Shown in pieces: positions 1 to 64,000 of a stretch of 64,000 bases of DNA (positions within the stretch are counted from its first letter, which is position 1; every line of letters starts with the position of its first letter). The stretch is from Clostridia bacterium (GTDB taxonomy: Bacteria; Bacillota; Clostridia; Oscillospirales; CAG-272), in NCBI GenBank assembly GCA_017473865.1, contig JAFUJB010000007.1, positions 1 through 64,000 of the forward strand. Direction: 5' to 3'. The notes beneath the pieces were generated by a model, which worked only from the letters and a program-made list of their open reading frames with translations, made no database searches and had not been told where the DNA came from. The translations under genes and the position numbers were made by a program.

Positions 1-2175
1 AGTTACTGCATATCCATTTTCAACGAAATACCATTGACCGTCTACAAGTCTCCATCCGTTTTCCGTATAGTAGAAATAGCCGTCTCCGGTAATATATGCA
101 AGACCTACGCTGTCTTCTACAAAGCCGTTTGTTACCATAGCACCCGTTTCGGATAAGTAACACCAGCCTACACTATCAGCTCTCCACGTATTTGTTACAG
201 CATAGCCGTTTTCAACATAGTACCAAGTTCCGTAGTAGTCAACCCATCCGGTCGTATCATAGTAGAAGTATCCGTTTTTTGTAATATATGCCCAACCAAC
301 GCTGTCTCTTACGAATGCATCGATTACCCATTTGCCTTCTTCGTCGAGGAAACACCAGCCTGTACTGTCTTCTCTCCAGTCATTTGTTACAGCATAGCCG
401 TTTTCAATGTAGTACCACGTTCCGTAGTAGTCTACCCAGCCGGTTGTATCATAATAGAAATAGCCGTTTTTTGTTATGTATGCCAAACCTACGCTATCTT
501 TTACGAATGCGTCGATCACCCATTTGCCTTCTTCGTCAAGGAAGCACCAGCCTGTGCTGTCTTCGCGCCAGTCGTTTGTTACTTTTTCGTCGTTTTCGTA
601 GTAGTACCAGGTATCGTCTTCAAACTGCCAACCGTTTTTCTTAGGCAACAACTCGCCATAATATGTATCGCAAATCTCACATTTTGCTTTTTCTGTTGTT
701 GTAGCTGTTCCACCGGTATGTTCTGCCTTGTCTGTTGTATCATCACAGTCGTTACACTTTCTCCAGTGTTCTGTTGAGCTTGTTGTCCATTCAGCCGAAT
801 AATCGTGTGCTTTAAGTTCGCCGTATTCAAACGTGCCACTCAACACAACGCCACATACTGAACAACTCTTATTGTATACTGCCTTTTCTGTACATGTTGC
901 TCCACTTACTAGATATTTTTCATCTGCTTTGTTTGTAGCCGTATGGCCTAAAGGTTCACCGTATTCAAATGTTTCTATAAGTTTTGCTTCACATACTGAG
1001 CAACTCTTATGGTATATTGCCTTTTCGGTACACGTGGCTGCAATTACAAAATATTTTTCATCTGCTTTATTTGCAGGTGTATGATCTAAAAACTCTCCGT
1101 ATTCGAATGTGCCTTCTACTACTGCTTCACATTCTGAGCAGCTCTTTTTATATACCGCTTTTTCTGTACACGTTGCTCCGCTTACGAGATATTTTTCATC
1201 TGCTTTTTCTGTAGGTCTGTGTCCTGAAAAATCACCATATTCAAATGTTTCGCTAAGCTTTGCTTCGCACGCTGAGCAGCTCTTGTTGTACACTGCTTTT
1301 TCTGTGCAAGTTGCTTCACTTACAAGATATTTTTCATCTGCTTTTTCTGTAGGTTTGTGTCCTAAAGGCTCACCATATTCAAATGTTTCGCTAAGCTTTG
1401 CTTCGCACACTGAGCAAGTCTTATTGTATACTGCTTTTTCTGTACATGTTGCACCGCTTACGAAATATTTTTCATCTGCTTTTTCTGTAGGTTTGTGTCC
1501 TAAAGGTTCACCATATTCAAATGTTTCGCTAAGCTTTGCTTCGCACACTGAGCAGCTCTTATTGTATACTGCTTTTTCTGTACATGTTGCTCCGCTTACA
1601 AGAAATTTTGACTCTGACTTTTCGGATATATCAGCATATAATCTTTCGGCGCTTTCTAATTCTGAATTGTCGTAGGTAATAGATATTTTACTCCAACTAT
1701 TTGAACAACAGTTATAATAAACAGTTGTTAATCTGCTACAATTGCTAAACGCCCCCTCGCCTATACTTGTTACACTTTCGGGCAGCGTTATGCTTGCCAA
1801 GTTACTGCAATAAAAAAATGCATAATTACCTATGCTTGTTACACTATTAGGGATTTTTATACTTGTCAAACTGCTGCACTTAAAAAATGCACTATCACCC
1901 AGGCTTGTGACACTGTCAGGGATCGTTATGCTCGTCAAACTTCTGCAATAGCTAAATGCCCCATTGCTTATGTTTGTTACAGGATATCCGCCGAGAGTTG
2001 CAGGGATTATATATGATCCCGAAACCGACGTGTTGCAGTCGGTTATCGTTGCTTCGCCGTTTGAAACGGTGTAGGTTAAATAACCATCGGTTGCAGCGTC
2101 CGCTGACACTGTGCCGAACAATAACGCTGTTAATACCATTCCGAGGGATAATACAATTAATACTGTCTTTTTCAT
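1..2175 (-). CDS. Secreted surface protein: LRR, Cys repeats, wall-binding repeats (3' end outside window)
   Basis: The minus frame is open from an ATG at 2175 to the left edge (725 codons, no stop). AAAGGAG lies 7 nt upstream of the start. Residues 1-27 are a signal peptide (MKKTVLIVLSLGMVL...). Residues about 45-165 hold BspA-type leucine-rich repeats (SLTSITIPDSVTSLGDSAF pattern). Residues about 190-465 carry six 46-residue repeats with C-x9-C-x2-C (TCTEKAVYNKSCSVC). From about 515 there are aromatic repeats of 64 residues (GTWYYIENGYAVTNDW) like choline/cell-wall-binding repeats. The architecture suggests a wall-attached adhesin or scaffold. Partners are unknown. The Cys pairs could form disulfides or bind metal, which is inference. 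Confidence 0.85.
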   Translation of the reverse strand, partial: MKKTVLIVLSLGMVLTALLFGTVSADAATDGYLTYTVSNGEATITDCNTSVSGSYIIPATLGGYPVTNISNGAFSYCRSLTSITIPDSVTSLGDSAFFKCSSLTSIKIPNSVTSIGNYAFFYCSNLASITLPESVTSIGEGAFSNCSRLTTVYYNCCSNSWSKISITYDNSELESAERLYADISEKSESKFLVSGATCTEKAVYNKSCSVCEAKLSETFEYGEPLGHKPTEKADEKYFVSGATCTEKAVYNKTCSVCEAKLSETFEYGEPLGHKPTEKADEKYLVSEATCTEKAVYNKSCSACEAKLSETFEYGDFSGHRPTEKADEKYLVSGATCTEKAVYKKSCSECEAVVEGTFEYGEFLDHTPANKADEKYFVIAATCTEKAIYHKSCSVCEAKLIETFEYGEPLGHTATNKADEKYLVSGATCTEKAVYNKSCSVCGVVLSGTFEYGELKAHDYSAEWTTSSTEHWRKCNDCDDTTDKAEHTGGTATTTEKAKCEICDTYYGELLPKKNGWQFEDDTWYYYENDEKVTNDWREDSTGWCFLDEEGKWVIDAFVKDSVGLAYITKNGYFYYDTTGWVDYYGTWYYIENGYAVTNDWREDSTGWCFLDEEGKWVIDAFVRDSVGWAYITKNGYFYYDTTGWVDYYGTWYYVENGYAVTNTWRADSVGWCYLSETGAMVTNGFVEDSVGLAYITGDGYFYYTENGWRLVDGQWYFVENGYAVT
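836..1663 (-). repeat. Six tandem 138-bp units coding for the Cys repeats
   Basis: The recurring word gttgc(t/a)(c/t)c occurs at 896, 1034 (as gtggctgc), 1172, 1310, 1448 and 1586, exactly 138 bp (46 codons) apart. Units are near-identical at DNA level, so copy number could change by recombination or slippage without a frameshift. A second periodicity of 192 bp (64 codons) lies at about 35-560 in the wall-binding part. Confidence 0.9.
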
Positions 2176-2223
2176 TTTATATCTCCTTTTTGGATTGGCA
2201 AAAAGATATGAACGTATGCATAC

Positions 2224-2252
2224 ATTTTAATGTTTATAATACAAAAAGTCAA
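2224..2252 (-). promoter_or_regulatory. Sigma-A promoter of the surface-protein gene
   Basis: On the minus strand: TTGACT (2252-2247), 17-nt spacer, TAAAAT (2229-2224), about 48 bp upstream of the start codon. Good match to the sigma-A consensus. Confidence 0.65.
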
Positions 2253-2332
2253 TATCCTTTCTTGGTGCGCTGATTGTTTGTTTTTCTCTCCTCACGTCAA
2301 GAACGGGCGAATAACATTTACGCTTCGTTTTA

Positions 2333-2377
2333 CAAAATAAAAATGCTATATACGGGAAGATCCCATATATAGCATTT
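2333..2377 (-). terminator. Terminator after purL
   Basis: Perfect 12-bp stem AAATGCTATATA / TATATAGCATTT with a 13-nt loop, followed on the minus strand by TTATTTTG. It starts 6 bp after the purL stop and separates purL from the surface-protein promoter. Confidence 0.75.
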
Positions 2378-2382
2378 ATCTA

Positions 2383-5300
2383 TTATTTGAAGTATTCTAC
2401 GCCGGAAAGGAATATCTTCTGGTCCTGTTCGCCGGGAACGTTGATCGCAACGCCGTTGCCGATACGTTCGCTGTGCGCCATCTTACCGAGAATTCTGCCG
2501 TCGGGGCTTGTAATACCCTCGATCGCATAGGTCGATGCGTTGGGGTTGAACGTAATATCCATCGTGGGATTGCCCTTTTCATCAACGTACTGAGTTGCGA
2601 TCTGTCCGTTTTCTGCCATCTGTCTGATAAATTCTTCCGATGCCATAAATCTGCCTTCGCCGTGGCTGATCGGTACTGTGTGTACGTCGCCCGTATTTAC
2701 GTTCGCAAACCAAGGCGATTTAACCGACGAGATTCTCGTCTGTACCATCTGCGACTGGTGTCTGCCTATTGCGTTAAACGTCAACGTGGGGCTGTTATCG
2801 TCCATTGTATCCATTATCTTACCGTAGGGCAAAAGTCCCGATTTAACAAGCGCCTGGAAGCCGTTACAGATACCGAGCATAAGACCGTCGCGGTTTTCGA
2901 GAAGGTTCGTTACCGCTTCCTTAACCATGGGGTTACGGAGTACAGCGGTAATGAATTTGCCCGAACCGTCGGGTTCGTCACCGCCCGAGAAACCGCCGGG
3001 GATCATCATGATCTGGCTGTTGTTTATCTTTTCTGCGAGTTCTTTGATGGACTGTGTAAGAACATCGGAATTAATGTTACGGAGTACGAATATTTCTGCC
3101 TCAGCCCCCGCCCTTTCAAACGCTCTTGCCGTGTCGTATTCGCAGTTTGTGCCGGGGAATACGGGAATAATTACGCGGGGCTTTGCAACCTTAATAGCAG
3201 GTCTTGCAACGTTTCTTTGTGTATATGCAAACGTTTCCGTAGCTTCCTTGCCGATGCCCTTTGCTTCTGTCGGGAATACCTTTGTCAAAGGCGCTTCCCA
3301 AGCTTCTTTAAGCTCTTTTACGCAGATTGTTTCGCCATTAAGCTTGATAACTGCTTCTGCAGTTGTCTTACCGAGGTATTTGCCCTCGATTTCTCCATCA
3401 GTTTCAACGATGAATGAGCCATACTTGGTTGCAAGAAGCTCTTTCATATCTTCGTTTTGAGCAAATTCAAATCCGATTTCGTTACCGAAAGTCATCTTTG
3501 CGATACCTTCTGCGATACCGCCGAATCCCAATGTATAAACTGCCTTTGCCTTCTTATCAGCAATAAGCGAGTGAATATAAGTAAATACCTTCTTTACGGA
3601 ATCGAATACAACAACACCGTTTTCGTCATACTCGGGAGTAATTACGTATACCTTGCTGTCTGCCGATTTAAACTCGGGAGTCGTAATGTTCTGAAGTTTT
3701 GTTGCCGCGCAAGCAAACGAAACAAGTGTAGGAGGAACGTCAATGTTTTCAAAAGTACCGCTCATACTGTCCTTACCGCCAATTGCTGCAAGTCCGAGTT
3801 CTGTCTGCGCCTTGAATGCGCCGAGCAATGCCGCGAAGGGTTTGCCCCATCTTTCAGGCTTATTATTTGTTCTTTCAAAATATTCCTGGAACGTGAGATA
3901 GCAATCTTCGAAAGGTACACCTGCCGCAACCATTCTCGAAACGCTTTCTGTTACTGCGTAGAGAGCGCTGTGGTAGGGGCTGTTCTCTGCTATCATGGGG
4001 TTATAGCCATACGCCATAACCGATACTGTATTTGTTTCTCCCTTGAGTACGGGCAGCTTTGCCGCCATATACTGAGGAGCTGTAGACTGTGTTTTACCTC
4101 CGTAAGGCATAACAACGCTGCCTGCGCCGATTGACGAGTCAAAACGGCTTACAAGGCCTCTCTGCGAGCATACGTTGAGGTCGTTTACAAGCGATACAAA
4201 GCTTTCTTTTACACTTGTTTTCGCATGTTTTGTTGCAGAAACACCGAAGATATTTTCTGCATTTGCCTTTTCAACTGCAATCTGAGTATGCTTTTCAGCG
4301 CCGTTTGAGTTAAGAAATTCACGGGAGAGGTCAACTGTTGTCTTACCATTCCAATGCATTCTGAGGCGTTTTTCTTCCGTTACCCTTGCAACTACCGTCG
4401 ATTCGAGGTTTTCTTTAAGGGCAAGCTGCATAAACTTTTCTGCGTCCTTTGCTCTGACAACAACAGCCATTCTTTCCTGTGATTCGGAAATTGCAAGCTC
4501 TGTGCCGTCAAGACCTTCGTACTTCTTCGGTACTTTGGAAAGGTCAATATCAAGACCGTCGGCAAGTTCACCGATTGCAACAGAGATACCGCCTGCACCG
4601 AAGTCGTTACAACGGCGGATAAGTGTTGTAGCTTCTTTTGAACGGAAAAGTCTCTGGAGTTTTCTTTCTTCGGGGGGGTTACCCTTCTGGACTTCCGCAC
4701 CGCACTTAACGAGCGATTCGGTTGTATGAGCCTTGGACGAGCCCGTTGCACCGCCGCAACCGTCGCGTCCCGTTCTGCCGCCGAGGAGTACGACTACGTC
4801 CCCGTCTTCGGGAACTTCTCTTATTACATTTTCAGCGGGTGCTGCACCTACTACAGCACCGATCTCAAGTCTCTTCGCAACGTAGTTGGGATGATAAATC
4901 TCATTAACGCTGCCCGTAGCAAGACCGATCTGGTTACCGTAAGAGCTGTATCCGTTTGCCGCGCCCGTCGTTATCTTTGCCTGAGAGAGCTTTCCGGGTA
5001 TGGTTTCGCTTACTTTCTTTCTGGGGTCAGCAGCGCCCGTTACACGCATTGCCTGATATACGTACGATCTTCCGGAAAGGGGGTCACGGATTGCGCCGCC
5101 GAGACAGGTTGCCGCGCCGCCGAAAGGCTCGATTTCTGTAGGATGGTTATGTGTTTCGTTCTTGAACATCAAGAGCCAATCCTCTTCCTTGCCGTCGATT
5201 TCAGCCTTGATCTTAACAGAACAAGCGTTAATCTCTTCGGATTCGTCAAGATTCTTGAGTATTCCCTTTTTCTTAAGATATTTTGCCGCCAAAGTGCCTA

Positions 5301-6111
5301 TATCCATAAGCGTCATAGGCTTTGTTCTGCCTACGTATACTTCTTCGCGGGCTGCGAGGTAGTCTTTATATGTATCTGCTATAAATGAATCCTCTATTTT
5401 TACTCCGTCAATGTGAGTAAGGAACGTTGTATGACGGCAGTGGTCTGACCAATATGAGTCGATAAGACGGAGTTCTGTCAGAGTGGGATCTCTCTTTTCT
5501 TCGTCTCTGAAATGTTTGACGCAGAATTCTACGTCATCTTCGTCCATTGCAAGAGCATATTTTGCGATAAAGCCCTTGAAATCAGGTCTTGTCATTGCTG
5601 TAAATCCGTCGATGGTGGGCACCATATCGGGCATTTCGTGCTTGTCCTCCAAGGATGCAGGCATCTCAAATGAGGCTTCGCGGCATTCTACGGGGTTAAT
5701 GATGTATTTTTTAATACTTGCAAATTCTTCATCCGATATTTCGCCCGAAAGAATGTATATCTTCGCTGTCTTTACGATGGGTCTGTCGCCCTGCGTAAGA
5801 ATCTGGATACACTGAGAGCATGAGTCTGCGCGCTGGTCAAACTGACCGGGCAGGTATTCAACCGCAAACACTCTTTCTTTTTCGCTATATTCTATTCCGT
5901 CAGCCGCGATATCTGTCTGCGGCTCGGAAAAAATGGTATACTTTGCCTTTTCAAATATCTCTTCGCTGATACCTTCAACGTAGTATCTGTTGATAAATCT
6001 GACACCTTCAAGTCCGCTTATCATCAAATTTTCGCGAAGATCTCTCTTTACGCTTTCCGCTTCAATGCGGTATCCCTGTTTTCTTTCTACAAAAACTTTG
6101 AAAACACTCAT
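2383..6111 (-). CDS. purL: Phosphoribosylformylglycinamidine synthase (PurL, single-chain)
   Basis: This is the fourth step of purine synthesis: FGAR plus glutamine and ATP gives FGAM. At 1242 residues it is the large single-chain form that joins the PurL synthetase to a PurQ-type glutaminase. The synthetase half shows the ATP/FGAR-binding signature around LMFKNETHNHPTEIEPFGGA. The glutaminase half starts near VIIPVFPGTNCEYDTARAFE. Its catalytic Cys is C1082 in LGICNGFQ, with H1150/E1152 in SHGEGRF. It overlaps the upstream mtaB stop by 4 bp, so the two are probably translationally coupled. It ends at a strong terminator. No truncation or missing key residue was seen. Confidence 0.97.
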   Translation of the reverse strand: MSVFKVFVERKQGYRIEAESVKRDLRENLMISGLEGVRFINRYYVEGISEEIFEKAKYTIFSEPQTDIAADGIEYSEKERVFAVEYLPGQFDQRADSCSQCIQILTQGDRPIVKTAKIYILSGEISDEEFASIKKYIINPVECREASFEMPASLEDKHEMPDMVPTIDGFTAMTRPDFKGFIAKYALAMDEDDVEFCVKHFRDEEKRDPTLTELRLIDSYWSDHCRHTTFLTHIDGVKIEDSFIADTYKDYLAAREEVYVGRTKPMTLMDIGTLAAKYLKKKGILKNLDESEEINACSVKIKAEIDGKEEDWLLMFKNETHNHPTEIEPFGGAATCLGGAIRDPLSGRSYVYQAMRVTGAADPRKKVSETIPGKLSQAKITTGAANGYSSYGNQIGLATGSVNEIYHPNYVAKRLEIGAVVGAAPAENVIREVPEDGDVVVLLGGRTGRDGCGGATGSSKAHTTESLVKCGAEVQKGNPPEERKLQRLFRSKEATTLIRRCNDFGAGGISVAIGELADGLDIDLSKVPKKYEGLDGTELAISESQERMAVVVRAKDAEKFMQLALKENLESTVVARVTEEKRLRMHWNGKTTVDLSREFLNSNGAEKHTQIAVEKANAENIFGVSATKHAKTSVKESFVSLVNDLNVCSQRGLVSRFDSSIGAGSVVMPYGGKTQSTAPQYMAAKLPVLKGETNTVSVMAYGYNPMIAENSPYHSALYAVTESVSRMVAAGVPFEDCYLTFQEYFERTNNKPERWGKPFAALLGAFKAQTELGLAAIGGKDSMSGTFENIDVPPTLVSFACAATKLQNITTPEFKSADSKVYVITPEYDENGVVVFDSVKKVFTYIHSLIADKKAKAVYTLGFGGIAEGIAKMTFGNEIGFEFAQNEDMKELLATKYGSFIVETDGEIEGKYLGKTTAEAVIKLNGETICVKELKEAWEAPLTKVFPTEAKGIGKEATETFAYTQRNVARPAIKVAKPRVIIPVFPGTNCEYDTARAFERAGAEAEIFVLRNINSDVLTQSIKELAEKINNSQIMMIPGGFSGGDEPDGSGKFITAVLRNPMVKEAVTNLLENRDGLMLGICNGFQALVKSGLLPYGKIMDTMDDNSPTLTFNAIGRHQSQMVQTRISSVKSPWFANVNTGDVHTVPISHGEGRFMASEEFIRQMAENGQIATQYVDEKGNPTMDITFNPNASTYAIEGITSPDGRILGKMAHSERIGNGVAINVPGEQDQKIFLSGVEYFK

Positions 6112-7421
6112 TTTAAATCTCCCTCGGTCATTCCGTCTTTTTCGTTATATTTTTTCAGAACAACAGTAGCTATGCTTCCGCATAGTTCTCTGTCGCTTCT
6201 AACTTTTACGTAAATAAAATTGTCTGTGTGTCCGACGTTATATCCGTCTTTATAAGTTTCAAACAAGACACTTAACTCAGTCTGTTTTTCTATAAAGCCT
6301 TCAATACATCTCTTCTTCATTTCCGATGCAAGCGTCTGCATTTCCCTATGGCGTTTGTCTTTTGTTTCAGAGTCAATTTGCCCTGCCATTATCGCCGCCT
6401 CGGTATCCGGTCTTATCGAATATGAAAAAATATGGCTGTTAAGTATTTCAAGAGAATCGATGAATTTCAGTGTATTATCGTGGTCTTCTTCGCTTTCATT
6501 CGGGAACCCTACGATGAAATCCGAACCGAAAGTTACGTTCGGAATCTTTTCACGCATATAACTTACCGCTCTTTCGATCATTTTCGTGTTGTAACGTCTC
6601 CTCATCGCATTGAGCGTTCTGTCCGTTCCGCTCTGCAATGAAAGATGATAATGCGGCATCGGTTTTTTTAGTTCAGCCAATCGATCGATTATCCTGTCTT
6701 TCAGATATGCGGGTTCAATCGAACCGAGCCTTATTCTTTCAAGCCCATCGACGTTTTCAAGCTCTTCGAGCAGGTCGATCAGACTGTACGGCGTTCCTTC
6801 GCCGTATGCTGCCGTTTCTATTCCGACAAGCACGATCTCCTTGTATCCGTTTGCAACAATGCCTTCGACTTCGCATCTTACGTCTTCAATAGGCTTTGAA
6901 CGTACTCTGCCTCTCGCCTTCGGTATTATGCAATACGAGCATTTGTTGTTACACCCGTCTTCAATCTTCAAAAATGCTCTCGTCCTGTCCTGTGTTACCG
7001 CTTTCATCGGCTCAAAATCTGCCGTAAAAGGATTGCCCACATTAAGTTCCGTTTTTTCATTTTTTGCTCTTTGTGCAAGTTCGATAGCCTTCGAGCAAAT
7101 GAGCATCTTGTCTGTCGTTCCGCCTATATAGTCGACTCCATCGATCTTCTGAATCTCATCGGAAAACATCTGGCTGTAACACCCGCATACAAGTATTTTT
7201 GCATTGGGATTAGATTTCAGAGCCCTCCTGATCATCTGTCGCGACTTACGGTCGCTTTCGGCGGTTACCGTACAGGTGTTTATTATATACACATCGCACT
7301 TTTCGGAAAAATCAAGCATCTCAAATCCGTTCTCCGAAAGTCTGTCTGATATAGCTTCACTCTCGTAAAGATTTACTCGACATCCAAGCGTAAAAATTGA
7401 CGCCTTGTACTTTTTTTCCAT
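6108..7421 (-). CDS. mtaB: tRNA t6A37 methylthiotransferase (MtaB-like radical SAM enzyme)
   Basis: Predicted to add a methylthio group to N6-threonylcarbamoyladenosine at tRNA position 37. The N-terminal MTTase domain has three cluster cysteines, C14 (LGCRVN), C50 (NTCTV) and C81 (GCYSQ). The radical-SAM motif is C157-x3-C161-x2-C164 (CNNKCSYC). A TRAM-like C-terminus follows. The frame extends to a TTG at 7433, but that stretch carries GGAG; ATG 7421 with GGAG 6 nt upstream is the better start, giving 437 residues. The LGCRVN form points to MtaB/YqeV rather than MiaB. It is the first gene of a two-gene operon with purL. Confidence 0.93.
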   Translation of the reverse strand: MEKKYKASIFTLGCRVNLYESEAISDRLSENGFEMLDFSEKCDVYIINTCTVTAESDRKSRQMIRRALKSNPNAKILVCGCYSQMFSDEIQKIDGVDYIGGTTDKMLICSKAIELAQRAKNEKTELNVGNPFTADFEPMKAVTQDRTRAFLKIEDGCNNKCSYCIIPKARGRVRSKPIEDVRCEVEGIVANGYKEIVLVGIETAAYGEGTPYSLIDLLEELENVDGLERIRLGSIEPAYLKDRIIDRLAELKKPMPHYHLSLQSGTDRTLNAMRRRYNTKMIERAVSYMREKIPNVTFGSDFIVGFPNESEEDHDNTLKFIDSLEILNSHIFSYSIRPDTEAAIMAGQIDSETKDKRHREMQTLASEMKKRCIEGFIEKQTELSVLFETYKDGYNVGHTDNFIYVKVRSDRELCGSIATVVLKKYNEKDGMTEGDLK

Positions 7422-7453
7422 CGGTTTCTCCAAAGTATATACTTAATCAATAT

Positions 7454-7482
7454 ATTTTAACATTTTTTATTCGTAATGTAAA
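7454..7482 (-). promoter_or_regulatory. Promoter of mtaB-purL
   Basis: Minus strand TTTACA (7482-7477), 17-nt spacer, TAAAAT (7459-7454), 33 bp upstream of ATG 7421. Confidence 0.6.
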
Positions 7483-7523
7483 CACCTAAAACACAAATTT
7501 ATTATAAATATTTTAGTTTTTTA

Positions 7524-7567
7524 CAAAAGTGTAATGCGTGGGCAGTGCCTTCGCATTACACTTTTTG
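7524..7567. other. Orphan terminator-like hairpin between divergent genes
   Basis: Stem CAAAAGTGTAATGCG / CGCATTACACTTTTTG with a 12-nt loop, T-rich on the plus side. It sits upstream of both neighbouring genes, so it terminates neither. It may insulate the two promoters, end an unseen transcript, or be a mobile-type hairpin. Confidence 0.6.
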
Positions 7568-7613
7568 TTTTGTAAACGCCTAAAAAGCGTTTTTAATATA
7601 TTCATTGTATATA

Positions 7614-7642
7614 TTGCAATTTTTCCTGCTTGGCTGTATAAT
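7614..7642 (+). promoter_or_regulatory. Promoter of the pseudouridine synthase gene
   Basis: TTGCAA (7614-7619), 17-nt spacer, TATAAT (7637-7642); the start codon is at 7679. Confidence 0.65.
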
Positions 7643-7678
7643 GTTATTACTATTTAAACGAAAAAGGAATACACCTTA

Positions 7679-8635
7679 ATGCGTACGCTTTTTATAAAAG
7701 AAAATGACGCGGGACAAAGACTTGATAAATTTCTGACGAAAACACTCAAGACTCTGCCTCTCTCGCTTATGTACAAGCAAATACGGACTAAAAAAATTAA
7801 AGTCAACAGAAAAAGAACCGAGCCGAAATACGTGTTACAGGCAGGAGATACGGTGGAGCTTTTTATTGCAGAAGAATTCTTTGCAAAAAACTCAGACAAT
7901 TCTGTCCTTTCAACTCTTAAGCCTAATCTCGACATCGTTTATGAGGACAAAAATATATTACTCGTTGACAAACGCCCGGGACTTATCGTTCATTCGGACG
8001 ACAAAGAGGATTCAAATACCCTTATTAATCATATAAAAGCATATCTTTTTCAAAAAGGCGACTATTGCCCCGAGGACGAGAATTCGTTTGCACCTGCACT
8101 TTGCAACCGCATTGACAGAAATACGGGCGGCATTGTTATTGCTGCAAAAAACGCTGAATCATTACGTATTCTTAACCAAAAAATTAAAGACAGAGAGATT
8201 ACAAAAAAATACCTTCTTGCAGTTCACGGAAAACTTGATAAAAGAAACGGATATTTCAAAAACTATATTCTGAAAGACGAAAAAACAAATACCGTAAGAG
8301 TCTACGATAATCGGGTTAAAAACTCGAAAACCGCCGAAACCAAATACAGAGTAATTGAAGAAAAAAACGGACTTTCCCTTATTGAAGCCGAGCTTCTCAC
8401 GGGAAGAACTCACCAGATCAGAGCACAGTTTTCATACGTCGGGCATCCGCTTCTCGGCGACGGAAAATACGGTATAAACAAAAACGACAGAAAATCGGGT
8501 TACAAGTGTCAGGCTTTGTATTCATACAAGCTCGGATTTGATTTTACAACCGAGTCGGGTATTCTTGCATATCTCAAAGGTAAAACCTTTGAAGTAAAAA
8601 AAGATAATATATACTTTTTAAGAGAATTTGATTAA
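7679..8635 (+). CDS. RluA-family 23S rRNA pseudouridine synthase (RluC/RluD type)
   Basis: A 318-residue cytoplasmic enzyme that isomerises uridines in large-subunit rRNA. An S4 RNA-binding domain occupies about residues 13-60 (GQRLDKFLTKTLKTLPLS). The catalytic core holds RIDRNTGG with the catalytic Asp D146, and the C-terminal motif is TGRTHQIRAQFSYVGHPLLG. The length fits the RluC/RluD group; the exact target uridine cannot be told from sequence. AAGGA is 10 nt before the ATG. It is monocistronic, with its own promoter and a bidirectional terminator shared with ymxH. Confidence 0.92.
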   Translation: MRTLFIKENDAGQRLDKFLTKTLKTLPLSLMYKQIRTKKIKVNRKRTEPKYVLQAGDTVELFIAEEFFAKNSDNSVLSTLKPNLDIVYEDKNILLVDKRPGLIVHSDDKEDSNTLINHIKAYLFQKGDYCPEDENSFAPALCNRIDRNTGGIVIAAKNAESLRILNQKIKDREITKKYLLAVHGKLDKRNGYFKNYILKDEKTNTVRVYDNRVKNSKTAETKYRVIEEKNGLSLIEAELLTGRTHQIRAQFSYVGHPLLGDGKYGINKNDRKSGYKCQALYSYKLGFDFTTESGILAYLKGKTFEVKKDNIYFLREFD

Positions 8636-8674
8636 TCGTATTAACGTGATTTGATTATGCACATTTTGGGTATA

Positions 8675-8718
8675 AAAAACGGCTATATACAGGAAAAGTC
8701 TGTATATAGCCGTTTTAA
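8675..8718. terminator. Bidirectional terminator between the rlu gene and ymxH
   Basis: Stem AAAACGGCTATATACAG / CTGTATATAGCCGTTTT with loop GAAAAGT; A-run before and T-run after, so it can serve both convergent genes. Confidence 0.85.
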
Positions 8719-8719
8719 T

Positions 8720-8974
8720 TTATTTGTGCGGAAGTTCGCCTACGTTTACAAGTATTATATCATCTCCGATTTTGTCTATCTTGCACCAAGGAATATACAC
8801 TCCCTCGCACTTGCCAAACAGACTTATTTTTCCGTCTCCCTGCGCTATAAGCGACAATATTTTCCCATCGCATACGTTAAACTCAACGTCAATTACACAC
8901 CCCAGTCTTCTCCCGTCGCATATATTGATTACTTCTTTGTTACGCAAATCTGCAATACAACATCTTTCAAGCAT
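8720..8974 (-). CDS. PRC-barrel sporulation protein, YlmC/YmxH family
   Basis: An 84-residue single PRC-barrel domain. It opens with LRNKEVINICDGRRLGCVID, typical of the YlmC/YmxH family found in endospore formers, and ends with IPWCKIDKIGDDIILV. The molecular role is not established; related proteins are tied to sporulation. GGGAG stands 8 nt upstream of the ATG. A 111-bp direct duplication of the gene's 5' end and ribosome site lies immediately upstream. Confidence 0.85.
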   Translation of the reverse strand: MLERCCIADLRNKEVINICDGRRLGCVIDVEFNVCDGKILSLIAQGDGKISLFGKCEGVYIPWCKIDKIGDDIILVNVGELPHK

Positions 8975-8977
8975 ATA

Positions 8978-9085
8978 TCATTCTCCCTTGAGTTTTTTAT
9001 TATTAGATCTATACGGTGTGTGGGCGAAGCCCACATACCGTTCTTGTTTGTTACGCAAACCTGCTATACAACTTCTTTCAAGCAT
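8978..9085 (-). pseudogene. Truncated duplicate of the ymxH 5' end
   Basis: ATG 9085 opens a 35-residue frame starting MLERSCIAGLRNKQE, matching the start of intact ymxH (MLERCCIADLRNKEV). The upstream GGGAG and spacing are also copied. After 14 codons similarity stops and the frame runs through a hairpin (9013-9041) to a TGA at 8978. The period between copies is 111 bp. A broken tandem duplication is most likely, though the mini-ORF keeps a good ribosome site. Confidence 0.75.
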
Positions 9086-9180
9086 ATATATCATTCTCCC
9101 ATAACTTTTTTATCATTATATGCCCAAAAAACGCAATCAAGAACCAAAAAGCGTATTTAAAATATAGAAATATAAGCACG

Positions 9181-9214
9181 AAGGAGTGTGGGCATAGCTC
9201 ACACTCCTTCTGTT
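9181..9214 (-). terminator. Terminator after the orphan small peptide
   Basis: Stem AAGGAGTGTGGGC / GCTCACACTCCTT with triloop ATA, 6 bp beyond the peptide stop, continuing T-poor/A-rich on the minus strand. Belongs to the short-loop hairpin family seen throughout the window. Confidence 0.6.
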
Positions 9215-9219
9215 GTTTA

Positions 9220-9336
9220 TTACATAATGTCCGGCGACCAGTTGTCATTGCTGGCTGTCAAAATTGCATCTCTGTTTTTAAATTCAAATAACTCTATCTC
9301 AGGTGTTTCAAATTGCTTTTTTGCACACTTCTCCAT
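9220..9336 (-). CDS. Small 38-residue peptide, possible modified-peptide precursor
   Basis: ATG 9336 gives 38 residues: MEKCAKKQFETPEIELFE then FKNRDAILTASNDNWSPDIM. GGAG lies 10 nt upstream. The pattern (K/Q)-F-x-x-P-E-x-E-x-x-x-F-x-x-x-D-x-I-x-T-(A/S) resembles short peptides abundant in gut Clostridia that look like leader-core precursors. No modifying enzyme or exporter is adjacent, so a RiPP role is inference. It appears monocistronic, with its own promoter and terminator, downstream of spoIVA. A longer in-frame reading to 9411 lacks a ribosome site. Confidence 0.55.
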   Translation of the reverse strand: MEKCAKKQFETPEIELFEFKNRDAILTASNDNWSPDIM

Positions 9337-9365
9337 ACATTTAAAACTCCTTTTCTTTAGCAATA

Positions 9366-9393
9366 CATATATGGTATCACACTTTATTGTAAA
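9366..9393 (-). promoter_or_regulatory. Candidate promoter for the small peptide
   Basis: Minus strand TTTACA (9393-9388), 16-nt spacer, TATATG (9371-9366), 29 bp upstream of ATG 9336 and just past the spoIVA stop. Confidence 0.45.
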
Positions 9394-9415
9394 AATCAAT
9401 AAAAATAACAATTAT

Positions 9416-10894
9416 CTATAAAATTATGCAGATCAATCCGCCCGATCCCTCGTTTATCAGTTTTTGCAAGGTGTCGCCAAACTTCAGTCTTGCCTCATGC
9501 GGTATTTGTGAAAGCTTGCTGTTCAGCCCTTCATTTATTAAGTCATAAAGGCTTGTGCCAAACATATTTGATTCCCACAGCTTGCTCGGATCTTCTTCAA
9601 ATCCTCTGAGCATAAATTTTACAAGCTCTTCCGACTGTTGTTCGGTGCCTACAATTGGGTTGATCTCGGTCTGTATTGTTGCTTTTATCATATGCAAAGA
9701 CGGAGCTGAAGCTTTAAGTTTTACGCCGTATGCCCCCTGCTGTTTGGTTATTTCGGGATCTTCAAGCCTCATATCCTCAAGTGATGGCGTAACAATACCA
9801 TACCCCGTTTCGTTTGCATCCTTAAGCGCCTGCTCGACTTTTTTGTATTCTTTTCTGATATCAGACAGCTCGATCATCTGAGAAATAAGTTGTTCTTCAT
9901 TTTCAATTTCAAGCTCTGTCAATTCACCTAACGTCTGATAAAAAAGTCCTTCGGGCAGTTCAAGACCAACATCCGCCCTTCCCTTGCCAAGATCAATATT
10001 TAATACGTTACTTTTTTCTACATATTCACACTCGGTCATATCCGAAAAAGCATCTCTGATATCGCCTGTTTTAGAAATATTTTCTGCTGATGAAAGTACA
10101 CTTTCCGTTATGCTTTTTCTGATCTTATGTTCATTATCAAGCGCAAACACCCAAGACGGTAGTTTTACGCTAATCTCTTTTACAGGAAATTCATAGAGCA
10201 TCATTTCCAATATGCCTTCAATGTCCGTTTTGTCGAGTGTAAGACAGTTTATCAGTGCTACGGGAGCGCCGTATTTTTCCTCAAGCTCGTATGCAAGTTT
10301 TTCGCTTTCGGAGGCTTCCGGTGTCGCTGAATTCAGCACGATTACAAAGGGTTTCTTAGTCTTTTTCAGCTCGTCAACTACTCTTTGCTCTGCTTCAATA
10401 TATGAATTTCTGGGTATTTCGCCTACAGTTCCGTCGGTTGTTACGAGTACGCCTATCGTCGAATGGTCGTTTATTACCTTTCTTGTACCCATTTCCGCCG
10501 CTTCACCAAAGGGCATAGGGCTTTCGCTCCAAGGAGTATTGACCATTCTTGCATTTCCCTCTTCAATGTGTCCCATTGCATCGGGTACGATAAATCCGAC
10601 ACAGTCTACCATCTTTACCCTTGCAGAAAGCGTATCGCCTATCCTTATTCCTACCGCATTTTCAGGCACAAACTTAGGTTCTGTAGTCATTACGGTCTTT
10701 CCTGCCGCACTCTGTGGCATCTCGTCTTTCGCACGGTTAAGCTCGTTCACATCGCTTATTGCGGGTAGGACCGCATTCTCCATAAACTTTCTTATGAAAG
10801 TTGATTTTCCCGTCCTTACAGGCCCTACTACTCCAATATAGATATCACCGTTCGTCCTCTTTGCAATATCGCTGTATATGCTCTTATCCGTCAT
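9416..10894 (-). CDS. spoIVA: Stage IV sporulation protein A (spore coat morphogenetic ATPase)
   Basis: SpoIVA polymerises on the outer forespore membrane by ATP hydrolysis and forms the basement layer on which the coat assembles. The 492-residue length matches the family. The P-loop is at residues 24-32 (GPVRTGKST), followed by the sporulation-specific MVDCVGFIVPDAMGHIEEG region. The characteristic hydrophobic C-terminus GGLICIIL is intact. The start is the ATG at 10894. A sigma-E-like promoter lies upstream. This gene is strong evidence that the organism forms endospores. Confidence 0.97.
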   Translation of the reverse strand: MTDKSIYSDIAKRTNGDIYIGVVGPVRTGKSTFIRKFMENAVLPAISDVNELNRAKDEMPQSAAGKTVMTTEPKFVPENAVGIRIGDTLSARVKMVDCVGFIVPDAMGHIEEGNARMVNTPWSESPMPFGEAAEMGTRKVINDHSTIGVLVTTDGTVGEIPRNSYIEAEQRVVDELKKTKKPFVIVLNSATPEASESEKLAYELEEKYGAPVALINCLTLDKTDIEGILEMMLYEFPVKEISVKLPSWVFALDNEHKIRKSITESVLSSAENISKTGDIRDAFSDMTECEYVEKSNVLNIDLGKGRADVGLELPEGLFYQTLGELTELEIENEEQLISQMIELSDIRKEYKKVEQALKDANETGYGIVTPSLEDMRLEDPEITKQQGAYGVKLKASAPSLHMIKATIQTEINPIVGTEQQSEELVKFMLRGFEEDPSKLWESNMFGTSLYDLINEGLNSKLSQIPHEARLKFGDTLQKLINEGSGGLICIIL

Positions 10895-10930
10895 ACCAAA
10901 ATTCCTCTTTCAGATTTTTTGTTTTGGTAA

Positions 10931-10960
10931 AGCCTATGCCTGTTCTGTCTGTTTTATGAC
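10931..10960 (-). promoter_or_regulatory. Candidate sigma-E promoter of spoIVA
   Basis: Minus strand GTCATAAA (10960-10953), 14-nt spacer, CATAGGCT (10938-10931), 37 bp upstream of the start. It resembles the mother-cell sigma-E pattern (ATA-type -35, 14 nt, CATAca-t), which fits spoIVA regulation in Bacillus. The -10 match is partial. Confidence 0.45.
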
Positions 10961-11023
10961 AAATAACTTGCAAATCTGCCCTACCGCCACAAAGGCGGCG
11001 ACTATTCTTAGCCTTTACGAAAT

Positions 11024-11058
11024 CAAAAAAAGAACAGTTGGCTTTTACACCAACCGTT
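11024..11058 (-). terminator. Terminator after the frameshifted lipoprotein gene
   Basis: Minus strand CGGTTGG / CCAACTG (one G-U pair), 8-nt loop, then TTCTTTTTTTG. A second small hairpin (ACCGCC / GGCGGC) lies at 10982-10999 in the spoIVA leader region. Confidence 0.65.
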
Positions 11059-11142
11059 TTTTTGAAGCAAATCTATTTAAATAAAAACTCAAAATGATTT
11101 TGGCAACACAATGCATAGTTAACCACTATGTTCTTTTTATTC

Positions 11143-11600
11143 TCAATCAACAATATCATAGCACAATAAATAAGAGGTTTCGTTGTAAATAAAATCAAAC
11201 GCACATAAATTATTATTTTTGTTAAATTCCTTACTCACAACACACCACGAAATCTTCTTCAGAGAAAGTTTCGATGTTTCTGACCACACATAATCGCCAG
11301 CATTATTATATTCACTAATTGCCTGGTCGAGTAAATAAGAACTAGTATATCTAACCCTATATTTAGAAGTATCTCCTCTTCCCTTAACTCCAATTTGTAC
11401 AATGTGCAAAGCATTCTCTTTAATAATGAAATCAATGACTGCATCATCTAAATGTTCTGAAAAAACATAGTCTGCATCTTTATAAAGTCCTTTTTCGTTA
11501 CGAGCCTTTTCTAAACTGTAGTAATATCCATCAATAGTCTGACATGAACTAAACACAAAAACACATACTATTAACAATGCTATGAAAAACTTTTTTTCAT
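11143..11600 (-). CDS. Small lipoprotein of unknown function, frameshifted in an A7 tract
   Basis: The main frame (11577-11143, 144 residues) has a lipobox VFSSC right at its start and no full signal peptide; its only upstream start is TTG. An ATG at 11600 with GGGGAC 7 nt upstream reads MKKSFS then stops. Between them lies A7 (11597-11591). One extra A would join the two into MKKKFFIALLIVCVFVFSSC, a textbook lipoprotein signal. The gene is therefore frameshifted by mutation or assembly error, or is expressed through slippage or phase variation. The mature part (GYYYSLEKARNEKG...) was not recognised. The leader GGGGACTATATT resembles that of the upstream gene. Confidence 0.6.
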
Positions 11601-11633
11601 AATATAGTCCCCATTTATAAATGATTTTTTCTT

Positions 11634-11716
11634 TTTTAAAAGATTTGTTTCTCTTTTCTTGCCCTTAATTACCACAAATATTTTTGTCAAGATACGCCCG
11701 GAAGTGCGGATGAAAA
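11634..11716. repeat. Intergenic repeat copy A
   Basis: About 80 bp sharing roughly three quarters of its bases with 14105-14183. The identical core is accacaaatatttttgtcaa. It precedes the frameshifted lipoprotein gene. The minus strand has TTGACA but only a weak -10, so it may be a promoter-region duplication. Confidence 0.6.
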
Positions 11717-11772
11717 CGCCTCTAAAAATTTCGGTCATCATTTTTCCTTTAATAAATAATTAGAATCATTAT

Positions 11773-13167
11773 TCATTTTTTAGTGTTGTTAAGCTCTTTT
11801 GAAATGCGCTGAATATAACTTTTGTTTATGCTTAAATGGTCTAACTTTTTCAATTCCGCGTCATTAAATTCACCTAAAGAAAATCTTTCGAGATACGGCT
11901 TAATAAATTTGCTATCATGTTCAATCAAATACTTAGCACCTTGCTCAAAAAAGTTCCAATCGCTATTTTCAATAAGACTCTTATAAATTATTACTAATTG
12001 TTCACTATAATTTTTATGCTCGTTTCCATAGCCGATAGCAACCGGCGTATCGTTATGTATGAAACAGATCACTTTACTTTTATATAGATAAAACTCAATG
12101 CCACTCTCGACCCTTTTCTCAAAACGATCATTAATAATCATTTGATTTCCGTCCATCTCAAAAGAATTAGCCAATAAATTATCACTGGAATTATATTCTA
12201 AAATGCACTTTCCTTTATAAAACAATTTATTATTCGTAATTTCAAAAACTTTTCTTTCTAATAGATTGCTGTCAATACGTTTAATTACTGTTTTTTTGGT
12301 GTTTGCAGTAAACTCCTCACTTTCAGAAATGTTGTGTGTTTTTGAAGTACGTATGTTAATCCCTTTTATACAAGACACAGGAAAAACCAATGTCTTAACA
12401 AAAACCATAACAAAAATAATAACTATAACCAAAAAGAAACGAACTGCTTCTTTTATTTTTTGATCTTGTGTCTTTTGTTTTATTCTTTGTTTTTTGTTTT
12501 GTATGTTTTGTATTGCTTTCTTCTTATCAGATTTATTAAATATAGCGTGTGATATAAGCAGCACCGAACCTGTGATGGTGTCTAACAAAAAATTTTTTAT
12601 TCCAAATAAAAAATCCAGATTATTTATAGATTGCTCAAAATTTACCCATTCAACGCTATATTTATCTACAAGCAATGAATATTCTTTTGATAATTTAAAA
12701 TCATAATGACTGCTTATCAATAATAGCAATACAAGGACAAGAGCAACAATATATCCTTTGCTATTGCGGAATATATTTTTTTCTTTTGTCGCGCAAATAA
12801 TATATATAACAACCCACATTAAAACTGTAACAAAATCACGAAGATATACTATATTTTCGTGTAAAATAAAAGTCATGGACAACACTATAATATCAAACAA
12901 AATTTGCGTTGCACAAATAAGCAGTATTCTTTTTAGCTCGATTTTTTTACTGAACTTTTCATGCGGCGAAAAAGAGTCAACAGAAAACAAATCTTTTTCC
13001 TTGTCAATTGAAAAAACCAGGAAAAGAGAAAAAAGCAAGTAAAAAATCAGATTTATAACAATAGCAAAAACTGAAAAAGACCCGTTTATTTCAACAATGT
13101 GTTTTGGGTATAGATTACAAACCCCAAACGATACATTTAACATAATCAAAACTAAAACATTTTTCAT
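11773..13167 (-). CDS. Polytopic membrane protein of unknown function
   Basis: 464 residues, not recognised. Hydrophobic segments at about residues 1-20, 30-55, 80-100, 110-130, 140-155 and 190-210 are followed by a very basic stretch (residues 215-240, KKKAIQNIQNKKQRIKQK). A further membrane segment lies at about 245-270 (FFLVIVIIFVMVFVKTLVF). The last 190 residues look like one soluble, probably extracellular domain. GGGGAC stands 5-6 nt before the ATG. The region is markedly AT-rich compared with the housekeeping genes, suggesting acquired DNA. Confidence 0.7.
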   Translation of the reverse strand: MKNVLVLIMLNVSFGVCNLYPKHIVEINGSFSVFAIVINLIFYLLFSLFLVFSIDKEKDLFSVDSFSPHEKFSKKIELKRILLICATQILFDIIVLSMTFILHENIVYLRDFVTVLMWVVIYIICATKEKNIFRNSKGYIVALVLVLLLLISSHYDFKLSKEYSLLVDKYSVEWVNFEQSINNLDFLFGIKNFLLDTITGSVLLISHAIFNKSDKKKAIQNIQNKKQRIKQKTQDQKIKEAVRFFLVIVIIFVMVFVKTLVFPVSCIKGINIRTSKTHNISESEEFTANTKKTVIKRIDSNLLERKVFEITNNKLFYKGKCILEYNSSDNLLANSFEMDGNQMIINDRFEKRVESGIEFYLYKSKVICFIHNDTPVAIGYGNEHKNYSEQLVIIYKSLIENSDWNFFEQGAKYLIEHDSKFIKPYLERFSLGEFNDAELKKLDHLSINKSYIQRISKELNNTKK

Positions 13168-13209
13168 AAATAGTCCCCATTCATTAGTCTTTTTCTACAA
13201 AAATAAAAT

Positions 13210-13359
13210 TTACATATATACTTGAGATAACATCGTCACATCTATTTTTGATTGTGCGGTTTGTTCACCGCTTAAACTATCATAAATATAGTACACCTTG
13301 GTCAAACCGGCATGCTCATATCGCGATAACAGCGGTACTTGAAAGCAGGGGCTGAAAAT
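13210..13359 (-). pseudogene. Possible decayed coding fragment
   Basis: The minus frame reads about 49 codons without a stop, ending PLLSRYEHAGLTKVYYIYDS... TMLSQVYM and a TAA at 13210. There is no start or ribosome site, and the base composition is richer in G and C than the flanks. It may be the tail of a lost gene. Family not recognised. Confidence 0.3.
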
Positions 13360-13375
13360 TATCGATAATGTTTAT

Positions 13376-13912
13376 TTAAAAGAGTTTATAAGTCATGGTA
13401 TCTGACAACAATTTGTTTATAGCATCATCATATTGCGAAGGAGCAACTACCAAATATGCTTTGTTTTGATACACAACAACAAGTCTATAGACGAACATCC
13501 CTTTAGAAGAACTCAAACGCTTATTATCGTTATCAGTACTCAGTGGGAGTTCTTTTTTATAGCTGTTTTGTCTTGTTACGTTTATATAATATTTTAATGC
13601 AGAATCGGAGTCAACAAATTCGTAAGCAAAAATTTCAAATTCCAGTTCATTTGAAAGTAATTTCATTCCCCAAAAATCTTTATAAGATAAATCCTTTAAA
13701 TATTTATCTTTGTCCGGCGAAGTATACCTTTCAATCGTTAAATCGGATTGTTCAGTAGGGATTAATCGTTCACACTCATTAATATTTTGAAAAATAAAGT
13801 ATTCACTAGGTGAAAAATATTTTAACATGTATATTATAAACCCAACGATGAATATAAAAATTATACTTGCACACACTAATATAATTATAAAAGATTTTTT
13901 GTGCTTTTTCAT
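13376..13912 (-). CDS. Membrane-anchored protein of unknown function
   Basis: 178 residues: a basic N-terminus (MKKHKKS), one membrane segment at about residues 8-30 (FIIILVCASIIFIFIVGFII), then a soluble outer domain. The outer domain ends LVVVYQNKAYLVVAPSQYDD, a DUF4367-like end in the sense of small membrane-tethered sensor or anti-sigma domains (weak resemblance). AT-rich like its neighbours. It follows repeat copy B, which may carry its promoter. Confidence 0.6.
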   Translation of the reverse strand: MKKHKKSFIIILVCASIIFIFIVGFIIYMLKYFSPSEYFIFQNINECERLIPTEQSDLTIERYTSPDKDKYLKDLSYKDFWGMKLLSNELEFEIFAYEFVDSDSALKYYINVTRQNSYKKELPLSTDNDNKRLSSSKGMFVYRLVVVYQNKAYLVVAPSQYDDAINKLLSDTMTYKLF

Positions 13913-14104
13913 TTTAAGGCCTCTTTCATTAAATCATAAGAAATTCAACTTCTTTTCCCAAATCATTAGGTCAGGATTTTTATAAATCAAAATACTCTTT
14001 ATGACTAATATTATACGATGTCACTATTACTCTATCACAAATGGCTATAAATGTAAAGAATATTATACTTGACTTTGTCAAGTATGACTTGCATGTCCGT
14101 TTTT

Positions 14105-14183
14105 ACCTTTTAAAAATTTGTTTCTGTGCTCGTACCTTTAAATAACCACAAATATTTTTGTCAACACGTGCCGGAGTCGACAT
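14105..14183. repeat. Intergenic repeat copy B
   Basis: Second copy of the element at 11634-11716, same orientation, 2.47 kb away. The 13913-14243 gap otherwise shows only AT-rich DNA with no coding frame. Confidence 0.6.
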
Positions 14184-14243
14184 TCAAAACAGAACCGGTT
14201 GCCCCCTGTTTTTTTAATTATAGCATTTTTTGTATTAGTTGCA

Positions 14244-14287
14244 AATAAAGGCTATACACGGGCTCCGCCCGTGTATAGCCTTTATTG
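14244..14287 (-). terminator. Terminator of the pot operon
   Basis: A 20-bp near-perfect stem AATAAAGGCTATACACGGGC / GCCCGTGTATAGCCTTTATT with triloop TCC. It lies 58 bp past the potD stop. Confidence 0.8.
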
Positions 14288-14344
14288 TTTTTCAACAAAA
14301 AAGTCTGCGGATATTTCTCACAGACTTTTTATAACCGTATTATT

Positions 14345-15457
14345 TTAAGACTCTCTCAAAACGTCTTCCCACAATTTCTCGTAGTACGAACGGATGCTCG
14401 AATCGAGATCGTGGAAGTACTGCGTTTTGGGTTTATCCGCTTCAGCGGGATAGAGTATCTTGTTATCTTTCAATGAATACTCTTCATTTGTCAGAACTGC
14501 CTTATTGGGTGTTGCATAGCAGATATATTCTGCATTTGCAAGTGCAACCTCAGGCTCAAGAAGGAAGTTTATATACATTAATGCGGCTTCATAGTTCTTT
14601 GCGTTTTCAGGGATACATATTGAATCAACAAAGATGTTCGTTCCCTCTTTGGGATAAACGAACTCGAGATCGTCGTTAATGTCTTTCATCGTCAGAAAGT
14701 CGCCTGCATAGTAGGGGGCGAGAGCGGCATTTCCCGCTTCCATCTTGTTGAATACTTCGTCCATTACTCTGCCCTGAAGCACTTTGTTCTGCTCCTTGAG
14801 CTTATTTGCAGCTCTGTCCCATTCAGCCTTGTCTGTTGTGTTCAGATCAATGCCGAGCAAGAACTGCGCAATTGCAAATGAGTCTCTGGGATTGGAGAAC
14901 GTGAGTATATTGTCCTTGTATTTTTCGTCCCACATTGCACTCCAGCTTGTCGGCGCTTCTTCCACCATTTCGGTGTTATAGATAAGTCCGACCATTCCTA
15001 CGCTGTAGGGTACGGAATATTCATCGTTTTCATCAAAATACAAGTTCTTGTATTCATCAAGGATGTTCTTGTAGTTGCTTATCTTCGAATAGTCGATTTT
15101 TTGGAGCATATTTTCACTTATAAGTCTCTGTATCATATAGTCCGAAGGGATAACTATATCGTATGATACGGCTTCACTCTTCATTTTCGCATACATTGAC
15201 TCGTTACTGTCATACGTGCTGTAGTTGACTCTTATGCCCGTTACCTTTTCAAACGCCTTGTTTACGTGAAGCGAGCCTTCGCTTCCGTCAGATATATATT
15301 CGCCCCAATTGAAAACATTTAACGTCGTTCCCGCATACTCCTGAGTATACGTTCCTTCGAGGTTTTCAACGGTATCGTTTACCGAACCGCACGATGCGAA
15401 ACAAAACATAGAAACACACATTACAAGTGCGAGAATCGTTGCTGTTATCTTTTTCAT
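14345..15457 (-). CDS. potD: Spermidine/putrescine-binding lipoprotein PotD
   Basis: Extracellular polyamine receptor of the PotABCD importer. Residues 1-22 are a lipoprotein signal and C23 (CFASC) is the lipid anchor. The mature part starts LNVFNWGEYISDG, the hallmark of PotD/PotF proteins. YDIVIPSDYMIQRLI and VPYSVGMVGLIYN form the ligand cleft region. The 370-residue length is normal. It overlaps potC by 4 bp (ATGA type). Substrate preference among polyamines cannot be set from sequence. Confidence 0.93.
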   Translation of the reverse strand: MKKITATILALVMCVSMFCFASCGSVNDTVENLEGTYTQEYAGTTLNVFNWGEYISDGSEGSLHVNKAFEKVTGIRVNYSTYDSNESMYAKMKSEAVSYDIVIPSDYMIQRLISENMLQKIDYSKISNYKNILDEYKNLYFDENDEYSVPYSVGMVGLIYNTEMVEEAPTSWSAMWDEKYKDNILTFSNPRDSFAIAQFLLGIDLNTTDKAEWDRAANKLKEQNKVLQGRVMDEVFNKMEAGNAALAPYYAGDFLTMKDINDDLEFVYPKEGTNIFVDSICIPENAKNYEAALMYINFLLEPEVALANAEYICYATPNKAVLTNEEYSLKDNKILYPAEADKPKTQYFHDLDSSIRSYYEKLWEDVLRES

Positions 15458-16263
15458 CTGATTTCTCCTTTTGCCTTTCTTTCGGATCTTTCTTGAACGA
15501 TATTGATTACTATAAGTAACACAAGTATCGTTACAAATATTAGTGTTGACAATGCGTACATATCGGGTTTTACCGTCTTTTTCGTCATCGCAAAAATCTT
15601 GAGCGGTAACGTCTGAAAATCGGCGCCCGTCGTATAGTAGCTTATTACAAAATCGTCAAGTGAAAGTGTAAACGCCATCAATGCACCCGAGATGATACCG
15701 GGTGTGATCGCGGGAAATACTACTTTGAAAAACGATTTTATGGGCGTACATCCCAAGTCTAGCGCCGCCTCATACAAGTGCTCATCGGTCTGTCTTAGCT
15801 TCGGCAGAACGTTGAGTATTACGTATGGCAGGTTAAACGTTACGTGCGATATAAGCAGTGTCGTAAAGCTGAGATACTCGGAAAGTCCGAGAAGTCTGCC
15901 CGCAAATACGAACAAAAGCATAAGCGACACGCCCGTTACGATATCGGGGTTCATCATGGGGATGTTCGTTACGGTATTCATCGTCGTATAGAGAAATTTA
16001 CTTCTCATTTTGTAAAGCCCTACTGCCGCAACTGTACCAAGCACCGTTGCAATGAGAGAGGACAGTACCGCCAAAATCAAAGTATTTGACAGTGATTCGA
16101 TTATGTCGCTCTTTGAAAAGAGCTCCTGATACCATTTCAGCGAAAATCCGGTGAATACAGACGTACTCTTGGATTCGTTAAAACTGAAAAACACCATTAT
16201 AAGCAAGGGAGCGTAAAGCAGGACGTATACGCAGAAATTAAATATCCTTCCAAACGTCTTCAT
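15454..16263 (-). CDS. potC: Polyamine ABC permease PotC
   Basis: A 269-residue inner-membrane permease with six predicted segments. It has the binding-protein-dependent transport motif around EAALDLGCTPIKSFFKVVFPAITPGI (EAA loop that contacts PotA). It overlaps potB by 4 bp and potD by 4 bp, so the whole operon is translationally coupled. Confidence 0.92.
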   Translation of the reverse strand: MKTFGRIFNFCVYVLLYAPLLIMVFFSFNESKSTSVFTGFSLKWYQELFSKSDIIESLSNTLILAVLSSLIATVLGTVAAVGLYKMRSKFLYTTMNTVTNIPMMNPDIVTGVSLMLLFVFAGRLLGLSEYLSFTTLLISHVTFNLPYVILNVLPKLRQTDEHLYEAALDLGCTPIKSFFKVVFPAITPGIISGALMAFTLSLDDFVISYYTTGADFQTLPLKIFAMTKKTVKPDMYALSTLIFVTILVLLIVINIVQERSERKAKGEIR

Positions 16264-17084
16264 ATAACCATACCTCCCTCTTCGTCAGAAAACTTGTTCA
16301 TTATCGCCATGCTGATTATTATCATAACCATAAGAACGAGGGACAGAGATGCTCCGAGATTATAGTTATAAGCCGACTGCATCTGTCTTTCAATAGCATC
16401 GCCCACAAGCATTATCTTACCACCGCCAAGCTTCTGGCTGATATAGAAAGTGCTTACGGATGGCACGAATACCATCGTTATTCCCGAAACAACTCCGGGA
16501 AGACTGAGGGGCATTATTACCCTGCGAAGCTTGTTAATTCCGTTACATCCAAGGTCTTCTGCCGCTTCAAGAAGCGAGGGCTCTATCTTCGACATTACCG
16601 TATATATAGGCAGTATCATATAAGGCAGATAATTGTATACCATACCAAATATAACAGCCCCCGGTGTGCCGATCATTTTTACAGGCTCGATGCCCACCAT
16701 ACCGAGAAGATTGTTTATAAGTCCGTTTCTTTCAAGAATATTCATCCACGAATACGTGCGGATAAGTAGGTTCATCCACATCGGAAGCATTACAAGCATC
16801 ATCTGCAATCTTCTTGATTTTTCGCTCTGTCTGCTGAGGAAATACGCAAAAGGATAGCTTATAAGCAAAGCTATGACTGTTGCAAGAACGGAATACCATA
16901 TTGAAGTAAAAAATATGTCGTTATATTCGCCGAGTTCAAGTATATTGTCAAAAGTAAATGCGCCGCTCTTGTCGGTAAATGCATAGTACGCCACTATAAA
17001 TAGCGGTACTACGATAAATATTACCGACCACACGGTATATGGCGCATTAAGAGCTATACTGCCGTACGAGTTTCTCTTCTTCAT
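16260..17084 (-). CDS. potB: Polyamine ABC permease PotB
   Basis: A 274-residue permease, partner of PotC. The EAA loop reads [20 protein letters not shown]. Six membrane segments are visible, starting about residue 14. It overlaps potA and potC by 4 bp each. Confidence 0.92.
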
Positions 17085-18202
17085 TCTTCTACCTCGTCAG
17101 GCTCGCTCATTCTGTCCATTTCGTCGCTGTACGAGCTGTAGTCGCCGTACTTGCCCGAATATTTCGATTTCTTCATTACGTGGATGGCGTCCGGCTCAAT
17201 ATAAAGTCCGACTGTATCCCCTACTTTACTTTCGTCTGTTGTCTGTATCATCCATTTAAAGCCTTCAACGTCAATAATTATTTCAAAGTGTACGCCCCTG
17301 AAAAGTACCGATGTTACTTTACCTACAAGCATTCCCTTGTCAACCGGCACTATATCAACGTCCTCAGGTCTTATTACTACGTCAACAGGCTCATTTTTCT
17401 CAAATCCCTTGTCAAGACACTGGAACGTCTTGCCTACAAGAGATACTTTATAGTCTTCAAGCATATTACCGTCAATTATATTGGATTCTCCTATAAAGTC
17501 GGCTACAAACGCATTCTGAGGCTCGTTATATATATCAATAGGAGTACCTATCTGCTGAATTTTACCTTCGTGCATAACGACAACTGTATCTGAAAGAGAC
17601 AGAGCCTCCTCCTGATCGTGCGTTACGTATATAAATGTTATTCCCAGCTTTCTCTGTATGTTCTTAAGCTCGTTCTGCATATCCTTACGCAGCTTCAAAT
17701 CCAAAGCGGCAAGCGGTTCGTCAAGCAAAAGTACTTTAGGCTCGTTTATTACCGCTCTTGCAATCGCAACTCTCTGCTGCTGACCGCCCGAAAGTTTTGC
17801 AACGCTTCTCTTTTCAAATCCCTGCAAGTTTACGAGTTTGAGCATTTCTTTTACTCTTCTGTCAATCTCTTTTTCGGGCATCTTGCTTACTCTGAGTCCG
17901 AACGCTATATTGTCATATACGTTATAGTTCGGGAAAAGCGCATATCTCTGGAATACCGTATTAACGGGACGTTTGTATGGCGGTACGCCCTTCTCTGATT
18001 TTCCGTCAAAAAAAACATCCCCCGCGTGCGGTTGAATAAAGCCGGCAATTATTCTGAGGGTAGTGGTCTTTCCGCAACCGGACTGCCCCAAAAGCGTAAC
18101 AAACTCTTTGTCCTTTATGGACAAATTAAGGTCGTCTAGCACTTTTTCGCCGTCAAATTCTACGGTGATGTTCTTGAGTTCAATAATATTCTTCTGTTCC
18201 AT
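17081..18202 (-). CDS. potA: Polyamine ABC ATPase PotA
   Basis: ATP-hydrolysing subunit. Walker A is GQSGCGKTT (residues 39-47), the signature [14 protein letters not shown], and Walker [15 protein letters not shown]-terminal TOBE-type regulatory region follows ([13 protein letters not shown]). The frame also allows ATG 18211, but the GGGGG ribosome site directly abuts it; ATG 18202 is 9 nt downstream and is preferred. Translation is likely controlled by the leader described in the next entry, since that structure includes the ribosome site. Confidence 0.94.
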
Positions 18203-18551
18203 TTTTTGCATCCCCCTTTGCGGTAAAGACCGCGTACAGCTTTCTTAGATAAGCTCTGCGCGAACCCCATATCGGGCTAACCGATGCCCCCGCAAAGAGT
18301 TTGTTACAGATATATATACGCTTTGCTCTTTCGCTCAGCTTAAACATAACTGCAGCACTCGGTTTCTCAAATCGACTGTGTCGATCACGGCTCCTGTTAA
18401 GAACTGCCCTGATATGTACATCTGTCCTTCCGAAGCTCTTTCCTTCGCTCCGTTTCATAAGGCGATGATATATTTTGTCAAACCTTTGCTTTTGACAAAA
18501 ATGTTGGCACAGATGCAAAAATCATTATAATATTTTATTTTTCGTGTACAA
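18203..18551 (-). ncRNA. Long structured 5' leader of potA, riboswitch-like
   Basis: About 340 nt lie between the promoter and potA. The minus-strand segment CTTTGCGG (18297-18290) can pair with GCAAAG upstream (18326-18321) or with CCGCAAAG (18223-18216), which runs into the GGGGG ribosome site. The two pairings exclude each other, as in a translational on/off switch. Other local hairpins are ATCGAC-ACA-GTCGAT (18371-18385) and ATCGG/CCGAT (18271-18285). No known riboswitch class was recognised. An overlapping 112-codon frame (18518-18180) has no ribosome site and is not called. Confidence 0.5.
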
Positions 18552-18557
18552 TATTAT

Positions 18558-18586
18558 ATTATATACATATACTGCCTTTCCGTCAA
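18558..18586 (-). promoter_or_regulatory. Promoter of the pot operon
   Basis: Minus strand TTGACG (18586-18581), 17-nt spacer, TATAAT (18563-18558). A weaker set, TTGTAC, 16 nt, TATAAT, follows just downstream. The -35 region also exists in the second repeat unit, where the -10 is lost. Confidence 0.65.
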
Positions 18587-18758
18587 TAGTTTTTACGTTT
18601 TTTGTAAGCTATTATACGTGTTAATCGCGGTATTGTATGGGCTTCGCCCATATACTACCCCTGATATACTGCCTTTCCGTCAATAGTTTTTGTGTTTTAT
18701 AGCACATTATACATACAAATAACGGCGGTATACGGGCTTAACCCATATACCGCCGTAT
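18567..18758. repeat. Two tandem units of about 97 bp: promoter -35 box plus hairpin
   Basis: Both units start with atatactgcctttccgtcaa (18567 and 18664), then a diverged AT-rich spacer, then a hairpin with GGGC...GCCC or GGG...CCC. On the minus strand the shared box carries TTGACG. The inner copy is the pot promoter; the outer copy runs into the first hairpin instead of a -10. Confidence 0.75.
18723..18757 (-). terminator. Terminator after the P-II-like gene
   Basis: Stem CGGCGGTATACGGG / CCCATATACCGCCG (one wobble) around a short loop, 54 bp past the stop at 18811, followed on the minus strand by TTATTTG. Confidence 0.65.
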
Positions 18759-18810
18759 TGTTTATAGAGAGATGGTGTAATAGTTTTGCCGATACACCTG
18801 GTATTTTGCC

Positions 18811-19515
18811 CTATATACCCATTACCGAGTCGATAGGCAACGACAAAACAAGCCCGTTTGCCTCACTGTGCGTGCCGTATTTTTCGCTTATTGCTTTCAT
18901 TATATTCGTCTTGTTTTCAGCGTCTGCGAGTATAAGCAATACTTCTTTCTCTTCTTGCATATTCACTCCCCAGAACCCTGCCGATTCCTCGGTTATCAAT
19001 TCTCGGCTGTGTATTACAGTTCCGCCGCTTGCACCCGCTTCCCTTGCAGCTACCATTACGTCTCCGCTGAAGCCTCTGTTTACTATTGCGGCAACAAGTG
19101 AATAATTCTTTTCATTCATATTTATTACTTCTCCCTCTTCCGCGTCATTTTGCTTTCCGTCTGTTTCTGCAATGTCGTAGTCTTTTACTATAAGCTTTAA
19201 AAACAGGTTGTTTGCGCCCGTCAATGCTACTGTAAACGCTATACCGCTGTTCACGGTATTCATACGCAATTCATTGTGGAGTTTTTTCAGCATTATGTTT
19301 GCATAGGCCTTCGGAAGCATACTGACAAGAACCCTCTTTTCAGACGTTCCAAGTCCAAGCATATCGAGTATCTCGCTCGATGCCGTGCCCTCTGCCAACA
19401 TACTGTATTGCAACGGCAATCCGTTATTTTTAAAAACCTCAACCGCCTTGCCTGACAGTTTTTCCGTGGTTATCAAAACCAATGCCCTGATGGGTGGATT
19501 CTTTGTGTTCGCCAT
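18811..19515 (-). CDS. P-II-like regulatory protein with two tandem domains
   Basis: 234 residues. Two ferredoxin-like halves of about 110 residues each are visible; the second contains AAIVNRGFSGDVMVAAREAGASGGTVIHSR, close to the P-II family signature. It sits 3 bp downstream of a DUF1538 membrane protein, a known pairing in Firmicutes. It probably senses a small molecule and regulates that transporter-like partner, which is inference. No T-loop Tyr for uridylylation is apparent. Confidence 0.8.
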   Translation of the reverse strand: MANTKNPPIRALVLITTEKLSGKAVEVFKNNGLPLQYSMLAEGTASSEILDMLGLGTSEKRVLVSMLPKAYANIMLKKLHNELRMNTVNSGIAFTVALTGANNLFLKLIVKDYDIAETDGKQNDAEEGEVINMNEKNYSLVAAIVNRGFSGDVMVAAREAGASGGTVIHSRELITEESAGFWGVNMQEEKEVLLILADAENKTNIMKAISEKYGTHSEANGLVLSLPIDSVMGI

Positions 19516-19518
19516 AGT

Positions 19519-21042
19519 TTAATCCTCCTCCAGTTCGATAATCTCGTCGCTATCGACGGGTACTTCAATCTGTTCGGTAGACTTAATAAGCTTTTTACTC
19601 TTAAATTTATATATCAGACCCATTGTCTGTATGGCAATCAAAGGAGTGAGAGCAACCAGCGCAACAACGCCGAATGCGTCCGTCATTATGTTACCGTTTG
19701 ATGCCGTACACGCTCCTATACTAAGGGGCAACAGAAAAGTAGACGTCATAGGTCCACTCGCAACACCGCCCGAGTCGAACGCTATACCGACAAATATCCT
19801 CGGTACGAAGAAAGACATAACCAAAGCTATGATATATCCCGGAATTATTATCCACTGTATCGGTATTCCTGCGAGAACTCTGAATATTGCAAGCCCTACA
19901 CTCACCGCTACACCCACAGACATACTTGTGTTCATAGCTTTTACTGAAATTGCTCCGTCTGTTACGCTTTCTACCTGATGGTTCAAAATCTGTATCGCCG
20001 GCTCGGCTTTTACTATATAATAACCGATAAGCATTCCTATCGGTATGAGTATCCATCTGTATTCGAGGCTTGCAAGCTCTTCGCCAAGGTACGCACCCAC
20101 GGGCGCAAACCCAAGATTAACTCCGCACAAAAACAGTACAAGCCCAATATAAGTATAAGCAAAACCTATACCCATTTTGAAAAGCAGTTTTTTGTGGTAA
20201 CGGCGGCATATAAGCTGGAATATCAGAAATACCGCAACAATCGGAAGAAGGGATATAAACACTTCCTTTGCATATCTGGGCAAGCCGTGCAAGAACACCT
20301 TTGCAACGTCCCGTGTCGTCGTTACAGTTTCAATATCCTTTAAAAACAGCGCCGTTTTGTCGGGTTTATAAAAGCACCCCAATATCATTACTGCAAGTAT
20401 CGGACCAACACTCGAAAGAGCAACAAGACCGAAGCTGTCGCTTTCTGCGTTTTTGTCACCTCTTACCGATGCAAGTCCTACGCCCATTGCCATAATAAAC
20501 GGTACAGTCATCGGACCCGTAGTTACTCCCCCTGAGTCAAATGCTACGGCAAGAAAATCTTTCGGAACCAGAAATGAGAGTCCAAGAATACCGGTATAAA
20601 AAAACACAAGCATTATCGGAAGGCTGACGTTATCCCTGATTCTGATTATCGAAAGGGCAAGAAACACACCTACACCAGCCGCCACTGCAATTATCATTAT
20701 AAGATTGGGCAAACCGGGCACCTGCTCCGCCAAAACCTGCAGATCGGGCTCAGATATCGTTATTATAAATCCCATCAAAAAGCCGATAAGCAAGATTATT
20801 AATACCCTTTTTGACTTTGAGATTTGTACGCCTATACCCTCTCCAAGCGGTGTCATTGCCATTTCTGCGCCAAGCTGAAAAAATCCCATACCGATTATGA
20901 GCATTATCGCGCCCGACAGAAACAGCACTATGTGCCCGAGTTCCATCGGCACCAGCAATACGCTTATCAAAAGCACGATCAAAGTAATCGGCAATACCGC
21001 TGAAAGCGATTCTCTTGTCTTTTCTTTAAGCTTTGGATTCAT
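19519..21042 (-). CDS. DUF1538 membrane protein, transporter-like
   Basis: 507 residues with two homologous halves. Each half holds a conserved motif: FDSGGVTTGPMTVPFIMAMG (about 168-187) and FDSGGVASGPMTSTFLLPLS (about 415-434). The repeated GG-x-T/S-GPMT motif in a polytopic protein suggests an inverted-repeat transporter or channel. Substrate unknown. AAAGGCGG stands 5 nt before the ATG. It is the first gene of a two-gene operon with the P-II-like protein. Confidence 0.85.
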   Translation of the reverse strand: MNPKLKEKTRESLSAVLPITLIVLLISVLLVPMELGHIVLFLSGAIMLIIGMGFFQLGAEMAMTPLGEGIGVQISKSKRVLIILLIGFLMGFIITISEPDLQVLAEQVPGLPNLIMIIAVAAGVGVFLALSIIRIRDNVSLPIMLVFFYTGILGLSFLVPKDFLAVAFDSGGVTTGPMTVPFIMAMGVGLASVRGDKNAESDSFGLVALSSVGPILAVMILGCFYKPDKTALFLKDIETVTTTRDVAKVFLHGLPRYAKEVFISLLPIVAVFLIFQLICRRYHKKLLFKMGIGFAYTYIGLVLFLCGVNLGFAPVGAYLGEELASLEYRWILIPIGMLIGYYIVKAEPAIQILNHQVESVTDGAISVKAMNTSMSVGVAVSVGLAIFRVLAGIPIQWIIIPGYIIALVMSFFVPRIFVGIAFDSGGVASGPMTSTFLLPLSIGACTASNGNIMTDAFGVVALVALTPLIAIQTMGLIYKFKSKKLIKSTEQIEVPVDSDEIIELEED

Positions 21043-21081
21043 CTTGCACCGCCTTTCGTTCGTTTTTTATAGTTATACCGT

Positions 21082-21114
21082 AAAAAAAGAAGGGCTGTAA
21101 ACCAACCCCTCTTT
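21082..21114 (-). terminator. Terminator after ispH-rpsA
   Basis: Minus strand AAAGAGGGG / CCCTTCTTT with an 11-nt loop and a T7 tail, 40 bp past the stop. Confidence 0.65.
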
Positions 21115-21154
21115 GTCGGCTTTTAATTATGTAAAGTCGCTTGAGTGTCTTTTA

Positions 21155-23200
21155 TTATTCTTCTTCCTTGTCATCTTTTGCATCATCGGGAACATAGTCT
21201 TCAGGCATAGCTTCTTCTGCTGCCTTTGCTTCTTCGATGAGAGCTCTGATGGAAAGGCTGATTTTGCGGTTTTCCATATCGATGTCGGTGATCTTCGCTT
21301 CTACTTCCTGACCGTTTTCAAGAACGTCAGCAGGCTTGCTGATCTTCTTGTCTGCAATCTGGGAAATGTGGATGAGACCGTCAACACCGGGAAGTACTTC
21401 TGCAAACGCACCGAAAGGCATCATATTTACAACCTTAACAGTTGCAACATCGCCTACTGCGTACTTTTCAACAAATGCGTTCCAGGGGTTATTTTCTTCT
21501 GTCTTGTATCCAAGAGAAATTCTCTTTGTTTCCAAATCAAAATCCTTTACGTATACAGTAAGTGTTTCGCCGATGGAAACAACTTCCGAAGGATGTCTGA
21601 AGTGTGTCCAAGAAAGCTCTGTGCTGTGGATCATACCGTCAACACCGCCGAGGTCTACGAATACGCCGTAGTTTGTAATAGACTTAACTTTACCTTCGTA
21701 TTTCTTGTCCTTTTCAAGTGTTGACCAGAATGCTTCTTCTGCTGCTTTCTTTTCTTCTCTTGCTACTACACGGATGGATGCAACAGCTCTTCTTCTCTGT
21801 TCGTTGATGTCGATAATCTTAACCTTTGTATCTGTACCCTTGAGTACGGAAAGATCAGCATCCTTTGCAAGTCCTGTGTGAGATGCGGGAACAAACAACT
21901 TCTGTCCTTCAGCAAATACGAGAACTCCGCCTCTGATAACGTCTGTTACCTTGCCTTCAAGAACCTTGCCTTCGTTAAAGCTTTCAACAACGTTCTTCCA
22001 GTTTGTGATTGCGTCTACTCTCTTCTTTGAAAGTGATGCAACACCGTCGATGTCGCTTACTCTCGTTACCATAACTTCAATCTCGTCGCCTACTTTAAAC
22101 TCGTCTTCGAGTTTTACAGCGGGATTATCCGATACTTCGCTGTAAGGAACTATACCTGTTACCTTAGCGCCGAGGTCAACCTGTACTTCATTTGAGTTAA
22201 CTGCAAGTACGATACCCTTAACGATGTCTCCTGTATTTAAAGTTTTGAATGACTCCTCAAGCATTGCAGCAAAATCGTCGTTTGCTACCATAGTGTCAAT
22301 GTTTTTTGTGTTTTCGCTCATTTTGTTTTTTACCTCCTCTATGATACTGCCCGGAGTCGATGCTCCTGCAGATATACCCACTTTCATATTATTCCCCAGT
22401 ATACACAGATCAAGCTCGTCTGCATTTTCAATAAGCACAGTGTTCGGCTGATGCTTTTTGGCTGTATCGTACAGCTTGTTTGTGTTGGAGCTGTTTCTGC
22501 CGCCGATTATAACCATACAGTCAACCTTTTGCGCTAATTTTTCGGTTTCTGTCTGTCTTTTTTCGGTAACAGAACATATTGTATCAAAAATAAATGAATT
22601 TGTATATACTTTTTCAATAATTTTTTGACTTTTTTTCCATTCTGTTAGATTTTGCGTTGTCTGGGAGACAACTACAGCCTTTTTTTGTGCATTTTTATTA
22701 GTATTCACATATTTTTCGAGAGATTCAACACCAGAAAATACCTCGTACTCTCCCTCGGCAAAGCTTACTATTCCCTTTACCTCGGGGTGATCGGGGTCGC
22801 CGTACACCAAAAGAAGCGTATCTTTGTCTGCGTTGTCTTTTACTATCTTGTGTATTTTCTTTACGTACGGACACGCACAGTCAAGATAGTTAAACCCCTT
22901 TTTCCCTGCCGAAAACTTTTCAAGTTTTTCATACACCTGCTTGGTTACTCCGTGCGCTCTGACTACAACGGTACACGGATTATCATCATCACATTCATCG
23001 TAAACTCTTTCAAGCTCATCCTCGCTAATAATACCTACACCCTTTTTTTCAAGGTCCTCGGATATCGTCGGATTGTGAATGAGATTTCCAAGCGTATATA
23101 TTTTGTGCGTCTTTTTTTCTTCGATTAGTCCGTAGACGGAATTTACCGCTCTGTCTACTCCGAAGCAAAAGCCAGCATTCTTTGCGATCTCAATTATCAT
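21155..23200 (-). CDS. ispH-rpsA: Fused IspH (HMBPP reductase) and ribosomal protein S1
   Basis: 681 residues. The N-terminal 290 are IspH, the last MEP-pathway enzyme making IPP and DMAPP; its 4Fe-4S cysteines are C12 (GFCFGVDRA), C110 (DCACP) and C209 (DTICSVT). After a linker come four S1 RNA-binding domains starting at about residue 323 (TGDIVKGIVLAVNSNEVQVD), 400, 485 and 570. The fusion is known in Clostridia. The C-terminus is acidic (DDAKDDKEEE). It is the last gene of the purD-baiN-cmk-plsC-ispH operon. The frame is continuous across the junction. Confidence 0.95.
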   Translation of the reverse strand: MIIEIAKNAGFCFGVDRAVNSVYGLIEEKKTHKIYTLGNLIHNPTISEDLEKKGVGIISEDELERVYDECDDDNPCTVVVRAHGVTKQVYEKLEKFSAGKKGFNYLDCACPYVKKIHKIVKDNADKDTLLLVYGDPDHPEVKGIVSFAEGEYEVFSGVESLEKYVNTNKNAQKKAVVVSQTTQNLTEWKKSQKIIEKVYTNSFIFDTICSVTEKRQTETEKLAQKVDCMVIIGGRNSSNTNKLYDTAKKHQPNTVLIENADELDLCILGNNMKVGISAGASTPGSIIEEVKNKMSENTKNIDTMVANDDFAAMLEESFKTLNTGDIVKGIVLAVNSNEVQVDLGAKVTGIVPYSEVSDNPAVKLEDEFKVGDEIEVMVTRVSDIDGVASLSKKRVDAITNWKNVVESFNEGKVLEGKVTDVIRGGVLVFAEGQKLFVPASHTGLAKDADLSVLKGTDTKVKIIDINEQRRRAVASIRVVAREEKKAAEEAFWSTLEKDKKYEGKVKSITNYGVFVDLGGVDGMIHSTELSWTHFRHPSEVVSIGETLTVYVKDFDLETKRISLGYKTEENNPWNAFVEKYAVGDVATVKVVNMMPFGAFAEVLPGVDGLIHISQIADKKISKPADVLENGQEVEAKITDIDMENRKISLSIRALIEEAKAAEEAMPEDYVPDDAKDDKEEE

Positions 23201-23221
23201 CGTATTTCCCTTTTCGGAATT

Positions 23222-23821
23222 TTATTCGTATATCAGTTCGAGTATTTTTTTGAACACGTATTCGCTTGCAGCTCCATACTCTGCCTGCGTACCGTTTTCG
23301 ATTTTTAAATCTTCATACGGTATAACCTTACCGACTTTGATATACACCTTTCTGAAAGGCATTATTTTATATTTTTTGGTTACTATTGAAACGGGCAATA
23401 TATCGGCTTTCGAGCGGTATGCTATCATACCTATGCCTGATTTTACGTCGGTATCCTTTGGTTCAACGTTCATATAGCGTTTTCCCTGCGGAAATACGCC
23501 CACGGCATCCCCATCTTTCAAACGGTTGATCGCCGTTTTTAAAGCGCCGGGATCAGCCATTCCTCTCTGTACGGGAAATGCGCCCAGCGTCCTTATAAGT
23601 ACGTTCAAAAGCGGAATTTTGAAAAGGGATGCTTTCGCCATAAATCTTATCTGTCTGTCGCAAGCGGCACCAAGTATTATCGGATCCCAATTGGACAGAT
23701 GGTTTGGACACACGAGAAGCGGCCCTTCTTTCGGGATGTTTTCAGCCCCTTTAAAATCCACTCTGAAAAGTCCCATAAACAGACCCTTCAGTATTTTTTT
23801 TAAGACAGCGTATGTTTTCAT
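23222..23821 (-). CDS. plsC: 1-acyl-glycerol-3-phosphate acyltransferase (PlsC family)
   Basis: A 199-residue membrane-associated acyltransferase that makes phosphatidic acid. The catalytic H-x4-D motif is N-H41-LSNW-D46. The second block GAFPVQRG and third block VFPQGKR follow. The usual third motif is FPEGTR, so Q replaces E here. Short but within the range of clostridial PlsC proteins. The gap to cmk is 11 bp and to ispH-rpsA 21 bp. Confidence 0.88.
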   Translation of the reverse strand: MKTYAVLKKILKGLFMGLFRVDFKGAENIPKEGPLLVCPNHLSNWDPIILGAACDRQIRFMAKASLFKIPLLNVLIRTLGAFPVQRGMADPGALKTAINRLKDGDAVGVFPQGKRYMNVEPKDTDVKSGIGMIAYRSKADILPVSIVTKKYKIMPFRKVYIKVGKVIPYEDLKIENGTQAEYGAASEYVFKKILELIYE

Positions 23822-23832
23822 CTGTATTTCTC

Positions 23833-24501
23833 TTAAAGGTTAATTTTTTCTCTGATAATTCTGATAATCTCGGAGATAGTCTGATCAATATTAAGATAAG
23901 AGCTGTCAAGCATTACGGCATCGTCTGCGGGTACTGCGGGAGCGACTGCTCTGTTTCTGTCGTTTTCGTCCCTCTTGAGCATATCACTCAAGACTTCTTC
24001 ATACGTGGTTTCAATGCCCTTTTCTATAAGTTCTTTGTATCTTCTCTGCGCTCTGATTTCGTCAGATGCAAACAGGAATATTTTCACCTCTGCATCCGGA
24101 AAAATAACCGTTCCGATATCTCTGCCGTCCATTATAACGTTATTCTTTTTCGCCGTATTTCTCTGTATATCAAGCAGAAATTCTCTTACCTTAGGGATGG
24201 CAGATACTTTTGATGCGTACATAGATATCTCGGGAAGTCTGATGTCTTTATTGACGTTTTCGCCGTTAAGAAGCACAACCTGACCTTCCTCGCTCTGCGC
24301 AAGTTCGAGGTTTATGTTTTTGAGGTTTGATATCACCTTTTCGGAGTCTGAAACGTCAATTTCGTTTCTGAACATATAAAGCCCTATCGCACGATACAAC
24401 GCTCCCGTATCAACGTAGAGTATATTAAGTTGCTTGGAAACGGCTCTTGCCATTACGCTTTTGCCTGAGCCTGACGGTCCGTCTAATGCTATTTTATACA
24501 T
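23833..24501 (-). CDS. cmk: Cytidylate kinase
   Basis: Phosphorylates CMP/dCMP using ATP. The P-loop GPSGSGKS is at residues 9-16. YVDTGALYRAI binds the nucleotide, and DGRDIGTVIFPDAEVKIFL is the CMP-binding signature. The 222-residue length is typical. cmk next to plsC and ispH-rpsA is a common Clostridia order. Confidence 0.95.
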   Translation of the reverse strand: MYKIALDGPSGSGKSVMARAVSKQLNILYVDTGALYRAIGLYMFRNEIDVSDSEKVISNLKNINLELAQSEEGQVVLLNGENVNKDIRLPEISMYASKVSAIPKVREFLLDIQRNTAKKNNVIMDGRDIGTVIFPDAEVKIFLFASDEIRAQRRYKELIEKGIETTYEEVLSDMLKRDENDRNRAVAPAVPADDAVMLDSSYLNIDQTISEIIRIIREKINL

Positions 24502-24535
24502 TTTCGTGTACTTTTTCTCCCCATATTGTAATTTT

Positions 24536-25780
24536 TCAGTTACTTGCCATATTAATTGCGGCTAAATTTGCCGTACTGAACGCTATCTGCAGATTAAATC
24601 CGCCTGTATATGCGTCAACGTCTATAACCTCGCCCGCAAAATAGAGATTTTTTATTTTCTTACTCTCCATCGTTTTCGGGTCGAGCTCTTTTACGTCAAT
24701 ACCGCCTGACGTTATTATCGCCTCTTCGATGGGTCTGTATCCGCTTACGGTACATTCGAGATTTTTTAATGTTTTTAGTATGTTCTGTCTCTCGGCTTTC
24801 GTAATCGAATTTACCTTTTTGTCCGGCATAATCCCCGTCAGTCTGACAAATACAGGAATAAGCTTCTGCGGAAGAAGCTCGGACAGCGAATTTACAAAAT
24901 CCTTATTCTTATATTTTTCGAAATCGTTGAGCAGTCTGTTATCGAGTGTTTTTTCATCAAGAGCGGGTTTCATGTCTATTCTGACAGCATACCTGTCTTT
25001 TTGCATCGGCTTCATATGGCACGACGCGCTAAGGACGGTAGGTCCGGAGAGTCCAAAATGTGTAAACAGCATCTCACCGAAGTCTGAATATATTTCTTTC
25101 TGTGTAAATTTGTCAAAAATGCTTACCCGCACGTTTTTCAGAGAAAGCCCCATAAGCTCTCTTGGCCAGTTCTCTTTGGTTTCAAGCGGAACGAGCGAGG
25201 GTTTGGGTTCTATTACGTTTATTCCCAGCTCTTTTGCGAAAATATATCCGTCGCCGTCGGAACCTGTTTTCGTATATGATTTGCCGCCTGTGCATATTGC
25301 GACCTTATCATAAAAAACGGTCTTGCCGCCCACTCTTACGCCCTTTACCTCATCATTTTCACATACCACTCCGTCAACCTTTTCGTGTACTATGCGTACT
25401 CCGTAGTCTTTGCAGTAGTCTCTCAATGCGTCTACGATGTCAAAAGATCTGTCCGACTGCGGAAACACTCTGTTTCCGCGTTCGGTCTTCAAAGGCACAC
25501 CTCTTCCTTCAAAGAAAGCCATTGTATCCTCCGAAGAAAATGCGGAATATGCCGCATACAAAAAACGCGCATTTGTGGGTACGTTTTCGATAAATGTGTT
25601 TCTGTCAGAGTTGTTCGTTACGTTGCATCTGCCTTTGCCCGTTATGGCAAGTTTTCTGCCTACCTGCTTCATTTTTTCATACAGGGTTACGTCGCATCCG
25701 TATTCGGCTGCTCTGCCCGCGCAGAACATACCTGCAGCGCCTCCGCCTATCACACATACTTTTATTCTGTCAAAACTCAT
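24536..25780 (-). CDS. NAD(P)/FAD-dependent oxidoreductase, HI0933/BaiN-like
   Basis: 414 residues. The Rossmann FAD motif is GGGAAGMFCAGRAAEYGCDVTLYE (starting residue 12). The family signature GRKLAITGKGRCNVTN follows, and the C-terminal FAD contact is YFAGEVIDVDAYTGGFNLQIA. The family includes BaiN-like bile-acid reductases, but most members have unknown substrates, so no bile-acid role is claimed. It overlaps purD by 4 bp. Confidence 0.9.
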   Translation of the reverse strand: MSFDRIKVCVIGGGAAGMFCAGRAAEYGCDVTLYEKMKQVGRKLAITGKGRCNVTNNSDRNTFIENVPTNARFLYAAYSAFSSEDTMAFFEGRGVPLKTERGNRVFPQSDRSFDIVDALRDYCKDYGVRIVHEKVDGVVCENDEVKGVRVGGKTVFYDKVAICTGGKSYTKTGSDGDGYIFAKELGINVIEPKPSLVPLETKENWPRELMGLSLKNVRVSIFDKFTQKEIYSDFGEMLFTHFGLSGPTVLSASCHMKPMQKDRYAVRIDMKPALDEKTLDNRLLNDFEKYKNKDFVNSLSELLPQKLIPVFVRLTGIMPDKKVNSITKAERQNILKTLKNLECTVSGYRPIEEAIITSGGIDVKELDPKTMESKKIKNLYFAGEVIDVDAYTGGFNLQIAFSTANLAAINMASN

Positions 25781-27042
25781 TTTCTTCCGATATCGTTGCG
25801 GTAGTGCATTTTATCGAAAGTAATGTTTTTGAGAGCCTTGTACGATTTTGCAATGGCGTCATCAAGGTCTTTTCCCGTTGCCGTTACACCGAGAACTCTG
25901 CCGCCTGCGGTATATATCTTACCGTTTTCAGCTTTTGTGCCTGCGTGGTACACAAACAGGTCGTCAGCATCAAACGCAGGATGGTCAAGTCCGAAAATTT
26001 CCTTGCCCGATTCGTATTTTGTGGGGTAACCGCCCGAAGCAAGTACGATACATACTGCTGCTCCGTTGTCCCATTCAATAGAAATCTCGTCAAGTTTTTC
26101 GTCTATTACAGCGTTGATAATATCAACGAAGTCTGTCTTCAGTCTGGGAAGAATCGCCTGCGTTTCGGGGTCTCCGAAACGAGCGTTGTATTCAATAACT
26201 CTGGGGCCTTTGGGAGTAAGCATAAGTCCAAAATAAATTACGCCCTTAAACGTTCTTCCCTCTTTATTCATTGCATCCATTGTGGGCTTGTAGATAGTTC
26301 TGTAACATTCTTCCGCAACGGCTTCCGTATAATTCTTGCTGGGAGAAAATGCGCCCATACCGCCCGTATTGAGTCCTTGATCGTTGTCAAGCGCTCTCTT
26401 ATGGTCTTGCGCCGAAACCATTGGAACGATGGTCTTGCCGTCGGTAAATGCAAGTACGGATACTTCAGGACCCGTCAAAAATTCTTCAATTACAACGCGG
26501 CTGCCCGATTCACCGAACACCTTGTCGCACATAATGCTTTTTACTGCATCCTCTGCCTCAGCATAGTCCTTGGCAATAATAACACCCTTGCCGAGAGCAA
26601 GTCCGTCTGCCTTGATTACTGTGGGATAATCGTTCTGTGTTCTTATATATTCAAGAGCCTTTTCAGCATCCTCAAAAACTTCGTAGTTTGCGGTAGGGAT
26701 TGAGTATTTCTTCATCAATTCCTTGGAGAATACTTTGCTTCCCTCGATTATTGCCGCACACTGACGGGGACCGAATGCACGAATTCCTTTTGCTTCAAGA
26801 GCATCGACAGTTCCAAGCATAAGCGGGTCATCGGGAGCTACGAAAACAAGGTCAAACTTGTATTCCTCCGCCGCATTTACAATTCCCTGAACGTCGGTTG
26901 CCTTTATGGGCAAGCAGGTCGCGATTGACGCAATACCGCCGTTACCGGGAGCACAGAAAAGCTCGGGGGCATATTTGCTTTCGTGTAACTTTTTTACTAT
27001 GGCGTGTTCTCTTCCGCCGCCTCCAACAACAAGAATCTTCAT
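25777..27042 (-). CDS. purD: Phosphoribosylamine-glycine ligase
   Basis: Second step of purine synthesis (PRA plus glycine plus ATP gives GAR). It starts MKILVVGGGGREHAIV, the phosphate-binding Gly loop. The ATP-grasp region includes VIKADGLALGKGV, and the metal site is IEYNARFGDPETQAILPRL. The 421-residue length is normal. It heads the five-gene operon. purL is 20 kb away, so the purine genes are scattered here. Confidence 0.96.
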   Translation of the reverse strand: MKILVVGGGGREHAIVKKLHESKYAPELFCAPGNGGIASIATCLPIKATDVQGIVNAAEEYKFDLVFVAPDDPLMLGTVDALEAKGIRAFGPRQCAAIIEGSKVFSKELMKKYSIPTANYEVFEDAEKALEYIRTQNDYPTVIKADGLALGKGVIIAKDYAEAEDAVKSIMCDKVFGESGSRVVIEEFLTGPEVSVLAFTDGKTIVPMVSAQDHKRALDNDQGLNTGGMGAFSPSKNYTEAVAEECYRTIYKPTMDAMNKEGRTFKGVIYFGLMLTPKGPRVIEYNARFGDPETQAILPRLKTDFVDIINAVIDEKLDEISIEWDNGAAVCIVLASGGYPTKYESGKEIFGLDHPAFDADDLFVYHAGTKAENGKIYTAGGRVLGVTATGKDLDDAIAKSYKALKNITFDKMHYRNDIGRK

Positions 27043-27084
27043 AATCTTCCTCCGCGTGTGTCAATAAAAATAATAATTATAATT

Positions 27085-27113
27085 ATTTTACATCATATCG
27101 TAAAAAATGTCAA
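27085..27113 (-). promoter_or_regulatory. Promoter of the purD operon
   Basis: Minus strand TTGACA (27113-27108), 17-nt spacer, TAAAAT (27090-27085), 43 bp upstream of purD. No purine riboswitch fits in the short leader. Confidence 0.7.
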
Positions 27114-27152
27114 TAAACAAGGCGCAATAAAAACGCCGTTTGACAATAATAT

Positions 27153-27186
27153 ATGGCTATATATGGTTTTACGCATATATAGCCAT
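27153..27186 (-). terminator. Terminator after the HAD gene
   Basis: Stem ATGGCTATATATG / CATATATAGCCAT with an 8-nt loop, overlapping the first bases after the HAD stop; minus-strand tail TATTATTG. Confidence 0.65.
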
Positions 27187-27190
27187 TAGC

Positions 27191-27826
27191 TCAAAACAAA
27201 TATTTTTCTATATCCTCAAAAGAGCTACAAACGGTCTTACCCGTTTCAATGAGTGTTGCTGAATCCGTATGTCCTTTTGAATACAGCAGACAATCAATTC
27301 CAAGGGATTCTGCAGTATCGACATCGTGCAAGGTGTCGCCGATCATCACACACTCTGCCCTGTCAATATTTTCTCTCTCAAAAAGCGCTTTTGCTCTTTC
27401 GATCTTACTGCCCGCTTCATAGTCGCCCGACGCACTTATTTCATCGAAAAATTCATAAACACCGAGCCGTTTTGCCTGTTTTGTCAAATCATCCGTATGT
27501 GCAGCGGAAAGAATATATTGTTTAACACCTTTTTCTTTCAACCTCAAAAGCAACTTTTCAGCTCCGCAGGCTAGCTTTATTTGGTTTTCCTTTTCCAAAT
27601 AAAACCTGCCGTAAAGCGGTTTTATTATATCCATCGTTATGACGCTGAGATCAAAAATATGCTCGTAAAATTTGTATATGGGAGTGTCAACGTAACTGTA
27701 GTACTGTTCAAGCGTAATCAGCGGCTTTTCATACATTTTGAGCATATCGTTTACCGCTTCATAAGACGCTTGTATGTCGTCGAGCAGAGTGCCGTTCCAG
27801 TCCCATATTACGTGCCTATATTTCAT
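27191..27826 (-). CDS. HAD-superfamily phosphatase (phosphoglycolate phosphatase-like)
   Basis: 211 residues. Motif I is DWNGTLLDD, with the nucleophile Asp at residue 9 and acid/base Asn-Gly spacing as in HAD hydrolases (N replaces the usual second D). Motif II is YILSAAHTD and motif IV MIGDTLHDVDTA. The D-x-N replacement is seen in some family members and may change activity. Substrate unknown. It is the last gene of the mecA-udg-AEC-pepT-HAD run. Confidence 0.85.
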   Translation of the reverse strand: MKYRHVIWDWNGTLLDDIQASYEAVNDMLKMYEKPLITLEQYYSYVDTPIYKFYEHIFDLSVITMDIIKPLYGRFYLEKENQIKLACGAEKLLLRLKEKGVKQYILSAAHTDDLTKQAKRLGVYEFFDEISASGDYEAGSKIERAKALFERENIDRAECVMIGDTLHDVDTAESLGIDCLLYSKGHTDSATLIETGKTVCSSFEDIEKYLF

Positions 27827-27829
27827 TTT

Positions 27830-29038
27830 TCACCTATATGCCTTCGCTATTTCAATAAGAGTGTTTACGCACATATCCATCTCTTCGGCTACAGCAAATT
27901 CAAACCTGCCGTGGTGATTATCCGATCCCGTGGCAAGATTTGGACAAGGAAGTCCCATAAATGACAGTCTCACCCCGTCGGTTCCTCCCCTTATCAGCTC
28001 GCTTTTCGGCGTACCTCCCGACAGTTCGATTGCCTTCGACGCATTCTCGATCAGGTGGAAATGAGGCAGTATTTTTTCTGCCATATTCGCATAAGAATCC
28101 TTCATTTCAAGAACTATCGTATCTTTGCCGTATTTTGTGTTCAGAAACTCCGCAACCTTCTCAAACATTGCTCTTTTTATCTTGATCTTGGTATTATCCG
28201 GATCGCGAAGAATATAGAACATTTCCGCCCTTTCAACGCTTGAACTTATATCGGTCAAGTGGTAGAACCCTTCATATCCTTCGGTATATTCGGGACGCTC
28301 GTTTTTAGGAAGCATTGAATCAAACTCTAAAGCAATGCTGTTTGCGTTTTTCATTCCGCCCATCTTTGCAGTTCCGGGATGTACGTTCTTGCCGTTTATC
28401 GTTACTTTTGCATTTATCGCATTGAAATTCTCGAATTCGATCTCTCCGAAAAGTCCGCCGTCAACGGTATAAGCATAGTCTGCACCGAACTTTTTCATAT
28501 CGAAATAATCGATTCCTCTGCCTATTTCTTCGTCGGTAGTAAAGCATATAGATATATTGCCGTGTTCTATCGACTTATCTTTCATAAGCCTTTCAGCCAT
28601 CGTCATTATTTCGGCAATTCCTGCCTTATCGTCGGCTCCCAGTATGGTCGTTCCGTCAGTTACCACAAGTGTACAGCCTTCGTATTCGGGCATTGGCGGC
28701 ATCTTTATATTCTTTTCTTCGTTGAGCACTATTTCTTTTCCGTCGTATGACTCGATCACCCTCGGCTTTACGTTTCTGAATTCAACGTCGCTTACCGTGT
28801 CCATATGTGCAATAAAGCCTATCGTTTTACCCGACAAACTACTGCAATTTGCGGGTATCCTTGCATAAACGTAACAGTGTTCATCGACCTCTGCATCTTC
28901 TATACCCAAAGTTTTGAGTTCGTTGACAAGATGTTCGGCAAATATTCTCTGCCCTTCGCTCGATGGGCTTTTTTCGCAGTTATCGTAAGAACCCGTTTCA
29001 AATGCCGTATATTTTATGAGTCTTTCATAAGCTTTCAT
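27830..29038 (-). CDS. pepT: Peptidase T (tripeptide aminopeptidase)
   Basis: M20-family dizinc exopeptidase that removes the N-terminal residue from tripeptides. The metal ligand motif is FIAHMDT (H78, with D80). The bridging Asp is in GADDKAG (136-140), and the catalytic Glu pair is TTDEEIGRG (E170/E171). The C-terminal ligand region is LATGSDNHHGRFEF. At 402 residues it is full length. It lies 3 bp upstream of the HAD gene. Confidence 0.93.
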   Translation of the reverse strand: MKAYERLIKYTAFETGSYDNCEKSPSSEGQRIFAEHLVNELKTLGIEDAEVDEHCYVYARIPANCSSLSGKTIGFIAHMDTVSDVEFRNVKPRVIESYDGKEIVLNEEKNIKMPPMPEYEGCTLVVTDGTTILGADDKAGIAEIMTMAERLMKDKSIEHGNISICFTTDEEIGRGIDYFDMKKFGADYAYTVDGGLFGEIEFENFNAINAKVTINGKNVHPGTAKMGGMKNANSIALEFDSMLPKNERPEYTEGYEGFYHLTDISSSVERAEMFYILRDPDNTKIKIKRAMFEKVAEFLNTKYGKDTIVLEMKDSYANMAEKILPHFHLIENASKAIELSGGTPKSELIRGGTDGVRLSFMGLPCPNLATGSDNHHGRFEFAVAEEMDMCVNTLIEIAKAYR

Positions 29039-29081
29039 TTCTTGTCTTCTTTCGGTTTTATTTTTTACCTGCCAGATATTA

Positions 29082-30044
29082 TCAGAGAAGCTGTGCTATC
29101 CATACCACAAAAGGCAGTGTTGCTACCGAAAATACGGTAGTCATTCCAACACTTGTTGCCGCATATCCCGGCTCAATATCGTAAAGCTCTGCAAACATAT
29201 TTGTCAGACTTGCGGTAGGCAATCCCGCCATTATCAGCGTAAACATACTCATTTCATCGCCTATATTAAGTATAAATTTTGCAACTGCGTATGTGATCAA
29301 CGGGAATACCACAAGCTTCATAAAGCATACGTAGTAAATCTTCCAGTTATTGAACAGCTTTTTCAAGGGCAGAGTCGTCAATACACCTCCGAGAACAAGA
29401 AGCGAAATGGGGGTGCATAATCCCCCGAGATAATCAAGCGCCTTTTTCAGCCCCGAAAGTCCTGAAAGAAATTCCTGCGGTATATTGAGTCCGCTTATAA
29501 AATAAAGCACTATTCCGATAAAGCAAGGTATTGTGCCAAAATTCAGAAGCACTTTCTTTACGCTGAGCTTTATGTCGTCTCTGCCTCTGCCGAGGATAAT
29601 CATACCGTAAGTCCATGCAAATACGTGGAAGATTACCGAAAAGAACGATGCCCAGGCAATACCCCTGTCCCCCAAAAGCGACTGTACAATGGGTAGACCG
29701 AAAAACATTACGTTTGAAAAGATTATGCTGTGTTCAGACAGTTTTCTTGCATTCTCGTCTTTCATAAATCTCATTGAGACATATCCGAAGACCGCCGCAA
29801 ACGTATGTACTCCCAAGCTCACAAGAAGTATAATCCCAAGCTGTTTTGTCGTCTCAACAGAGAACGTCATTTTTATCATTGACATAACGATAAGTACAGG
29901 TTGAGTCAAATATAAAACCAGTCTCGAAAGGCTCTTTGAGACCTTCGCGTCAATTATGCCGAATTTTCTTAAAAAATACCCGACAAGCATTACAAGAAAC
30001 ATACTTATCGCAATGTCAAGAACAATTTTTATGTCGAATGTCAT
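29082..30044 (-). CDS. AEC-family transporter (auxin efflux carrier type)
   Basis: 320 residues with about ten membrane segments in two halves. The central polar loop and LTQPVLIVMSMIKM and AGLPTASLTNMFAELYD are typical for bacterial AEC permeases. These often carry carboxylates, but the substrate is not predictable here. The frame opens at a TTG (30068) inside the upstream gene; ATG 30044 is preferred. The ribosome site AGGG is very close to it, so the start is not certain. Confidence 0.8.
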   Translation of the reverse strand: MTFDIKIVLDIAISMFLVMLVGYFLRKFGIIDAKVSKSLSRLVLYLTQPVLIVMSMIKMTFSVETTKQLGIILLVSLGVHTFAAVFGYVSMRFMKDENARKLSEHSIIFSNVMFFGLPIVQSLLGDRGIAWASFFSVIFHVFAWTYGMIILGRGRDDIKLSVKKVLLNFGTIPCFIGIVLYFISGLNIPQEFLSGLSGLKKALDYLGGLCTPISLLVLGGVLTTLPLKKLFNNWKIYYVCFMKLVVFPLITYAVAKFILNIGDEMSMFTLIMAGLPTASLTNMFAELYDIEPGYAATSVGMTTVFSVATLPFVVWIAQLL

Positions 30045-30048
30045 ATCC

Positions 30049-30624
30049 CTATTTTTCAACCTCGTCAAGTTTCTTTTTTATTTTTTGCATATCAACAAGC
30101 ATATCTTCTTTCTTTCTCGGATCGCGTAAAAGCGCAGACGGATGGTAGACTGCGCATATCGTAAATCCGTTTTTCTCGAAAAATATGCCGTGCTCTTTCG
30201 TAATCATAAAGTCTTCTTTTATAAGCCTTTTTGCCGCTATTCTTCCGAGACACACGATTATCTTCGGTCTGATAAGCCTTACCTGCTCGCGAAGATATTC
30301 AATACAAAGATCCTGCTCTTCTTCCTTGGGATCACGGTTTTTCGGCGGACGGCACTTGAGCATATTTGCTATAAACACGTCATTCCTGTCGATATCTACA
30401 GCGTACAAATATTTATCAAGAAGCTTGCCTGCAGCCCCTACAAACGGTATGCCTGACAAGTCCTCCTTTTCGCCGGGCGCCTCTCCTACGAACATAAGCT
30501 TTGCTTTCCTGCTCCCCGAGCCGAAAACTACGTTTGTTCTCGTTTCCGACAAGGGACATTTTGTGCAGGATTTGCATTTATGTTCAAGCTCTTCCCACTT
30601 TTGTTCCACTTCTGTTTTTGTCAT
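30049..30624 (-). CDS. Family 4 uracil-DNA glycosylase (4Fe-4S)
   Basis: Removes uracil from DNA. Iron-sulfur cysteines C20, C23 (CTKC), C91 (KCRPPKN) and C107 (DLCIEYL). The active-site motif is GEAPGEKED, and the uracil-DNA clamp motif HPSALLR is near the end. The frame extends upstream to 30732, but ATG 30624 with GGAAG 5-6 nt before it gives 191 residues, the family size, and avoids overlap with mecA. Confidence 0.92.
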   Translation of the reverse strand: MTKTEVEQKWEELEHKCKSCTKCPLSETRTNVVFGSGSRKAKLMFVGEAPGEKEDLSGIPFVGAAGKLLDKYLYAVDIDRNDVFIANMLKCRPPKNRDPKEEEQDLCIEYLREQVRLIRPKIIVCLGRIAAKRLIKEDFMITKEHGIFFEKNGFTICAVYHPSALLRDPRKKEDMLVDMQKIKKKLDEVEK

Positions 30625-30647
30625 TTTTTCTTCCTTTTTTATATTTT

Positions 30648-31262
30648 TCAAAATCTTGACAACACCTCGACAGCGTTGTTTTCTACAAGTTTCTTTGCGT
30701 GTTCGTTTATGTACATCAACGCGTTCTTGCAATCAACTTTCTTCCCGAATTCCTCGGCAAGATCACTCTTACACAATGTTCTCCGCCTTGTCGGTTGTGT
30801 ATTAACGGACATTTCCTCTTGCAATACAAGATAGTATTTTTTTACACCGCTTTTTTCCTCGCTGTAAAACGAGCTTTCGTTTTCATACTTACTTTCCTTC
30901 AGCATTTTGCAAACATCGACCGCACTCACAAGATCGGTAAACATATAAACGCAGTACTCTTTTTTCTTTTTGGGTGTATTCTGTTTTTTATCCTGACGCT
31001 TTCCGCGGTTTGCATCTGTATTTTCAGTCGTTACGTACACTTCGCATCCGCCGTTACCCGACGGATACACCTGTATAAAAAGCTTCCCCAGACTACTGTC
31101 AAACCCCGTCTTTTCCTTCGCTTTTTCAAGGATCTTGCCAAACATTCTCCGTGTGTCGTGATTTTCGTACGACATACACTCGTTCGTTATCGAATAATCC
31201 GCCATATCGTCGGCAGTAAGCATTATCTTAAGCTTTGACTCGCTTATCAGTATCAGTTCCAT
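30648..31262 (-). CDS. mecA: Adaptor protein MecA
   Basis: 204 residues. The N-terminal domain (LILISESKLKIMLTADDMADYSI) is the substrate-binding part. It is joined by a basic linker (RGKRQDKKQNTPKKKK) to a ClpC-binding C-terminal domain. In Bacillus, MecA delivers proteins such as ComK to ClpCP. A GTG at 31271 lies inside the AAAGGGTGG ribosome site; ATG 31262 is preferred. Confidence 0.83.
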   Translation of the reverse strand: MELILISESKLKIMLTADDMADYSITNECMSYENHDTRRMFGKILEKAKEKTGFDSSLGKLFIQVYPSGNGGCEVYVTTENTDANRGKRQDKKQNTPKKKKEYCVYMFTDLVSAVDVCKMLKESKYENESSFYSEEKSGVKKYYLVLQEEMSVNTQPTRRRTLCKSDLAEEFGKKVDCKNALMYINEHAKKLVENNAVEVLSRF

Positions 31263-31297
31263 ATTATCCACCCTTTATATAAAACACTATTATTACC

Positions 31298-31327
31298 ATT
31301 ATAAGCGGCAAGGGTGAAAAATGTAAC
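31298..31327 (-). promoter_or_regulatory. Candidate promoter of the mecA operon
   Basis: Minus strand GTTACA (31327-31322), 18-nt spacer, TATAAT (31303-31298). The -10 is perfect but the -35 is weak. Confidence 0.4.
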
Positions 31328-31367
31328 CTCAAAATTTTCGGTAATTGGGGAATTTTTTGTCAGTAAA

Positions 31368-32321
31368 TCAGAATTCGTTTTTCAATGAACGGGTAAACAG
31401 CTCACGGAACTCGGCATCAATGTCGTTTCCGTTGTACAAAACGTTGTAAACCGCGCTGCATATCGGCATATCAACATTATGCTCCGACGCCAGCTTCAGT
31501 ATTGCCTTAACTGTATAATATCCCTCTGCAAGACTTCCGTACGTTTCTCCTTTTGCAAACGTTTCACCGTACATTCTGTTGTGGCTGAATTTTGAGAAAA
31601 GAGTCGCTTCATAGTCGCCAAGATGGCAGAGTCCGTATGCCGACAGCTCATTTCCTCCTAAAGCCTTTATCAAACGGGCAACTTCACGTGTACCCCTCGC
31701 CATAAGAGCACCTTTCAGAGATGATAATCCCTTTCCGTCAAGTATGCCTGCAGCAATACCGATAACGTTCTTTGCCGCCGCGCCGATTTCATTACCTATA
31801 AGGTCCTTTCCAAAATAAAATCTTATCAGATCGCTTGAAAACTCGGAAATAAGATAATTCTTGTATTCGTCATTTTCGCTGTCAATGACCATACAGTTAG
31901 GTATTCCTTTGGTAAATTCTTCTACGTGACCGGGGCCTATCCATACGGCTATGTTCGTTTCGGGAGACGTTGCCTCTCTCACTACCTGAGAAAGTCTCAT
32001 TCCCGTCGAGATTTCAATTCCCTTCATACAGAGTATGTAGTCTCTGTCTTTCGCACCGTATGCCTGAAGCTCCTGCAACAGTCCTCTTACTGCCTGAGAA
32101 GGTATGGAAATTACCGTCGTTTTGTTCTTTGCTGCAACAGTTATATCATCGGTTATGTTCATTCTTGTGCCGAAGTCAACAACGCCGTTCGTCCTTGTTT
32201 CCATAATCTTTCTTATCTGCGGCAAGTCGTTTCCGTAAAGCGTTACGTTGTGTCCGATCTTGTCGAGATACCACGCTATACATGACCCCCATCTACCGCA
32301 ACCGATTACCGTAATATCCAT
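31368..32321 (-). CDS. gpsA: Glycerol-3-phosphate dehydrogenase [NAD(P)+]
   Basis: Reduces DHAP to sn-glycerol-3-phosphate for phospholipid synthesis. The N-terminal cofactor motif is VIGCGRWGS (residues 5-13). The substrate-binding core is GNEIGAAAKNVIGIAAGILDG, with the catalytic Lys in AAKN. 317 residues is slightly short of the usual 330 but complete. It has its own promoter and is divergent from the phage cassette. Confidence 0.93.
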   Translation of the reverse strand: MDITVIGCGRWGSCIAWYLDKIGHNVTLYGNDLPQIRKIMETRTNGVVDFGTRMNITDDITVAAKNKTTVISIPSQAVRGLLQELQAYGAKDRDYILCMKGIEISTGMRLSQVVREATSPETNIAVWIGPGHVEEFTKGIPNCMVIDSENDEYKNYLISEFSSDLIRFYFGKDLIGNEIGAAAKNVIGIAAGILDGKGLSSLKGALMARGTREVARLIKALGGNELSAYGLCHLGDYEATLFSKFSHNRMYGETFAKGETYGSLAEGYYTVKAILKLASEHNVDMPICSAVYNVLYNGNDIDAEFRELFTRSLKNEF

Positions 32322-32370
32322 TTTTTCCTCCGTTTATCTTCAAAAAGTTTTTGTCAATAGTTAACAACAT

Positions 32371-32399
32371 ATTTTAACATATTAATCTATATGTGTCAA
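32371..32399 (-). promoter_or_regulatory. Promoter of gpsA
   Basis: Minus strand TTGACA (32399-32394), 17-nt spacer, TAAAAT (32376-32371). A second TTGACA follows at 32357-32352 without a matching -10. Confidence 0.7.
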
Positions 32400-32424
32400 T
32401 ATGAACGCCTATATTACAACCCTT

Positions 32425-32466
32425 TTCTCCCTGCTTTTTTTGCTGTTTCAGGGAGAATTTTTTTCT
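32425..32466 (+). terminator. Rho-independent terminator upstream of the phage cassette
   Basis: Plus strand TTCTCCCTG / CAGGGAGAA, 15-nt loop, then TTTTTTTCTTG. No plus-strand gene lies before it in the window, so it is either a leader attenuator of the phage operon or a barrier that insulates it. Confidence 0.75.
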
Positions 32467-32543
32467 TGTTTTTGGTAAAATACCGCCAAAGCAAAACAAC
32501 TGTATTATTCAATTCCCACCCCCTTTTTACAAAACCAAAAGAG

Positions 32544-33020
32544 GTGATCACCATTATTCTTGACTACGAAAAAGCAGAGGAAGAATACATCTCCTCAAAC
32601 CTGTCATACGCCGCGCTTGCTTCAAAATATAATATCCCCCTGCGTCTGCTCGCGCGCTATGCCAAGGACAATAACTGGGTCAGCAAAAGAAAAAGGTACA
32701 ACGCTTCCCCCGATAGCTGTGTTATTGACGTTTCAAGACTTGCCCGTTCCTCCGATACCCTTGATACAATTATTGAAAACGCCTTTACCGACCTTTCTTT
32801 GCAGACCTCCGACAAAAAAGAAGTTGACACAAAGACCTTGAAAGACCTTACTTCAACCTTGAAAGAAGCCATTAACATCAAACAGAATATCTTTCTCCTT
32901 CCTATGCTTACAGAGCAGAAACAGCTTGAGCTTGACAAGGTCAGAAATCCGTCCGACAATTCTTCAGAAAATGAGATCAAGATTTCTCTTGAAGACGATA
33001 CGGACAAGTACTGTGTATAG
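32544..33020 (+). CDS. Phage terminase small subunit-like protein
   Basis: 158 residues from an in-frame GTG. A helix-turn-helix of the terminase small-subunit type is near the start (LSYAALASKYNIPLRLLARY, then NNWVSKRKRY). The rest is helical and acidic. It directly precedes the large subunit, which supports the call. Start: GAGG (32541-32544) is 8 nt before an ATT at 32553, where ATG would be expected; the in-frame GTG at 32544 overlaps the ribosome site. The true initiator may be ATT. Confidence 0.75.
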   Translation: MITIILDYEKAEEEYISSNLSYAALASKYNIPLRLLARYAKDNNWVSKRKRYNASPDSCVIDVSRLARSSDTLDTIIENAFTDLSLQTSDKKEVDTKTLKDLTSTLKEAINIKQNIFLLPMLTEQKQLELDKVRNPSDNSSENEIKISLEDDTDKYCV

Positions 33021-33036
33021 AATTCTCTGAAAAGGA

Positions 33037-34428
33037 GTGATTTCTATAAAACAGCTCTCACTTGGTATCCCAAATCCTAAACAGGCAGAATTTTTGCAGG
33101 ATACACACAAATACGTCGCTTTCGGGGGTGCTCGCGGAGGCGGAAAATCGTGGGCGGTCAGAGTTAAAGCAATTTTACTTGCTATCAAATTCCCAAAAAT
33201 TAAAATTCTTATAGTCAGAAAAACGCTTTCCGAACTGAGAAATAACCATATTACCCCGCTCGTTTCCGCTACAAACGGCATTGCAGTTTATAACGATTCA
33301 AAAAAAGAACTGACCTTCAAAAATAAATCTACAATACGATTCGGGTACTGCTCGTGCCAAGCCGACCTGACTCAGTATCAAGGATCAGAGTGGGACGTTA
33401 TTTTTCTTGACGAGGCAACGCAATTGCGCGAAGAATGGTTCGACGAGCTTAAGGTTACGGTACGAGGTGTAAACGATTTCCCCAAAAGGGTCTATTTGAC
33501 CTGTAACCCCGGCGGTGTGGGTCATTCGTGGGTTAAAAGACTTTTCATCGACAGAATCTATAAAGAGGGCGAAGACCCGTGCGATTACAGCTTTATCCGT
33601 TCTCTCGTTTCTGACAACAAAGCGCTGATGGAGAAAAATCCCGATTATGCAAAACAGCTTTCTTCCCTGCCTCCCAAGCTGAAAAAGGCGTGGCTTGAAG
33701 GCGATTGGAACATATTTGAAGGGCAGTTTTTTGAGGATTTTATCGACGCTCCCGAGCACTATTCCGACAGACTTTACACCAACGTAATAGAGCCCTTTGA
33801 AGTTCCTCACGACTGGAATATAGTGCGTAGTTTCGACTGGGGTTTTGCCAAACCCTTCGACTGCTCGTGGTGGGCAATCGACTACGAGGGACGCGCCTAT
33901 CTTATTCTTCAGTTTTATGGGTGTACGGGCGTTGCAAATGAGGGTCTGAAGTGGCACGCGGAAAAAGTTTTTGCGGAAATACACAGAATCGAAACCGAAC
34001 ACCGTTGGCTTAAGGGTAAAAAAATTACGGGTATAGCCGACCCTTCAATATGGAGCGAGGACGGGGGACTTCCTATAATTGCTTCGGCAGACAGACATCA
34101 GGTATATTTTCAAAAAGCTGACAACAGCCGTATCCCCGGATGGATGCAAGTACATTACAGACTATCCTTCGATGAAGACGGAAAACCGATGGTTTATTTT
34201 TTTAACACCTGTAAGCACGCAATAAGGACTCTCCCGCTATTACAGTACAGCGCGGTCAATCCCGAAGACCTGGATACGTCTCAGGAAGACCACTTTGCAG
34301 ATTCTTTCCGCTATTTCTGTATGTCGCGTCCTATTGCTCCAAGCAAAAACACACTCCAAAAAACACCGCCGGACGACCCGCTTGAACTCCTTTCGGATAA
34401 AAAATACCGCCTTTACAGTTACGTGTAA
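33037..34428 (+). CDS. Phage terminase large subunit
   Basis: DNA-packaging motor, 464 codons. Walker A is FGGARGGGKS (residues 29-38), Walker B VIFLDEA (121-127), and the coupling region YLTCNPGG. The C-terminal nuclease half has FDWGFAKPFDCSWWAID with acidic residues. AAAGGAG (33031-33037) is 8 nt before an ATA at 33046; the in-frame GTG at 33037 overlaps the ribosome site. As in the preceding gene, no ATG is usable. The ATPase and nuclease motifs are intact. Confidence 0.93.
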   Translation: MISIKQLSLGIPNPKQAEFLQDTHKYVAFGGARGGGKSWAVRVKAILLAIKFPKIKILIVRKTLSELRNNHITPLVSATNGIAVYNDSKKELTFKNKSTIRFGYCSCQADLTQYQGSEWDVIFLDEATQLREEWFDELKVTVRGVNDFPKRVYLTCNPGGVGHSWVKRLFIDRIYKEGEDPCDYSFIRSLVSDNKALMEKNPDYAKQLSSLPPKLKKAWLEGDWNIFEGQFFEDFIDAPEHYSDRLYTNVIEPFEVPHDWNIVRSFDWGFAKPFDCSWWAIDYEGRAYLILQFYGCTGVANEGLKWHAEKVFAEIHRIETEHRWLKGKKITGIADPSIWSEDGGLPIIASADRHQVYFQKADNSRIPGWMQVHYRLSFDEDGKPMVYFFNTCKHAIRTLPLLQYSAVNPEDLDTSQEDHFADSFRYFCMSRPIAPSKNTLQKTPPDDPLELLSDKKYRLYSYV

Positions 34429-34464
34429 AAGCAAAACAAATTGTATCAAACTACGAGGTATTTT

Positions 34465-36366
34465 ATGAAAAATAAAAACACAAAGAAAAAGCCTACAAAA
34501 GCTGTTTTACCGCCCGAAAAACCGTTTATCCCCTATGACTATGTGCCCGATAAGATTAATCAGCGTTCTCTCGACAAGGCATATAATCTCTTAAAAAAAT
34601 ATAAGTCGGGTAAGACAAATCTCGAAAAAAGAATTATCGAAAACGATCTTTGGTGGAAAATGCGGCATTGGGAGCAGATACGAGACAGGGACAGAAAATA
34701 CTATCCCGCATCCGCCTGGCTTTTCAACGCTATTGCAAACAAGCACGCTGACGTTATGGATAATTGCCCCGAGGGTATTGTTCTCCCCAGAGAAAAAAGC
34801 GATTCGGATGCCGCAAAACAGCTTACCGATATACTCCCCGTTATTCTTGAACAAAACAGCTTCGAGGAATTATATTCTGACGTATGGTATGACAAGCTGA
34901 AAGGCGGAACGGGTGTTTACGGAATATTCTGGGACCCTTCACTCAACAACGGAACGGGAGATATCGCAATTAAAAGATGCGACGTACTCAATCTTTTCTG
35001 GGAGCCCGGCGTTTCGGACATTCAATCTTCTCCCCACCTTTTCCACGTAGAACTTTTTAACAACGACGAGCTTGAATCAAAATATCCTTCCCTACACGGC
35101 AAACTCGGTCAAAATGGTTTTGACGTTACAAAATACCGTTATGATGACGCAGTCGACACCGGTAACAAAACTCCCGTTATCGATTGGTATTACAAGACTT
35201 CTTACAACGGAAAGACGCTCTTACACCTGTGTAAATTCTGCGCGGATGAGATACTTTATTCGTCAGAAAACGATATAACGCTTTACAACAGAGGCTATTA
35301 CGACCACGGACTCTATCCCTTTATATTCGATAAGCTTTACGTAGAGCAAGGCACGCCTTGCGGCTTTGGTTTTATCGACGTTATGAAGGATACCCAGACG
35401 CAGATTGACCTTATGAGCGCATCGGTATGCGAAAACATTCGTATGGCATCTACCGTCCGCTACTTTGCTCGCGGCGACGGCTCGGTAAACGAGAGAGAAT
35501 TTGCCGACTGGACTAACCCTATCGTACACTACACCGGTTCAGGTAACCCCAATGACAGTATGATTCCCATAAGAATCCCCGAAATGCCCTCTCTTTACGT
35601 TTCATTTATCAATAATAAAATCAACGAACTTAAAGAAACGTCGGGCAACTCGGATTTTACAAGAGGTAATACTGCCTCCGGCGTTACGGCAGCGTCTGCT
35701 ATCGCCGCTCTGCAAGAAGCGGGAAGCAAGCTTTCAAGAGATATGATTAAAGGCTCTTACAACGTATTTGTAAAAATCAACAATCTTATTATTGAGCTTA
35801 TCAGGCAATTTTACGACCTTCCCAGATGTTTCAGAATCACGGGAGAAAACGGCGAATACGAGTTTGTTTCATACACCAACAAAATGCTTCTTCCTCAGAA
35901 TATGGGTAACAGCTTCGGCTTTGATCTCGGAAACAGACTGCCTGTCTTTGACATCAAAGTAAAAGCTCAGAAACAGACGGCTTTTTCAAAACTATCCCAG
36001 AACGAGCTTGCAAAAGAATTCTACGGACTCGGATTCTTTGAACCGGCAAGAGCCGACTCTGCTCTTGCCTGCCTTGATATGATGGAATTTGAGGGAAAAA
36101 ACATTCTGGCAGAAAAAATTAACGAAAGAAACACTTTTGCAAACAATTATTCCGAAATGTATTCAAAACTGCTTGATTTGGCTTCGATTATTGAAAAAGA
36201 ACATCCTGAATTAAGCGGAATATATAATGCATTTGAGCACAAATACTCACCTGAACAAAAAGGAAAAAATCAGACCAGACGTACGCCTAATATATCATTT
36301 AAGAAAGGTTCGTCAAACATAAAAAATGCCCGCCAAAGAGCTACCTCTGCGGCAACCCCCAAATAA
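34465..36366 (+). CDS. Phage portal protein
   Basis: 633 residues from ATG 34465 (GAGG 8 nt upstream). It sits at the portal position after TerL. The middle (GFIDVMKDTQTQIDLMSASVCENI, then GNTASGVTAASAIAALQEAGSKLSRD) is typical of podovirus-like and SPP1-like portals, where the helical stretch lines the channel. The C-terminus is basic and disordered. A 118-bp gap with a weak hairpin follows before the scaffold gene. Confidence 0.88.
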   Translation: MKNKNTKKKPTKAVLPPEKPFIPYDYVPDKINQRSLDKAYNLLKKYKSGKTNLEKRIIENDLWWKMRHWEQIRDRDRKYYPASAWLFNAIANKHADVMDNCPEGIVLPREKSDSDAAKQLTDILPVILEQNSFEELYSDVWYDKLKGGTGVYGIFWDPSLNNGTGDIAIKRCDVLNLFWEPGVSDIQSSPHLFHVELFNNDELESKYPSLHGKLGQNGFDVTKYRYDDAVDTGNKTPVIDWYYKTSYNGKTLLHLCKFCADEILYSSENDITLYNRGYYDHGLYPFIFDKLYVEQGTPCGFGFIDVMKDTQTQIDLMSASVCENIRMASTVRYFARGDGSVNEREFADWTNPIVHYTGSGNPNDSMIPIRIPEMPSLYVSFINNKINELKETSGNSDFTRGNTASGVTAASAIAALQEAGSKLSRDMIKGSYNVFVKINNLIIELIRQFYDLPRCFRITGENGEYEFVSYTNKMLLPQNMGNSFGFDLGNRLPVFDIKVKAQKQTAFSKLSQNELAKEFYGLGFFEPARADSALACLDMMEFEGKNILAEKINERNTFANNYSEMYSKLLDLASIIEKEHPELSGIYNAFEHKYSPEQKGKNQTRRTPNISFKKGSSNIKNARQRATSAATPK

Positions 36367-36484
36367 TTACCCGCGATACTGTTTCTCTTTTTTCTTTAAT
36401 TACGGGGAGAGAAAAATATATATTTGCAGTATAATACACACGAGTTAACACAAAAACTCTGACACTTCGGAAAGGAACGATGAT

Positions 36485-37306
36485 ATGAAAAAAATCACAA
36501 AAAAAACCTTTGTTATTTCACTCCAGTTTTTTGCATCGGACGATAATTCGCTTAATGGCTCAAGCGATATAGTATCCGATGCGGGCGACGCATCGCCCGA
36601 ACAAGACGGCGAAAACAGACAGCCTTCCGTCGACACAGTACTTGCCGACGATCAGGCAGAGGCAGAATTCGAAAAGCTAATCAAGGGCGGAAAGTTTGAA
36701 AACGCTTTCAAAAAAAGAACACAAAGCATTATTGACAAGCGTTTCAAAACATTGAAAACCCTTGAAGATGCACAGGCAAAACAGCAGCCTATTATGAATT
36801 TTCTCTCCGAAAAATACGGAATTGACTCCTCTGACACATCCCGTCTGCTCGAACAAATGCAGAAAGAAAGTGAAATAAACAAGGCTAACGCTGAATCGCC
36901 CGATATTGCTAAAAAAGAACAAATGATTTCCGAAAAAGCCCGTATTCTTTCACAAAAATGGGCTTCAGAAGGCGAAATGCTGAAAAAGCATTTTCCCGAT
37001 TTTGACTTCAGAAATGAAATGAAAAATCCTTTGTTCTCCTCTTTGCTGAAAAACGGTATGCCTTTGCGTAAAGCCTATACTGCGGCTCATTCCGATGAAC
37101 TCATCAGAAATGCCGTTCAAGGTACTGCCCAAAGAGTTGCCGAGCAAACACTCAAAAGCATTCGGGCACAAGGCAGTCGCGTTGCCGAAAACGGTCTACA
37201 CAACGGCGCAGGCTTTGTCAGAAAAACAGACGTATCTTCCCTTACCGGCGAAGAAATCAGATCTATTCTTAAACAAGTCGAAAACGGCACAAAAATACGA
37301 TTCTGA
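36485..37306 (+). CDS. Phage scaffold-like protein
   Basis: 273 residues. The N-terminus holds the LQFFA motif (residues 14-18) common at the start of Firmicute phage scaffold and capsid proteins. An acidic low-complexity region follows, then a long helical, charged region (FKKRTQSIIDKRFKTLKTLE). Its position between portal and major capsid protein fits a scaffold that is lost during head assembly. GGAA is the nearest ribosome site. Confidence 0.75.
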   Translation: MKKITKKTFVISLQFFASDDNSLNGSSDIVSDAGDASPEQDGENRQPSVDTVLADDQAEAEFEKLIKGGKFENAFKKRTQSIIDKRFKTLKTLEDAQAKQQPIMNFLSEKYGIDSSDTSRLLEQMQKESEINKANAESPDIAKKEQMISEKARILSQKWASEGEMLKKHFPDFDFRNEMKNPLFSSLLKNGMPLRKAYTAAHSDELIRNAVQGTAQRVAEQTLKSIRAQGSRVAENGLHNGAGFVRKTDVSSLTGEEIRSILKQVENGTKIRF

Positions 37307-37357
37307 GCAAATTTTTGATTCTCCTGCGCAAATATTTCTAACAAAAGGAGATCTATT

Positions 37358-38695
37358 ATGGAAATGAATACTGTAAACAGCAACATTCACGGCACTGAAG
37401 GCTTTGTTAACGCAAATACCGGCGTTACTACAAACTACAACGGGGGCGGTCTTTCCGCCGAAATGAAAACCTTTTATGACAAAACGCTTATTGAACTTGC
37501 AAAACCTAACCTCGTTCATATGCAGTTCGGTCAGAAAAGACCTATTCCCGCAAATGGCGGCAGAACCGTTGAGTTCCGCAGAATGAAGCCCCTTGCCAAA
37601 AATCTTAACACCATTACCGAGGGTATCACTCCCGGCGGTACAAAAATGACGGTAGTTCCCCTTACTGCTACTCTTAATCAGTACGGCGACTACATTGAAC
37701 AGACAGACCTTATCGAAATGACTTCGATCGACAACACGGTTATCGAAGCTACAAAACTTCTTGCCGACCAGGCAGGCAGAACTATTGACACCATCGTGCG
37801 CGACGTTCTCCAGACAGGAACAAACGTTAACTACTGCTCAAAAATCAAAGACGGAGTATTGGTACCCGTAACATCAAGAGCCGCTCTTGATGAAACAGCA
37901 AAACTCCGTGTCGTTGACGTTTTTAGGGCTGCAGCTCAGCTTAAAGCTGTGAACGCTCCTACCATCGACGGAAAATACGTGGCTATTATTCACCCCCACG
38001 TTGCTTTCGACCTTATGCAAGAAGCGGGCGATGCTTGGTTGGATATCAAAAAGTATGCTGAACCCGAAAAGATCCTCAACGGTGAGTTGGGTTGCCTTGG
38101 CGGCGTTCGTTTCGTCGAATCTTCTGAAGCAAAAATCAACTGCTCAGGCGAAATCCTTCCCGGATTAAAAAATATTGACATCGTAGGCTTTAACGGTGAG
38201 GATAATCCCGATTTTTACCAAAATATCGACGGAATTGGTACAACGTATTCCCTTTCTGCAAACCAGATTATTACAAGCGAACTTGTAGGCAAGACGTTGC
38301 AGATTTTCAATCCCGTCTCCGAGACCGCTAAAGTATTTACGATCGTCGGTGTTTGCTGCAGCGAGCAGATGATTTTTGCAGACAGAGATTTAAGCGATGT
38401 GTTCTCCACATATTCCGCTCATCACGTGCTTTCTGCTTTTGGCGGAGGTTTAAACGGTATGGCTACATATTCGACCATCTTCCTCGGCAGAGACGCTTAC
38501 GGCATTATTGACATCAATGGCACCGGTACAATTGAGCACATCGTTAAGCAGAGAGGCTATGGAAACGACCCTCTCAACCAGAGAAGCTCTATCGGTTGGA
38601 AAGCGTTTATGTGCGCAGCTATCCTTGCTGACGACTACATTCTCCGTGTCGAGTCGGGTTCTTCTTTCTCCCCCAGCATAACAGAACCTAACTGA
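37358..38695 (+). CDS. Major capsid protein, N4-gp56 family
   Basis: 445 residues. The region from FYDKTLIELAKPNLVHMQFGQKRPIPANGGRTVEFRR through LNTITEGITPGG and YGDYIEQTDLIEMTS is characteristic of N4-gp56-family capsid proteins (HK97 fold, podovirus-like phages). The C-terminal part shows LGRDAYGIIDINGTGTIEHIVKQRG. AAAAGGAG is 7 nt before the ATG. A strong terminator region follows, as often seen after capsid genes. Confidence 0.9.
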   Translation: MEMNTVNSNIHGTEGFVNANTGVTTNYNGGGLSAEMKTFYDKTLIELAKPNLVHMQFGQKRPIPANGGRTVEFRRMKPLAKNLNTITEGITPGGTKMTVVPLTATLNQYGDYIEQTDLIEMTSIDNTVIEATKLLADQAGRTIDTIVRDVLQTGTNVNYCSKIKDGVLVPVTSRAALDETAKLRVVDVFRAAAQLKAVNAPTIDGKYVAIIHPHVAFDLMQEAGDAWLDIKKYAEPEKILNGELGCLGGVRFVESSEAKINCSGEILPGLKNIDIVGFNGEDNPDFYQNIDGIGTTYSLSANQIITSELVGKTLQIFNPVSETAKVFTIVGVCCSEQMIFADRDLSDVFSTYSAHHVLSAFGGGLNGMATYSTIFLGRDAYGIIDINGTGTIEHIVKQRGYGNDPLNQRSSIGWKAFMCAAILADDYILRVESGSSFSPSITEPN

Positions 38696-38711
38696 TTATC
38701 CGGGAGTTTAT

Positions 38712-38827
38712 ACAAGCGATAATATGCTTGTATAAAGTAATTTATTTTTTAAACAAATGAGTAAGAATGGCTTTGCCAAAATACTCGCTGTTGTATAAAA
38801 AGGGGGCTTTTTTCAGTAAAAAGTCCC
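38712..38827 (+). terminator. Terminator region after the capsid gene
   Basis: Two hairpins: TATACAAGC / GCTTGTATA at about 38712-38736, and GGGGGCTTTTT / AAAAAGTCCCC at 38802-38827. Only the second resembles a terminator stem; its T-run is within the loop side rather than after it. It probably reduces read-through from capsid mRNA or stabilises its 3' end. Confidence 0.5.
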
Positions 38828-38888
38828 CTGATTTATAATCTTTTTACAGTTGTATTTGCTTTTTATTTTTTACAAGGAGATTATTTCT

Positions 38889-39092
38889 ATGAATGATAAA
38901 GAACTCGTATCTGTTTTTATTCCCAAACGCTTCAAGGACGACGACGTCAGAACCGTCTCTGTTAACGGCAGATATATGACTATTCCCACGGGAAAGCCAT
39001 TTCTCATTGAGCCCTGTTTTGCAGAAGCGGTAAACAACGCGCTTCTCGCCGATGAGCTGGCTGAAAAATATATCAGCTCGGTCGCAAAATAA
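38889..39092 (+). CDS. Small phage protein, unknown
   Basis: 67 residues, start ATG 38889 with AAGGAG 9 nt upstream. It reads MNDKELVSVFIPKRFKDDDV..., small beta-rich then helical. Its position just after the capsid gene suggests a head-completion or decoration role, which is inference. Confidence 0.7.
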   Translation: MNDKELVSVFIPKRFKDDDVRTVSVNGRYMTIPTGKPFLIEPCFAEAVNNALLADELAEKYISSVAK

Positions 39093-39110
39093 AGAAATGC
39101 GAGGTTTTCT

Positions 39111-39485
39111 ATGACCCTGAAAGAAGCTGTTACAAAATTTGATTCGATTTGCAGAAATACTCTGCCCGAAGGGCTTAAAGTTGATTGGATATCTCTGCTC
39201 GACTCAACTATTTATAATGAAATTATCCTTACTCACGAAAATTATGAAAAGGTTTCTTTTTCTCCGTACACCGCAAACACACCCGATGATACGGTACTTC
39301 TCGTACCCGATCCCTATTCAGAATTATATCTGAAATACCTGACGATGAAAAAAGACCTCCACCTTGCCGACATTTCCCGTTACAACAACTCTCTCTTACT
39401 TTTTTCAACAGCATACACTGATTTTGAAAACTTTTATAATTCAAAAAATATGCCGATAAAAAAAGTAGATTATTTTAACATCTAA
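39111..39485 (+). CDS. Phage head-tail connector-type protein, unknown
   Basis: 124 residues, GAGG 6 nt before the ATG. Its size and place (between capsid and nozzle-like gene) match connector/adaptor proteins of podovirus-like phages. It contains LVPDPYSELYLKYLTMKKDLHLADI, similar in style to gut-phage connector proteins. Family not confirmed. Confidence 0.65.
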   Translation: MTLKEAVTKFDSICRNTLPEGLKVDWISLLDSTIYNEIILTHENYEKVSFSPYTANTPDDTVLLVPDPYSELYLKYLTMKKDLHLADISRYNNSLLLFSTAYTDFENFYNSKNMPIKKVDYFNI

Positions 39486-39506
39486 CTGCTAAATCAGGAG
39501 GTAAAA

Positions 39507-41300
39507 ATGATTTTGACAAGACTTAAACCTCCCAAGCTTTCGGAAAATACCGTCTCCGGTTTCAAGGGAATAAACAAGACACCTAAGGCTGATGAAACCT
39601 GTTTTTTTGATACTCAAAATACCTCATCAGCAGCCTTTCCTTTGCTTACAACTCGAGAAAAAAGACTTACCCTGTGTTCTTTTGACTCACTCCCGTCAGC
39701 TTTGCACACCGTAAACGGAATTACTTACACATTAAAAAACAATCTGTATTACAACGGCGTTTTACAGTTTGACGGACTGACGGATACAGACAAAAAACAG
39801 ATCGTTTCAATGGGTGCTAACGTTATAGTCTTCCCTGACGGATACTACATAAACACTCTCACGAAGGATGATAACGGAGTATGCTCGGAAAAAGGATATC
39901 TGTCCCAAAAATTTGTGGCAAACAAAGAAACCATAACTTTTGTCCCCTGCGTTTTTGACGCCGTGCCCGATATCTCGGAGACCCGACCTTCCGGAGCATA
40001 CGATATGATGCTTTGGCTTGACCGCTCGACTGTACCTAACAGAATACTTCAGTTTTCGTCTGTCGACAGAAGCTGGACCCCCATTGAATCCACACATATC
40101 GGCGTTATAGCAACCGGAATTGAACAGGGATTCAACGCTGATGATAATATTGAAATATCGGGCGTAGACGAGCTTACAAGCGGGTTAAACACAATTATTA
40201 ATAAGGGTGAAAACTATATTATTATTCAGGGATTAATACAAAACCTGTATACTGTTATTCCCACCCTATCATATCCCATCACTTTTGAACGAATCGTACC
40301 CTTGATGGACTTCGTGTGTGAACACCAGAACAGACTGTTTGGCTGCAGATACGGAAAAAATAAACATGGCGAATTCGTTAATGAAATATATGCCTGCAAG
40401 CTTGGTGATCCAAAAAACTGGAGCGCTTTTGACGGACTGTCCACCGACAGCTACACAGCCACTTGCGGAAGTGAAGGTAACTGGACGGGAATCGCCTCCC
40501 ATATGGGTTACGTAGTTTTTTTCAAAGAGCGCATTATTCACCGTCTTTACGGAACAAAACCATCCAACTTTACTCTTTATCAGGATGAATATCCCGGAAT
40601 AAAAAAAGGCAGTGAAAAATCACTTTGTCTTAATAACGGCACTTTATTCTATCATTCGGAAAACGGAATATTTGCTTATTCGGGAAGTGCGCCCGTATGT
40701 TTGTCTGATGATCTCGGCGATGAAAAATATTCTGACGCTTCTGCTGCCTTCTATAAGAACACATATTATATCTGTATGGCTGATTCAAAAGGCACTAAAC
40801 ACCTATTTACCTATGATGTAACCAAAAATTTGTGGCTTCGCGAGGATTCTTCAAACTATACGCAGCTTTCATATTATGATGGAAATATCCTTGGGATAAA
40901 GGATTCAGAAGACGGCTGTACACTCGACCTTCTTCTCAGCTCTTTTCTCCCCCCGCTCTGTAAACAGCTCTACGGCGGCTCGGCAACAGCCGAAGATGAT
41001 TTTGAGTGGTTTGCAGAAAGCGGAAAGATGGGACTGAAAATTGACAACTGCAAATTTATAAACAAGCTGAAAATTCGCTACGAAGGCGCTGTCGGCAGTG
41101 TTGTGAGCGTTTTTATTCAGCTTGATTCCAGCGGAATTTGGGAAAATTGCGGTTCATTTTCAAGCACGAAGCTAAAGCCTTTTGTGTTTGAAATCGTTCC
41201 TCCGAGGTGCGACCATTTCTCTGTTAAAATATGCGGAAAAGGCAGTTGCAAAATCTATTCAATGACAAAAGTTATTGAAATGGCGAGCGAGGTGTTATAA
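39507..41300 (+). CDS. Phage structural protein, tail-nozzle or stopper-like (beta-propeller type)
   Basis: 597 residues, GGAGG 5 nt before the ATG. Mostly beta strands with repeated short blade-like motifs (NRLFGCRYGKNKHGEFVNEIYACKLGDP...; GTKHLFTYDVTKNLWLRED). Beta-propeller-like proteins of this size form the nozzle or hub in short-tailed phages. No tape-measure or long-tail gene follows, so a podovirus-like tail is plausible. It ends overlapping the next ATG by 1 base. Confidence 0.6.
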   Translation: MILTRLKPPKLSENTVSGFKGINKTPKADETCFFDTQNTSSAAFPLLTTREKRLTLCSFDSLPSALHTVNGITYTLKNNLYYNGVLQFDGLTDTDKKQIVSMGANVIVFPDGYYINTLTKDDNGVCSEKGYLSQKFVANKETITFVPCVFDAVPDISETRPSGAYDMMLWLDRSTVPNRILQFSSVDRSWTPIESTHIGVIATGIEQGFNADDNIEISGVDELTSGLNTIINKGENYIIIQGLIQNLYTVIPTLSYPITFERIVPLMDFVCEHQNRLFGCRYGKNKHGEFVNEIYACKLGDPKNWSAFDGLSTDSYTATCGSEGNWTGIASHMGYVVFFKERIIHRLYGTKPSNFTLYQDEYPGIKKGSEKSLCLNNGTLFYHSENGIFAYSGSAPVCLSDDLGDEKYSDASAAFYKNTYYICMADSKGTKHLFTYDVTKNLWLREDSSNYTQLSYYDGNILGIKDSEDGCTLDLLLSSFLPPLCKQLYGGSATAEDDFEWFAESGKMGLKIDNCKFINKLKIRYEGAVGSVVSVFIQLDSSGIWENCGSFSSTKLKPFVFEIVPPRCDHFSVKICGKGSCKIYSMTKVIEMASEVL

Positions 41301-41809
41301 TGCTTTTTAATAATCCTCTTCCCGACATTAACGCCTTTTCAAAAGACGGCGATCTTAATCTAATCAAAGGTTATCTTTCTGCCCTTAATGATCAGCTGCG
41401 CTTTTTTATGGTCAATATTGACGAAGAAAACTTATCCGAAAATCTGCGCAACTCCATAAAAAACTCCTCGTCAGCAGTAAAAAAATGGTCTGCAGGCGAA
41501 AAAATAAACGGAAATGAATTGGCAGACGGAACTGTCTCTCCCACTAAGCTCCCCGTTGACAGTTTGCAAAAAAACGACCTTTCGTCAAATCCTTACGGAC
41601 TTAACATTGGAAAAGAGCTGTCGTTAAACAGAGATGACAAAATATGCAACATTACAGTAACCAAAAACGGTCTCCTCTATTTTTCTCAAGGAGCAGATAG
41701 TGTTCCCTTTTCGCTTGCACTACTCAAAAATAACGGACAGTATTTCTTCTATCTTGTTGATTCGGAAGGGCGTATCATCGGGACTATACCACTTCAAACC
41801 GATATATAA
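41300..41809 (+). CDS. Phage protein, unknown
   Basis: 169 residues, start overlapping the stop of the nozzle-like gene (TAATG). The N-terminal half is helical (LSALNDQLRFFMVNIDEENL). A short NGNELADGTVSPTKLPV linker resembles the hinge found in phage fibre or tail-tip proteins. The C-terminal beta part is unknown. It could be a small tail-tip protein. Confidence 0.6.
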   Translation: MLFNNPLPDINAFSKDGDLNLIKGYLSALNDQLRFFMVNIDEENLSENLRNSIKNSSSAVKKWSAGEKINGNELADGTVSPTKLPVDSLQKNDLSSNPYGLNIGKELSLNRDDKICNITVTKNGLLYFSQGADSVPFSLALLKNNGQYFFYLVDSEGRIIGTIPLQTDI

Positions 41810-41835
41810 CACTATATGAAAAGGAGTGAATTACC

Positions 41836-42804
41836 ATGGCTTCTTCTCTTTCTCAGAAAAAATATAACGAAAGCGAAAAAGTAAAAAAAGCTTATGAAGA
41901 CTATATAAACTATAAAGACTCAAACAAGCCGTCCGACTATTCTTTTTCCGACTCGGGACTTTTAAAACAAACGCAGGACAAGTATTTCAATATGCCCGAT
42001 TTCTCCTACGACGTTCAGAGAGATCCCATTTACAGACAGTACAGACAGTCTTATCTTACAGATGGAAAAAAAGCAATGGCGGACTCCATCGGAAACAGCG
42101 TATCATTGACAGGCGGCTACGGAAACTCTTTTGCACAGAATGCGGGCTTAAGTTCTTATAACAGCTACGTGGAAAAGCTGAACAACGTTATTCCCGAGCT
42201 TTATGATGCTGCTTACTCACGATATGAGACTGAGTTTGACAGACTCGAAAAACAGCTCGGTTACCTGTCCGACAAAAATGAGAAGGAATATGCCCGTTAT
42301 CTTGACAGCTACAACATATATTCCGACGAGGTAGACGACCTTCGTTCTCTTTATCTAAAACAGTACGAAAACGACATTGACATTCAGGACAGCGATTGGG
42401 AATCTGCTTATAAAATGGCTATGGCTGAGCAGGAAAAAGAGCGTGAAAAGGCTGAATTGGCTTACAAATACTACACTGAACAGCTGGAGCAGAAAAGATT
42501 TGATGATGAACTTGAATACAAAAACAATATATCTTCATCCGACGAAAAATTCCGCGAAGAAGAACTTGAGCTTGAGCGACAGAAGCTTGAAAACAATCGC
42601 GAACAATATTGGAATGACTTTAACTATAAAAACCAAACCATTCTGCGAGAGGACGAAATTTATACTCTGTGGCTTGAAGGATACGTTACAGAAGCTTTAC
42701 GCGCCCTCGAAATTTCGTGCGGTAATGCTGAATCGGCAAAGCATAAAGCTCTGCTTATGGGCTTCAACAAAAAAGAAGTTGAAAGGTATTTCAATAATAA
42801 ATAA
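41836..42804 (+). CDS. Phage coiled-coil protein, possible ejection or internal protein
   Basis: 322 residues. SVSLTGGYGNSFAQNAG (about 88-104) is a motif seen in short-tailed gut phages. The remainder is a long charged coiled coil (about 115-260, EKEREKAELAYKYYTEQLEQKRF) and ends in a small helical domain. It is a candidate internal/ejection protein by position and composition, not by proven homology. Confidence 0.6.
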   Translation: MASSLSQKKYNESEKVKKAYEDYINYKDSNKPSDYSFSDSGLLKQTQDKYFNMPDFSYDVQRDPIYRQYRQSYLTDGKKAMADSIGNSVSLTGGYGNSFAQNAGLSSYNSYVEKLNNVIPELYDAAYSRYETEFDRLEKQLGYLSDKNEKEYARYLDSYNIYSDEVDDLRSLYLKQYENDIDIQDSDWESAYKMAMAEQEKEREKAELAYKYYTEQLEQKRFDDELEYKNNISSSDEKFREEELELERQKLENNREQYWNDFNYKNQTILREDEIYTLWLEGYVTEALRALEISCGNAESAKHKALLMGFNKKEVERYFNNK

Positions 42805-42918
42805 TTTTGCGTTATCTTAAGATACATCGCTCTTTACGTTCTTTATTCGCGTATAAATTTTACTAATCAACGTTTACATTTTTAACTCATAAAAATATTG
42901 ATATAAGGAGAGATTTGT

Positions 42919-42975
42919 ATGAATTACGCAATTATTTCTCACAAATGCCCCCTGTTCTGCGAGGCGCTCATATGA
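42919..42975 (+). CDS. Tiny leader ORF coupled to the holin-like gene
   Basis: 18 residues (MNYAIISHKCPLFCEALI) with a strong AAGGAG 8 nt upstream. Its TGA overlaps the ATG of the next gene (ATGA at 42972-42975), and that gene has no ribosome site of its own. This suggests translational coupling; the peptide itself may have no function. Confidence 0.45.
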   Translation: MNYAIISHKCPLFCEALI

Positions 42976-43214
42976 CTACGGAACTGATTACATCTATAAT
43001 CGGCGTCCTCGGCAGTTTTCTTGGATCGCTCGCAGGCATTATGATAAATACCAAGCTGATGAACTACAGAATCGAACAGCTTGAAAAAAAGGTTGATAAG
43101 CATAACAAGGTCGTAGACCGCGTTTATAATCTTGAAAAGCATACTGCGGTTTTTGATGAAGACCTGAAGGTCGTAAACCACCGCATTTCCGATCTTGAGC
43201 TTTATCACAAATAA
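42972..43214 (+). CDS. Holin-associated membrane protein (XhlA-like)
   Basis: 80 residues. One membrane segment (ITSIIGVLGSFLGSLAGIMI, about 5-25) followed by a helical tail (IEQLEKKVDKHNKVVDRVYNLE) resembling hemolysin XhlA/holin-type proteins. It lies next to a second small membrane protein and the lysin. Start chosen at ATG 42972, coupled to the tiny ORF. Confidence 0.65.
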   Translation: MTTELITSIIGVLGSFLGSLAGIMINTKLMNYRIEQLEKKVDKHNKVVDRVYNLEKHTAVFDEDLKVVNHRISDLELYHK

Positions 43215-43234
43215 AACTTAAAAGGAGACTTTCA

Positions 43235-43465
43235 ATGAAAATATACTTGATAAAAAAACTGACCAGCCGAAAATTTTGGCTTGCCATTATAGGCTTTATT
43301 ACGCCCCTGCTTATCTCTTTCGGAGTAACTGAAAGCGCTGCAACTCAGATTGCAGGAATAATTATGTCGGGGGCAGCCTGCATCGCTTATATTGTAGGCG
43401 AAGGGCTGGTTGATGCGGAACAAGCTTATAATAAAAATTATGACTCTACCAATGATACACCCTAA
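43235..43465 (+). CDS. Phage holin-like protein
   Basis: 76 residues with two membrane stretches (FWLAIIGFITPLLISFGV; IAGIIMSGAACIAYIVGEGL) and a short charged tail, the pattern of small phage holins. AAGGAG 7 nt before the ATG. It immediately precedes the endolysin. Confidence 0.75.
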   Translation: MKIYLIKKLTSRKFWLAIIGFITPLLISFGVTESAATQIAGIIMSGAACIAYIVGEGLVDAEQAYNKNYDSTNDTP

Positions 43466-43481
43466 ACCAGAGGAGAATTAT

Positions 43482-44489
43482 ATGAAAAAATTTGGAATTG
43501 ATATTTCAAAATGGCAGGGAGATTTTAATCTCGAATCTGCAGTTACCGAAGGAGTATCTTTTGTAATAATCAAGGGCGGTGGAAACGACAACGGTCTTTA
43601 CACTGATTCAAAGTTTGAAGCAAACTACGCTAAAGCCAAAAAACTCAATATTCCCGTCGGTGTCTACTGGTTCAGCAAGGCTCTGTCCGAAAACGAAGCT
43701 GTAAAAGAAGCTGAATATCTTTACTCCGAAATACTGTCAGGTAAACAGTTTGAATTGCCTGTATATATTGACGTCGAACACGAAGACATGCTCTCTTTAG
43801 GCAAGGATAAACTTACATCTGTCATTGATAAGTGGTGCTCACAATTAGAAAGCAAAGACTTTTGGGTTGGTATCTATTCGTCTGTATATTCCTTCAGAAA
43901 TCATATGAATGACGAATATTTAAAAAAATATACCCACTGGGTCGCTCAGTGGGCAAAAGAATGTACTTATAATGATAAAAACGTTCTCGGAATGTGGCAG
44001 TTCGGCGGAGAAACCAATCTGATCAGAAATACTGCTGTTGCCGGAGTTGTGTGTGATCAGAACTATATGTATAAAGATTTTCCCACTCTTATCAAACAAA
44101 ATAATCTTAACGGTTTTTCAAACGAAACCCACACTTCCGCTAACGAAAAAAAATCATACGAAACAATAGCTTGCGAAGTTATTAACGGTAAATGGGGCAA
44201 CGGTAACGAACGGAAACACAATCTTACGAAGGCGGGCTATAACTATTATGCAGTTCAGTCACTTGTAAACGATAAGCTTAACAAAACAAAAGTAAAAGCG
44301 GGAGACCTTGTAAAAATGACTCCCGACGGCGTTATATACGGTACAGACAAAAAATTTGCAGGTTTTGTATATAATACGTTGCTTTACGTAAGAGAGCTTA
44401 AAGACAACAGAGCTGTTATTTCTATTCAGCCCGAGGGGGCAGTTACCGGTGCTGTTGACGTCAAATACTTGATAAAGCATAAAATATAA
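43482..44489 (+). CDS. Endolysin: GH25 muramidase with Cpl-7 domain
   Basis: 335 residues; lyses peptidoglycan by cutting MurNAc-GlcNAc. GH25 catalytic acids D7 (FGIDISKWQG) and D97/E99 (VYIDVEHED). A Cpl-7 type wall-binding repeat lies at about 226-262 (ACEVINGKWGNGNERKHNL...AGYNYYAVQ). The last 70 residues look like an SH3-type beta domain. No signal peptide, so release needs the holin. GGAG 6 nt before ATG 43482; the longer frame from 43410 is rejected. Confidence 0.92.
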   Translation: MKKFGIDISKWQGDFNLESAVTEGVSFVIIKGGGNDNGLYTDSKFEANYAKAKKLNIPVGVYWFSKALSENEAVKEAEYLYSEILSGKQFELPVYIDVEHEDMLSLGKDKLTSVIDKWCSQLESKDFWVGIYSSVYSFRNHMNDEYLKKYTHWVAQWAKECTYNDKNVLGMWQFGGETNLIRNTAVAGVVCDQNYMYKDFPTLIKQNNLNGFSNETHTSANEKKSYETIACEVINGKWGNGNERKHNLTKAGYNYYAVQSLVNDKLNKTKVKAGDLVKMTPDGVIYGTDKKFAGFVYNTLLYVRELKDNRAVISIQPEGAVTGAVDVKYLIKHKI

Positions 44490-44520
44490 AATTATGCTTT
44501 AAATAGCCACATTATGTGCA

Positions 44521-44557
44521 AAAAACTGTATATGGACTTTGTCCATATACAGTTTTT
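44521..44557. terminator. Bidirectional terminator at the end of the phage cassette
   Basis: Stem AAAAACTGTATATGGAC / GTCCATATACAGTTTTT with loop TTT. It serves the lysin operon and the convergent dehydratase gene. A smaller hairpin AAAGCATAA / TTATGCTTT lies at 44474-44500. Confidence 0.85.
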
Positions 44558-44561
44558 TCTG

Positions 44562-46436
44562 TTAAGGTTTGATAATAAAAGTAGGAACTATCTGCTTTAC
44601 AAGCGAACGTATATCAACAGTATCGTCTGCCATACAGTGTTTCATCTTGTGAAGCACTCCAAAGAAATGCTCCGAATCGATTTTGATAGGTCTGCCTATG
44701 TGGATCAGCGCATTTTCTGTCGCTCTCAGTCCCTCTTCATCCATAAGCAATTCTTCATAGAGCTTTTCACCGGGACGGAGACCGGAGAACTTAATATCAA
44801 TATCTCTATATGGCTCAAAGCCGGAAAGTCTGATAAGATTTTCCGCAAGATCAAGTATCTTGACGGGATTGCCCATATCAAGAACAAATATTTCCCCGCC
44901 CTTTGCCGATGCTCCTGCTTGAAGAACAAGTGAAACCGCCTCGGGAATGGTCATAAAATATCTAATAATATCCGGGTGCGTAACCGTTACCGGCCCGCCT
45001 GCCTGTATCTGCTTTTTAAATAAAGGAATAACCGAACCGTTGCTTCCAAGTACGTTGCCGAATCTTACCGCAACAAATTCCGTTTCGGAATGCTTGTTGA
45101 ATTCCTGAACGATCATCTCACAGATTCGTTTGCTTGCTCCCATTATATTCGTGGGATTAACAGCTTTGTCGGTGGAAATCAAAACAAATCTCTTAACCCT
45201 GAATTTATCAGCCATCTGTACGGTATTCAAAGTACCGAAAACATTGTTCTTTATTGCTTCATTCGGGCTGTCTTCCATAAGGGGTACGTGTTTGTGCGCC
45301 GCCGCGTGATAAACGATCTCGGGTCTGTATTTTTCAAAGACCATATCCATTCGCTGATTGTCTCTTACAGAGCCTATAAGAACTACGAGGTCGAGCATAG
45401 GATATTTTCTCTTTAGCTCCAGCTGAATGTCGTATGCATTATTTTCGTAGATATCGAAAATAATGAGCCGTTTAGGCTTGTATGCGGCAATCTGTCTACA
45501 CAATTCACTGCCTATAGAGCCGCCTCCGCCCGTAACCATAACTACCTTATCGCTTACGTAATCCATTATTGGCGCAAGATCGGTTTTTATGGGTTCTCTG
45601 CCGAGTAGATCCTCAATTTCAACGTCTCTGATGTTCTTGACATAATCGTGTTCTTCGTGATAACCTCCGCTTACCATTTGATAGATAGAAGGCATCACTT
45701 TTACAGCACAATTTGTTTTTGCACAAATATTCAATATTTCTTTCTTTGCTTCAGACGGACATGATGGAACAGCGAAAACAATCTTGGTTATACCAAATTT
45801 TTCAACGTTTTCTTCGATCCTATATCTGTTTCCCACAACGGGTATTCCATCAATTTGCATTCCATTTTTTGCCGGATCATCGTCTATAATACACTTGATG
45901 TTATATTCGTCGCTGTGCTTCATTTGCATTTCATAAACAAACAAATGACAAGCATCACCGGCGCCGATTATCATTGTATTATTATTTTCATTTGAAACGG
46001 TATTGAGTATGGTTGTCTTATACTTACGCTCAAGCTTATATATAATAACTCTTAGAATAACAATCGCAACGACCGCAAGAACACCTGCCGCAATGTGAAT
46101 TTTAAAATAATCAAATCCATCAAGCGCTTTTAAAAATACGGTTCCGCACGACATATGAATTACAAAAGAAATCATTTGGGAAAAAGTAACCGCAAGAATA
46201 AGTCTCAACATTTCCTGAAGGCTTGAGTAATACCAAACTATCTTATATATATTTGATACATACAAAAAAACAGCATATACGATTGCCTGAGCAACAAAAC
46301 CTATAAGAATGGTCGACCACATTCCCTGGGCAAATATTTTGGGCAGCAATGCTAACTCAGCAAAAAACAGCGCAAAAATCGCCAATATTATATCTAATAT
46401 CCGTAAAATATACGGTTTCCATTTTGAAATACGCAT
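44562..46436 (-). CDS. Membrane nucleotide-sugar 4,6-dehydratase (CapD/WbpM-like)
   Basis: 624 residues. The first about 140 carry four membrane segments. A CoA-binding-like Rossmann domain follows (TMIIGAGDACHLFVYEM). The SDR catalytic domain starts at about 300 with VMVTGGGGSIGSELCRQI. Conserved STDKAVNPTNIMGASKR and ILDLAENLIRLSGFEP complete the family pattern. These enzymes make 4-keto-6-deoxy sugars (often from UDP-GlcNAc) for surface glycans. It is single here, with no other glycan genes beside it. Confidence 0.9.
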   Translation of the reverse strand: MRISKWKPYILRILDIILAIFALFFAELALLPKIFAQGMWSTILIGFVAQAIVYAVFLYVSNIYKIVWYYSSLQEMLRLILAVTFSQMISFVIHMSCGTVFLKALDGFDYFKIHIAAGVLAVVAIVILRVIIYKLERKYKTTILNTVSNENNNTMIIGAGDACHLFVYEMQMKHSDEYNIKCIIDDDPAKNGMQIDGIPVVGNRYRIEENVEKFGITKIVFAVPSCPSEAKKEILNICAKTNCAVKVMPSIYQMVSGGYHEEHDYVKNIRDVEIEDLLGREPIKTDLAPIMDYVSDKVVMVTGGGGSIGSELCRQIAAYKPKRLIIFDIYENNAYDIQLELKRKYPMLDLVVLIGSVRDNQRMDMVFEKYRPEIVYHAAAHKHVPLMEDSPNEAIKNNVFGTLNTVQMADKFRVKRFVLISTDKAVNPTNIMGASKRICEMIVQEFNKHSETEFVAVRFGNVLGSNGSVIPLFKKQIQAGGPVTVTHPDIIRYFMTIPEAVSLVLQAGASAKGGEIFVLDMGNPVKILDLAENLIRLSGFEPYRDIDIKFSGLRPGEKLYEELLMDEEGLRATENALIHIGRPIKIDSEHFFGVLHKMKHCMADDTVDIRSLVKQIVPTFIIKP

Positions 46437-46472
46437 ATCTTCACCCTCTCGTAAAGCATACTTATAAACATT

Positions 46473-46501
46473 AGTATATCATTGTTTTAACGATTTGTAA
46501 A
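46473..46501 (-). promoter_or_regulatory. Promoter of the dehydratase gene
   Basis: Minus strand TTTACA (46501-46496), 17-nt spacer, TATACT (46478-46473). Confidence 0.65.
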
Positions 46502-46630
46502 TAGTTATATATGTTTTTTTTACATTATAAGATTTTTTCCGACTGCGCTCATGTTATTCGATCCATATTAAAATATTTGTCCCCTTCCCAACAAAAATCT
46601 CACCATACGTGGCATACCCCCAAGAACAGT

Positions 46631-46664
46631 AAAAAGCTGTGTAGAAATTTTCTACACAGCTTTT
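46631..46664 (-). terminator. Terminator after the 262-residue unknown gene
   Basis: Stem AAAAAGCTGTGTAGAA / TTCTACACAGCTTTTT with a 2-3 nt loop and T-rich flanks on both sides, 22 bp past the stop. Confidence 0.8.
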
Positions 46665-46685
46665 TTGTCTTATTATATTAAAAAA

Positions 46686-47474
46686 TTAATCGGGAATTTC
46701 CTCGTCGCCGTGCTCATCCATCCACTCGCAAGCTGCATCATAAGCATCAAGGTCGAGGTCAGCCATTGTGTTTGTATGAAGAACAACACCTTCAGCTTCG
46801 CCTGCAAGAATCTTTTCGCGGTACCAGTCGAGCTGCCACTTAACCCATTCACGAGTCGAAGCCTTCTTTTCTCCGAAGTTCCAGAGATAGCAACCGAACA
46901 TACGGCGCTGCTTGGGAGTCATCTTCTTGAAGATTTCAAACTTTTCGGGAATTTCATGCGCTTTGCTTTCTTTCCAGTTCCACATAATAATGCCGTCGAA
47001 AGGCTCAATGTATTTCATAAAATCATTGTCGTCCTGTTCGTTTACACCAAACTCGTGAGTATAAAGAACCATCCACATATCGAGAGGACGTACGCCTTTA
47101 GTCTGAAGTCTGTCATGTATGTCATACAGGTTTTCAACAGGAATATTGCGGAATTCGCCGTTTCTTACAAAGTCGTCAAAAACAACGCAATTGATGTTCG
47201 GGAAATCCTTTGATTCTTCAATTAAGGGATTTACTACGTCAGGGTTTCTGCCTGCATCGTAACATTCCCAGCCCACACCTTTTAGGGTTTTGAAGGACTT
47301 GTTGTACTGACGTCTGTTTACGTTAACACCTACGGGCACCATAAACGTGTTTCTTACTCCAAGGTAAAGACAACCTTCCATAGGAGTCATTCTTGAAACC
47401 TGAGTGTTACCGAATTCGTTGTTGTATCTGCCTTCCGGATGTCCCCAAAGCCAGAACTTGTCTCTTAATTTCAT
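46686..47474 (-). CDS. Conserved-looking protein of unknown function, possible TIM-barrel
   Basis: 262 residues from ATG 47474, with GGAGG 8 nt upstream; the longer frame to 47570 lacks a ribosome site. It starts MKLRDKFWLWGHPEGRYNNEF. It is rich in Trp and acidic residues and has alternating beta-alpha segments (NINCVVFDDFV, LDMWMVLYTHEFG, FDGIIMWNWKES) as in barrel glycosidase-like proteins. No signal peptide. Family not recognised, so no reaction is claimed. Confidence 0.8.
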   Translation of the reverse strand: MKLRDKFWLWGHPEGRYNNEFGNTQVSRMTPMEGCLYLGVRNTFMVPVGVNVNRRQYNKSFKTLKGVGWECYDAGRNPDVVNPLIEESKDFPNINCVVFDDFVRNGEFRNIPVENLYDIHDRLQTKGVRPLDMWMVLYTHEFGVNEQDDNDFMKYIEPFDGIIMWNWKESKAHEIPEKFEIFKKMTPKQRRMFGCYLWNFGEKKASTREWVKWQLDWYREKILAGEAEGVVLHTNTMADLDLDAYDAACEWMDEHGDEEIPD

Positions 47475-47656
47475 AATTTTTCCTCCGTACGAACCTGAAT
47501 TTTTATATGTTCGCTTACATTTCAATGGTAATATGAAACGCGGTGTAATACAATATAAAGTTGGGTTCAAAATATGGAGAATTGAGTAATATCAAGCACT
47601 AAATATGGAGAAACGAGCAAACACAGTTACACCGATACATTCTTGCAATATACACG

Positions 47657-47695
47657 AAAGGCGTAATGTCTTTTTAATGACATCACGCCTTTTTT
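47657..47695 (-). terminator. Terminator after aspartokinase
   Basis: Minus strand AAGGCGTGATGTC / GACATTACGCCTT around an 8-nt loop. Flanks are T-rich on the plus side and less so on the minus side. The 47475-47650 gap holds two copies of aaatatggagaa and nothing coding. Confidence 0.55.
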
Positions 47696-47704
47696 AAATA
47701 TTAT

Positions 47705-49033
47705 TTATTTTACAAATTCTTCGTAAATTGCCTTCATTGCCTTTTCAAGCTCACTCTCATCTACGCCTACAATTATGTTAAGCTCACTTGAACCCTGGTC
47801 TATCATTCTGAGGTTTATACCCGCCTTTGCGATGGCACCGAATACTCTAGCCGCAGTACCTCTTTCGCCTACCATACCGCGTCCTACGACTGCAAGAAGC
47901 GCAAGGTTATCTTCAATATATATACAATCGGGTTCAACCGCACGGCAAAGCTCGTTTATGAGTTCATCCCTGTGTCCTTCAAGCTGTGCTGTGCTGAGAA
48001 CGATGCTCATAGTGTCAATACCCGAAGGAAGATGTTCAAATACCATTCCGTGCTTTTCAAGCACTTCGAGTACTTTTCTGCCAAATCCGACAGCCGAATT
48101 CATCATATCCTGCTCAAGAGTAATTACAGAGAAATTCTTCTTACCTGCGATACCTGTAATGACGCGTTCCGTGTCTACCTTATCGGTCTTGTGAACTATA
48201 AGAGTACCGGGGGCATCGGGATCGTTAGTATTTTTGATCTGTACGGGAATACCAACCATTCTTACAGGGAATATTGCATCCTCGTGAAGAACCGTAGCAC
48301 CCATATAAGAAAGCTCTCTGAGCTCTCTGTATGTAATCACTTCGATAGGCTTGGGATCGTCAATAATTCTGGGGTCAGCGCAAAGGAAGCCCGAAACGTC
48401 CGTCCAGTTTTCATATATATCCGCATCACAAGCGCGCGCTACAATAGAACCGGTAATATCAGAACCGCCTCTGGAGAAGGTCTTGATTTTTCCGTCAGGC
48501 TTTGAACCGTAGAAACCGGGAACAACTGCTCTCGCGTGCGTCTTAAGTACCCCTTTGAGAACCGCATTTGTCTTTTCTTCATCGAATTTTCCGTCTTCCG
48601 TAAAGAAAATAACGTCTGCGGCGTCGATAAATTCATAGCCGATATATGCAGCCATAATTTTGCCGTTGAGATATTCTCCGCGGCTTGCCGCATAGTCGCT
48701 TCCCGCCTTGTTCTTAATGTTTTCCTTAATAATTTCAAAATCACTTTCAAGTGAAAAATCATTAAGTCCAAGACCCTTTATAATTTCATTATATCTCTTT
48801 TTGATACCATCAAAATATATATCGATCGACTCGCCCTTTTCTGCCAAAGAGTTACACTTATAAAGCATATCGGTAACCTTTGTATCGTCCTTGTATCTCT
48901 TGCCGGGGGCTGAGGGAACGACGTATCTTCTGCTTTCGTCTGCGCGGATTATGTTTGCAACCTTCATAAACTGGTTTGCATCACTCAATGAGCTTCCGCC
49001 GAATTTAACTGTTTTGATCTGATCTCTGTTCAC
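47705..49033 (-). CDS. Aspartate kinase
   Basis: First step of the aspartate pathway (Lys, Met, Thr). The kinase signature is KTVKFGGSSLS near the start, with the ATP/Asp-binding region GFYGSKPDGKIKTFSRGGSDITGS. Two C-terminal ACT domains follow (VITLEQDMMNSAVGFGRKV; LALLAVVGRGMVGERGTAARV), so feedback control is expected. The frame extends to 49066, but that stretch contains AAGGAG; GTG 49033 lies 9 nt after it and is preferred (442 residues). The effector amino acid cannot be read from sequence. Confidence 0.93.
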   Translation of the reverse strand: MNRDQIKTVKFGGSSLSDANQFMKVANIIRADESRRYVVPSAPGKRYKDDTKVTDMLYKCNSLAEKGESIDIYFDGIKKRYNEIIKGLGLNDFSLESDFEIIKENIKNKAGSDYAASRGEYLNGKIMAAYIGYEFIDAADVIFFTEDGKFDEEKTNAVLKGVLKTHARAVVPGFYGSKPDGKIKTFSRGGSDITGSIVARACDADIYENWTDVSGFLCADPRIIDDPKPIEVITYRELRELSYMGATVLHEDAIFPVRMVGIPVQIKNTNDPDAPGTLIVHKTDKVDTERVITGIAGKKNFSVITLEQDMMNSAVGFGRKVLEVLEKHGMVFEHLPSGIDTMSIVLSTAQLEGHRDELINELCRAVEPDCIYIEDNLALLAVVGRGMVGERGTAARVFGAIAKAGINLRMIDQGSSELNIIVGVDESELEKAMKAIYEEFVK

Positions 49034-49069
49034 AGTTTCATACTCCTTATATTTAAATACATACATTAT

Positions 49070-49098
49070 ATTATATTTTACGACTCGGATTTTGTCAA
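49070..49098 (-). promoter_or_regulatory. Promoter of the aspartokinase gene
   Basis: Minus strand TTGACA (49098-49093), 17-nt spacer, TATAAT (49075-49070). The leader is only about 35 nt, so no lysine riboswitch or T-box is present. Confidence 0.75.
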
Positions 49099-49223
49099 CA
49101 CATACCGTGTCAATTTAACCTATTTTTTCAAGATATTTTTATTAAAACTGACGAATTTTGAACAACAAGTATTTTTGGATATATAAAAACATATCTATAA
49201 AACAAAAACAAGAGGGTTTTGTT

Positions 49224-49289
49224 ATGGGAAAAGTTATTCTTTATATTTGTTGCGTTATAATATTGATGGCGGTAGTGAAATATGGCTGA
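49224..49289 (+). CDS. 21-residue membrane peptide overlapping the M50 protease start
   Basis: MGKVILYICCVIILMAVVKYG: almost wholly hydrophobic. GAGGG is 8 nt upstream. Its last codons overlap the protease ATG at 49282, and the protease has no good ribosome site of its own, which suggests coupling. Confidence 0.45.
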   Translation: MGKVILYICCVIILMAVVKYG

Positions 49290-49854
49290 TAAAACACGGA
49301 TAAAAATTGCTCTGCCGACTCTTGTATTCTTTTGTGCAATTTTGTTTTTTGACGTAAGTATTCTTCCCTTCATCCCATTCTTTGCAGCCATTCTGCACGA
49401 AGCCGGCCATATTGCCGTTATGAAGATATGCAAAGTAAAAATTAAAGAAATAAAGATACTTCCCTTCGGAATTGACATTAAGAAAGAGAACAAAATTACT
49501 TCATATAAGACCGATATAGCTGTAAGTTCGGCAGGCATAGCTGTAAATATTTTGCTTTTATTATTGTGTACTCTGTTGCCAAAAACGCCCGAAACCATAC
49601 TCTTTGCATCAAGCAATGTGCTACTTATCTTTATAAATATATTGCCGATAAACTCGCTTGACGGAGGTCAGATGCTTGAAAAACTACTGGAATACAAATA
49701 CGATCCGCAAATTGCAAATAAAGTTACGGCAACGACCTCGCTTGTATGTATAACGCTTCTCGGCAGCGTGGCTATATGGGTGCTTTTTAAAACCTCCTAC
49801 AACTTTTCGCTGCTTCTTATGTGCATATATCTGTTTTGCGGAATAATTTTTTGA
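49282..49854 (+). CDS. M50-family intramembrane metalloprotease (SpoIVFB-like)
   Basis: 190 residues with about five membrane segments. The zinc site is H39-E40-A-G-H43 (ILHEAGHIAVM); the third ligand motif NILPINSLDGG lies at about 121-131. This short form without a PDZ or CBS domain resembles SpoIVFB of Bacillus, which activates pro-sigma-K in the mother cell, but other M50 proteases look alike. No SpoIVFA is adjacent. It is one of few plus-strand host genes here. Confidence 0.85.
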   Translation: MADKTRIKIALPTLVFFCAILFFDVSILPFIPFFAAILHEAGHIAVMKICKVKIKEIKILPFGIDIKKENKITSYKTDIAVSSAGIAVNILLLLLCTLLPKTPETILFASSNVLLIFINILPINSLDGGQMLEKLLEYKYDPQIANKVTATTSLVCITLLGSVAIWVLFKTSYNFSLLLMCIYLFCGIIF

Positions 49855-50025
49855 CTGTTTTTCCTGAAAAATTTATATTCAAAATGCGCATAACGTTACA
49901 AGCTTTGTTATATTTTGAAAATTGAGGCATTGTTCAACTGAGACTTACTATACCCAAAAGGCAGGCAGGGCATAGAATAATATCAGGGTAAAGGAATATA
50001 AGCTTTCCCTGAAAGGAGGTTTCGT

Positions 50026-50148
50026 ATGAACTGCTTGTGTAACCTTTTTGACTGCGAAAACATTTGGGTCATCATCGCTATCTGCCTCGTGCTCTTCTTC
50101 CTTTGCAACTGTGGCGGTGGTTGTGGCTGCGGCTGTGGCTGTAACTAA
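50026..50148 (+). CDS. Cys/Gly-rich 40-residue membrane protein
   Basis: MNCLCNLFDCENIWVIIAIC then a hydrophobic segment, and a tail CNCGGGCGCGCGCN. AAAGGAGG 6 nt before the ATG is near-perfect. The type is common in spore-forming Clostridia and is often spore-associated, but no function is known. A hairpin TCAGGG/CCCTGA (49983-50012) directly precedes the ribosome site. The frame is too short for most gene finders. Confidence 0.7.
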   Translation: MNCLCNLFDCENIWVIIAICLVLFFLCNCGGGCGCGCGCN

Positions 50149-50162
50149 TATAAAATAAAACA

Positions 50163-50195
50163 AGAGAGAGCGTGTGCTCCGCACACACTCTCTCT
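50163..50195. terminator. Bidirectional terminator
   Basis: Stem AGAGAGAGCGTGTGC / GCACACACTCTCTCT with triloop TCC (one mismatch), between the Cys-rich peptide and the convergent ABC ATPase; followed by TTATTTTTT. Confidence 0.8.
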
Positions 50196-50203
50196 GTTAT
50201 TTT

Positions 50204-50950
50204 TTACGCCTGAATTACTTTTGACAAAAACTCTTTAAGTCTCGGCGACTTGGGATTGTTGAAAAATTCGTCGGGAGTTGCATCCTCGACTATCTTGCCT
50301 TCCTCAAAGAAAAGCACCCTGTTTCCTACCTCACGTGCAAAGCCCATTTCGTGAGTAACAACCACCATAGTCATTCCGCTCTTTGCGAGATCTCGCATAA
50401 CGTCGAGAACTTCGCCTACCATTTCGGGATCAAGCGCTGAAGTAGGCTCGTCAAAGAGCATTACTTCCGGATTCATCGCCAGCGCGCGTACAATTGCAAC
50501 ACGTTGTTTTTGTCCTCCCGAAAGCTGTGAGGGATATGCGTTTGCCCTGTCAGCAAGACCGACCTTTTCAAGAAGCTCCATTGCGTTCTTCTCTGCCTCT
50601 TCTTTGGGCATTTTAAGCAGTTTTATGGGAGCTAAGGTCATATTTTTTAAAACTGTCATATGAGGGAAAAGGTTAAACTGCTGGAAAACCATTCCCATCT
50701 TCTGACGGTGCTTGTTTATATCTGTCTTATGGTCCGTTATATCCGTTCCCTCAAAGAGAATTCTTCCCTCGGTGGGCGTTTCAAGAAGATTCAAACAGCG
50801 CAAAAAAGTAGATTTACCGCATCCCGAAGGACCGACAACAACGACCACCTCGCCGTTTTTTATCTCAATATCAATTCCGTTGAGAGCGTGAATCGTTTTC
50901 TTAAAACATTTATGAAGATTTTCAACTTTAATGATTGTATTATCGCTCAT
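50204..50950 (-). CDS. Polar amino-acid ABC transporter ATPase (GlnQ-like)
   Basis: 248 residues. Walker [10 protein letters not shown] (residues 39-47), signature [15 protein letters not shown], Walker [23 protein letters not shown], and a switch His in [13 protein letters not shown]. It is the GlnQ/HisP type that powers polar amino-acid import. It overlaps the permease gene by 11 bp. Confidence 0.95.
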
Positions 50951-52313
50951 TGCTTCTCAACTTCCTTTCAAGCAGACTTACAAGTTTACTTAGTATCAAT
51001 ACCATAACGAGATATATTATAGCTACGGTTACAAGCGGCATAAATGCAGAATACGTTGCCGCACGTATTGCATTTCCTGCATACATAAGGTCTCCGAGAC
51101 CAATGTAGAACGCTATCGAGGTTTCCTTCAAAAGCACAACAAACTCGTTTGCCAATGCGGGAAGAACTGCCTTAAATGCCTGCGGAAATACAATGTGGAA
51201 CATAGTAGGCATATATCCGAAGCCAAGGCTTCTGCCGGCCTCCGTTTGTCCGTTATCAATCGACATAATACCGCCGCGGACGATTTCCGCAACGTATGCA
51301 CCCGAGTTAAGACCGAAGCAAATAACCGCAGACAAGAACTTGTTTATACCTAAGGGCATAAAGATTACAAAATAAATTATCATAATCTGTACGACAACGG
51401 GAGTTCCTCTCGTTAACGTAAGATAGACATTGCATATCCAGTTAAAAAATCTGAGGAACGGGCCGCGTCTGTCAAGCTTATCGTAAGTGCAACGCACAAA
51501 TGCAACAAGAAATCCGATTACAATACCTATAAGCAACGCAAATATGGTAAGGCGGATGGTAGTCCAAAGTCCCGTAAGAATACTCAGCCATCTGTCGTGT
51601 TCAATAAAATTCTTGTGGAAATCGGACTTAAAATCGTTCCAGACACGGATAATGGGAGAAGAAGTGTCGGGCTTATCAGCATTATACGACAATTTGAGAC
51701 ATTCGTTAAAGCCTTTGTTTACGTTTTTTGTCTCAATCTTTCTTTCGACTCCGCTTCCCTCTATTTTATAAGTCGTTATCTTTGAAACTTCATCGGTAAT
51801 TTTGACAGCGCCGCCGTATACTGCGTCAACAACGTCTCTTTGCGCATATAAAACGAGCGTATCATCAACCTCGTAATATGTAATTGTCAGCTTTTTTTCG
51901 ATTAGCTGTGCTTCGTTTGCAAGCTCAGCTACCTTACCCTTGAATTCTATCTTGAAATCGAGAGCGGATTTGAACATCGTGCCGTTGGCTTTCTTTACGT
52001 CAGCCTTCAAAAAGTCATTGTATCTCGGAGAGATTACAGAATAAATATCAAGAGTTGAAACGGTACAATCAAGTATTACGTCTTTTTCAGAACCGTATGA
52101 AATACTGTTAACCTTGATATTATTTTTCTGAGCGACAAGCTCCATAGGCTCAGTCTTCGCCATTTTGTCAAAATCGGCATTGACCATTTCCTGAGCCTTA
52201 TCAAGTGATATTTCAGACGCGGTAGTGCTCTTCTTTATGCCAAACACCAAGCCTACAATGACAGCCGCGACCACTGCGATCGCTATAATTAACGCTATTA
52301 GCTTTTTCTTCAT
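50940..52313 (-). CDS. Amino-acid ABC permease with large N-terminal extracytoplasmic domain
   Basis: 457 residues, twice the usual size. The C-terminal about 220 form a standard HisM/GlnP permease ([44 protein letters not shown]). The first 25 residues are a membrane anchor ([21 protein letters not shown]). Residues 30-225 form an extra, soluble, probably external domain of unknown fold ([14 protein letters not shown]...). The fusion reads continuously. The extra domain could act as a docking or sensing part, which is inference. Confidence 0.9.
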
Positions 52314-52342
52314 TTTTAACCTCCGTATGTATAGAACGCATT

Positions 52343-52430
52343 AAGCCGTTATCTGAAAAGTATGCAAAAACACTGCTCAGATAACGGTTTAATACAAACT
52401 GCAAGGGCAAAGAAGGTCTTTGCCCTTGCA
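52343..52430 (-). other. Two hairpins between binding-protein and permease genes
   Basis: Stems GCAAGGGCAAAGA / TCTTTGCCCTTGC (52401-52429) and CCGTTATCTG / CAGATAACGG (52346-52387), without long T-runs. Such hairpins after the first gene usually protect its mRNA and lower downstream expression, giving more binding protein than membrane parts. Confidence 0.7.
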
Positions 52431-52450
52431 CGTATTATTCGAAATAAAAC

Positions 52451-53215
52451 TTATTCAGCCTTGATGAACTTTGCAATAATCCTGTCGATTGTGCCGTCTG
52501 TTGTGAGGTCTTCAAGAGCATCGTTGATTTTGTCGAGAAGCTCTGTGTTTGACTTCTTAACTGCGATCGCATAGTCTTCAACTGCATATTCTGTGTCGAG
52601 GATTACGAGACCCTGGTTTTCAGCAACGAATGCCTTTGCGGGTTCGTTATCGATGATTACTGCGTCAACGTCTCCGCCCTTGAGAGCGATAATAGCGTCA
52701 GCTCCCTTACCGTACTGAGTTACGTTTTCCTTACCGTAGTCATCACAAGCATAGATGTCGCCTGTTGTTCCAAGCTGAACACCGATCTTCTTGCCTGTAA
52801 GGTCGTCGGGAGTCTTGACATCAGAGCCTTCTTTAACGATTACAACCTGAACGCCTGTAGCGTAGCTGGATGTAAAGTTAACTTCAAGAAGTCTTTTATC
52901 AGTAACAGTCATACCTGCCATGCCAAAATCAACTTCGCCCTGGTTAACAGCTGTAATAATGGAATCGAATTCCATATCAACGATTTCGAGCTTCATACCG
53001 AGTTTTTCAGCAATCGCATTTGCAATCTCAACGTCGATACCTACAAATTTCTCGCCTTCCTTATATTCATAGGGCGGGAATGCTGCGTTCGTACCCATTT
53101 TGATTACTTTTGTGTCATCTTTGTTCTGATCCTCATCCTTTGAACCGCAAGCTGCAAACATGCCAAAGCACATAACAACTACGAGGAGAAGAGCTAAAAG
53201 CTTTGTAAATTTCAT
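52451..53215 (-). CDS. Amino-acid-binding lipoprotein (SBP family 3)
   Basis: 254 residues. Lipobox FAAC with C23; mature start GSKDEDQNKDDTKVIKMG. The family pattern NAAFPPYEYKEGEKFVGIDVEIANAIAEKLG is clear, and LTGKKIGVQLGTTGD forms the hinge region. It delivers a polar amino acid to the permease/ATPase encoded downstream. Ligand unknown. Confidence 0.94.
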   Translation of the reverse strand: MKFTKLLALLLVVVMCFGMFAACGSKDEDQNKDDTKVIKMGTNAAFPPYEYKEGEKFVGIDVEIANAIAEKLGMKLEIVDMEFDSIITAVNQGEVDFGMAGMTVTDKRLLEVNFTSSYATGVQVVIVKEGSDVKTPDDLTGKKIGVQLGTTGDIYACDDYGKENVTQYGKGADAIIALKGGDVDAVIIDNEPAKAFVAENQGLVILDTEYAVEDYAIAVKKSNTELLDKINDALEDLTTDGTIDRIIAKFIKAE

Positions 53216-53248
53216 AATTTACCTCCGAGAATTAAATTTGATGTATAG

Positions 53249-53277
53249 ATTATATTATAGATGTATATTGTTGTCAA
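53249..53277 (-). promoter_or_regulatory. Promoter of the amino-acid transporter operon
   Basis: Minus strand TTGACA (53277-53272), 17-nt spacer, TATAAT (53254-53249): a consensus match. Confidence 0.8.
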
Positions 53278-53400
53278 GAGTATTATGCAAAAATCAGCCT
53301 TTTTAATGAATATTGTGTGAATACTTAGCGTTTTTTGTGAATTTTATGCACACTTTTCTTTCTATTTACTGCCACCGAGCCAACCTATCTGTTTAAAAAA

Positions 53401-53655
53401 TTAAAAGAGCGGCAAAAACCGCTCTTTTTGTTATGGGTAAATACGGTCAGGAGCTTCGCTCCCAAACCCACACAAAAGGACACTTTTGGAAAAGTGCCCT
53501 CTTGACTCCCTCAAAACTTTAACTATATTGATCTTGCATAATTTTTAAAAGGAATGGCGAAGTTTTTGGCATTTGAAACGGTCTAACCCTCCCTTTTTTG
53601 CATAACGCTTAAGCCCCCAGTCAAAGCAAAAAGAGTGGCAAAAACCGCTCTTTTG
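53401..53655. repeat. Noncoding interval flanked by two similar hairpins
   Basis: The hairpins AAAAGAGCGG / CCGCTCTTTTT (53403-53429) and AAAGAGTGG / CCGCTCTTT (53629-53653) share the aaaagag(c/t)ggcaaaaaccgctctttt core. Between them are hairpins GGAGC-TTC-GCTCC (53453-53466) and AGGACACTTTT/AAAAGTGCCCT, a layout frequent in intergenic repeats of gut Clostridia. No coding frame. Confidence 0.5.
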
Positions 53656-53734
53656 ATTAATCATTTATTATAATTTTGTCTGATATGTAAGCAAAATGTA
53701 AGTGCGAAGTAATGGACTTGTTCACGAAATGATA

Positions 53735-53763
53735 TTGAAGAATAGTTCTCGTGGCAGTATAAT
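53735..53763 (+). promoter_or_regulatory. Promoter of the sigma-factor operon
   Basis: TTGAAG (53735-53740), 17-nt spacer, TATAAT (53758-53763); start codon at 53867. Confidence 0.65.
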
Positions 53764-53866
53764 TATAAGCGAAAAATATTAAAACATTTTTATGAATCCT
53801 GTCAGAATTTGAGATCTTTTTCGATATTATAAGTGAAAGCACATCACACGAAAGGAGCGGTGCTTG

Positions 53867-54427
53867 ATGAAAAAGTTGTGCACAACAGAAGAAGCAGTCA
53901 AGGCTTTGGAAAATCGCGATTCCACAGCACTTGCGGATATCCAAAAAAGCTATGGAGCACTACTCCGCAGAATAGCCGTTAATTTGGGGCTTAATTCAGG
54001 CGATACGGAAGAATGTATGAATGATACATATCTTGAAGTGTGGAACACCATTCCTCCGGTGAAGCCTAAAAATATTTGCTCATACGTTTGTATGCTTATG
54101 CGAAGGATCGTTATTGACCGTATCAGATACAACAGTGCCGAAAAAAGAGCAAATACTGTTTACATAGAGGTTTCAAAGGAACTTGAATCGTGTATGAATG
54201 TTGAGAACACGGTAATTGATGAAATGTGTATACCGACAATACTGAATCAATTTCTTGAAAGTCAAACATCCGAAAACAGAGAGATCTTTATCCGCCGTTA
54301 TTATGAGTTTGAAAGTACCAAAGAAATAGCACGTGATATGATGATTGGCGTTAATACCCTTGAAAAAAGGCTATCAAGAATGAGAGCCGAACTCAAAATA
54401 ATCCTTAAAGAATGGGGGTACAATTGA
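53867..54427 (+). CDS. ECF-type RNA polymerase sigma factor
   Basis: 186 residues. Region 2 is visible as GDTEECMNDTYLEVWNTIPP and SYVCMLMRRIVIDRIRYNSAEKRA. Region 4 lies near the end (REIFIRRYYEFESTKEIARDMMIGVNTLEKRLSRMRAEL, an HTH). AAAGGAG stands 9 nt before ATG 53867. It shares one base with the next start codon (TGATG). The arrangement fits a sigma factor held by a membrane partner. Confidence 0.88.
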   Translation: MKKLCTTEEAVKALENRDSTALADIQKSYGALLRRIAVNLGLNSGDTEECMNDTYLEVWNTIPPVKPKNICSYVCMLMRRIVIDRIRYNSAEKRANTVYIEVSKELESCMNVENTVIDEMCIPTILNQFLESQTSENREIFIRRYYEFESTKEIARDMMIGVNTLEKRLSRMRAELKIILKEWGYN

Positions 54428-55344
54428 TGGATAATAAAAATCTGCTCACCGATAAGCTCGGAGAGATTGACAGCAAGTTTCTAGATGAGTATCATAACCG
54501 ACGTAGGCGTCGTGCAGTAAGAAGAAAAAATATTATAAAATACGGAAGTATTGCCGCATCGGTTATAATCGTGATAACAACGTCACTTATCGCAATACTG
54601 CCCGCGATTCGTAATACACCTATAAATAAACCGACCAACTATACCTATACGCTTATTTATGCCGATGATTATCAAAACAGCAATAACATAGACGGAGAGA
54701 AGGAAACTATGCCCCCGAAACCGGGCGAGGTCAGGTTCAGAGGTGAATTATACAGGTTAGTGAAAGACGATAAACCTTATGCAAACTATTTGTTTGCGGT
54801 TAAAATGTCTTTCGAGACGGCGTTTGAGGAATCAGAGGAATGTAAGCAAATGATTGCTGATGCACAGAGCAGAAGCGATACAATGTGGGAGCGGTACGAA
54901 AATGAATTCGTGCCACATATAAAAACTCATTCACACACACAAGGAACAATGGATTGGACCTGTAATGAATGTCTCAGACTCCATAAATTGCACATAGCAG
55001 ACGAAGCAGATATTGATAATATGTACCGTGAAGTTGACATTATTTTGGAGGCAGAACGCGAGGCGCACGCCAAAAAGGTAAAGGAACGCTCCGAAGCATA
55101 TATTGCATCTCTTGAATTAGATGTTAAAAATGTAAAGGTTATATGGGCAGATTCTCCTGAAAAAGTAGATGAATATACTAATATTTGGAATATACAATTT
55201 GCTTACTTTACAAAAGAACAGCTTAAATCAATTAAAGTTCCCGATGATATCGGTGTAGAACTAACACTCATTCCCAAATGGGCGGATACGGGAGAAGAGG
55301 TTATTTATCGCAATGGTGATCTTTATCCTGCTATATGGGAATGA
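54427..55344 (+). CDS. Membrane protein partnered with the sigma factor (putative anti-sigma)
   Basis: 305 residues. A cytosolic N-terminus of about 35 residues is rich in Arg (NRRRRRAVRRK). One membrane segment follows (about 38-60, YGSIAASVIIVITTSLIAIL), then a large external domain containing H-x-H...CNEC...H (SHTQGTMDWTCNECLRLH), a possible metal site. Its position and coupling suggest anti-sigma or sensor function. No ZAS motif is in the short N-terminus, so the mode of inhibition is unclear. Confidence 0.7.
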   Translation: MDNKNLLTDKLGEIDSKFLDEYHNRRRRRAVRRKNIIKYGSIAASVIIVITTSLIAILPAIRNTPINKPTNYTYTLIYADDYQNSNNIDGEKETMPPKPGEVRFRGELYRLVKDDKPYANYLFAVKMSFETAFEESEECKQMIADAQSRSDTMWERYENEFVPHIKTHSHTQGTMDWTCNECLRLHKLHIADEADIDNMYREVDIILEAEREAHAKKVKERSEAYIASLELDVKNVKVIWADSPEKVDEYTNIWNIQFAYFTKEQLKSIKVPDDIGVELTLIPKWADTGEEVIYRNGDLYPAIWE

Positions 55345-55396
55345 AATTACTTAAATGCTGTGCAGAATTTAATTGATACCAATCTTTTAACGCAAG

Positions 55397-55433
55397 AAAG
55401 GCACTACACCTTGATGGGCAGTAGTGCTTTTCT
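55397..55433 (+). terminator. Terminator of the sigma-factor operon
   Basis: AAAGGCACTAC / GTAGTGCTTTT with a 13-nt loop, then TCTGCTTTTT. Confidence 0.7.
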
Positions 55434-55461
55434 GCTTTTTCGAATATCCGCGGCACAAGAT

Positions 55462-55486
55462 AATCCCCCTTGAAATAAGGGGGATT
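55462..55486. terminator. Hairpin between convergent genes
   Basis: Perfect stem AATCCCCCTT / AAGGGGGATT, loop GAAAT. Tail CATTTTATA on the plus side. It may also end the minus-strand gene at 55539. Confidence 0.55.
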
Positions 55487-55538
55487 CATTTTATAGGCTA
55501 CATTTATTTTACAAATCGGAATATGATAACAAAACCTT

Positions 55539-56087
55539 TTATTTGTGCGATAAAGGATATTCTGCCAACACAAATGTATAATCACCCTGATTTTCAGAAT
55601 TGAACTTTCCGTCGTTTCCTACCCAAGAATAATATAAAGACGTAAATTTGTCAATTAAATGCGCTTCTTCTTGATTGCCATATAAAGTATTGGTTTGATA
55701 ATTGTATACATAGCATGCAGCGTCATAACTTTTACTATTTTTTTCAAAAAGCCAAATACACAATTCATCTTGACAAAACTCATTTTGATAAAAACGCAAG
55801 GCAACACGATATTCATCATTAACAGGTATACTTACTTGATGAAAGCAACCGAGGTCGTAAACAACTTCTGAACCCTCTATCGAAGTAGTGAGAATAGTTC
55901 GAGTCCCGTTTTTTTCAGAATTAACCATATTCCAAATATCCTCATAGACATTATCTACACGATAAAGTTTACCTGCAATTACGCCTTTGGTAAACATATT
56001 TGTCAAAGCAATCACTGCAACAACTATTATAGTAACGACAATTACTGTAACAACAACTGCACTAATAATAATGGTTTTCTTTTTCAT
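55539..56087 (-). CDS. Membrane-anchored protein of unknown function
   Basis: 182 residues. Residues 5-28 form a membrane segment (IIISAVVVTVIVVTIIVVAVIAL). The rest is a soluble outer domain with four Cys (GCFHQ, FCQDELC, AACYVYN) and many aromatic residues. GAGG stands about 8 nt upstream of the ATG. Not recognised. It shares the upstream motif cctcctcatcaaattcatgt with the next gene, so the two 5' regions look duplicated. Confidence 0.7.
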   Translation of the reverse strand: MKKKTIIISAVVVTVIVVTIIVVAVIALTNMFTKGVIAGKLYRVDNVYEDIWNMVNSEKNGTRTILTTSIEGSEVVYDLGCFHQVSIPVNDEYRVALRFYQNEFCQDELCIWLFEKNSKSYDAACYVYNYQTNTLYGNQEEAHLIDKFTSLYYSWVGNDGKFNSENQGDYTFVLAEYPLSHK

Positions 56088-56133
56088 AACATAACCTCCT
56101 CATCAAATTCATGTTGGACCAATTGGAAGTTTG

Positions 56134-56535
56134 TTAACTGTTATCATATGATATTGTAACTTCTTTATTTTTCATCTCTGACGCTCTAAGGATAACAATT
56201 ACCGCATCATCGTTCCAAGAAATAGAAGCAATATTGCGTTCGCTCGCATTTACGCCGTCATCGAAAAGTTGGGTAGATACACGCTCGATAATTTTGCCAT
56301 CGTGCTTTTTGAGGGTTAACCTGACATCCGTCGGGCCAAATGGCCATGCTGGGGCACCCATTTGTTCAAAGACGAGCGTATATTCTCCGTCGGGACTGTT
56401 GTATGTTACAATTTCATTCGGGAGCATAAAGTTAAATGCACCGCTCCAAACGGCACCAATAAAAATGTAAGCACCAATTAGTAAAGCAATTGTAATTGAT
56501 AATATTATCAATATAATCTTACCTGTTTTGCCCAT
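56134..56535 (-). CDS. Small membrane-anchored protein, DUF5412-like
   Basis: 133 residues. A membrane segment at about 5-30, then a beta-rich domain with YNSPDGEYTLVFEQMGAPAWPFGPTDVRLTL, reminiscent of DUF5412-type proteins (recognition is tentative). GAGGTG precedes the ATG. Function unknown. Confidence 0.65.
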   Translation of the reverse strand: MGKTGKIILIILSITIALLIGAYIFIGAVWSGAFNFMLPNEIVTYNSPDGEYTLVFEQMGAPAWPFGPTDVRLTLKKHDGKIIERVSTQLFDDGVNASERNIASISWNDDAVIVILRASEMKNKEVTISYDNS

Positions 56536-56591
56536 ATCTTTTCACCTCCTCATCAAATTCATGTTGGTTGGAACGATAGGATTGTATACCA

Positions 56592-56903
56592 TCACATATG
56601 CGAATAATAAAACGTCATACGCTTCATTGTTTCGTCAATCAGTACATAACATATCTCGACATGGTTAAATTCGCCGTCCCAATCAAGTTGATATCGTGTT
56701 GCTTCAACACCATCGAAGGACCAATTGTTTTCCAAATGACGTTCGTGATTGGAACCAATCCCCACCGCTTCCTTTTCAAGAAGTGTTCTCCACTCCGTTA
56801 TTTTCTCATTCGTCGTGGTGTAGGTCAGTTCAAATACCTCTCCTCACAGCATAATGCAAAGCCGCTCACAATGATTGGATAGAGAGCATAATTGCATTTC
56901 ATA
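56592..56903 (-). pseudogene. Frameshifted small gene
   Basis: ATG 56903 (GGGAG 8 nt upstream) reads MKCNYALYPIIVSGFALCCEER and stops at TGA after YLN. The neighbouring frame then reads without stop for about 75 codons (VFELTYTTTNEKITEW... TMKRMTFYYSHM) to TGA at 56592. That frame has an upstream stop and no start, so a one-base shift near 56830 seems to have split the gene. Original function unknown. Confidence 0.6.
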
Positions 56904-57119
56904 TTATTGCTCCCTTCTGTACTCCAAAATATCTCCAGGTTGGCAATCCAAGGCTTCACACAGCTTAATCAGCGTCGATATTTTCAAAGCTTTTGCTTTA
57001 CCATTTTTTAACACCGATACGTTAGCAATGGTAATCCCGACTTTTTCTGCCAGCTCCGTTACACTCATTTTTCTTTTCGCGAGCATAACATCAATATTAA
57101 AAATAATCTCTCCGTCCAT
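56904..57119 (-). CDS. XRE-family HTH regulator
   Basis: 71 residues forming a single helix-turn-helix domain (MSVTELAEKVGITIANVSVLKNGKAKALKISTLIKLCEALDCQPGDIL). It is the short, YozG-like type usually coded beside DUF2975 membrane proteins. It follows the DUF2975 gene by 11 bp. The palindrome upstream of the operon is the likely target. Confidence 0.9.
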   Translation of the reverse strand: MDGEIIFNIDVMLAKRKMSVTELAEKVGITIANVSVLKNGKAKALKISTLIKLCEALDCQPGDILEYRREQ

Positions 57120-57130
57120 GGCAATCCTCC

Positions 57131-57610
57131 TTATATGGTCCAGTCACTTTGATCCTGCAATGCAGCTGCTTTCTTCACAAGGTGAGACAATGCGGCAGAT
57201 ATCACAGCAACCGCAACACCCACGAATACGATCACAAGTGAAGCAATGACCACACCAGGATGGCTCATGTTCAAAAAGAGCAACACAATATTACCAACGA
57301 AAAAGAACGCAGCATCCAGAGCAGACAAAACAGAAATGGATTTTAACATAGAGGCGTTTGTTCCTGTAAAAGATTGGTCTTTCCCAATATTCGTCACGAT
57401 TCTCCATGCGTAATACAACACCATAAAACAGGGAATGCCGGAAACCCAAATAAAAATAAGCCAAGGCCAAAAGCAATTGGAGAACTCCGAATGTAATGAG
57501 CGCAGATTCAAACCGTACATAGGTACAACAAAAGCGTACACGACCAGTCCGCAAACCGCAACTCCTATTAAAATTACTTTTAACCATTTTGAAAAAAACT
57601 TCTGTTCCAT
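57131..57610 (-). CDS. DUF2975 membrane protein
   Basis: 159 residues with four membrane segments (about 9-30, 46-68, 90-112, 118-142). Family named from the layout, the ITNIGKDQSFTGTNASML-like cytosolic loop, and the neighbouring small XRE regulator. Function unknown; it may sense a membrane or envelope signal. GGAGG lies 8 nt upstream of the ATG. Confidence 0.85.
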   Translation of the reverse strand: MEQKFFSKWLKVILIGVAVCGLVVYAFVVPMYGLNLRSLHSEFSNCFWPWLIFIWVSGIPCFMVLYYAWRIVTNIGKDQSFTGTNASMLKSISVLSALDAAFFFVGNIVLLFLNMSHPGVVIASLVIVFVGVAVAVISAALSHLVKKAAALQDQSDWTI

Positions 57611-57640
57611 ACGAATAAACCTCCTGTATCTGTTGCTTTC

Positions 57641-57669
57641 AGTATATCACCTTTCTTTAAAAATGTCAA
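57641..57669 (-). promoter_or_regulatory. Promoter of DUF2975-XRE operon
   Basis: Minus strand TTGACA (57669-57664), 17-nt spacer, TATACT (57646-57641). Confidence 0.75.
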
Positions 57670-57674
57670 TAATA

Positions 57675-57695
57675 ATTTATCGATTTGCGATAAAT
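57675..57695. promoter_or_regulatory. Palindromic operator upstream of the DUF2975 promoter
   Basis: Perfect inverted repeat ATTTATCG-N5-CGATAAAT, 5 bp upstream of the -35 box. Likely the binding site of the XRE regulator coded in the same operon. The 57700-58080 stretch after it has no gene; it holds hairpins GGCTAC/GTAGCC (57987-58009) and a T-rich one at 57957-57985. Confidence 0.6.
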
Positions 57696-58081
57696 AAGAA
57701 TTGTACAACAATACATTACACAAGATGAACCATATAACTACCGTCTTTTAATAGACTTTATGCGTCCCTCCGGCAGACATGAAAAGACCTTGATATTCTT
57801 GAGAATAGCAGGGTTACATTCAATATAGAGGTTGAAAATATAAGAACATACACGCAAGAAAAAAAAAGCAATTGGTGAGAGTTCAAGTCTTGCTCGAGAA
57901 AAATATCTTTTTTGTACGCTCAACCTGATAACTGAAATTTTGCCTATAAAAAAGAAAAACCCCTGATGAAATCAGAGTTTTTCTGTGGCTACATCTTTTT
58001 TGTAGCCTTTTGATGGCTATGGGCTACGAAAAAGATATTATCTGCAGTTTTGCGTATAAATTCGAACCCTCACGTTTTTTA

Positions 58082-58258
58082 GTGAAATCGTTCACTCACG
58101 CTCACGGTGAAATAATTCACTTCGTAAATTGTGAAATTTGATGCTTACGCATCAAGTGAAATTAAATCCACCCACTCGCCGTCGTGGCGAATTTCACACG
58201 CCGCAGGCGTATTTCACATTGCAAAGCAATATTTCACCCACCCGCAAGGGTGGATTTA
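58082..58258. repeat. Palindromic array of small hairpins spaced by GTGAAA / TTTCAC
   Basis: GTGAAA occurs at 58082, 58107, 58131 and 58156; TTTCAC at 58192, 58212 and 58232, mirrored about 58178. Between them are hairpins: TTGATGC/GCATCAA, ACGCC/GGCGT, ATTGC/GCAAT, CCACCC/GGGTGG. The spacers can pair across the centre while each unit folds on itself. Similar repeats are common in Clostridia genomes; role unknown. Confidence 0.75.
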
Positions 58259-58264
58259 GTTGAA

Positions 58265-58294
58265 AACGACAGATTCCTGTCGGAATCTGTCGTT
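58265..58294 (-). terminator. Hairpin next to the tRNA-Pro 3' fragment
   Basis: Perfect 13-bp stem AACGACAGATTCC / GGAATCTGTCGTT, loop of 4, then TTTTC on the minus strand. It occupies the same place after the fragment as the terminator after the real tRNA. Confidence 0.65.
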
Positions 58295-58297
58295 TTC

Positions 58298-58325
58298 TGG
58301 TCGAGATGACTGGATTCAAACCAGC
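58298..58325 (-). pseudogene. Duplicated 3' end of tRNA-Pro
   Basis: 28 bp identical to 58524-58551 except one base (GGTTTGAATCC for GGTTCGAATCC on the minus strand): T-arm, acceptor strand and CCA. The rest of the tRNA is missing. A shorter match, CATTTCGACCA, lies at 58345-58355. Confidence 0.8.
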
Positions 58326-58485
58326 TCTGCCCTTCCTGAAACATTGGTCGAAATGCGCGCTCGGCACAGCTCTCGCTTCCATTTCTCCCTGTTTCAGTTA
58401 ATCCTCGGCGAAAAATAGTCCACCGGACTGTTTTTCGCTCTCGTCACCCTGCGTCCCGGTTCGGGACTTAGATGGCCGCCATTAA

Positions 58486-58516
58486 CAAAAAAACGAGCGG
58501 GCTTTCGCTCACTCGT
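58486..58516 (-). terminator. Terminator of tRNA-Pro
   Basis: Minus strand ACGAGTGAGC-GAAA-GCCCGCTCGT (one mismatch, GNRA-type loop) and a T7 tail, 7 nt after CCA. Confidence 0.8.
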
Positions 58517-58523
58517 CTCTTTT

Positions 58524-58600
58524 TGGTCGAGATGACTGGATTCGAACCAGCGGCCTCTGCGTCCCGAACGCAGCGCTCTACCAAACTGAGCCACATCTCG
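58524..58600 (-). tRNA. tRNA-Pro (CGG)
   Basis: 77 nt including encoded CCA. Acceptor CGAGATG / CATCTCG with discriminator A. The anticodon stem is CTGCG / CGCAG with loop TTCGGGA, anticodon CGG. The T-arm is CTGGTTCGAATCCAG. All arms close. The short frames called through this region are artefacts of the tRNA sequence. Confidence 0.95.
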
Positions 58601-58660
58601 TTTTATTCGTACCCGTGTATTGTATCAAATGATGTTGCTTTTGTCAAGAGTTTCAAATGC

Positions 58661-59190
58661 AAAAAAAAAAATAACCCTTGACCACTACTCTTTTTCTCAC
58701 GCGGTCAAGGGTTATTTATTCTCGATCTTGATATCTAACATCATTTTAACCTCTCTTTCTTATTATTGCGAATCACTTCTCTTTACCTCTTCTTATACAG
58801 CCATTCCTCACAAATCTCTTAAGCGAGATACACTTACTTTTCTTTGGCTTTTTCTCTGAAGTTATCGCTTCGTATCAGTTATTCAAGTAACTTCTTTCAT
58901 TCGGTTTTTGTTTTGTCTTTTCAGACTCTTCAGATTTCGGTATTTGACTATTCCAATTTTTGATTGATTAATTGTTTACCACTTTCGAATACTTAACTGT
59001 TCATTGGACTATCCTCTGTTTGTTTACTTCCTTCGGTTCCTTAATGAATTCGGTAATCAACTCGCAAACTCGTTATTTGAACTCGTCTCACTACTTTCTA
59101 TATAATAGGCTTATTTGTTTTCCCGGAAGCTTCAGCCTTTTCAAAAACTTCGGGGGATTCTTTACTTGTACATTGGACTCACCCTTTCTT
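58661..59190 (-). ncRNA. Candidate noncoding RNA of about 530 nt
   Basis: A promoter (59198-59226) and a strong terminator (ATAACCCTTGACC / GGTCAAGGGTTAT at 58671-58715, then T10) bracket a purine-rich minus-strand segment without a usable ORF. Only a 10-codon frame with a GAGAGG site (start 58742) exists. Local hairpins: GTCT-GAAA-AGAC, GAAGTTA/TAACTTC, ATCTC/GAGAT, CCCCGAAG/CTTCCGGG. The word AGTCCAATG occurs twice. It ends 60 bp before tRNA-Pro. It fits no RNA class I can recognise (not RNase P, tmRNA, 6S or SRP by eye). Confidence 0.5.
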
Positions 59191-59197
59191 CACCTAT

Positions 59198-59226
59198 ATA
59201 CTACCATATTATCCATACTTTTGCAA
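59198..59226 (-). promoter_or_regulatory. Promoter of the candidate noncoding RNA
   Basis: Minus strand TTGCAA (59226-59221), 17-nt spacer, TAGTAT (59203-59198). Confidence 0.5.
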
Positions 59227-59311
59227 TTCGCATTTTGTACAAAGTTTATTATTTTCTTTTGTGTATATAGCAGATTTTTGTATAATATAGATATATGTTT
59301 GTTAAAAACCA

Positions 59312-59340
59312 TTGACTATCACACTTTATAGTGATATAAT
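59312..59340 (+). promoter_or_regulatory. Promoter with operator-like palindrome
   Basis: TTGACT (59312-59317), 17-nt spacer, TATAAT (59335-59340). The spacer carries TATCAC-N8-GTGATA (59317-59336), a likely repressor site. It points into the hairpin at 59360, not directly into a gene. Confidence 0.65.
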
Positions 59341-59346
59341 GGATAT

Positions 59347-59398
59347 GTTAGTTTGCGAAAACCGCGTTCACATTATGAATGCGGTTGTTTTTATTAAA
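59347..59398 (+). ncRNA. Candidate small RNA or attenuator
   Basis: About 12 nt after the promoter comes AACCGCGTTC / GAATGCGGTT (59360-59386) followed by GTTTTTATT. The expected product is a 40-50 nt RNA. The MFS gene downstream has its own promoter, so this need not be its leader. Confidence 0.4.
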
Positions 59399-59404
59399 TC
59401 CGAC

Positions 59405-59437
59405 AGAGAGAGGGTGTGCTTCGCACACCCTCTCTCT
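59405..59437 (+). terminator. Second hairpin upstream of the MFS gene
   Basis: Perfect 15-bp stem AGAGAGAGGGTGTGC / GCACACCCTCTCTCT with triloop TTC; tail TGTTCATT. Same design as the hairpins at 50163 and 14244. Confidence 0.6.
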
Positions 59438-59488
59438 TGTTCATTAATCATCTTCATCATTTAATCAAAAGAAAAACGATGTTTTATA

Positions 59489-59517
59489 TTGAAAAGCAAA
59501 AATATATATGCTATAAT
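59489..59517 (+). promoter_or_regulatory. Promoter of the MFS gene
   Basis: TTGAAA (59489-59494), 17-nt spacer, TATAAT (59512-59517), 34 bp before ATG 59552. This shows that the frame upstream of 59552 is promoter, not coding. Confidence 0.7.
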
Positions 59518-59551
59518 GAACGCTCAAAATAACGGCTTTTCGAGGCTTTTT

Positions 59552-60793
59552 ATGAAAAACAAGTACACTTTACTAAAGCCGGCGTGTTATACCGGTAACA
59601 TCACCATGTCGGCAACGGCAAATCTGTCGCCGATTCTCTTCCTTACGTTCAGATCGACATACGGCTTTTCATACTCCCTTCTCGGTCTGCTCGTACTCGT
59701 CAACTTTATAACACAGCTTACGGTTGATTTGATATTTTCATTCTTTTCGCACAAATTCAATATTGAAAAAACAGTAAGAATAATGCCCATATTGGCATTC
59801 TGCGGTTTTATCATATATGCAACTTTTCCATATCTTTTCCCCAATTACGTATACGTCGGCCTCGTTATCGGAACGATAATATTCTCGGCATCAAGCGGAC
59901 TCGCAGAGGTATTGCTCAGCCCAATCATCGCGGCGATCCCTGCAGAAAACCCCGACAGAGAAATGAGCAAGCTTCACTCGTCGTATGCTTGGGGGTGCGT
60001 ATTTTCCATAACTTATGCAACTTTGTTTTTGCTTATATTTGGCAAGGAAAACTGGCAATTCCTCGCATATACTTTTGCGATAATCCCCTTGATCTCATCG
60101 ATCCTCTTTTTCAAAAGCGACGTACCGAATATGGAGACACCGAAAAAAACGTCAAATGCGATTGTCTTTCTCAAAAACAAAGGCGTCTGGCTTTGCGTAT
60201 TTGCAATATTTCTGGGCGGGTCGTCAGAATGTGCGATGGCGCAATGGGCATCAGGCTATCTTGAGTCGGTTATGAACATTCCAAAGGCTGTCGGCGACAT
60301 TCTGGGTGTCGCGATGTTTGGTCTTATGCTCGGTCTCGGCAGAACACTTTACACCAAATACGGCAAAAACGTTGAAAAGGTTAACTTCTTTGGCGCATTG
60401 GGCGCAACAGCCTGCTATTTGATGTGTGCGATTTCACCGAACGCAATTATAGGAATAGCTGCTTGCGCGCTAACTGGCTTTTTCACGTCGATGATGTGGC
60501 CCGGCACGCTGATCACATCGTCTGACAGATTTCCCGACGGCGGCGTATTGATCTATGCTCTTATGGCGGCGGGAGGCGATTTCGGGGCATCGGTCGGTCC
60601 TCAGATCATCGGTATTGTTACAGACAAAGTTTCAACAACGGCATTCTTTGCAGACTTTGCAAACAAGCTTGCAATCACCCCCGACGTATTTGGCATGAAA
60701 ATTGGTCTTCTCGCGGGTGCACTCTTCCCTCTCTGCTCGATATTTATTTTCTACATACTATATAAACAAAGCAAAAAAAGCAGTTCGATGTGA
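59552..60793 (+). CDS. MFS-type transporter
   Basis: 413 residues from ATG 59552 (GAGG 6 nt upstream). About twelve membrane segments in two halves. The first loop motif is FSFFSHKFNIEKTVRIMPIL and the central loop KSDVPNMETPKKTSNAIVFLKNKG. The family resembles sugar- or fucose-permease-like MFS proteins, but no substrate can be set. It ends in a terminator that overlaps its last codons. Confidence 0.88.
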   Translation: MKNKYTLLKPACYTGNITMSATANLSPILFLTFRSTYGFSYSLLGLLVLVNFITQLTVDLIFSFFSHKFNIEKTVRIMPILAFCGFIIYATFPYLFPNYVYVGLVIGTIIFSASSGLAEVLLSPIIAAIPAENPDREMSKLHSSYAWGCVFSITYATLFLLIFGKENWQFLAYTFAIIPLISSILFFKSDVPNMETPKKTSNAIVFLKNKGVWLCVFAIFLGGSSECAMAQWASGYLESVMNIPKAVGDILGVAMFGLMLGLGRTLYTKYGKNVEKVNFFGALGATACYLMCAISPNAIIGIAACALTGFFTSMMWPGTLITSSDRFPDGGVLIYALMAAGGDFGASVGPQIIGIVTDKVSTTAFFADFANKLAITPDVFGMKIGLLAGALFPLCSIFIFYILYKQSKKSSSM

Positions 60794-60805
60794 ACTGCTT
60801 TTTTT
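60773..60805 (+). terminator. Terminator of the MFS gene
   Basis: AAAAAAAGCAGTTC / GAACTGCTTTTTTT with a 5-nt loop, overlapping the stop codon. Confidence 0.85.
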
Positions 60806-60840
60806 ATGCAACATAATGCCGATACTTATGTTACCTTTAT

Positions 60841-62754
60841 TCAAAATCTTCCGCCCATGCCCATTCCGCCTGATGAGCCATACATATTAGACTTCATATT
60901 TATTTCCAGTATAGTACTACCGCCATCAATATCCACCGACTGAGCAAATCCATTTTCGTCCGTATTCTGCGCTTTACCGCCCACAACAACGGTATATTCA
61001 TTGCCGCTTTGCACTCCTTCGCAGGAGATTACTATATGTGAATATTGCTTTTTGGGTGTTACAAAAACTATTGCTTTTCCATTTTTATCGCAAAGAGCCA
61101 ATGTTCCCCCGTTTTGCGTACTGATTTGAGCTGAAATAACGCCCTGGTTTTCTGCACTTGTAAAGCCCTGCGCCATTCCCGAACTCCCCAAAGCTATAAA
61201 AACACCGCCTGTTATGCTTGCGCTTCCGTCATAGTCGAGCGAACCGTTTCCGCTGTTTGTCGGACCGTAAACAACGGTCGTTCCGCCGGCTACATTGATA
61301 CTGCCGTTTGAATCAACCCCATCGCCCGACGCATCAATTAATATATATCCGCCCGAAATAACAATTCTACCGCTCGATTTTGAAAAACCGTTCATTCCAG
61401 GTCTTCCGTTCAGAGATGATCCGTCATTTCCGCCTGCGGCATTCATTCCGTCATCACTTGCTATAACGTATATATTTCCGCCTGTTACTACAATATCGGA
61501 GCTCTCAATTCCCTCATAGCTTTTCTGGACGTTTATTCCTCCGCCGCCTATCTTCAGCGCCGTGTCTGCGTGGATGCCGTCGTCGCCCGACTTTATGTCA
61601 AAATTGCCGTTTTGTATATCTGCCGTACCGTTTGAATGTACTGAATCGTCTGCGGAATCTATATTAAACGTTCCTCCGCTTATAATTATATCTCCGCCCG
61701 ACTTTATCCCCTTTGCCGATTCTGAGGTTGTAACGGACTGCGTATACGACATCGGTCTGAATCCGGGTCTGTTTCCGCTCGGTCTTCCGCCGAAATCGTT
61801 GCCTCCAAAGCCCCAGTTTTCATTTACGTTTCCGTTACCGTTGGTTGAGGCATTTGCAGAGCCTCCGCCGGTTTTTATATTAAATTCTCCGTCCTCAATA
61901 TTCAGAACAGTCTGTGCCTGAATACCGTCATTTCCCGACGTAATGTCAAATTTACCGCCGCTGATATAGATATACCCTCTGTTTTCATCCTCTTCGTTAT
62001 CTGAACGAAGCCCATCAGAGCCGGCATTAAGCGTAAACTGTCCGTCTGCTATTTTTATACAATCCTTACCGTTTAAGCAGACGCCCGCACTTTTTATTTC
62101 ATATATACCGCCGGTTATGACAAGGTCGTCTTTTGACACGATTGCGTGCTTGTTATTTGCGGTTATTTTGAGAGTTCCTGTTCCGTTAAAGGCAAGATCA
62201 GCTTTACTGAACACCGTTCCGTCAACGTTTGTCTCCCCGTCCGCATAAGCATAGCTATCCCCATCAGTAAGGCTGTTTACACTATTTTGCTTAAGTGTGA
62301 TAAAAACCTTATCCGCTTCCTTTATATATATAGCGGGTCCTGTTTTATTTGTTATTTCTACGTTGTCAAAAACGATTTGGATTTTTGAATTTTCGTCGGT
62401 ATCAACAATAATCATTCCATCGGCCGTCTTTCCGGAAATGACGTAAGTCGATTCTTCAGAGAGCGTAACTTTCGTTTTTTCAGCACTTGCTCCGTTACCG
62501 GTTATACTAACAGTATTGTCCGAAAATTTGATTTTAACTGCAGAGGAAGTATTGTAAGTAACGTCCTTTTCTCTGTCGGTAAAAGAAAAATCCATAGAGG
62601 ACACATCATATTTTTGTTCTTCTATCTCGGATTCGATATTGCTTATATCATTATTTGAACCGTTCACTTCGTCATTTTTCCTACCGCACGATGCCATCGA
62701 GACGATAACACAAAGCATCAAAAATAAAACCAAAAGCCTTTTTATAATTTCCAT
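60841..62754 (-). CDS. Beta-helix carbohydrate-binding lipoprotein (Cthe_2159-like)
   Basis: 637 residues from ATG 62754 (AGGAA 5 nt upstream, overlapping the DUF4956 stop as TGATG). Lipobox MASC with C23. The body is made of short repeats of the type ITGGIYEIKSAGVCLNGKDC and ISGGKFDITSGNDGIQAQ, forming a parallel beta-helix like the polysaccharide-binding Cthe_2159 protein of Clostridium thermocellum. A Gly/Asn/Arg-rich insertion lies at about 310-340, and the tail is YGSSGGMGMGGRF. It is likely displayed on the surface. Confidence 0.85.
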   Translation of the reverse strand: MEIIKRLLVLFLMLCVIVSMASCGRKNDEVNGSNNDISNIESEIEEQKYDVSSMDFSFTDREKDVTYNTSSAVKIKFSDNTVSITGNGASAEKTKVTLSEESTYVISGKTADGMIIVDTDENSKIQIVFDNVEITNKTGPAIYIKEADKVFITLKQNSVNSLTDGDSYAYADGETNVDGTVFSKADLAFNGTGTLKITANNKHAIVSKDDLVITGGIYEIKSAGVCLNGKDCIKIADGQFTLNAGSDGLRSDNEEDENRGYIYISGGKFDITSGNDGIQAQTVLNIEDGEFNIKTGGGSANASTNGNGNVNENWGFGGNDFGGRPSGNRPGFRPMSYTQSVTTSESAKGIKSGGDIIISGGTFNIDSADDSVHSNGTADIQNGNFDIKSGDDGIHADTALKIGGGGINVQKSYEGIESSDIVVTGGNIYVIASDDGMNAAGGNDGSSLNGRPGMNGFSKSSGRIVISGGYILIDASGDGVDSNGSINVAGGTTVVYGPTNSGNGSLDYDGSASITGGVFIALGSSGMAQGFTSAENQGVISAQISTQNGGTLALCDKNGKAIVFVTPKKQYSHIVISCEGVQSGNEYTVVVGGKAQNTDENGFAQSVDIDGGSTILEINMKSNMYGSSGGMGMGGRF

Positions 62755-63422
62755 CAAAGTTCCTCGCTTCCGTTTGACGAACGGCACAGGGCAATTTCAA
62801 GATTACCGTTGCGAGTCCGAAGTTCATCGATAAAGTTCTTTTGTTTCAGAGCATCCTTCAACAGTACGCTGTATTTCAACTTGTACATACTGCCCATACC
62901 TGTTGTTTTCACCTCAACAAGCTTAAATTCGCGGCAATAATCCTTTAGTGCGCTGTCAAACACCTCTGAAAAATTGAGCGTTTCGGGAACAGTTATACGC
63001 AGGTCGTATTCAGCGTCAGCCTTTAACGGTACCAGACTGATTATTACCATTAAAAGCCCTACGCCTGCCGAGAATATAACTGCAATTCCAAGATATCCCG
63101 CCGCGCAGGCAAGACCGGACGTCATTGATAAAAAAATAGCCGCAATATCACGCGCCTTTCCGGGCGCTGAGCGGAATCTGACAAGAGAAAATGCTCCTGC
63201 GACCGCAATACCCGTTCCCACGTTACCATTTACCATCAGAATGACTGTTTCAACAATTGCAGGCAACATTATCAGGCAGGCAGTAAAACTCCTTGTTGCC
63301 CTCGTTCTGCAGTTTGCACATACCGCAATCAAAAGTCCGCAAATGACAGCTGTTGCGGTGCATAAAAAATAAGATAAAACAGTAAGCTGTCCTTCAATTA
63401 CCGAGTTTAATAAAGAGTTCAT
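62754..63422 (-). CDS. DUF4956 membrane protein
   Basis: 222 residues. Five or so membrane segments in the N-terminal 140, with the family motif GNVGTGIAVAGAFSLVRFRSAPGKARDIAAIFLSM. The C-terminal soluble domain is about 70 residues. It is commonly found beside VTC-domain and CotH or beta-helix genes. Function unknown; a role with polyphosphate polymerase at the membrane is inference. It overlaps the VTC gene by 4 bp. Confidence 0.9.
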   Translation of the reverse strand: MNSLLNSVIEGQLTVLSYFLCTATAVICGLLIAVCANCRTRATRSFTACLIMLPAIVETVILMVNGNVGTGIAVAGAFSLVRFRSAPGKARDIAAIFLSMTSGLACAAGYLGIAVIFSAGVGLLMVIISLVPLKADAEYDLRITVPETLNFSEVFDSALKDYCREFKLVEVKTTGMGSMYKLKYSVLLKDALKQKNFIDELRTRNGNLEIALCRSSNGSEEL

Positions 63423-64000
63423 ATTAACTGCTCCTTTTTAGTTTGATTATTTTGTGAAGTTGTCATATAATGCATATAAGCCTTCCCGTATTTCGAAAAT
63501 GACGTCGGAAAAATATTACATTCATTTAATATAGAAGAAAGCATTAACGGCATAGCTCCGGCGGTTTTCACCTCCATAAGAACAGCGTTTCTTGGGATAA
63601 TCTCCGTGCCATAGCTTCCGCTTATAAGGTCATTATCTTCGGTTCTGTATCTTACGTTTTTGTCAAAAGTCAGTCTTACGGTTTCATCATCCGACCAAAA
63701 ATATGCTTCCCTTTCATACGATACGACCGCTCTGGGAAGAGGGTTTCCGTAAAATTTCATCGCATAGTCGATTTCTTGCATAATTTGTGAGTTACAAGGC
63801 TTTTCACCGCGATAAATATAGTCAAGTACTTTTTGGTAAGGTAAATCTATCCTTCTTTTATATACTATTCCCTTGTGCTTCTTTTTTATTTCAAAAAACA
63901 CCCTCGCATTATCATCGGGTACACCGTAGCTTCTGATACGCAGTTTTTCTTTATAACCTTTTGCGTCGATAGAGTTTCTAATCAGTAAAAAGCTTGGAGT
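63419..64000 (-). CDS. VTC-domain polyphosphate polymerase-like protein (5' end outside window)
   Basis: The frame is open to the right edge. The visible part starts TPSFLLIRNSIDAKGYKEKL, then RIRSYGVPDDNARVFFEIKK, then KHKGIVYKRRI. Basic residues in the tunnel motifs KLRIRSYG, EIKKKHKGIVYKRR and the acidic MEVKTAG match VTC4-type catalytic domains that make polyphosphate from ATP. A Met at 63901 is internal and not the start. It is the first visible gene of the three-gene operon. Confidence 0.85.
   Translation of the reverse strand, partial: TPSFLLIRNSIDAKGYKEKLRIRSYGVPDDNARVFFEIKKKHKGIVYKRRIDLPYQKVLDYIYRGEKPCNSQIMQEIDYAMKFYGNPLPRAVVSYEREAYFWSDDETVRLTFDKNVRYRTEDNDLISGSYGTEIIPRNAVLMEVKTAGAMPLMLSSILNECNIFPTSFSKYGKAYMHYMTTSQNNQTKKEQLI

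What the first reader, a model, noticed from the sequence alone, without database searches (positions are those of the whole stretch)
32425..44557. Compact head-to-lysis phage cassette without integration, control or replication genes
Twelve co-directional plus-strand genes run from terminase to lysin with N4-gp56-type capsid, portal, scaffold, nozzle-like and ejection-like proteins. No integrase, excisionase, repressor, replication gene, long tail or flanking repeat is visible. It is bracketed by terminators and sits between gpsA and a dehydratase gene, with motifs intact in TerL, capsid and lysin. It may be a decayed short-tailed prophage, a satellite, or a domesticated particle such as a gene transfer agent. 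The intact motifs favour continuing selection.
Basis: partly seen in the sequence, partly recalled or inferred. Interest (0 to 1): 0.7.

Follow-up and report, generated by a model that had tools for sequence, protein, structure and literature searches.

The report
Domesticated short-tailed phage particle genes
A gut bacterium whose close relatives come from ruminants carries a complete, well-preserved set of genes for a small virus-like particle that is inherited like ordinary bacterial genes rather than moving like a virus, so it probably makes particles that ferry the bacterium's own DNA between cells.

Summary
Window 32450-44552 carries 13 intact co-directional genes from small terminase to lysin, with an N4-type capsid and a podovirus tail nozzle. 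No integrase, repressor, replication gene or att repeat was found, and GC matches the host. It is not a decaying prophage. All five genomes of the genus that the searches returned have TerL and capsid. Three species hold the whole cassette between gpsA and a capD-like gene; four keep the gpsA-TerS junction. pN/pS is far below 1 although synonymous sites are largely saturated. Packaging, capsid and host genes give the same five-species tree. In G004 the cassette is split into two unlinked, intact operons; a second genus shows a similar split. In this genus both operons start from one promoter type, RGGGAGA-N19-TANAAT. Best reading: a gene-transfer-agent-like element resembling FpGTA of Faecalibacterium (Nat Commun 2026), with lysis genes in the cassette and a dedicated promoter. 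Particles, packaging of host DNA and delivery were not shown, and homology to FpGTA could not be tested. TerS keeps a helix-turn-helix-like segment, a point against random packaging. Related cassettes in cultured Vescimonas and Monoglobus allow bench tests.

The parts
32450..32481 (+). Promoter of the packaging half: AGGGAGA-N19-TAAAAT
   Evidence: the element stands before TerS in all 6 loci compared (G000-G004, L149)
32553..33020 (+). Small terminase (TerS) with N-terminal helix-turn-helix-like segment; probable AUU start behind a GAGGTGAT ribosome site
   Evidence: (phrog_4151, phrog_1206); helix-turn-helix is my reading
33037..34428 (+). Large terminase (TerL); Walker A, Walker B and nuclease acidic residues intact
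   Evidence: motif names recalled
34441..36366 (+). P22-type portal protein
36404..36435 (+). Promoter of the capsid/lysis half: GGGGAGA-N19-TATAAT
36442..36482 (+). Conserved leader of the scaffold gene: short possible hairpin, then TGACACTTCGGAAAGGAACGATG
   Evidence: the hairpin is predicted in 4 of the 6 leaders (not clearly in G001, G004)
36485..37306 (+). Scaffold-like protein (named by position)
   Evidence: phrog_13908, unknown function; homologs
37358..38695 (+). Major capsid protein, N4 gp56-type
38850..39092 (+). Small conserved protein of the head module
39111..39485 (+). Possible head-tail adaptor (phrog_12105, unknown function); role inferred from position
39507..41300 (+). Tail nozzle (podovirus fold as in P22 gp10 and T7-type tails)
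41300..41809 (+). Fast-changing protein in the tail-fibre/adhesin position (169 aa here, 307-309 aa in G002, G003, G004)
   Evidence: role inferred
41836..42804 (+). Virion-module protein with conserved TGGYGNSYA-like motif, possibly ejection or needle protein
   Evidence: role inferred
42915..43214 (+). XhlA-like lysis protein (below Pfam cut-off)
43235..43465 (+). Holin-like small protein (no family match; named by size and position)
43482..44489 (+). GH25 endolysin with CW_7 wall-binding repeat
44526..44552 (+). Terminator hairpin at the end of the cassette
   Evidence: sequence

Best explanation
A domesticated podovirus that works as a gene-transfer-agent-like element. The packaging half (TerS-TerL-portal) and the capsid/tail/lysis half (scaffold to lysin) are each transcribed from the same kind of promoter, RGGGAGA-N19-TANAAT, presumably switched on by one unlinked host regulator in a minority of cells. 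Small short-tailed particles assemble, TerL fills them with pieces of the host chromosome, and holin plus GH25 lysin burst the cell to free them; the nozzle and adhesin-position proteins would deliver the DNA to sister cells. Shown here: gene content, vertical inheritance within the genus, purifying selection, stable or split chromosomal placement with both halves intact, a shared promoter. Inferred: particle formation, packaging of host DNA, the regulator, delivery.
For: TerL in 5 of 5 and capsid in 5 of 5 genomes of the genus. Whole cassette between gpsA and capD in 3 species, gpsA-TerS junction in 4 of 5. CapD+AspK, TerL+portal and scaffold+capsid trees share one topology, inner branches 0.947-1.00. 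pN/pS 0.07-0.31 for the 12 cassette genes comparable in the closest pair, pS 0.43-0.78. Split into two unlinked operons in G004 and, in a second genus, G012 and G079, each genome with one TerL and one capsid match. RGGGAGA-N19-TATAAT: 29 matches in 9 genomes, 32 for ten other spacings together, 3 for the backward control, and 2 in 15 family genomes without a TerL match. Nozzle fold. ComEC-family gene in 8 of 9 genomes. A podovirus-like GTA-like element with the same head order is experimentally known in Faecalibacterium (PMC12946183).
Against: No particle, packaged DNA or transfer was observed. TerS keeps a helix-turn-helix-like segment, whereas FpGTA TerS is described as lacking an obvious DNA-binding domain. 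Homology to FpGTA could not be tested. In L148/L149 the capsid gene runs in several frames. A 42 kb viral contig (L137) nests inside the wider TerL clade, so one family-wide domestication is not shown. AspK alone gives a weakly supported different tree (0.386). G003 has no ComEC match although 97% complete. No other gene with the promoter is an evident regulator. The genomes are MAGs, so splits could in principle be assembly or binning errors, though two g9 genomes agree.
Confidence: 0.68

Rival explanations
1. Domesticated particle with another job: a PBSX-like killing particle, or a lysis device that releases DNA, proteins or vesicles without delivering DNA.
For: The evidence for vertical inheritance and selection fits equally. 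The FpGTA authors raise the same option for their element. I identified no tailspike.
Against: Terminase, portal and nozzle are all conserved, which a pure lysis device would not need. No long-tail genes were recognised.
Confidence: 0.2
2. Prophage remnant in decay.
For: No integrase, repressor or replication gene recognised. A close lineage has its capsid gene in several frames.
Against: All 13 genes are open in the window, with pN/pS far below 1 at high synonymous divergence. Both halves survive after splitting. Trees match the host.
Confidence: 0.05
3. Satellite or helper-mobilised island that still spreads between hosts.
For: Compact size; viral contigs of about 42 kb with related head genes exist.
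Against: No PF00589 integrase on the contig, no att-like repeats, same locus in three species, host-congruent trees for both halves, two unlinked operons in G004, G012 and G079.
Confidence: 0.05

Closest known systems
FpGTA I/II of Faecalibacterium (PMC12946183; abstract, passages, sections 9, 10 and 26 read)
   Same: 10.5 kb operon with TerS, TerL, portal, scaffold and capsid; podovirus-like; no replication genes; operon I in all 12 Faecalibacterium genomes that the authors examined; further genes in a second unlinked operon
   Different: Here lysis genes are in the same cassette; TerS keeps a helix-turn-helix-like segment; a dedicated promoter type was found; gpsA-capD locus; sequence homology to FpGTA not tested
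RcGTA / CcGTA-type gene transfer agents of Alphaproteobacteria (mostly recalled; start of abstracts of PMC6363796 and PMC11150451 seen in listings)
   Same: Head-and-tail gene cluster kept by the host; a direct activator (GafA) is known there (listing)
   Different: Podovirus head and nozzle with N4-type capsid and a Clostridia host; no homology test against RcGTA was run
PBSX of Bacillus subtilis (as described in PMC12946183 section 10)
   Same: Domesticated phage particle in a Gram-positive host
   Different: PBSX acts as a tailocin and does not inject its DNA; its long contractile tail (recalled) has no counterpart recognised here
N4/P22-like podoviruses and viral contigs of about 42 kb (IMG/VR L137, L143, L159)
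   Same: Homologous terminase, portal, capsid and nozzle
   Different: Those lie on 41.7-42.7 kb contigs; L137 has genes upstream of TerS shared with integrase-bearing prophages; the window cassette has host genes there

Membership tests
Gene transfer agent (definition in PMC9662315, section 3) | Uses caudoviricete-derived proteins to form particles | tested here: met
   Protein homology and folds; particles themselves not seen
Gene transfer agent (definition in PMC9662315, section 3) | Genome fully endogenised, often across several loci | tested here: met
   No PF00589 integrase or att-like repeat; two unlinked operons in G004, G012, G079
Gene transfer agent (definition in PMC9662315, section 3) | Mostly vertical inheritance, host-congruent trees | tested here: met
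   for five species of the genus with two host genes; beyond the genus only suggestive
Gene transfer agent (definition in PMC9662315, section 3) | Packages mostly random host DNA | not testable with these tools
   Needs particle DNA sequencing
Gene transfer agent (definition in PMC9662315, section 3) | Head too small to hold its own genes | not testable with these tools
   Packaged length unknown; capsid model of modest confidence
Gene transfer agent (definition in PMC9662315, section 3) | DNA delivered to other cells | not testable with these tools
   Only hints: nozzle fold, ComEC-family gene in 8 of 9 genomes
FpGTA (Faecalibacterium) | TerS-TerL-portal-scaffold-capsid operon without replication genes | tested here: met
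   against the description; scaffold named by position
FpGTA (Faecalibacterium) | TerS without obvious DNA-binding domain | tested here: not met
   phrog_4151 'DNA binding protein' match and a conserved helix-turn-helix-like N-terminus, my reading; no structure made
FpGTA (Faecalibacterium) | Sequence homology to FpGTA proteins | tested here: inconclusive
   No Faecalibacterium genome could be identified: 16S probe pattern in 0 of 394 order genomes

The most novel reading that the evidence does not exclude
A long-lived lineage of podovirus-type gene transfer agents runs through rumen and gut Clostridia. One dedicated, unlinked activator reads GGGGAGA-N19-TATAAT promoters and so keeps physically separated packaging and capsid operons working as one machine. 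Related cassettes carry their own LexA-type or XRE-type control, and cultured species (Vescimonas fastidiosa, Monoglobus pectinilyticus) hold compact or dispersed versions.
Probability: 0.45. Interest if true: 0.82.

Novelty: new variant of a known kind. Interest (0 to 1): 0.7.

Why it matters
Few gene transfer agents have known genes. The first podovirus-like one was reported in 2026 for one human gut genus; the same paper saw GTA-like packaging in other gut Clostridia but reports operons only for Faecalibacterium. This locus supplies candidate genes in another lineage, evidence that the two halves are kept after separation, and a promoter with which to hunt for the regulator. If it works as proposed, capsid-mediated gene exchange is a standing feature of ruminant and gut Clostridia rather than of one genus.

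Tried and rejected
Empty site: in G004 the purine gene (window 25777-27042) borders capD directly, but the genes that lie between them in the window, gpsA included, are gone from there too, so it is not a clean empty site. Linkage of the cassette to gpsA beyond the genus: seen in G039 only; gpsA was searched in 89 of the relatives, too little to claim an ancestral site. Other carriers of the promoter motif: a Fic protein, a low-molecular-weight phosphatase next to a RimI-like gene, hrcA, uvrB, and several matches inside coding genes (gene names read from the translations, not searched); no evident regulator. In G063 the three best matches resemble each other beyond the motif, and the one before TerS is at the contig end, so it may be a repeat; I no longer count it as firm and lowered the novel case from 0.5 to 0.45. 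The motif scan beyond the genus (260 regions) has modest single-site values and a null that includes real sites; I use only G012/G079. The spacing test treats matches as independent, which repeats violate, and the 15 control genomes were not matched for base composition. Rfam: sub-threshold hits in the cassette, nothing in L149 4000-7700. Finding Faecalibacterium by a 16S probe failed. Four scripts stopped with errors. One search stopped before the last three host genes, and one cassette gene (38850-39092) was unusable in the closest pair. Synonymous sites are mostly saturated, so I give pN/pS. The integrase list (38 genomes) was cut off by the tool, so only its positive cases are used. Paper searches listed no paper on this cassette; that is no proof of absence.
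Full report
WHAT IS THERE. The window is contig C21 of a 1.3 Mb, 70% complete genome. Between gpsA (31368-32321, minus) and a capD-like gene (44562-46436, minus, PF02719) lie 13 plus-strand genes: TerS, TerL, portal, scaffold (by position), capsid, two small head/adaptor genes, nozzle, a fast-changing adhesin-position gene, a virion-module gene with a TGGYGNSYA-like motif, XhlA-like, holin-like, GH25 lysin. The nozzle model (mean pLDDT 90.8) has podovirus tail and nozzle proteins as its 25 best Foldseek hits, P22 gp10 and T7-type tails among them. The capsid profile and model match N4-type capsids, though that model is of modest confidence (70.9). TerL keeps Walker A, Walker B and the nuclease acidic residues (motifs recalled).

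NOT A MOBILE OR DYING PROPHAGE. PF00589 integrases: 12 matches in 5 genomes of the genus, none on the contig that carries TerL. Direct repeats around the cassette are at chance, and GC equals the host's. The nearest phage records reach 56.6% (TerL) and 43-51% (capsid) by protein, and none by near-identity DNA search. In contrast, related terminases in G074 (second copy), G030, G006 and G073 have an integrase 9-17 kb away, and G070 one at 19 kb, as ordinary prophages would.

VERTICAL INHERITANCE. TerL is found in 5 of 5 genomes of the genus (80-85% identity in the other four) and the capsid in 5 of 5, one match each. In G000, G002 and G003 the full cassette lies between gpsA and capD. G001 shares the gpsA-TerS junction, but its contig ends after the capsid gene, and its capD lies on another contig without the lysin beside it. 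In G004 the arrangement differs. Five-species trees of CapD+AspK, TerL+portal, and scaffold+capsid agree: (G002,G003) with G000, against (G001,G004), inner branches 0.952/1.0, 0.999/1.0 and 0.947/0.999. AspK alone departs with weak support (0.386); capsid and scaffold alone agree with 0.73 and 0.69. The nearest genome outside the genus, G063, is the same by AspK (73%) and by TerL (68%). In the closest pair pN/pS is 0.07 (TerL) to 0.31 (holin-like) in the 12 cassette genes that could be compared, with gpsA 0.08, UDG 0.08, capD 0.13 and the MecA gene 0.25; over all pairs computed the highest is 0.64, for the adhesin-position gene.

SPLIT BUT INTACT. In G004, TerS-TerL-portal is on contig C45, while scaffold through lysin is on C70, starting behind an ABC-transporter gene on the other strand and ending before a manganese-efflux gene and two genes that lie near the cassette in the window; TerL and capsid have one match each. 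In a second genus, G012 and G079 both carry TerS-TerL-portal-Prp at one locus with shared flanking genes (58-99% identical between them), and capsid-to-virion genes on another contig; in G079 that contig begins inside the capsid gene. In metagenome contig L149 (TerL 82% identical, inside the genus's TerL clade) the two halves point in opposite directions with an AMP-binding-enzyme gene between them; its capsid gene, like that of L148, is in several frames. In a further genus, G007 and one G074 copy share a 9 kb cassette with a conserved downstream host flank (91-93%). A phage could hardly live in two unlinked halves; that both stay intact points to selection on a host function.

ONE PROMOTER FOR BOTH HALVES. 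In the six loci compared (G000-G004 and L149), TerS and scaffold are each preceded by RGGGAGA-N19-TANAAT (12 of 12 sites). Genome-wide, the form with TATAAT gives 29 matches in 9 genomes, against 32 for the ten spacings N9-N18 together in the same genomes, 3 for the backward pattern, and 2 in 15 family genomes picked from those without a TerL match (rough binomial 7e-15). In the five genomes of the genus it is 20 against 25, of which 12 lie outside the cassette, some inside coding genes. In the second genus an exact match stands before the scaffold operon of G012 and a near match before TerS in G012 and G079; G079 has no exact match anywhere. A match before TerS of G063 may be a repeat. The scaffold leader carries TGACACTTCGGAAAGGAACGATG in all six, and a possible hairpin in some.

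HOW IT PROBABLY WORKS. Inference: one activator turns on both operons in some cells, particles form, TerL packs chromosome pieces, and lysin frees them. Delivery is plausible from the nozzle and a ComEC-family gene in 8 of 9 genomes; a MecA-type competence-regulator gene lies next to gpsA, which may be coincidence. TerS keeps a helix-turn-helix-like start, unlike FpGTA's TerS as described, so packaging could be less random than in FpGTA.

COMPARISON. The closest described system is FpGTA (PMC12946183, sections 9, 10, 26): a 10.5 kb operon with the same head genes, capsids of about 40 nm without identifiable tails, 8.4-8.9 kb of packaged host DNA, a second operon elsewhere. Of the six features in the published GTA definition (PMC9662315 section 3), three were tested and met and three need experiments. 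I therefore file it as GTA-like, not as a proven GTA.

WIDER PICTURE AND LIMITS. TerL relatives at E<=1e-30 occur in 91 of 146 genomes but include prophages; the capsid family at E<=1e-10 is in 39 of 146. In the TerL tree (118 rows) the genus is in a supported clade of 34 rows, 9 of them viral contigs, one of which (L137) is a 42 kb contig with prophage-like genes upstream, so how many times domestication happened is open. A second group (L076 and relatives) shares its own host flank in several species, with an XRE gene upstream and LexA-like boxes in 7 of the 10 upstream regions printed (box recalled). Cultured Vescimonas fastidiosa has a compact cassette among host genes, and Monoglobus pectinilyticus has TerL, portal and capsid dispersed.

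Noticed in passing
L076, L078, L082, L085, L088, L099, L102 (TerL at about 10000): A second group of head cassettes with a shared host flank (YdjC-type gene upstream), a small XRE regulator, and GAAC-N4-GTTC (LexA-like, recalled) boxes before TerS in 7 of 10 upstream regions printed for the wider group: possibly a separate SOS-controlled domesticated particle.
   Followed up: partly
window 32541-32555 and the same place in G001-G004 and L149: TerS seems to start at a non-standard AUU/AUA codon behind a good ribosome site; in G004 the overlapping GTG is out of frame and L149 has none.
   Followed up: partly
L272 (Vescimonas fastidiosa pMM35_01 759119-772553): Cultured gut isolate with a 13 kb cassette TerL-portal-Prp-scaffold-N4 capsid-nozzle between ordinary host genes, no integrase listed in the 33 kb stretch.
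   Followed up: partly
L273 and L274 (Monoglobus pectinilyticus): Portal and TerL flank an S24-type gene, TerL stands directly before ruvX, and the capsid operon is on another record between sugar-transport and S-layer genes.
   Followed up: partly
window 30648-31271 and L234 18326-18880: A MecA-family competence-regulator gene lies next to gpsA beside the cassette, and another MecA gene lies near the scaffold operon of G012.
   Followed up: no
G002:C73, G003:C26; G000:C7, G004:C29; G003:C16, G004:C77: The RGGGAGA-N19-TATAAT element recurs at matching places in two species each: before a phosphatase gene next to a RimI-like gene, before a Fic-like gene, and upstream of small unknown ORFs.
   Followed up: partly
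G063:C41 12713-12844 and G063:C87 8098-8129: Three motif matches in G063 resemble each other beyond the motif; one is at the end of the contig that carries TerL, so they may be a dispersed repeat or a multi-copy promoter.
   Followed up: no
L119 and L126 (IMG/VR contigs): Contigs listed as viral carry the host cassettes themselves (TerL identical to G002 and to host MAG locus L048), so virus catalogues may hold such cassettes as phages.
   Followed up: no
L148, L149: The capsid gene of this close relative of the genus runs in several overlapping frames in two separately assembled contigs.
   Followed up: no
window 11001-14000: Stretch of 28.6-29.6% GC, far below the 41% of the window as a whole.
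   Followed up: no
OY725860.1 (Subdoligranulum variabile, 6285 bp record): A 6.3 kb record filed as a plasmid carries a related TerL at 41% identity.
   Followed up: no
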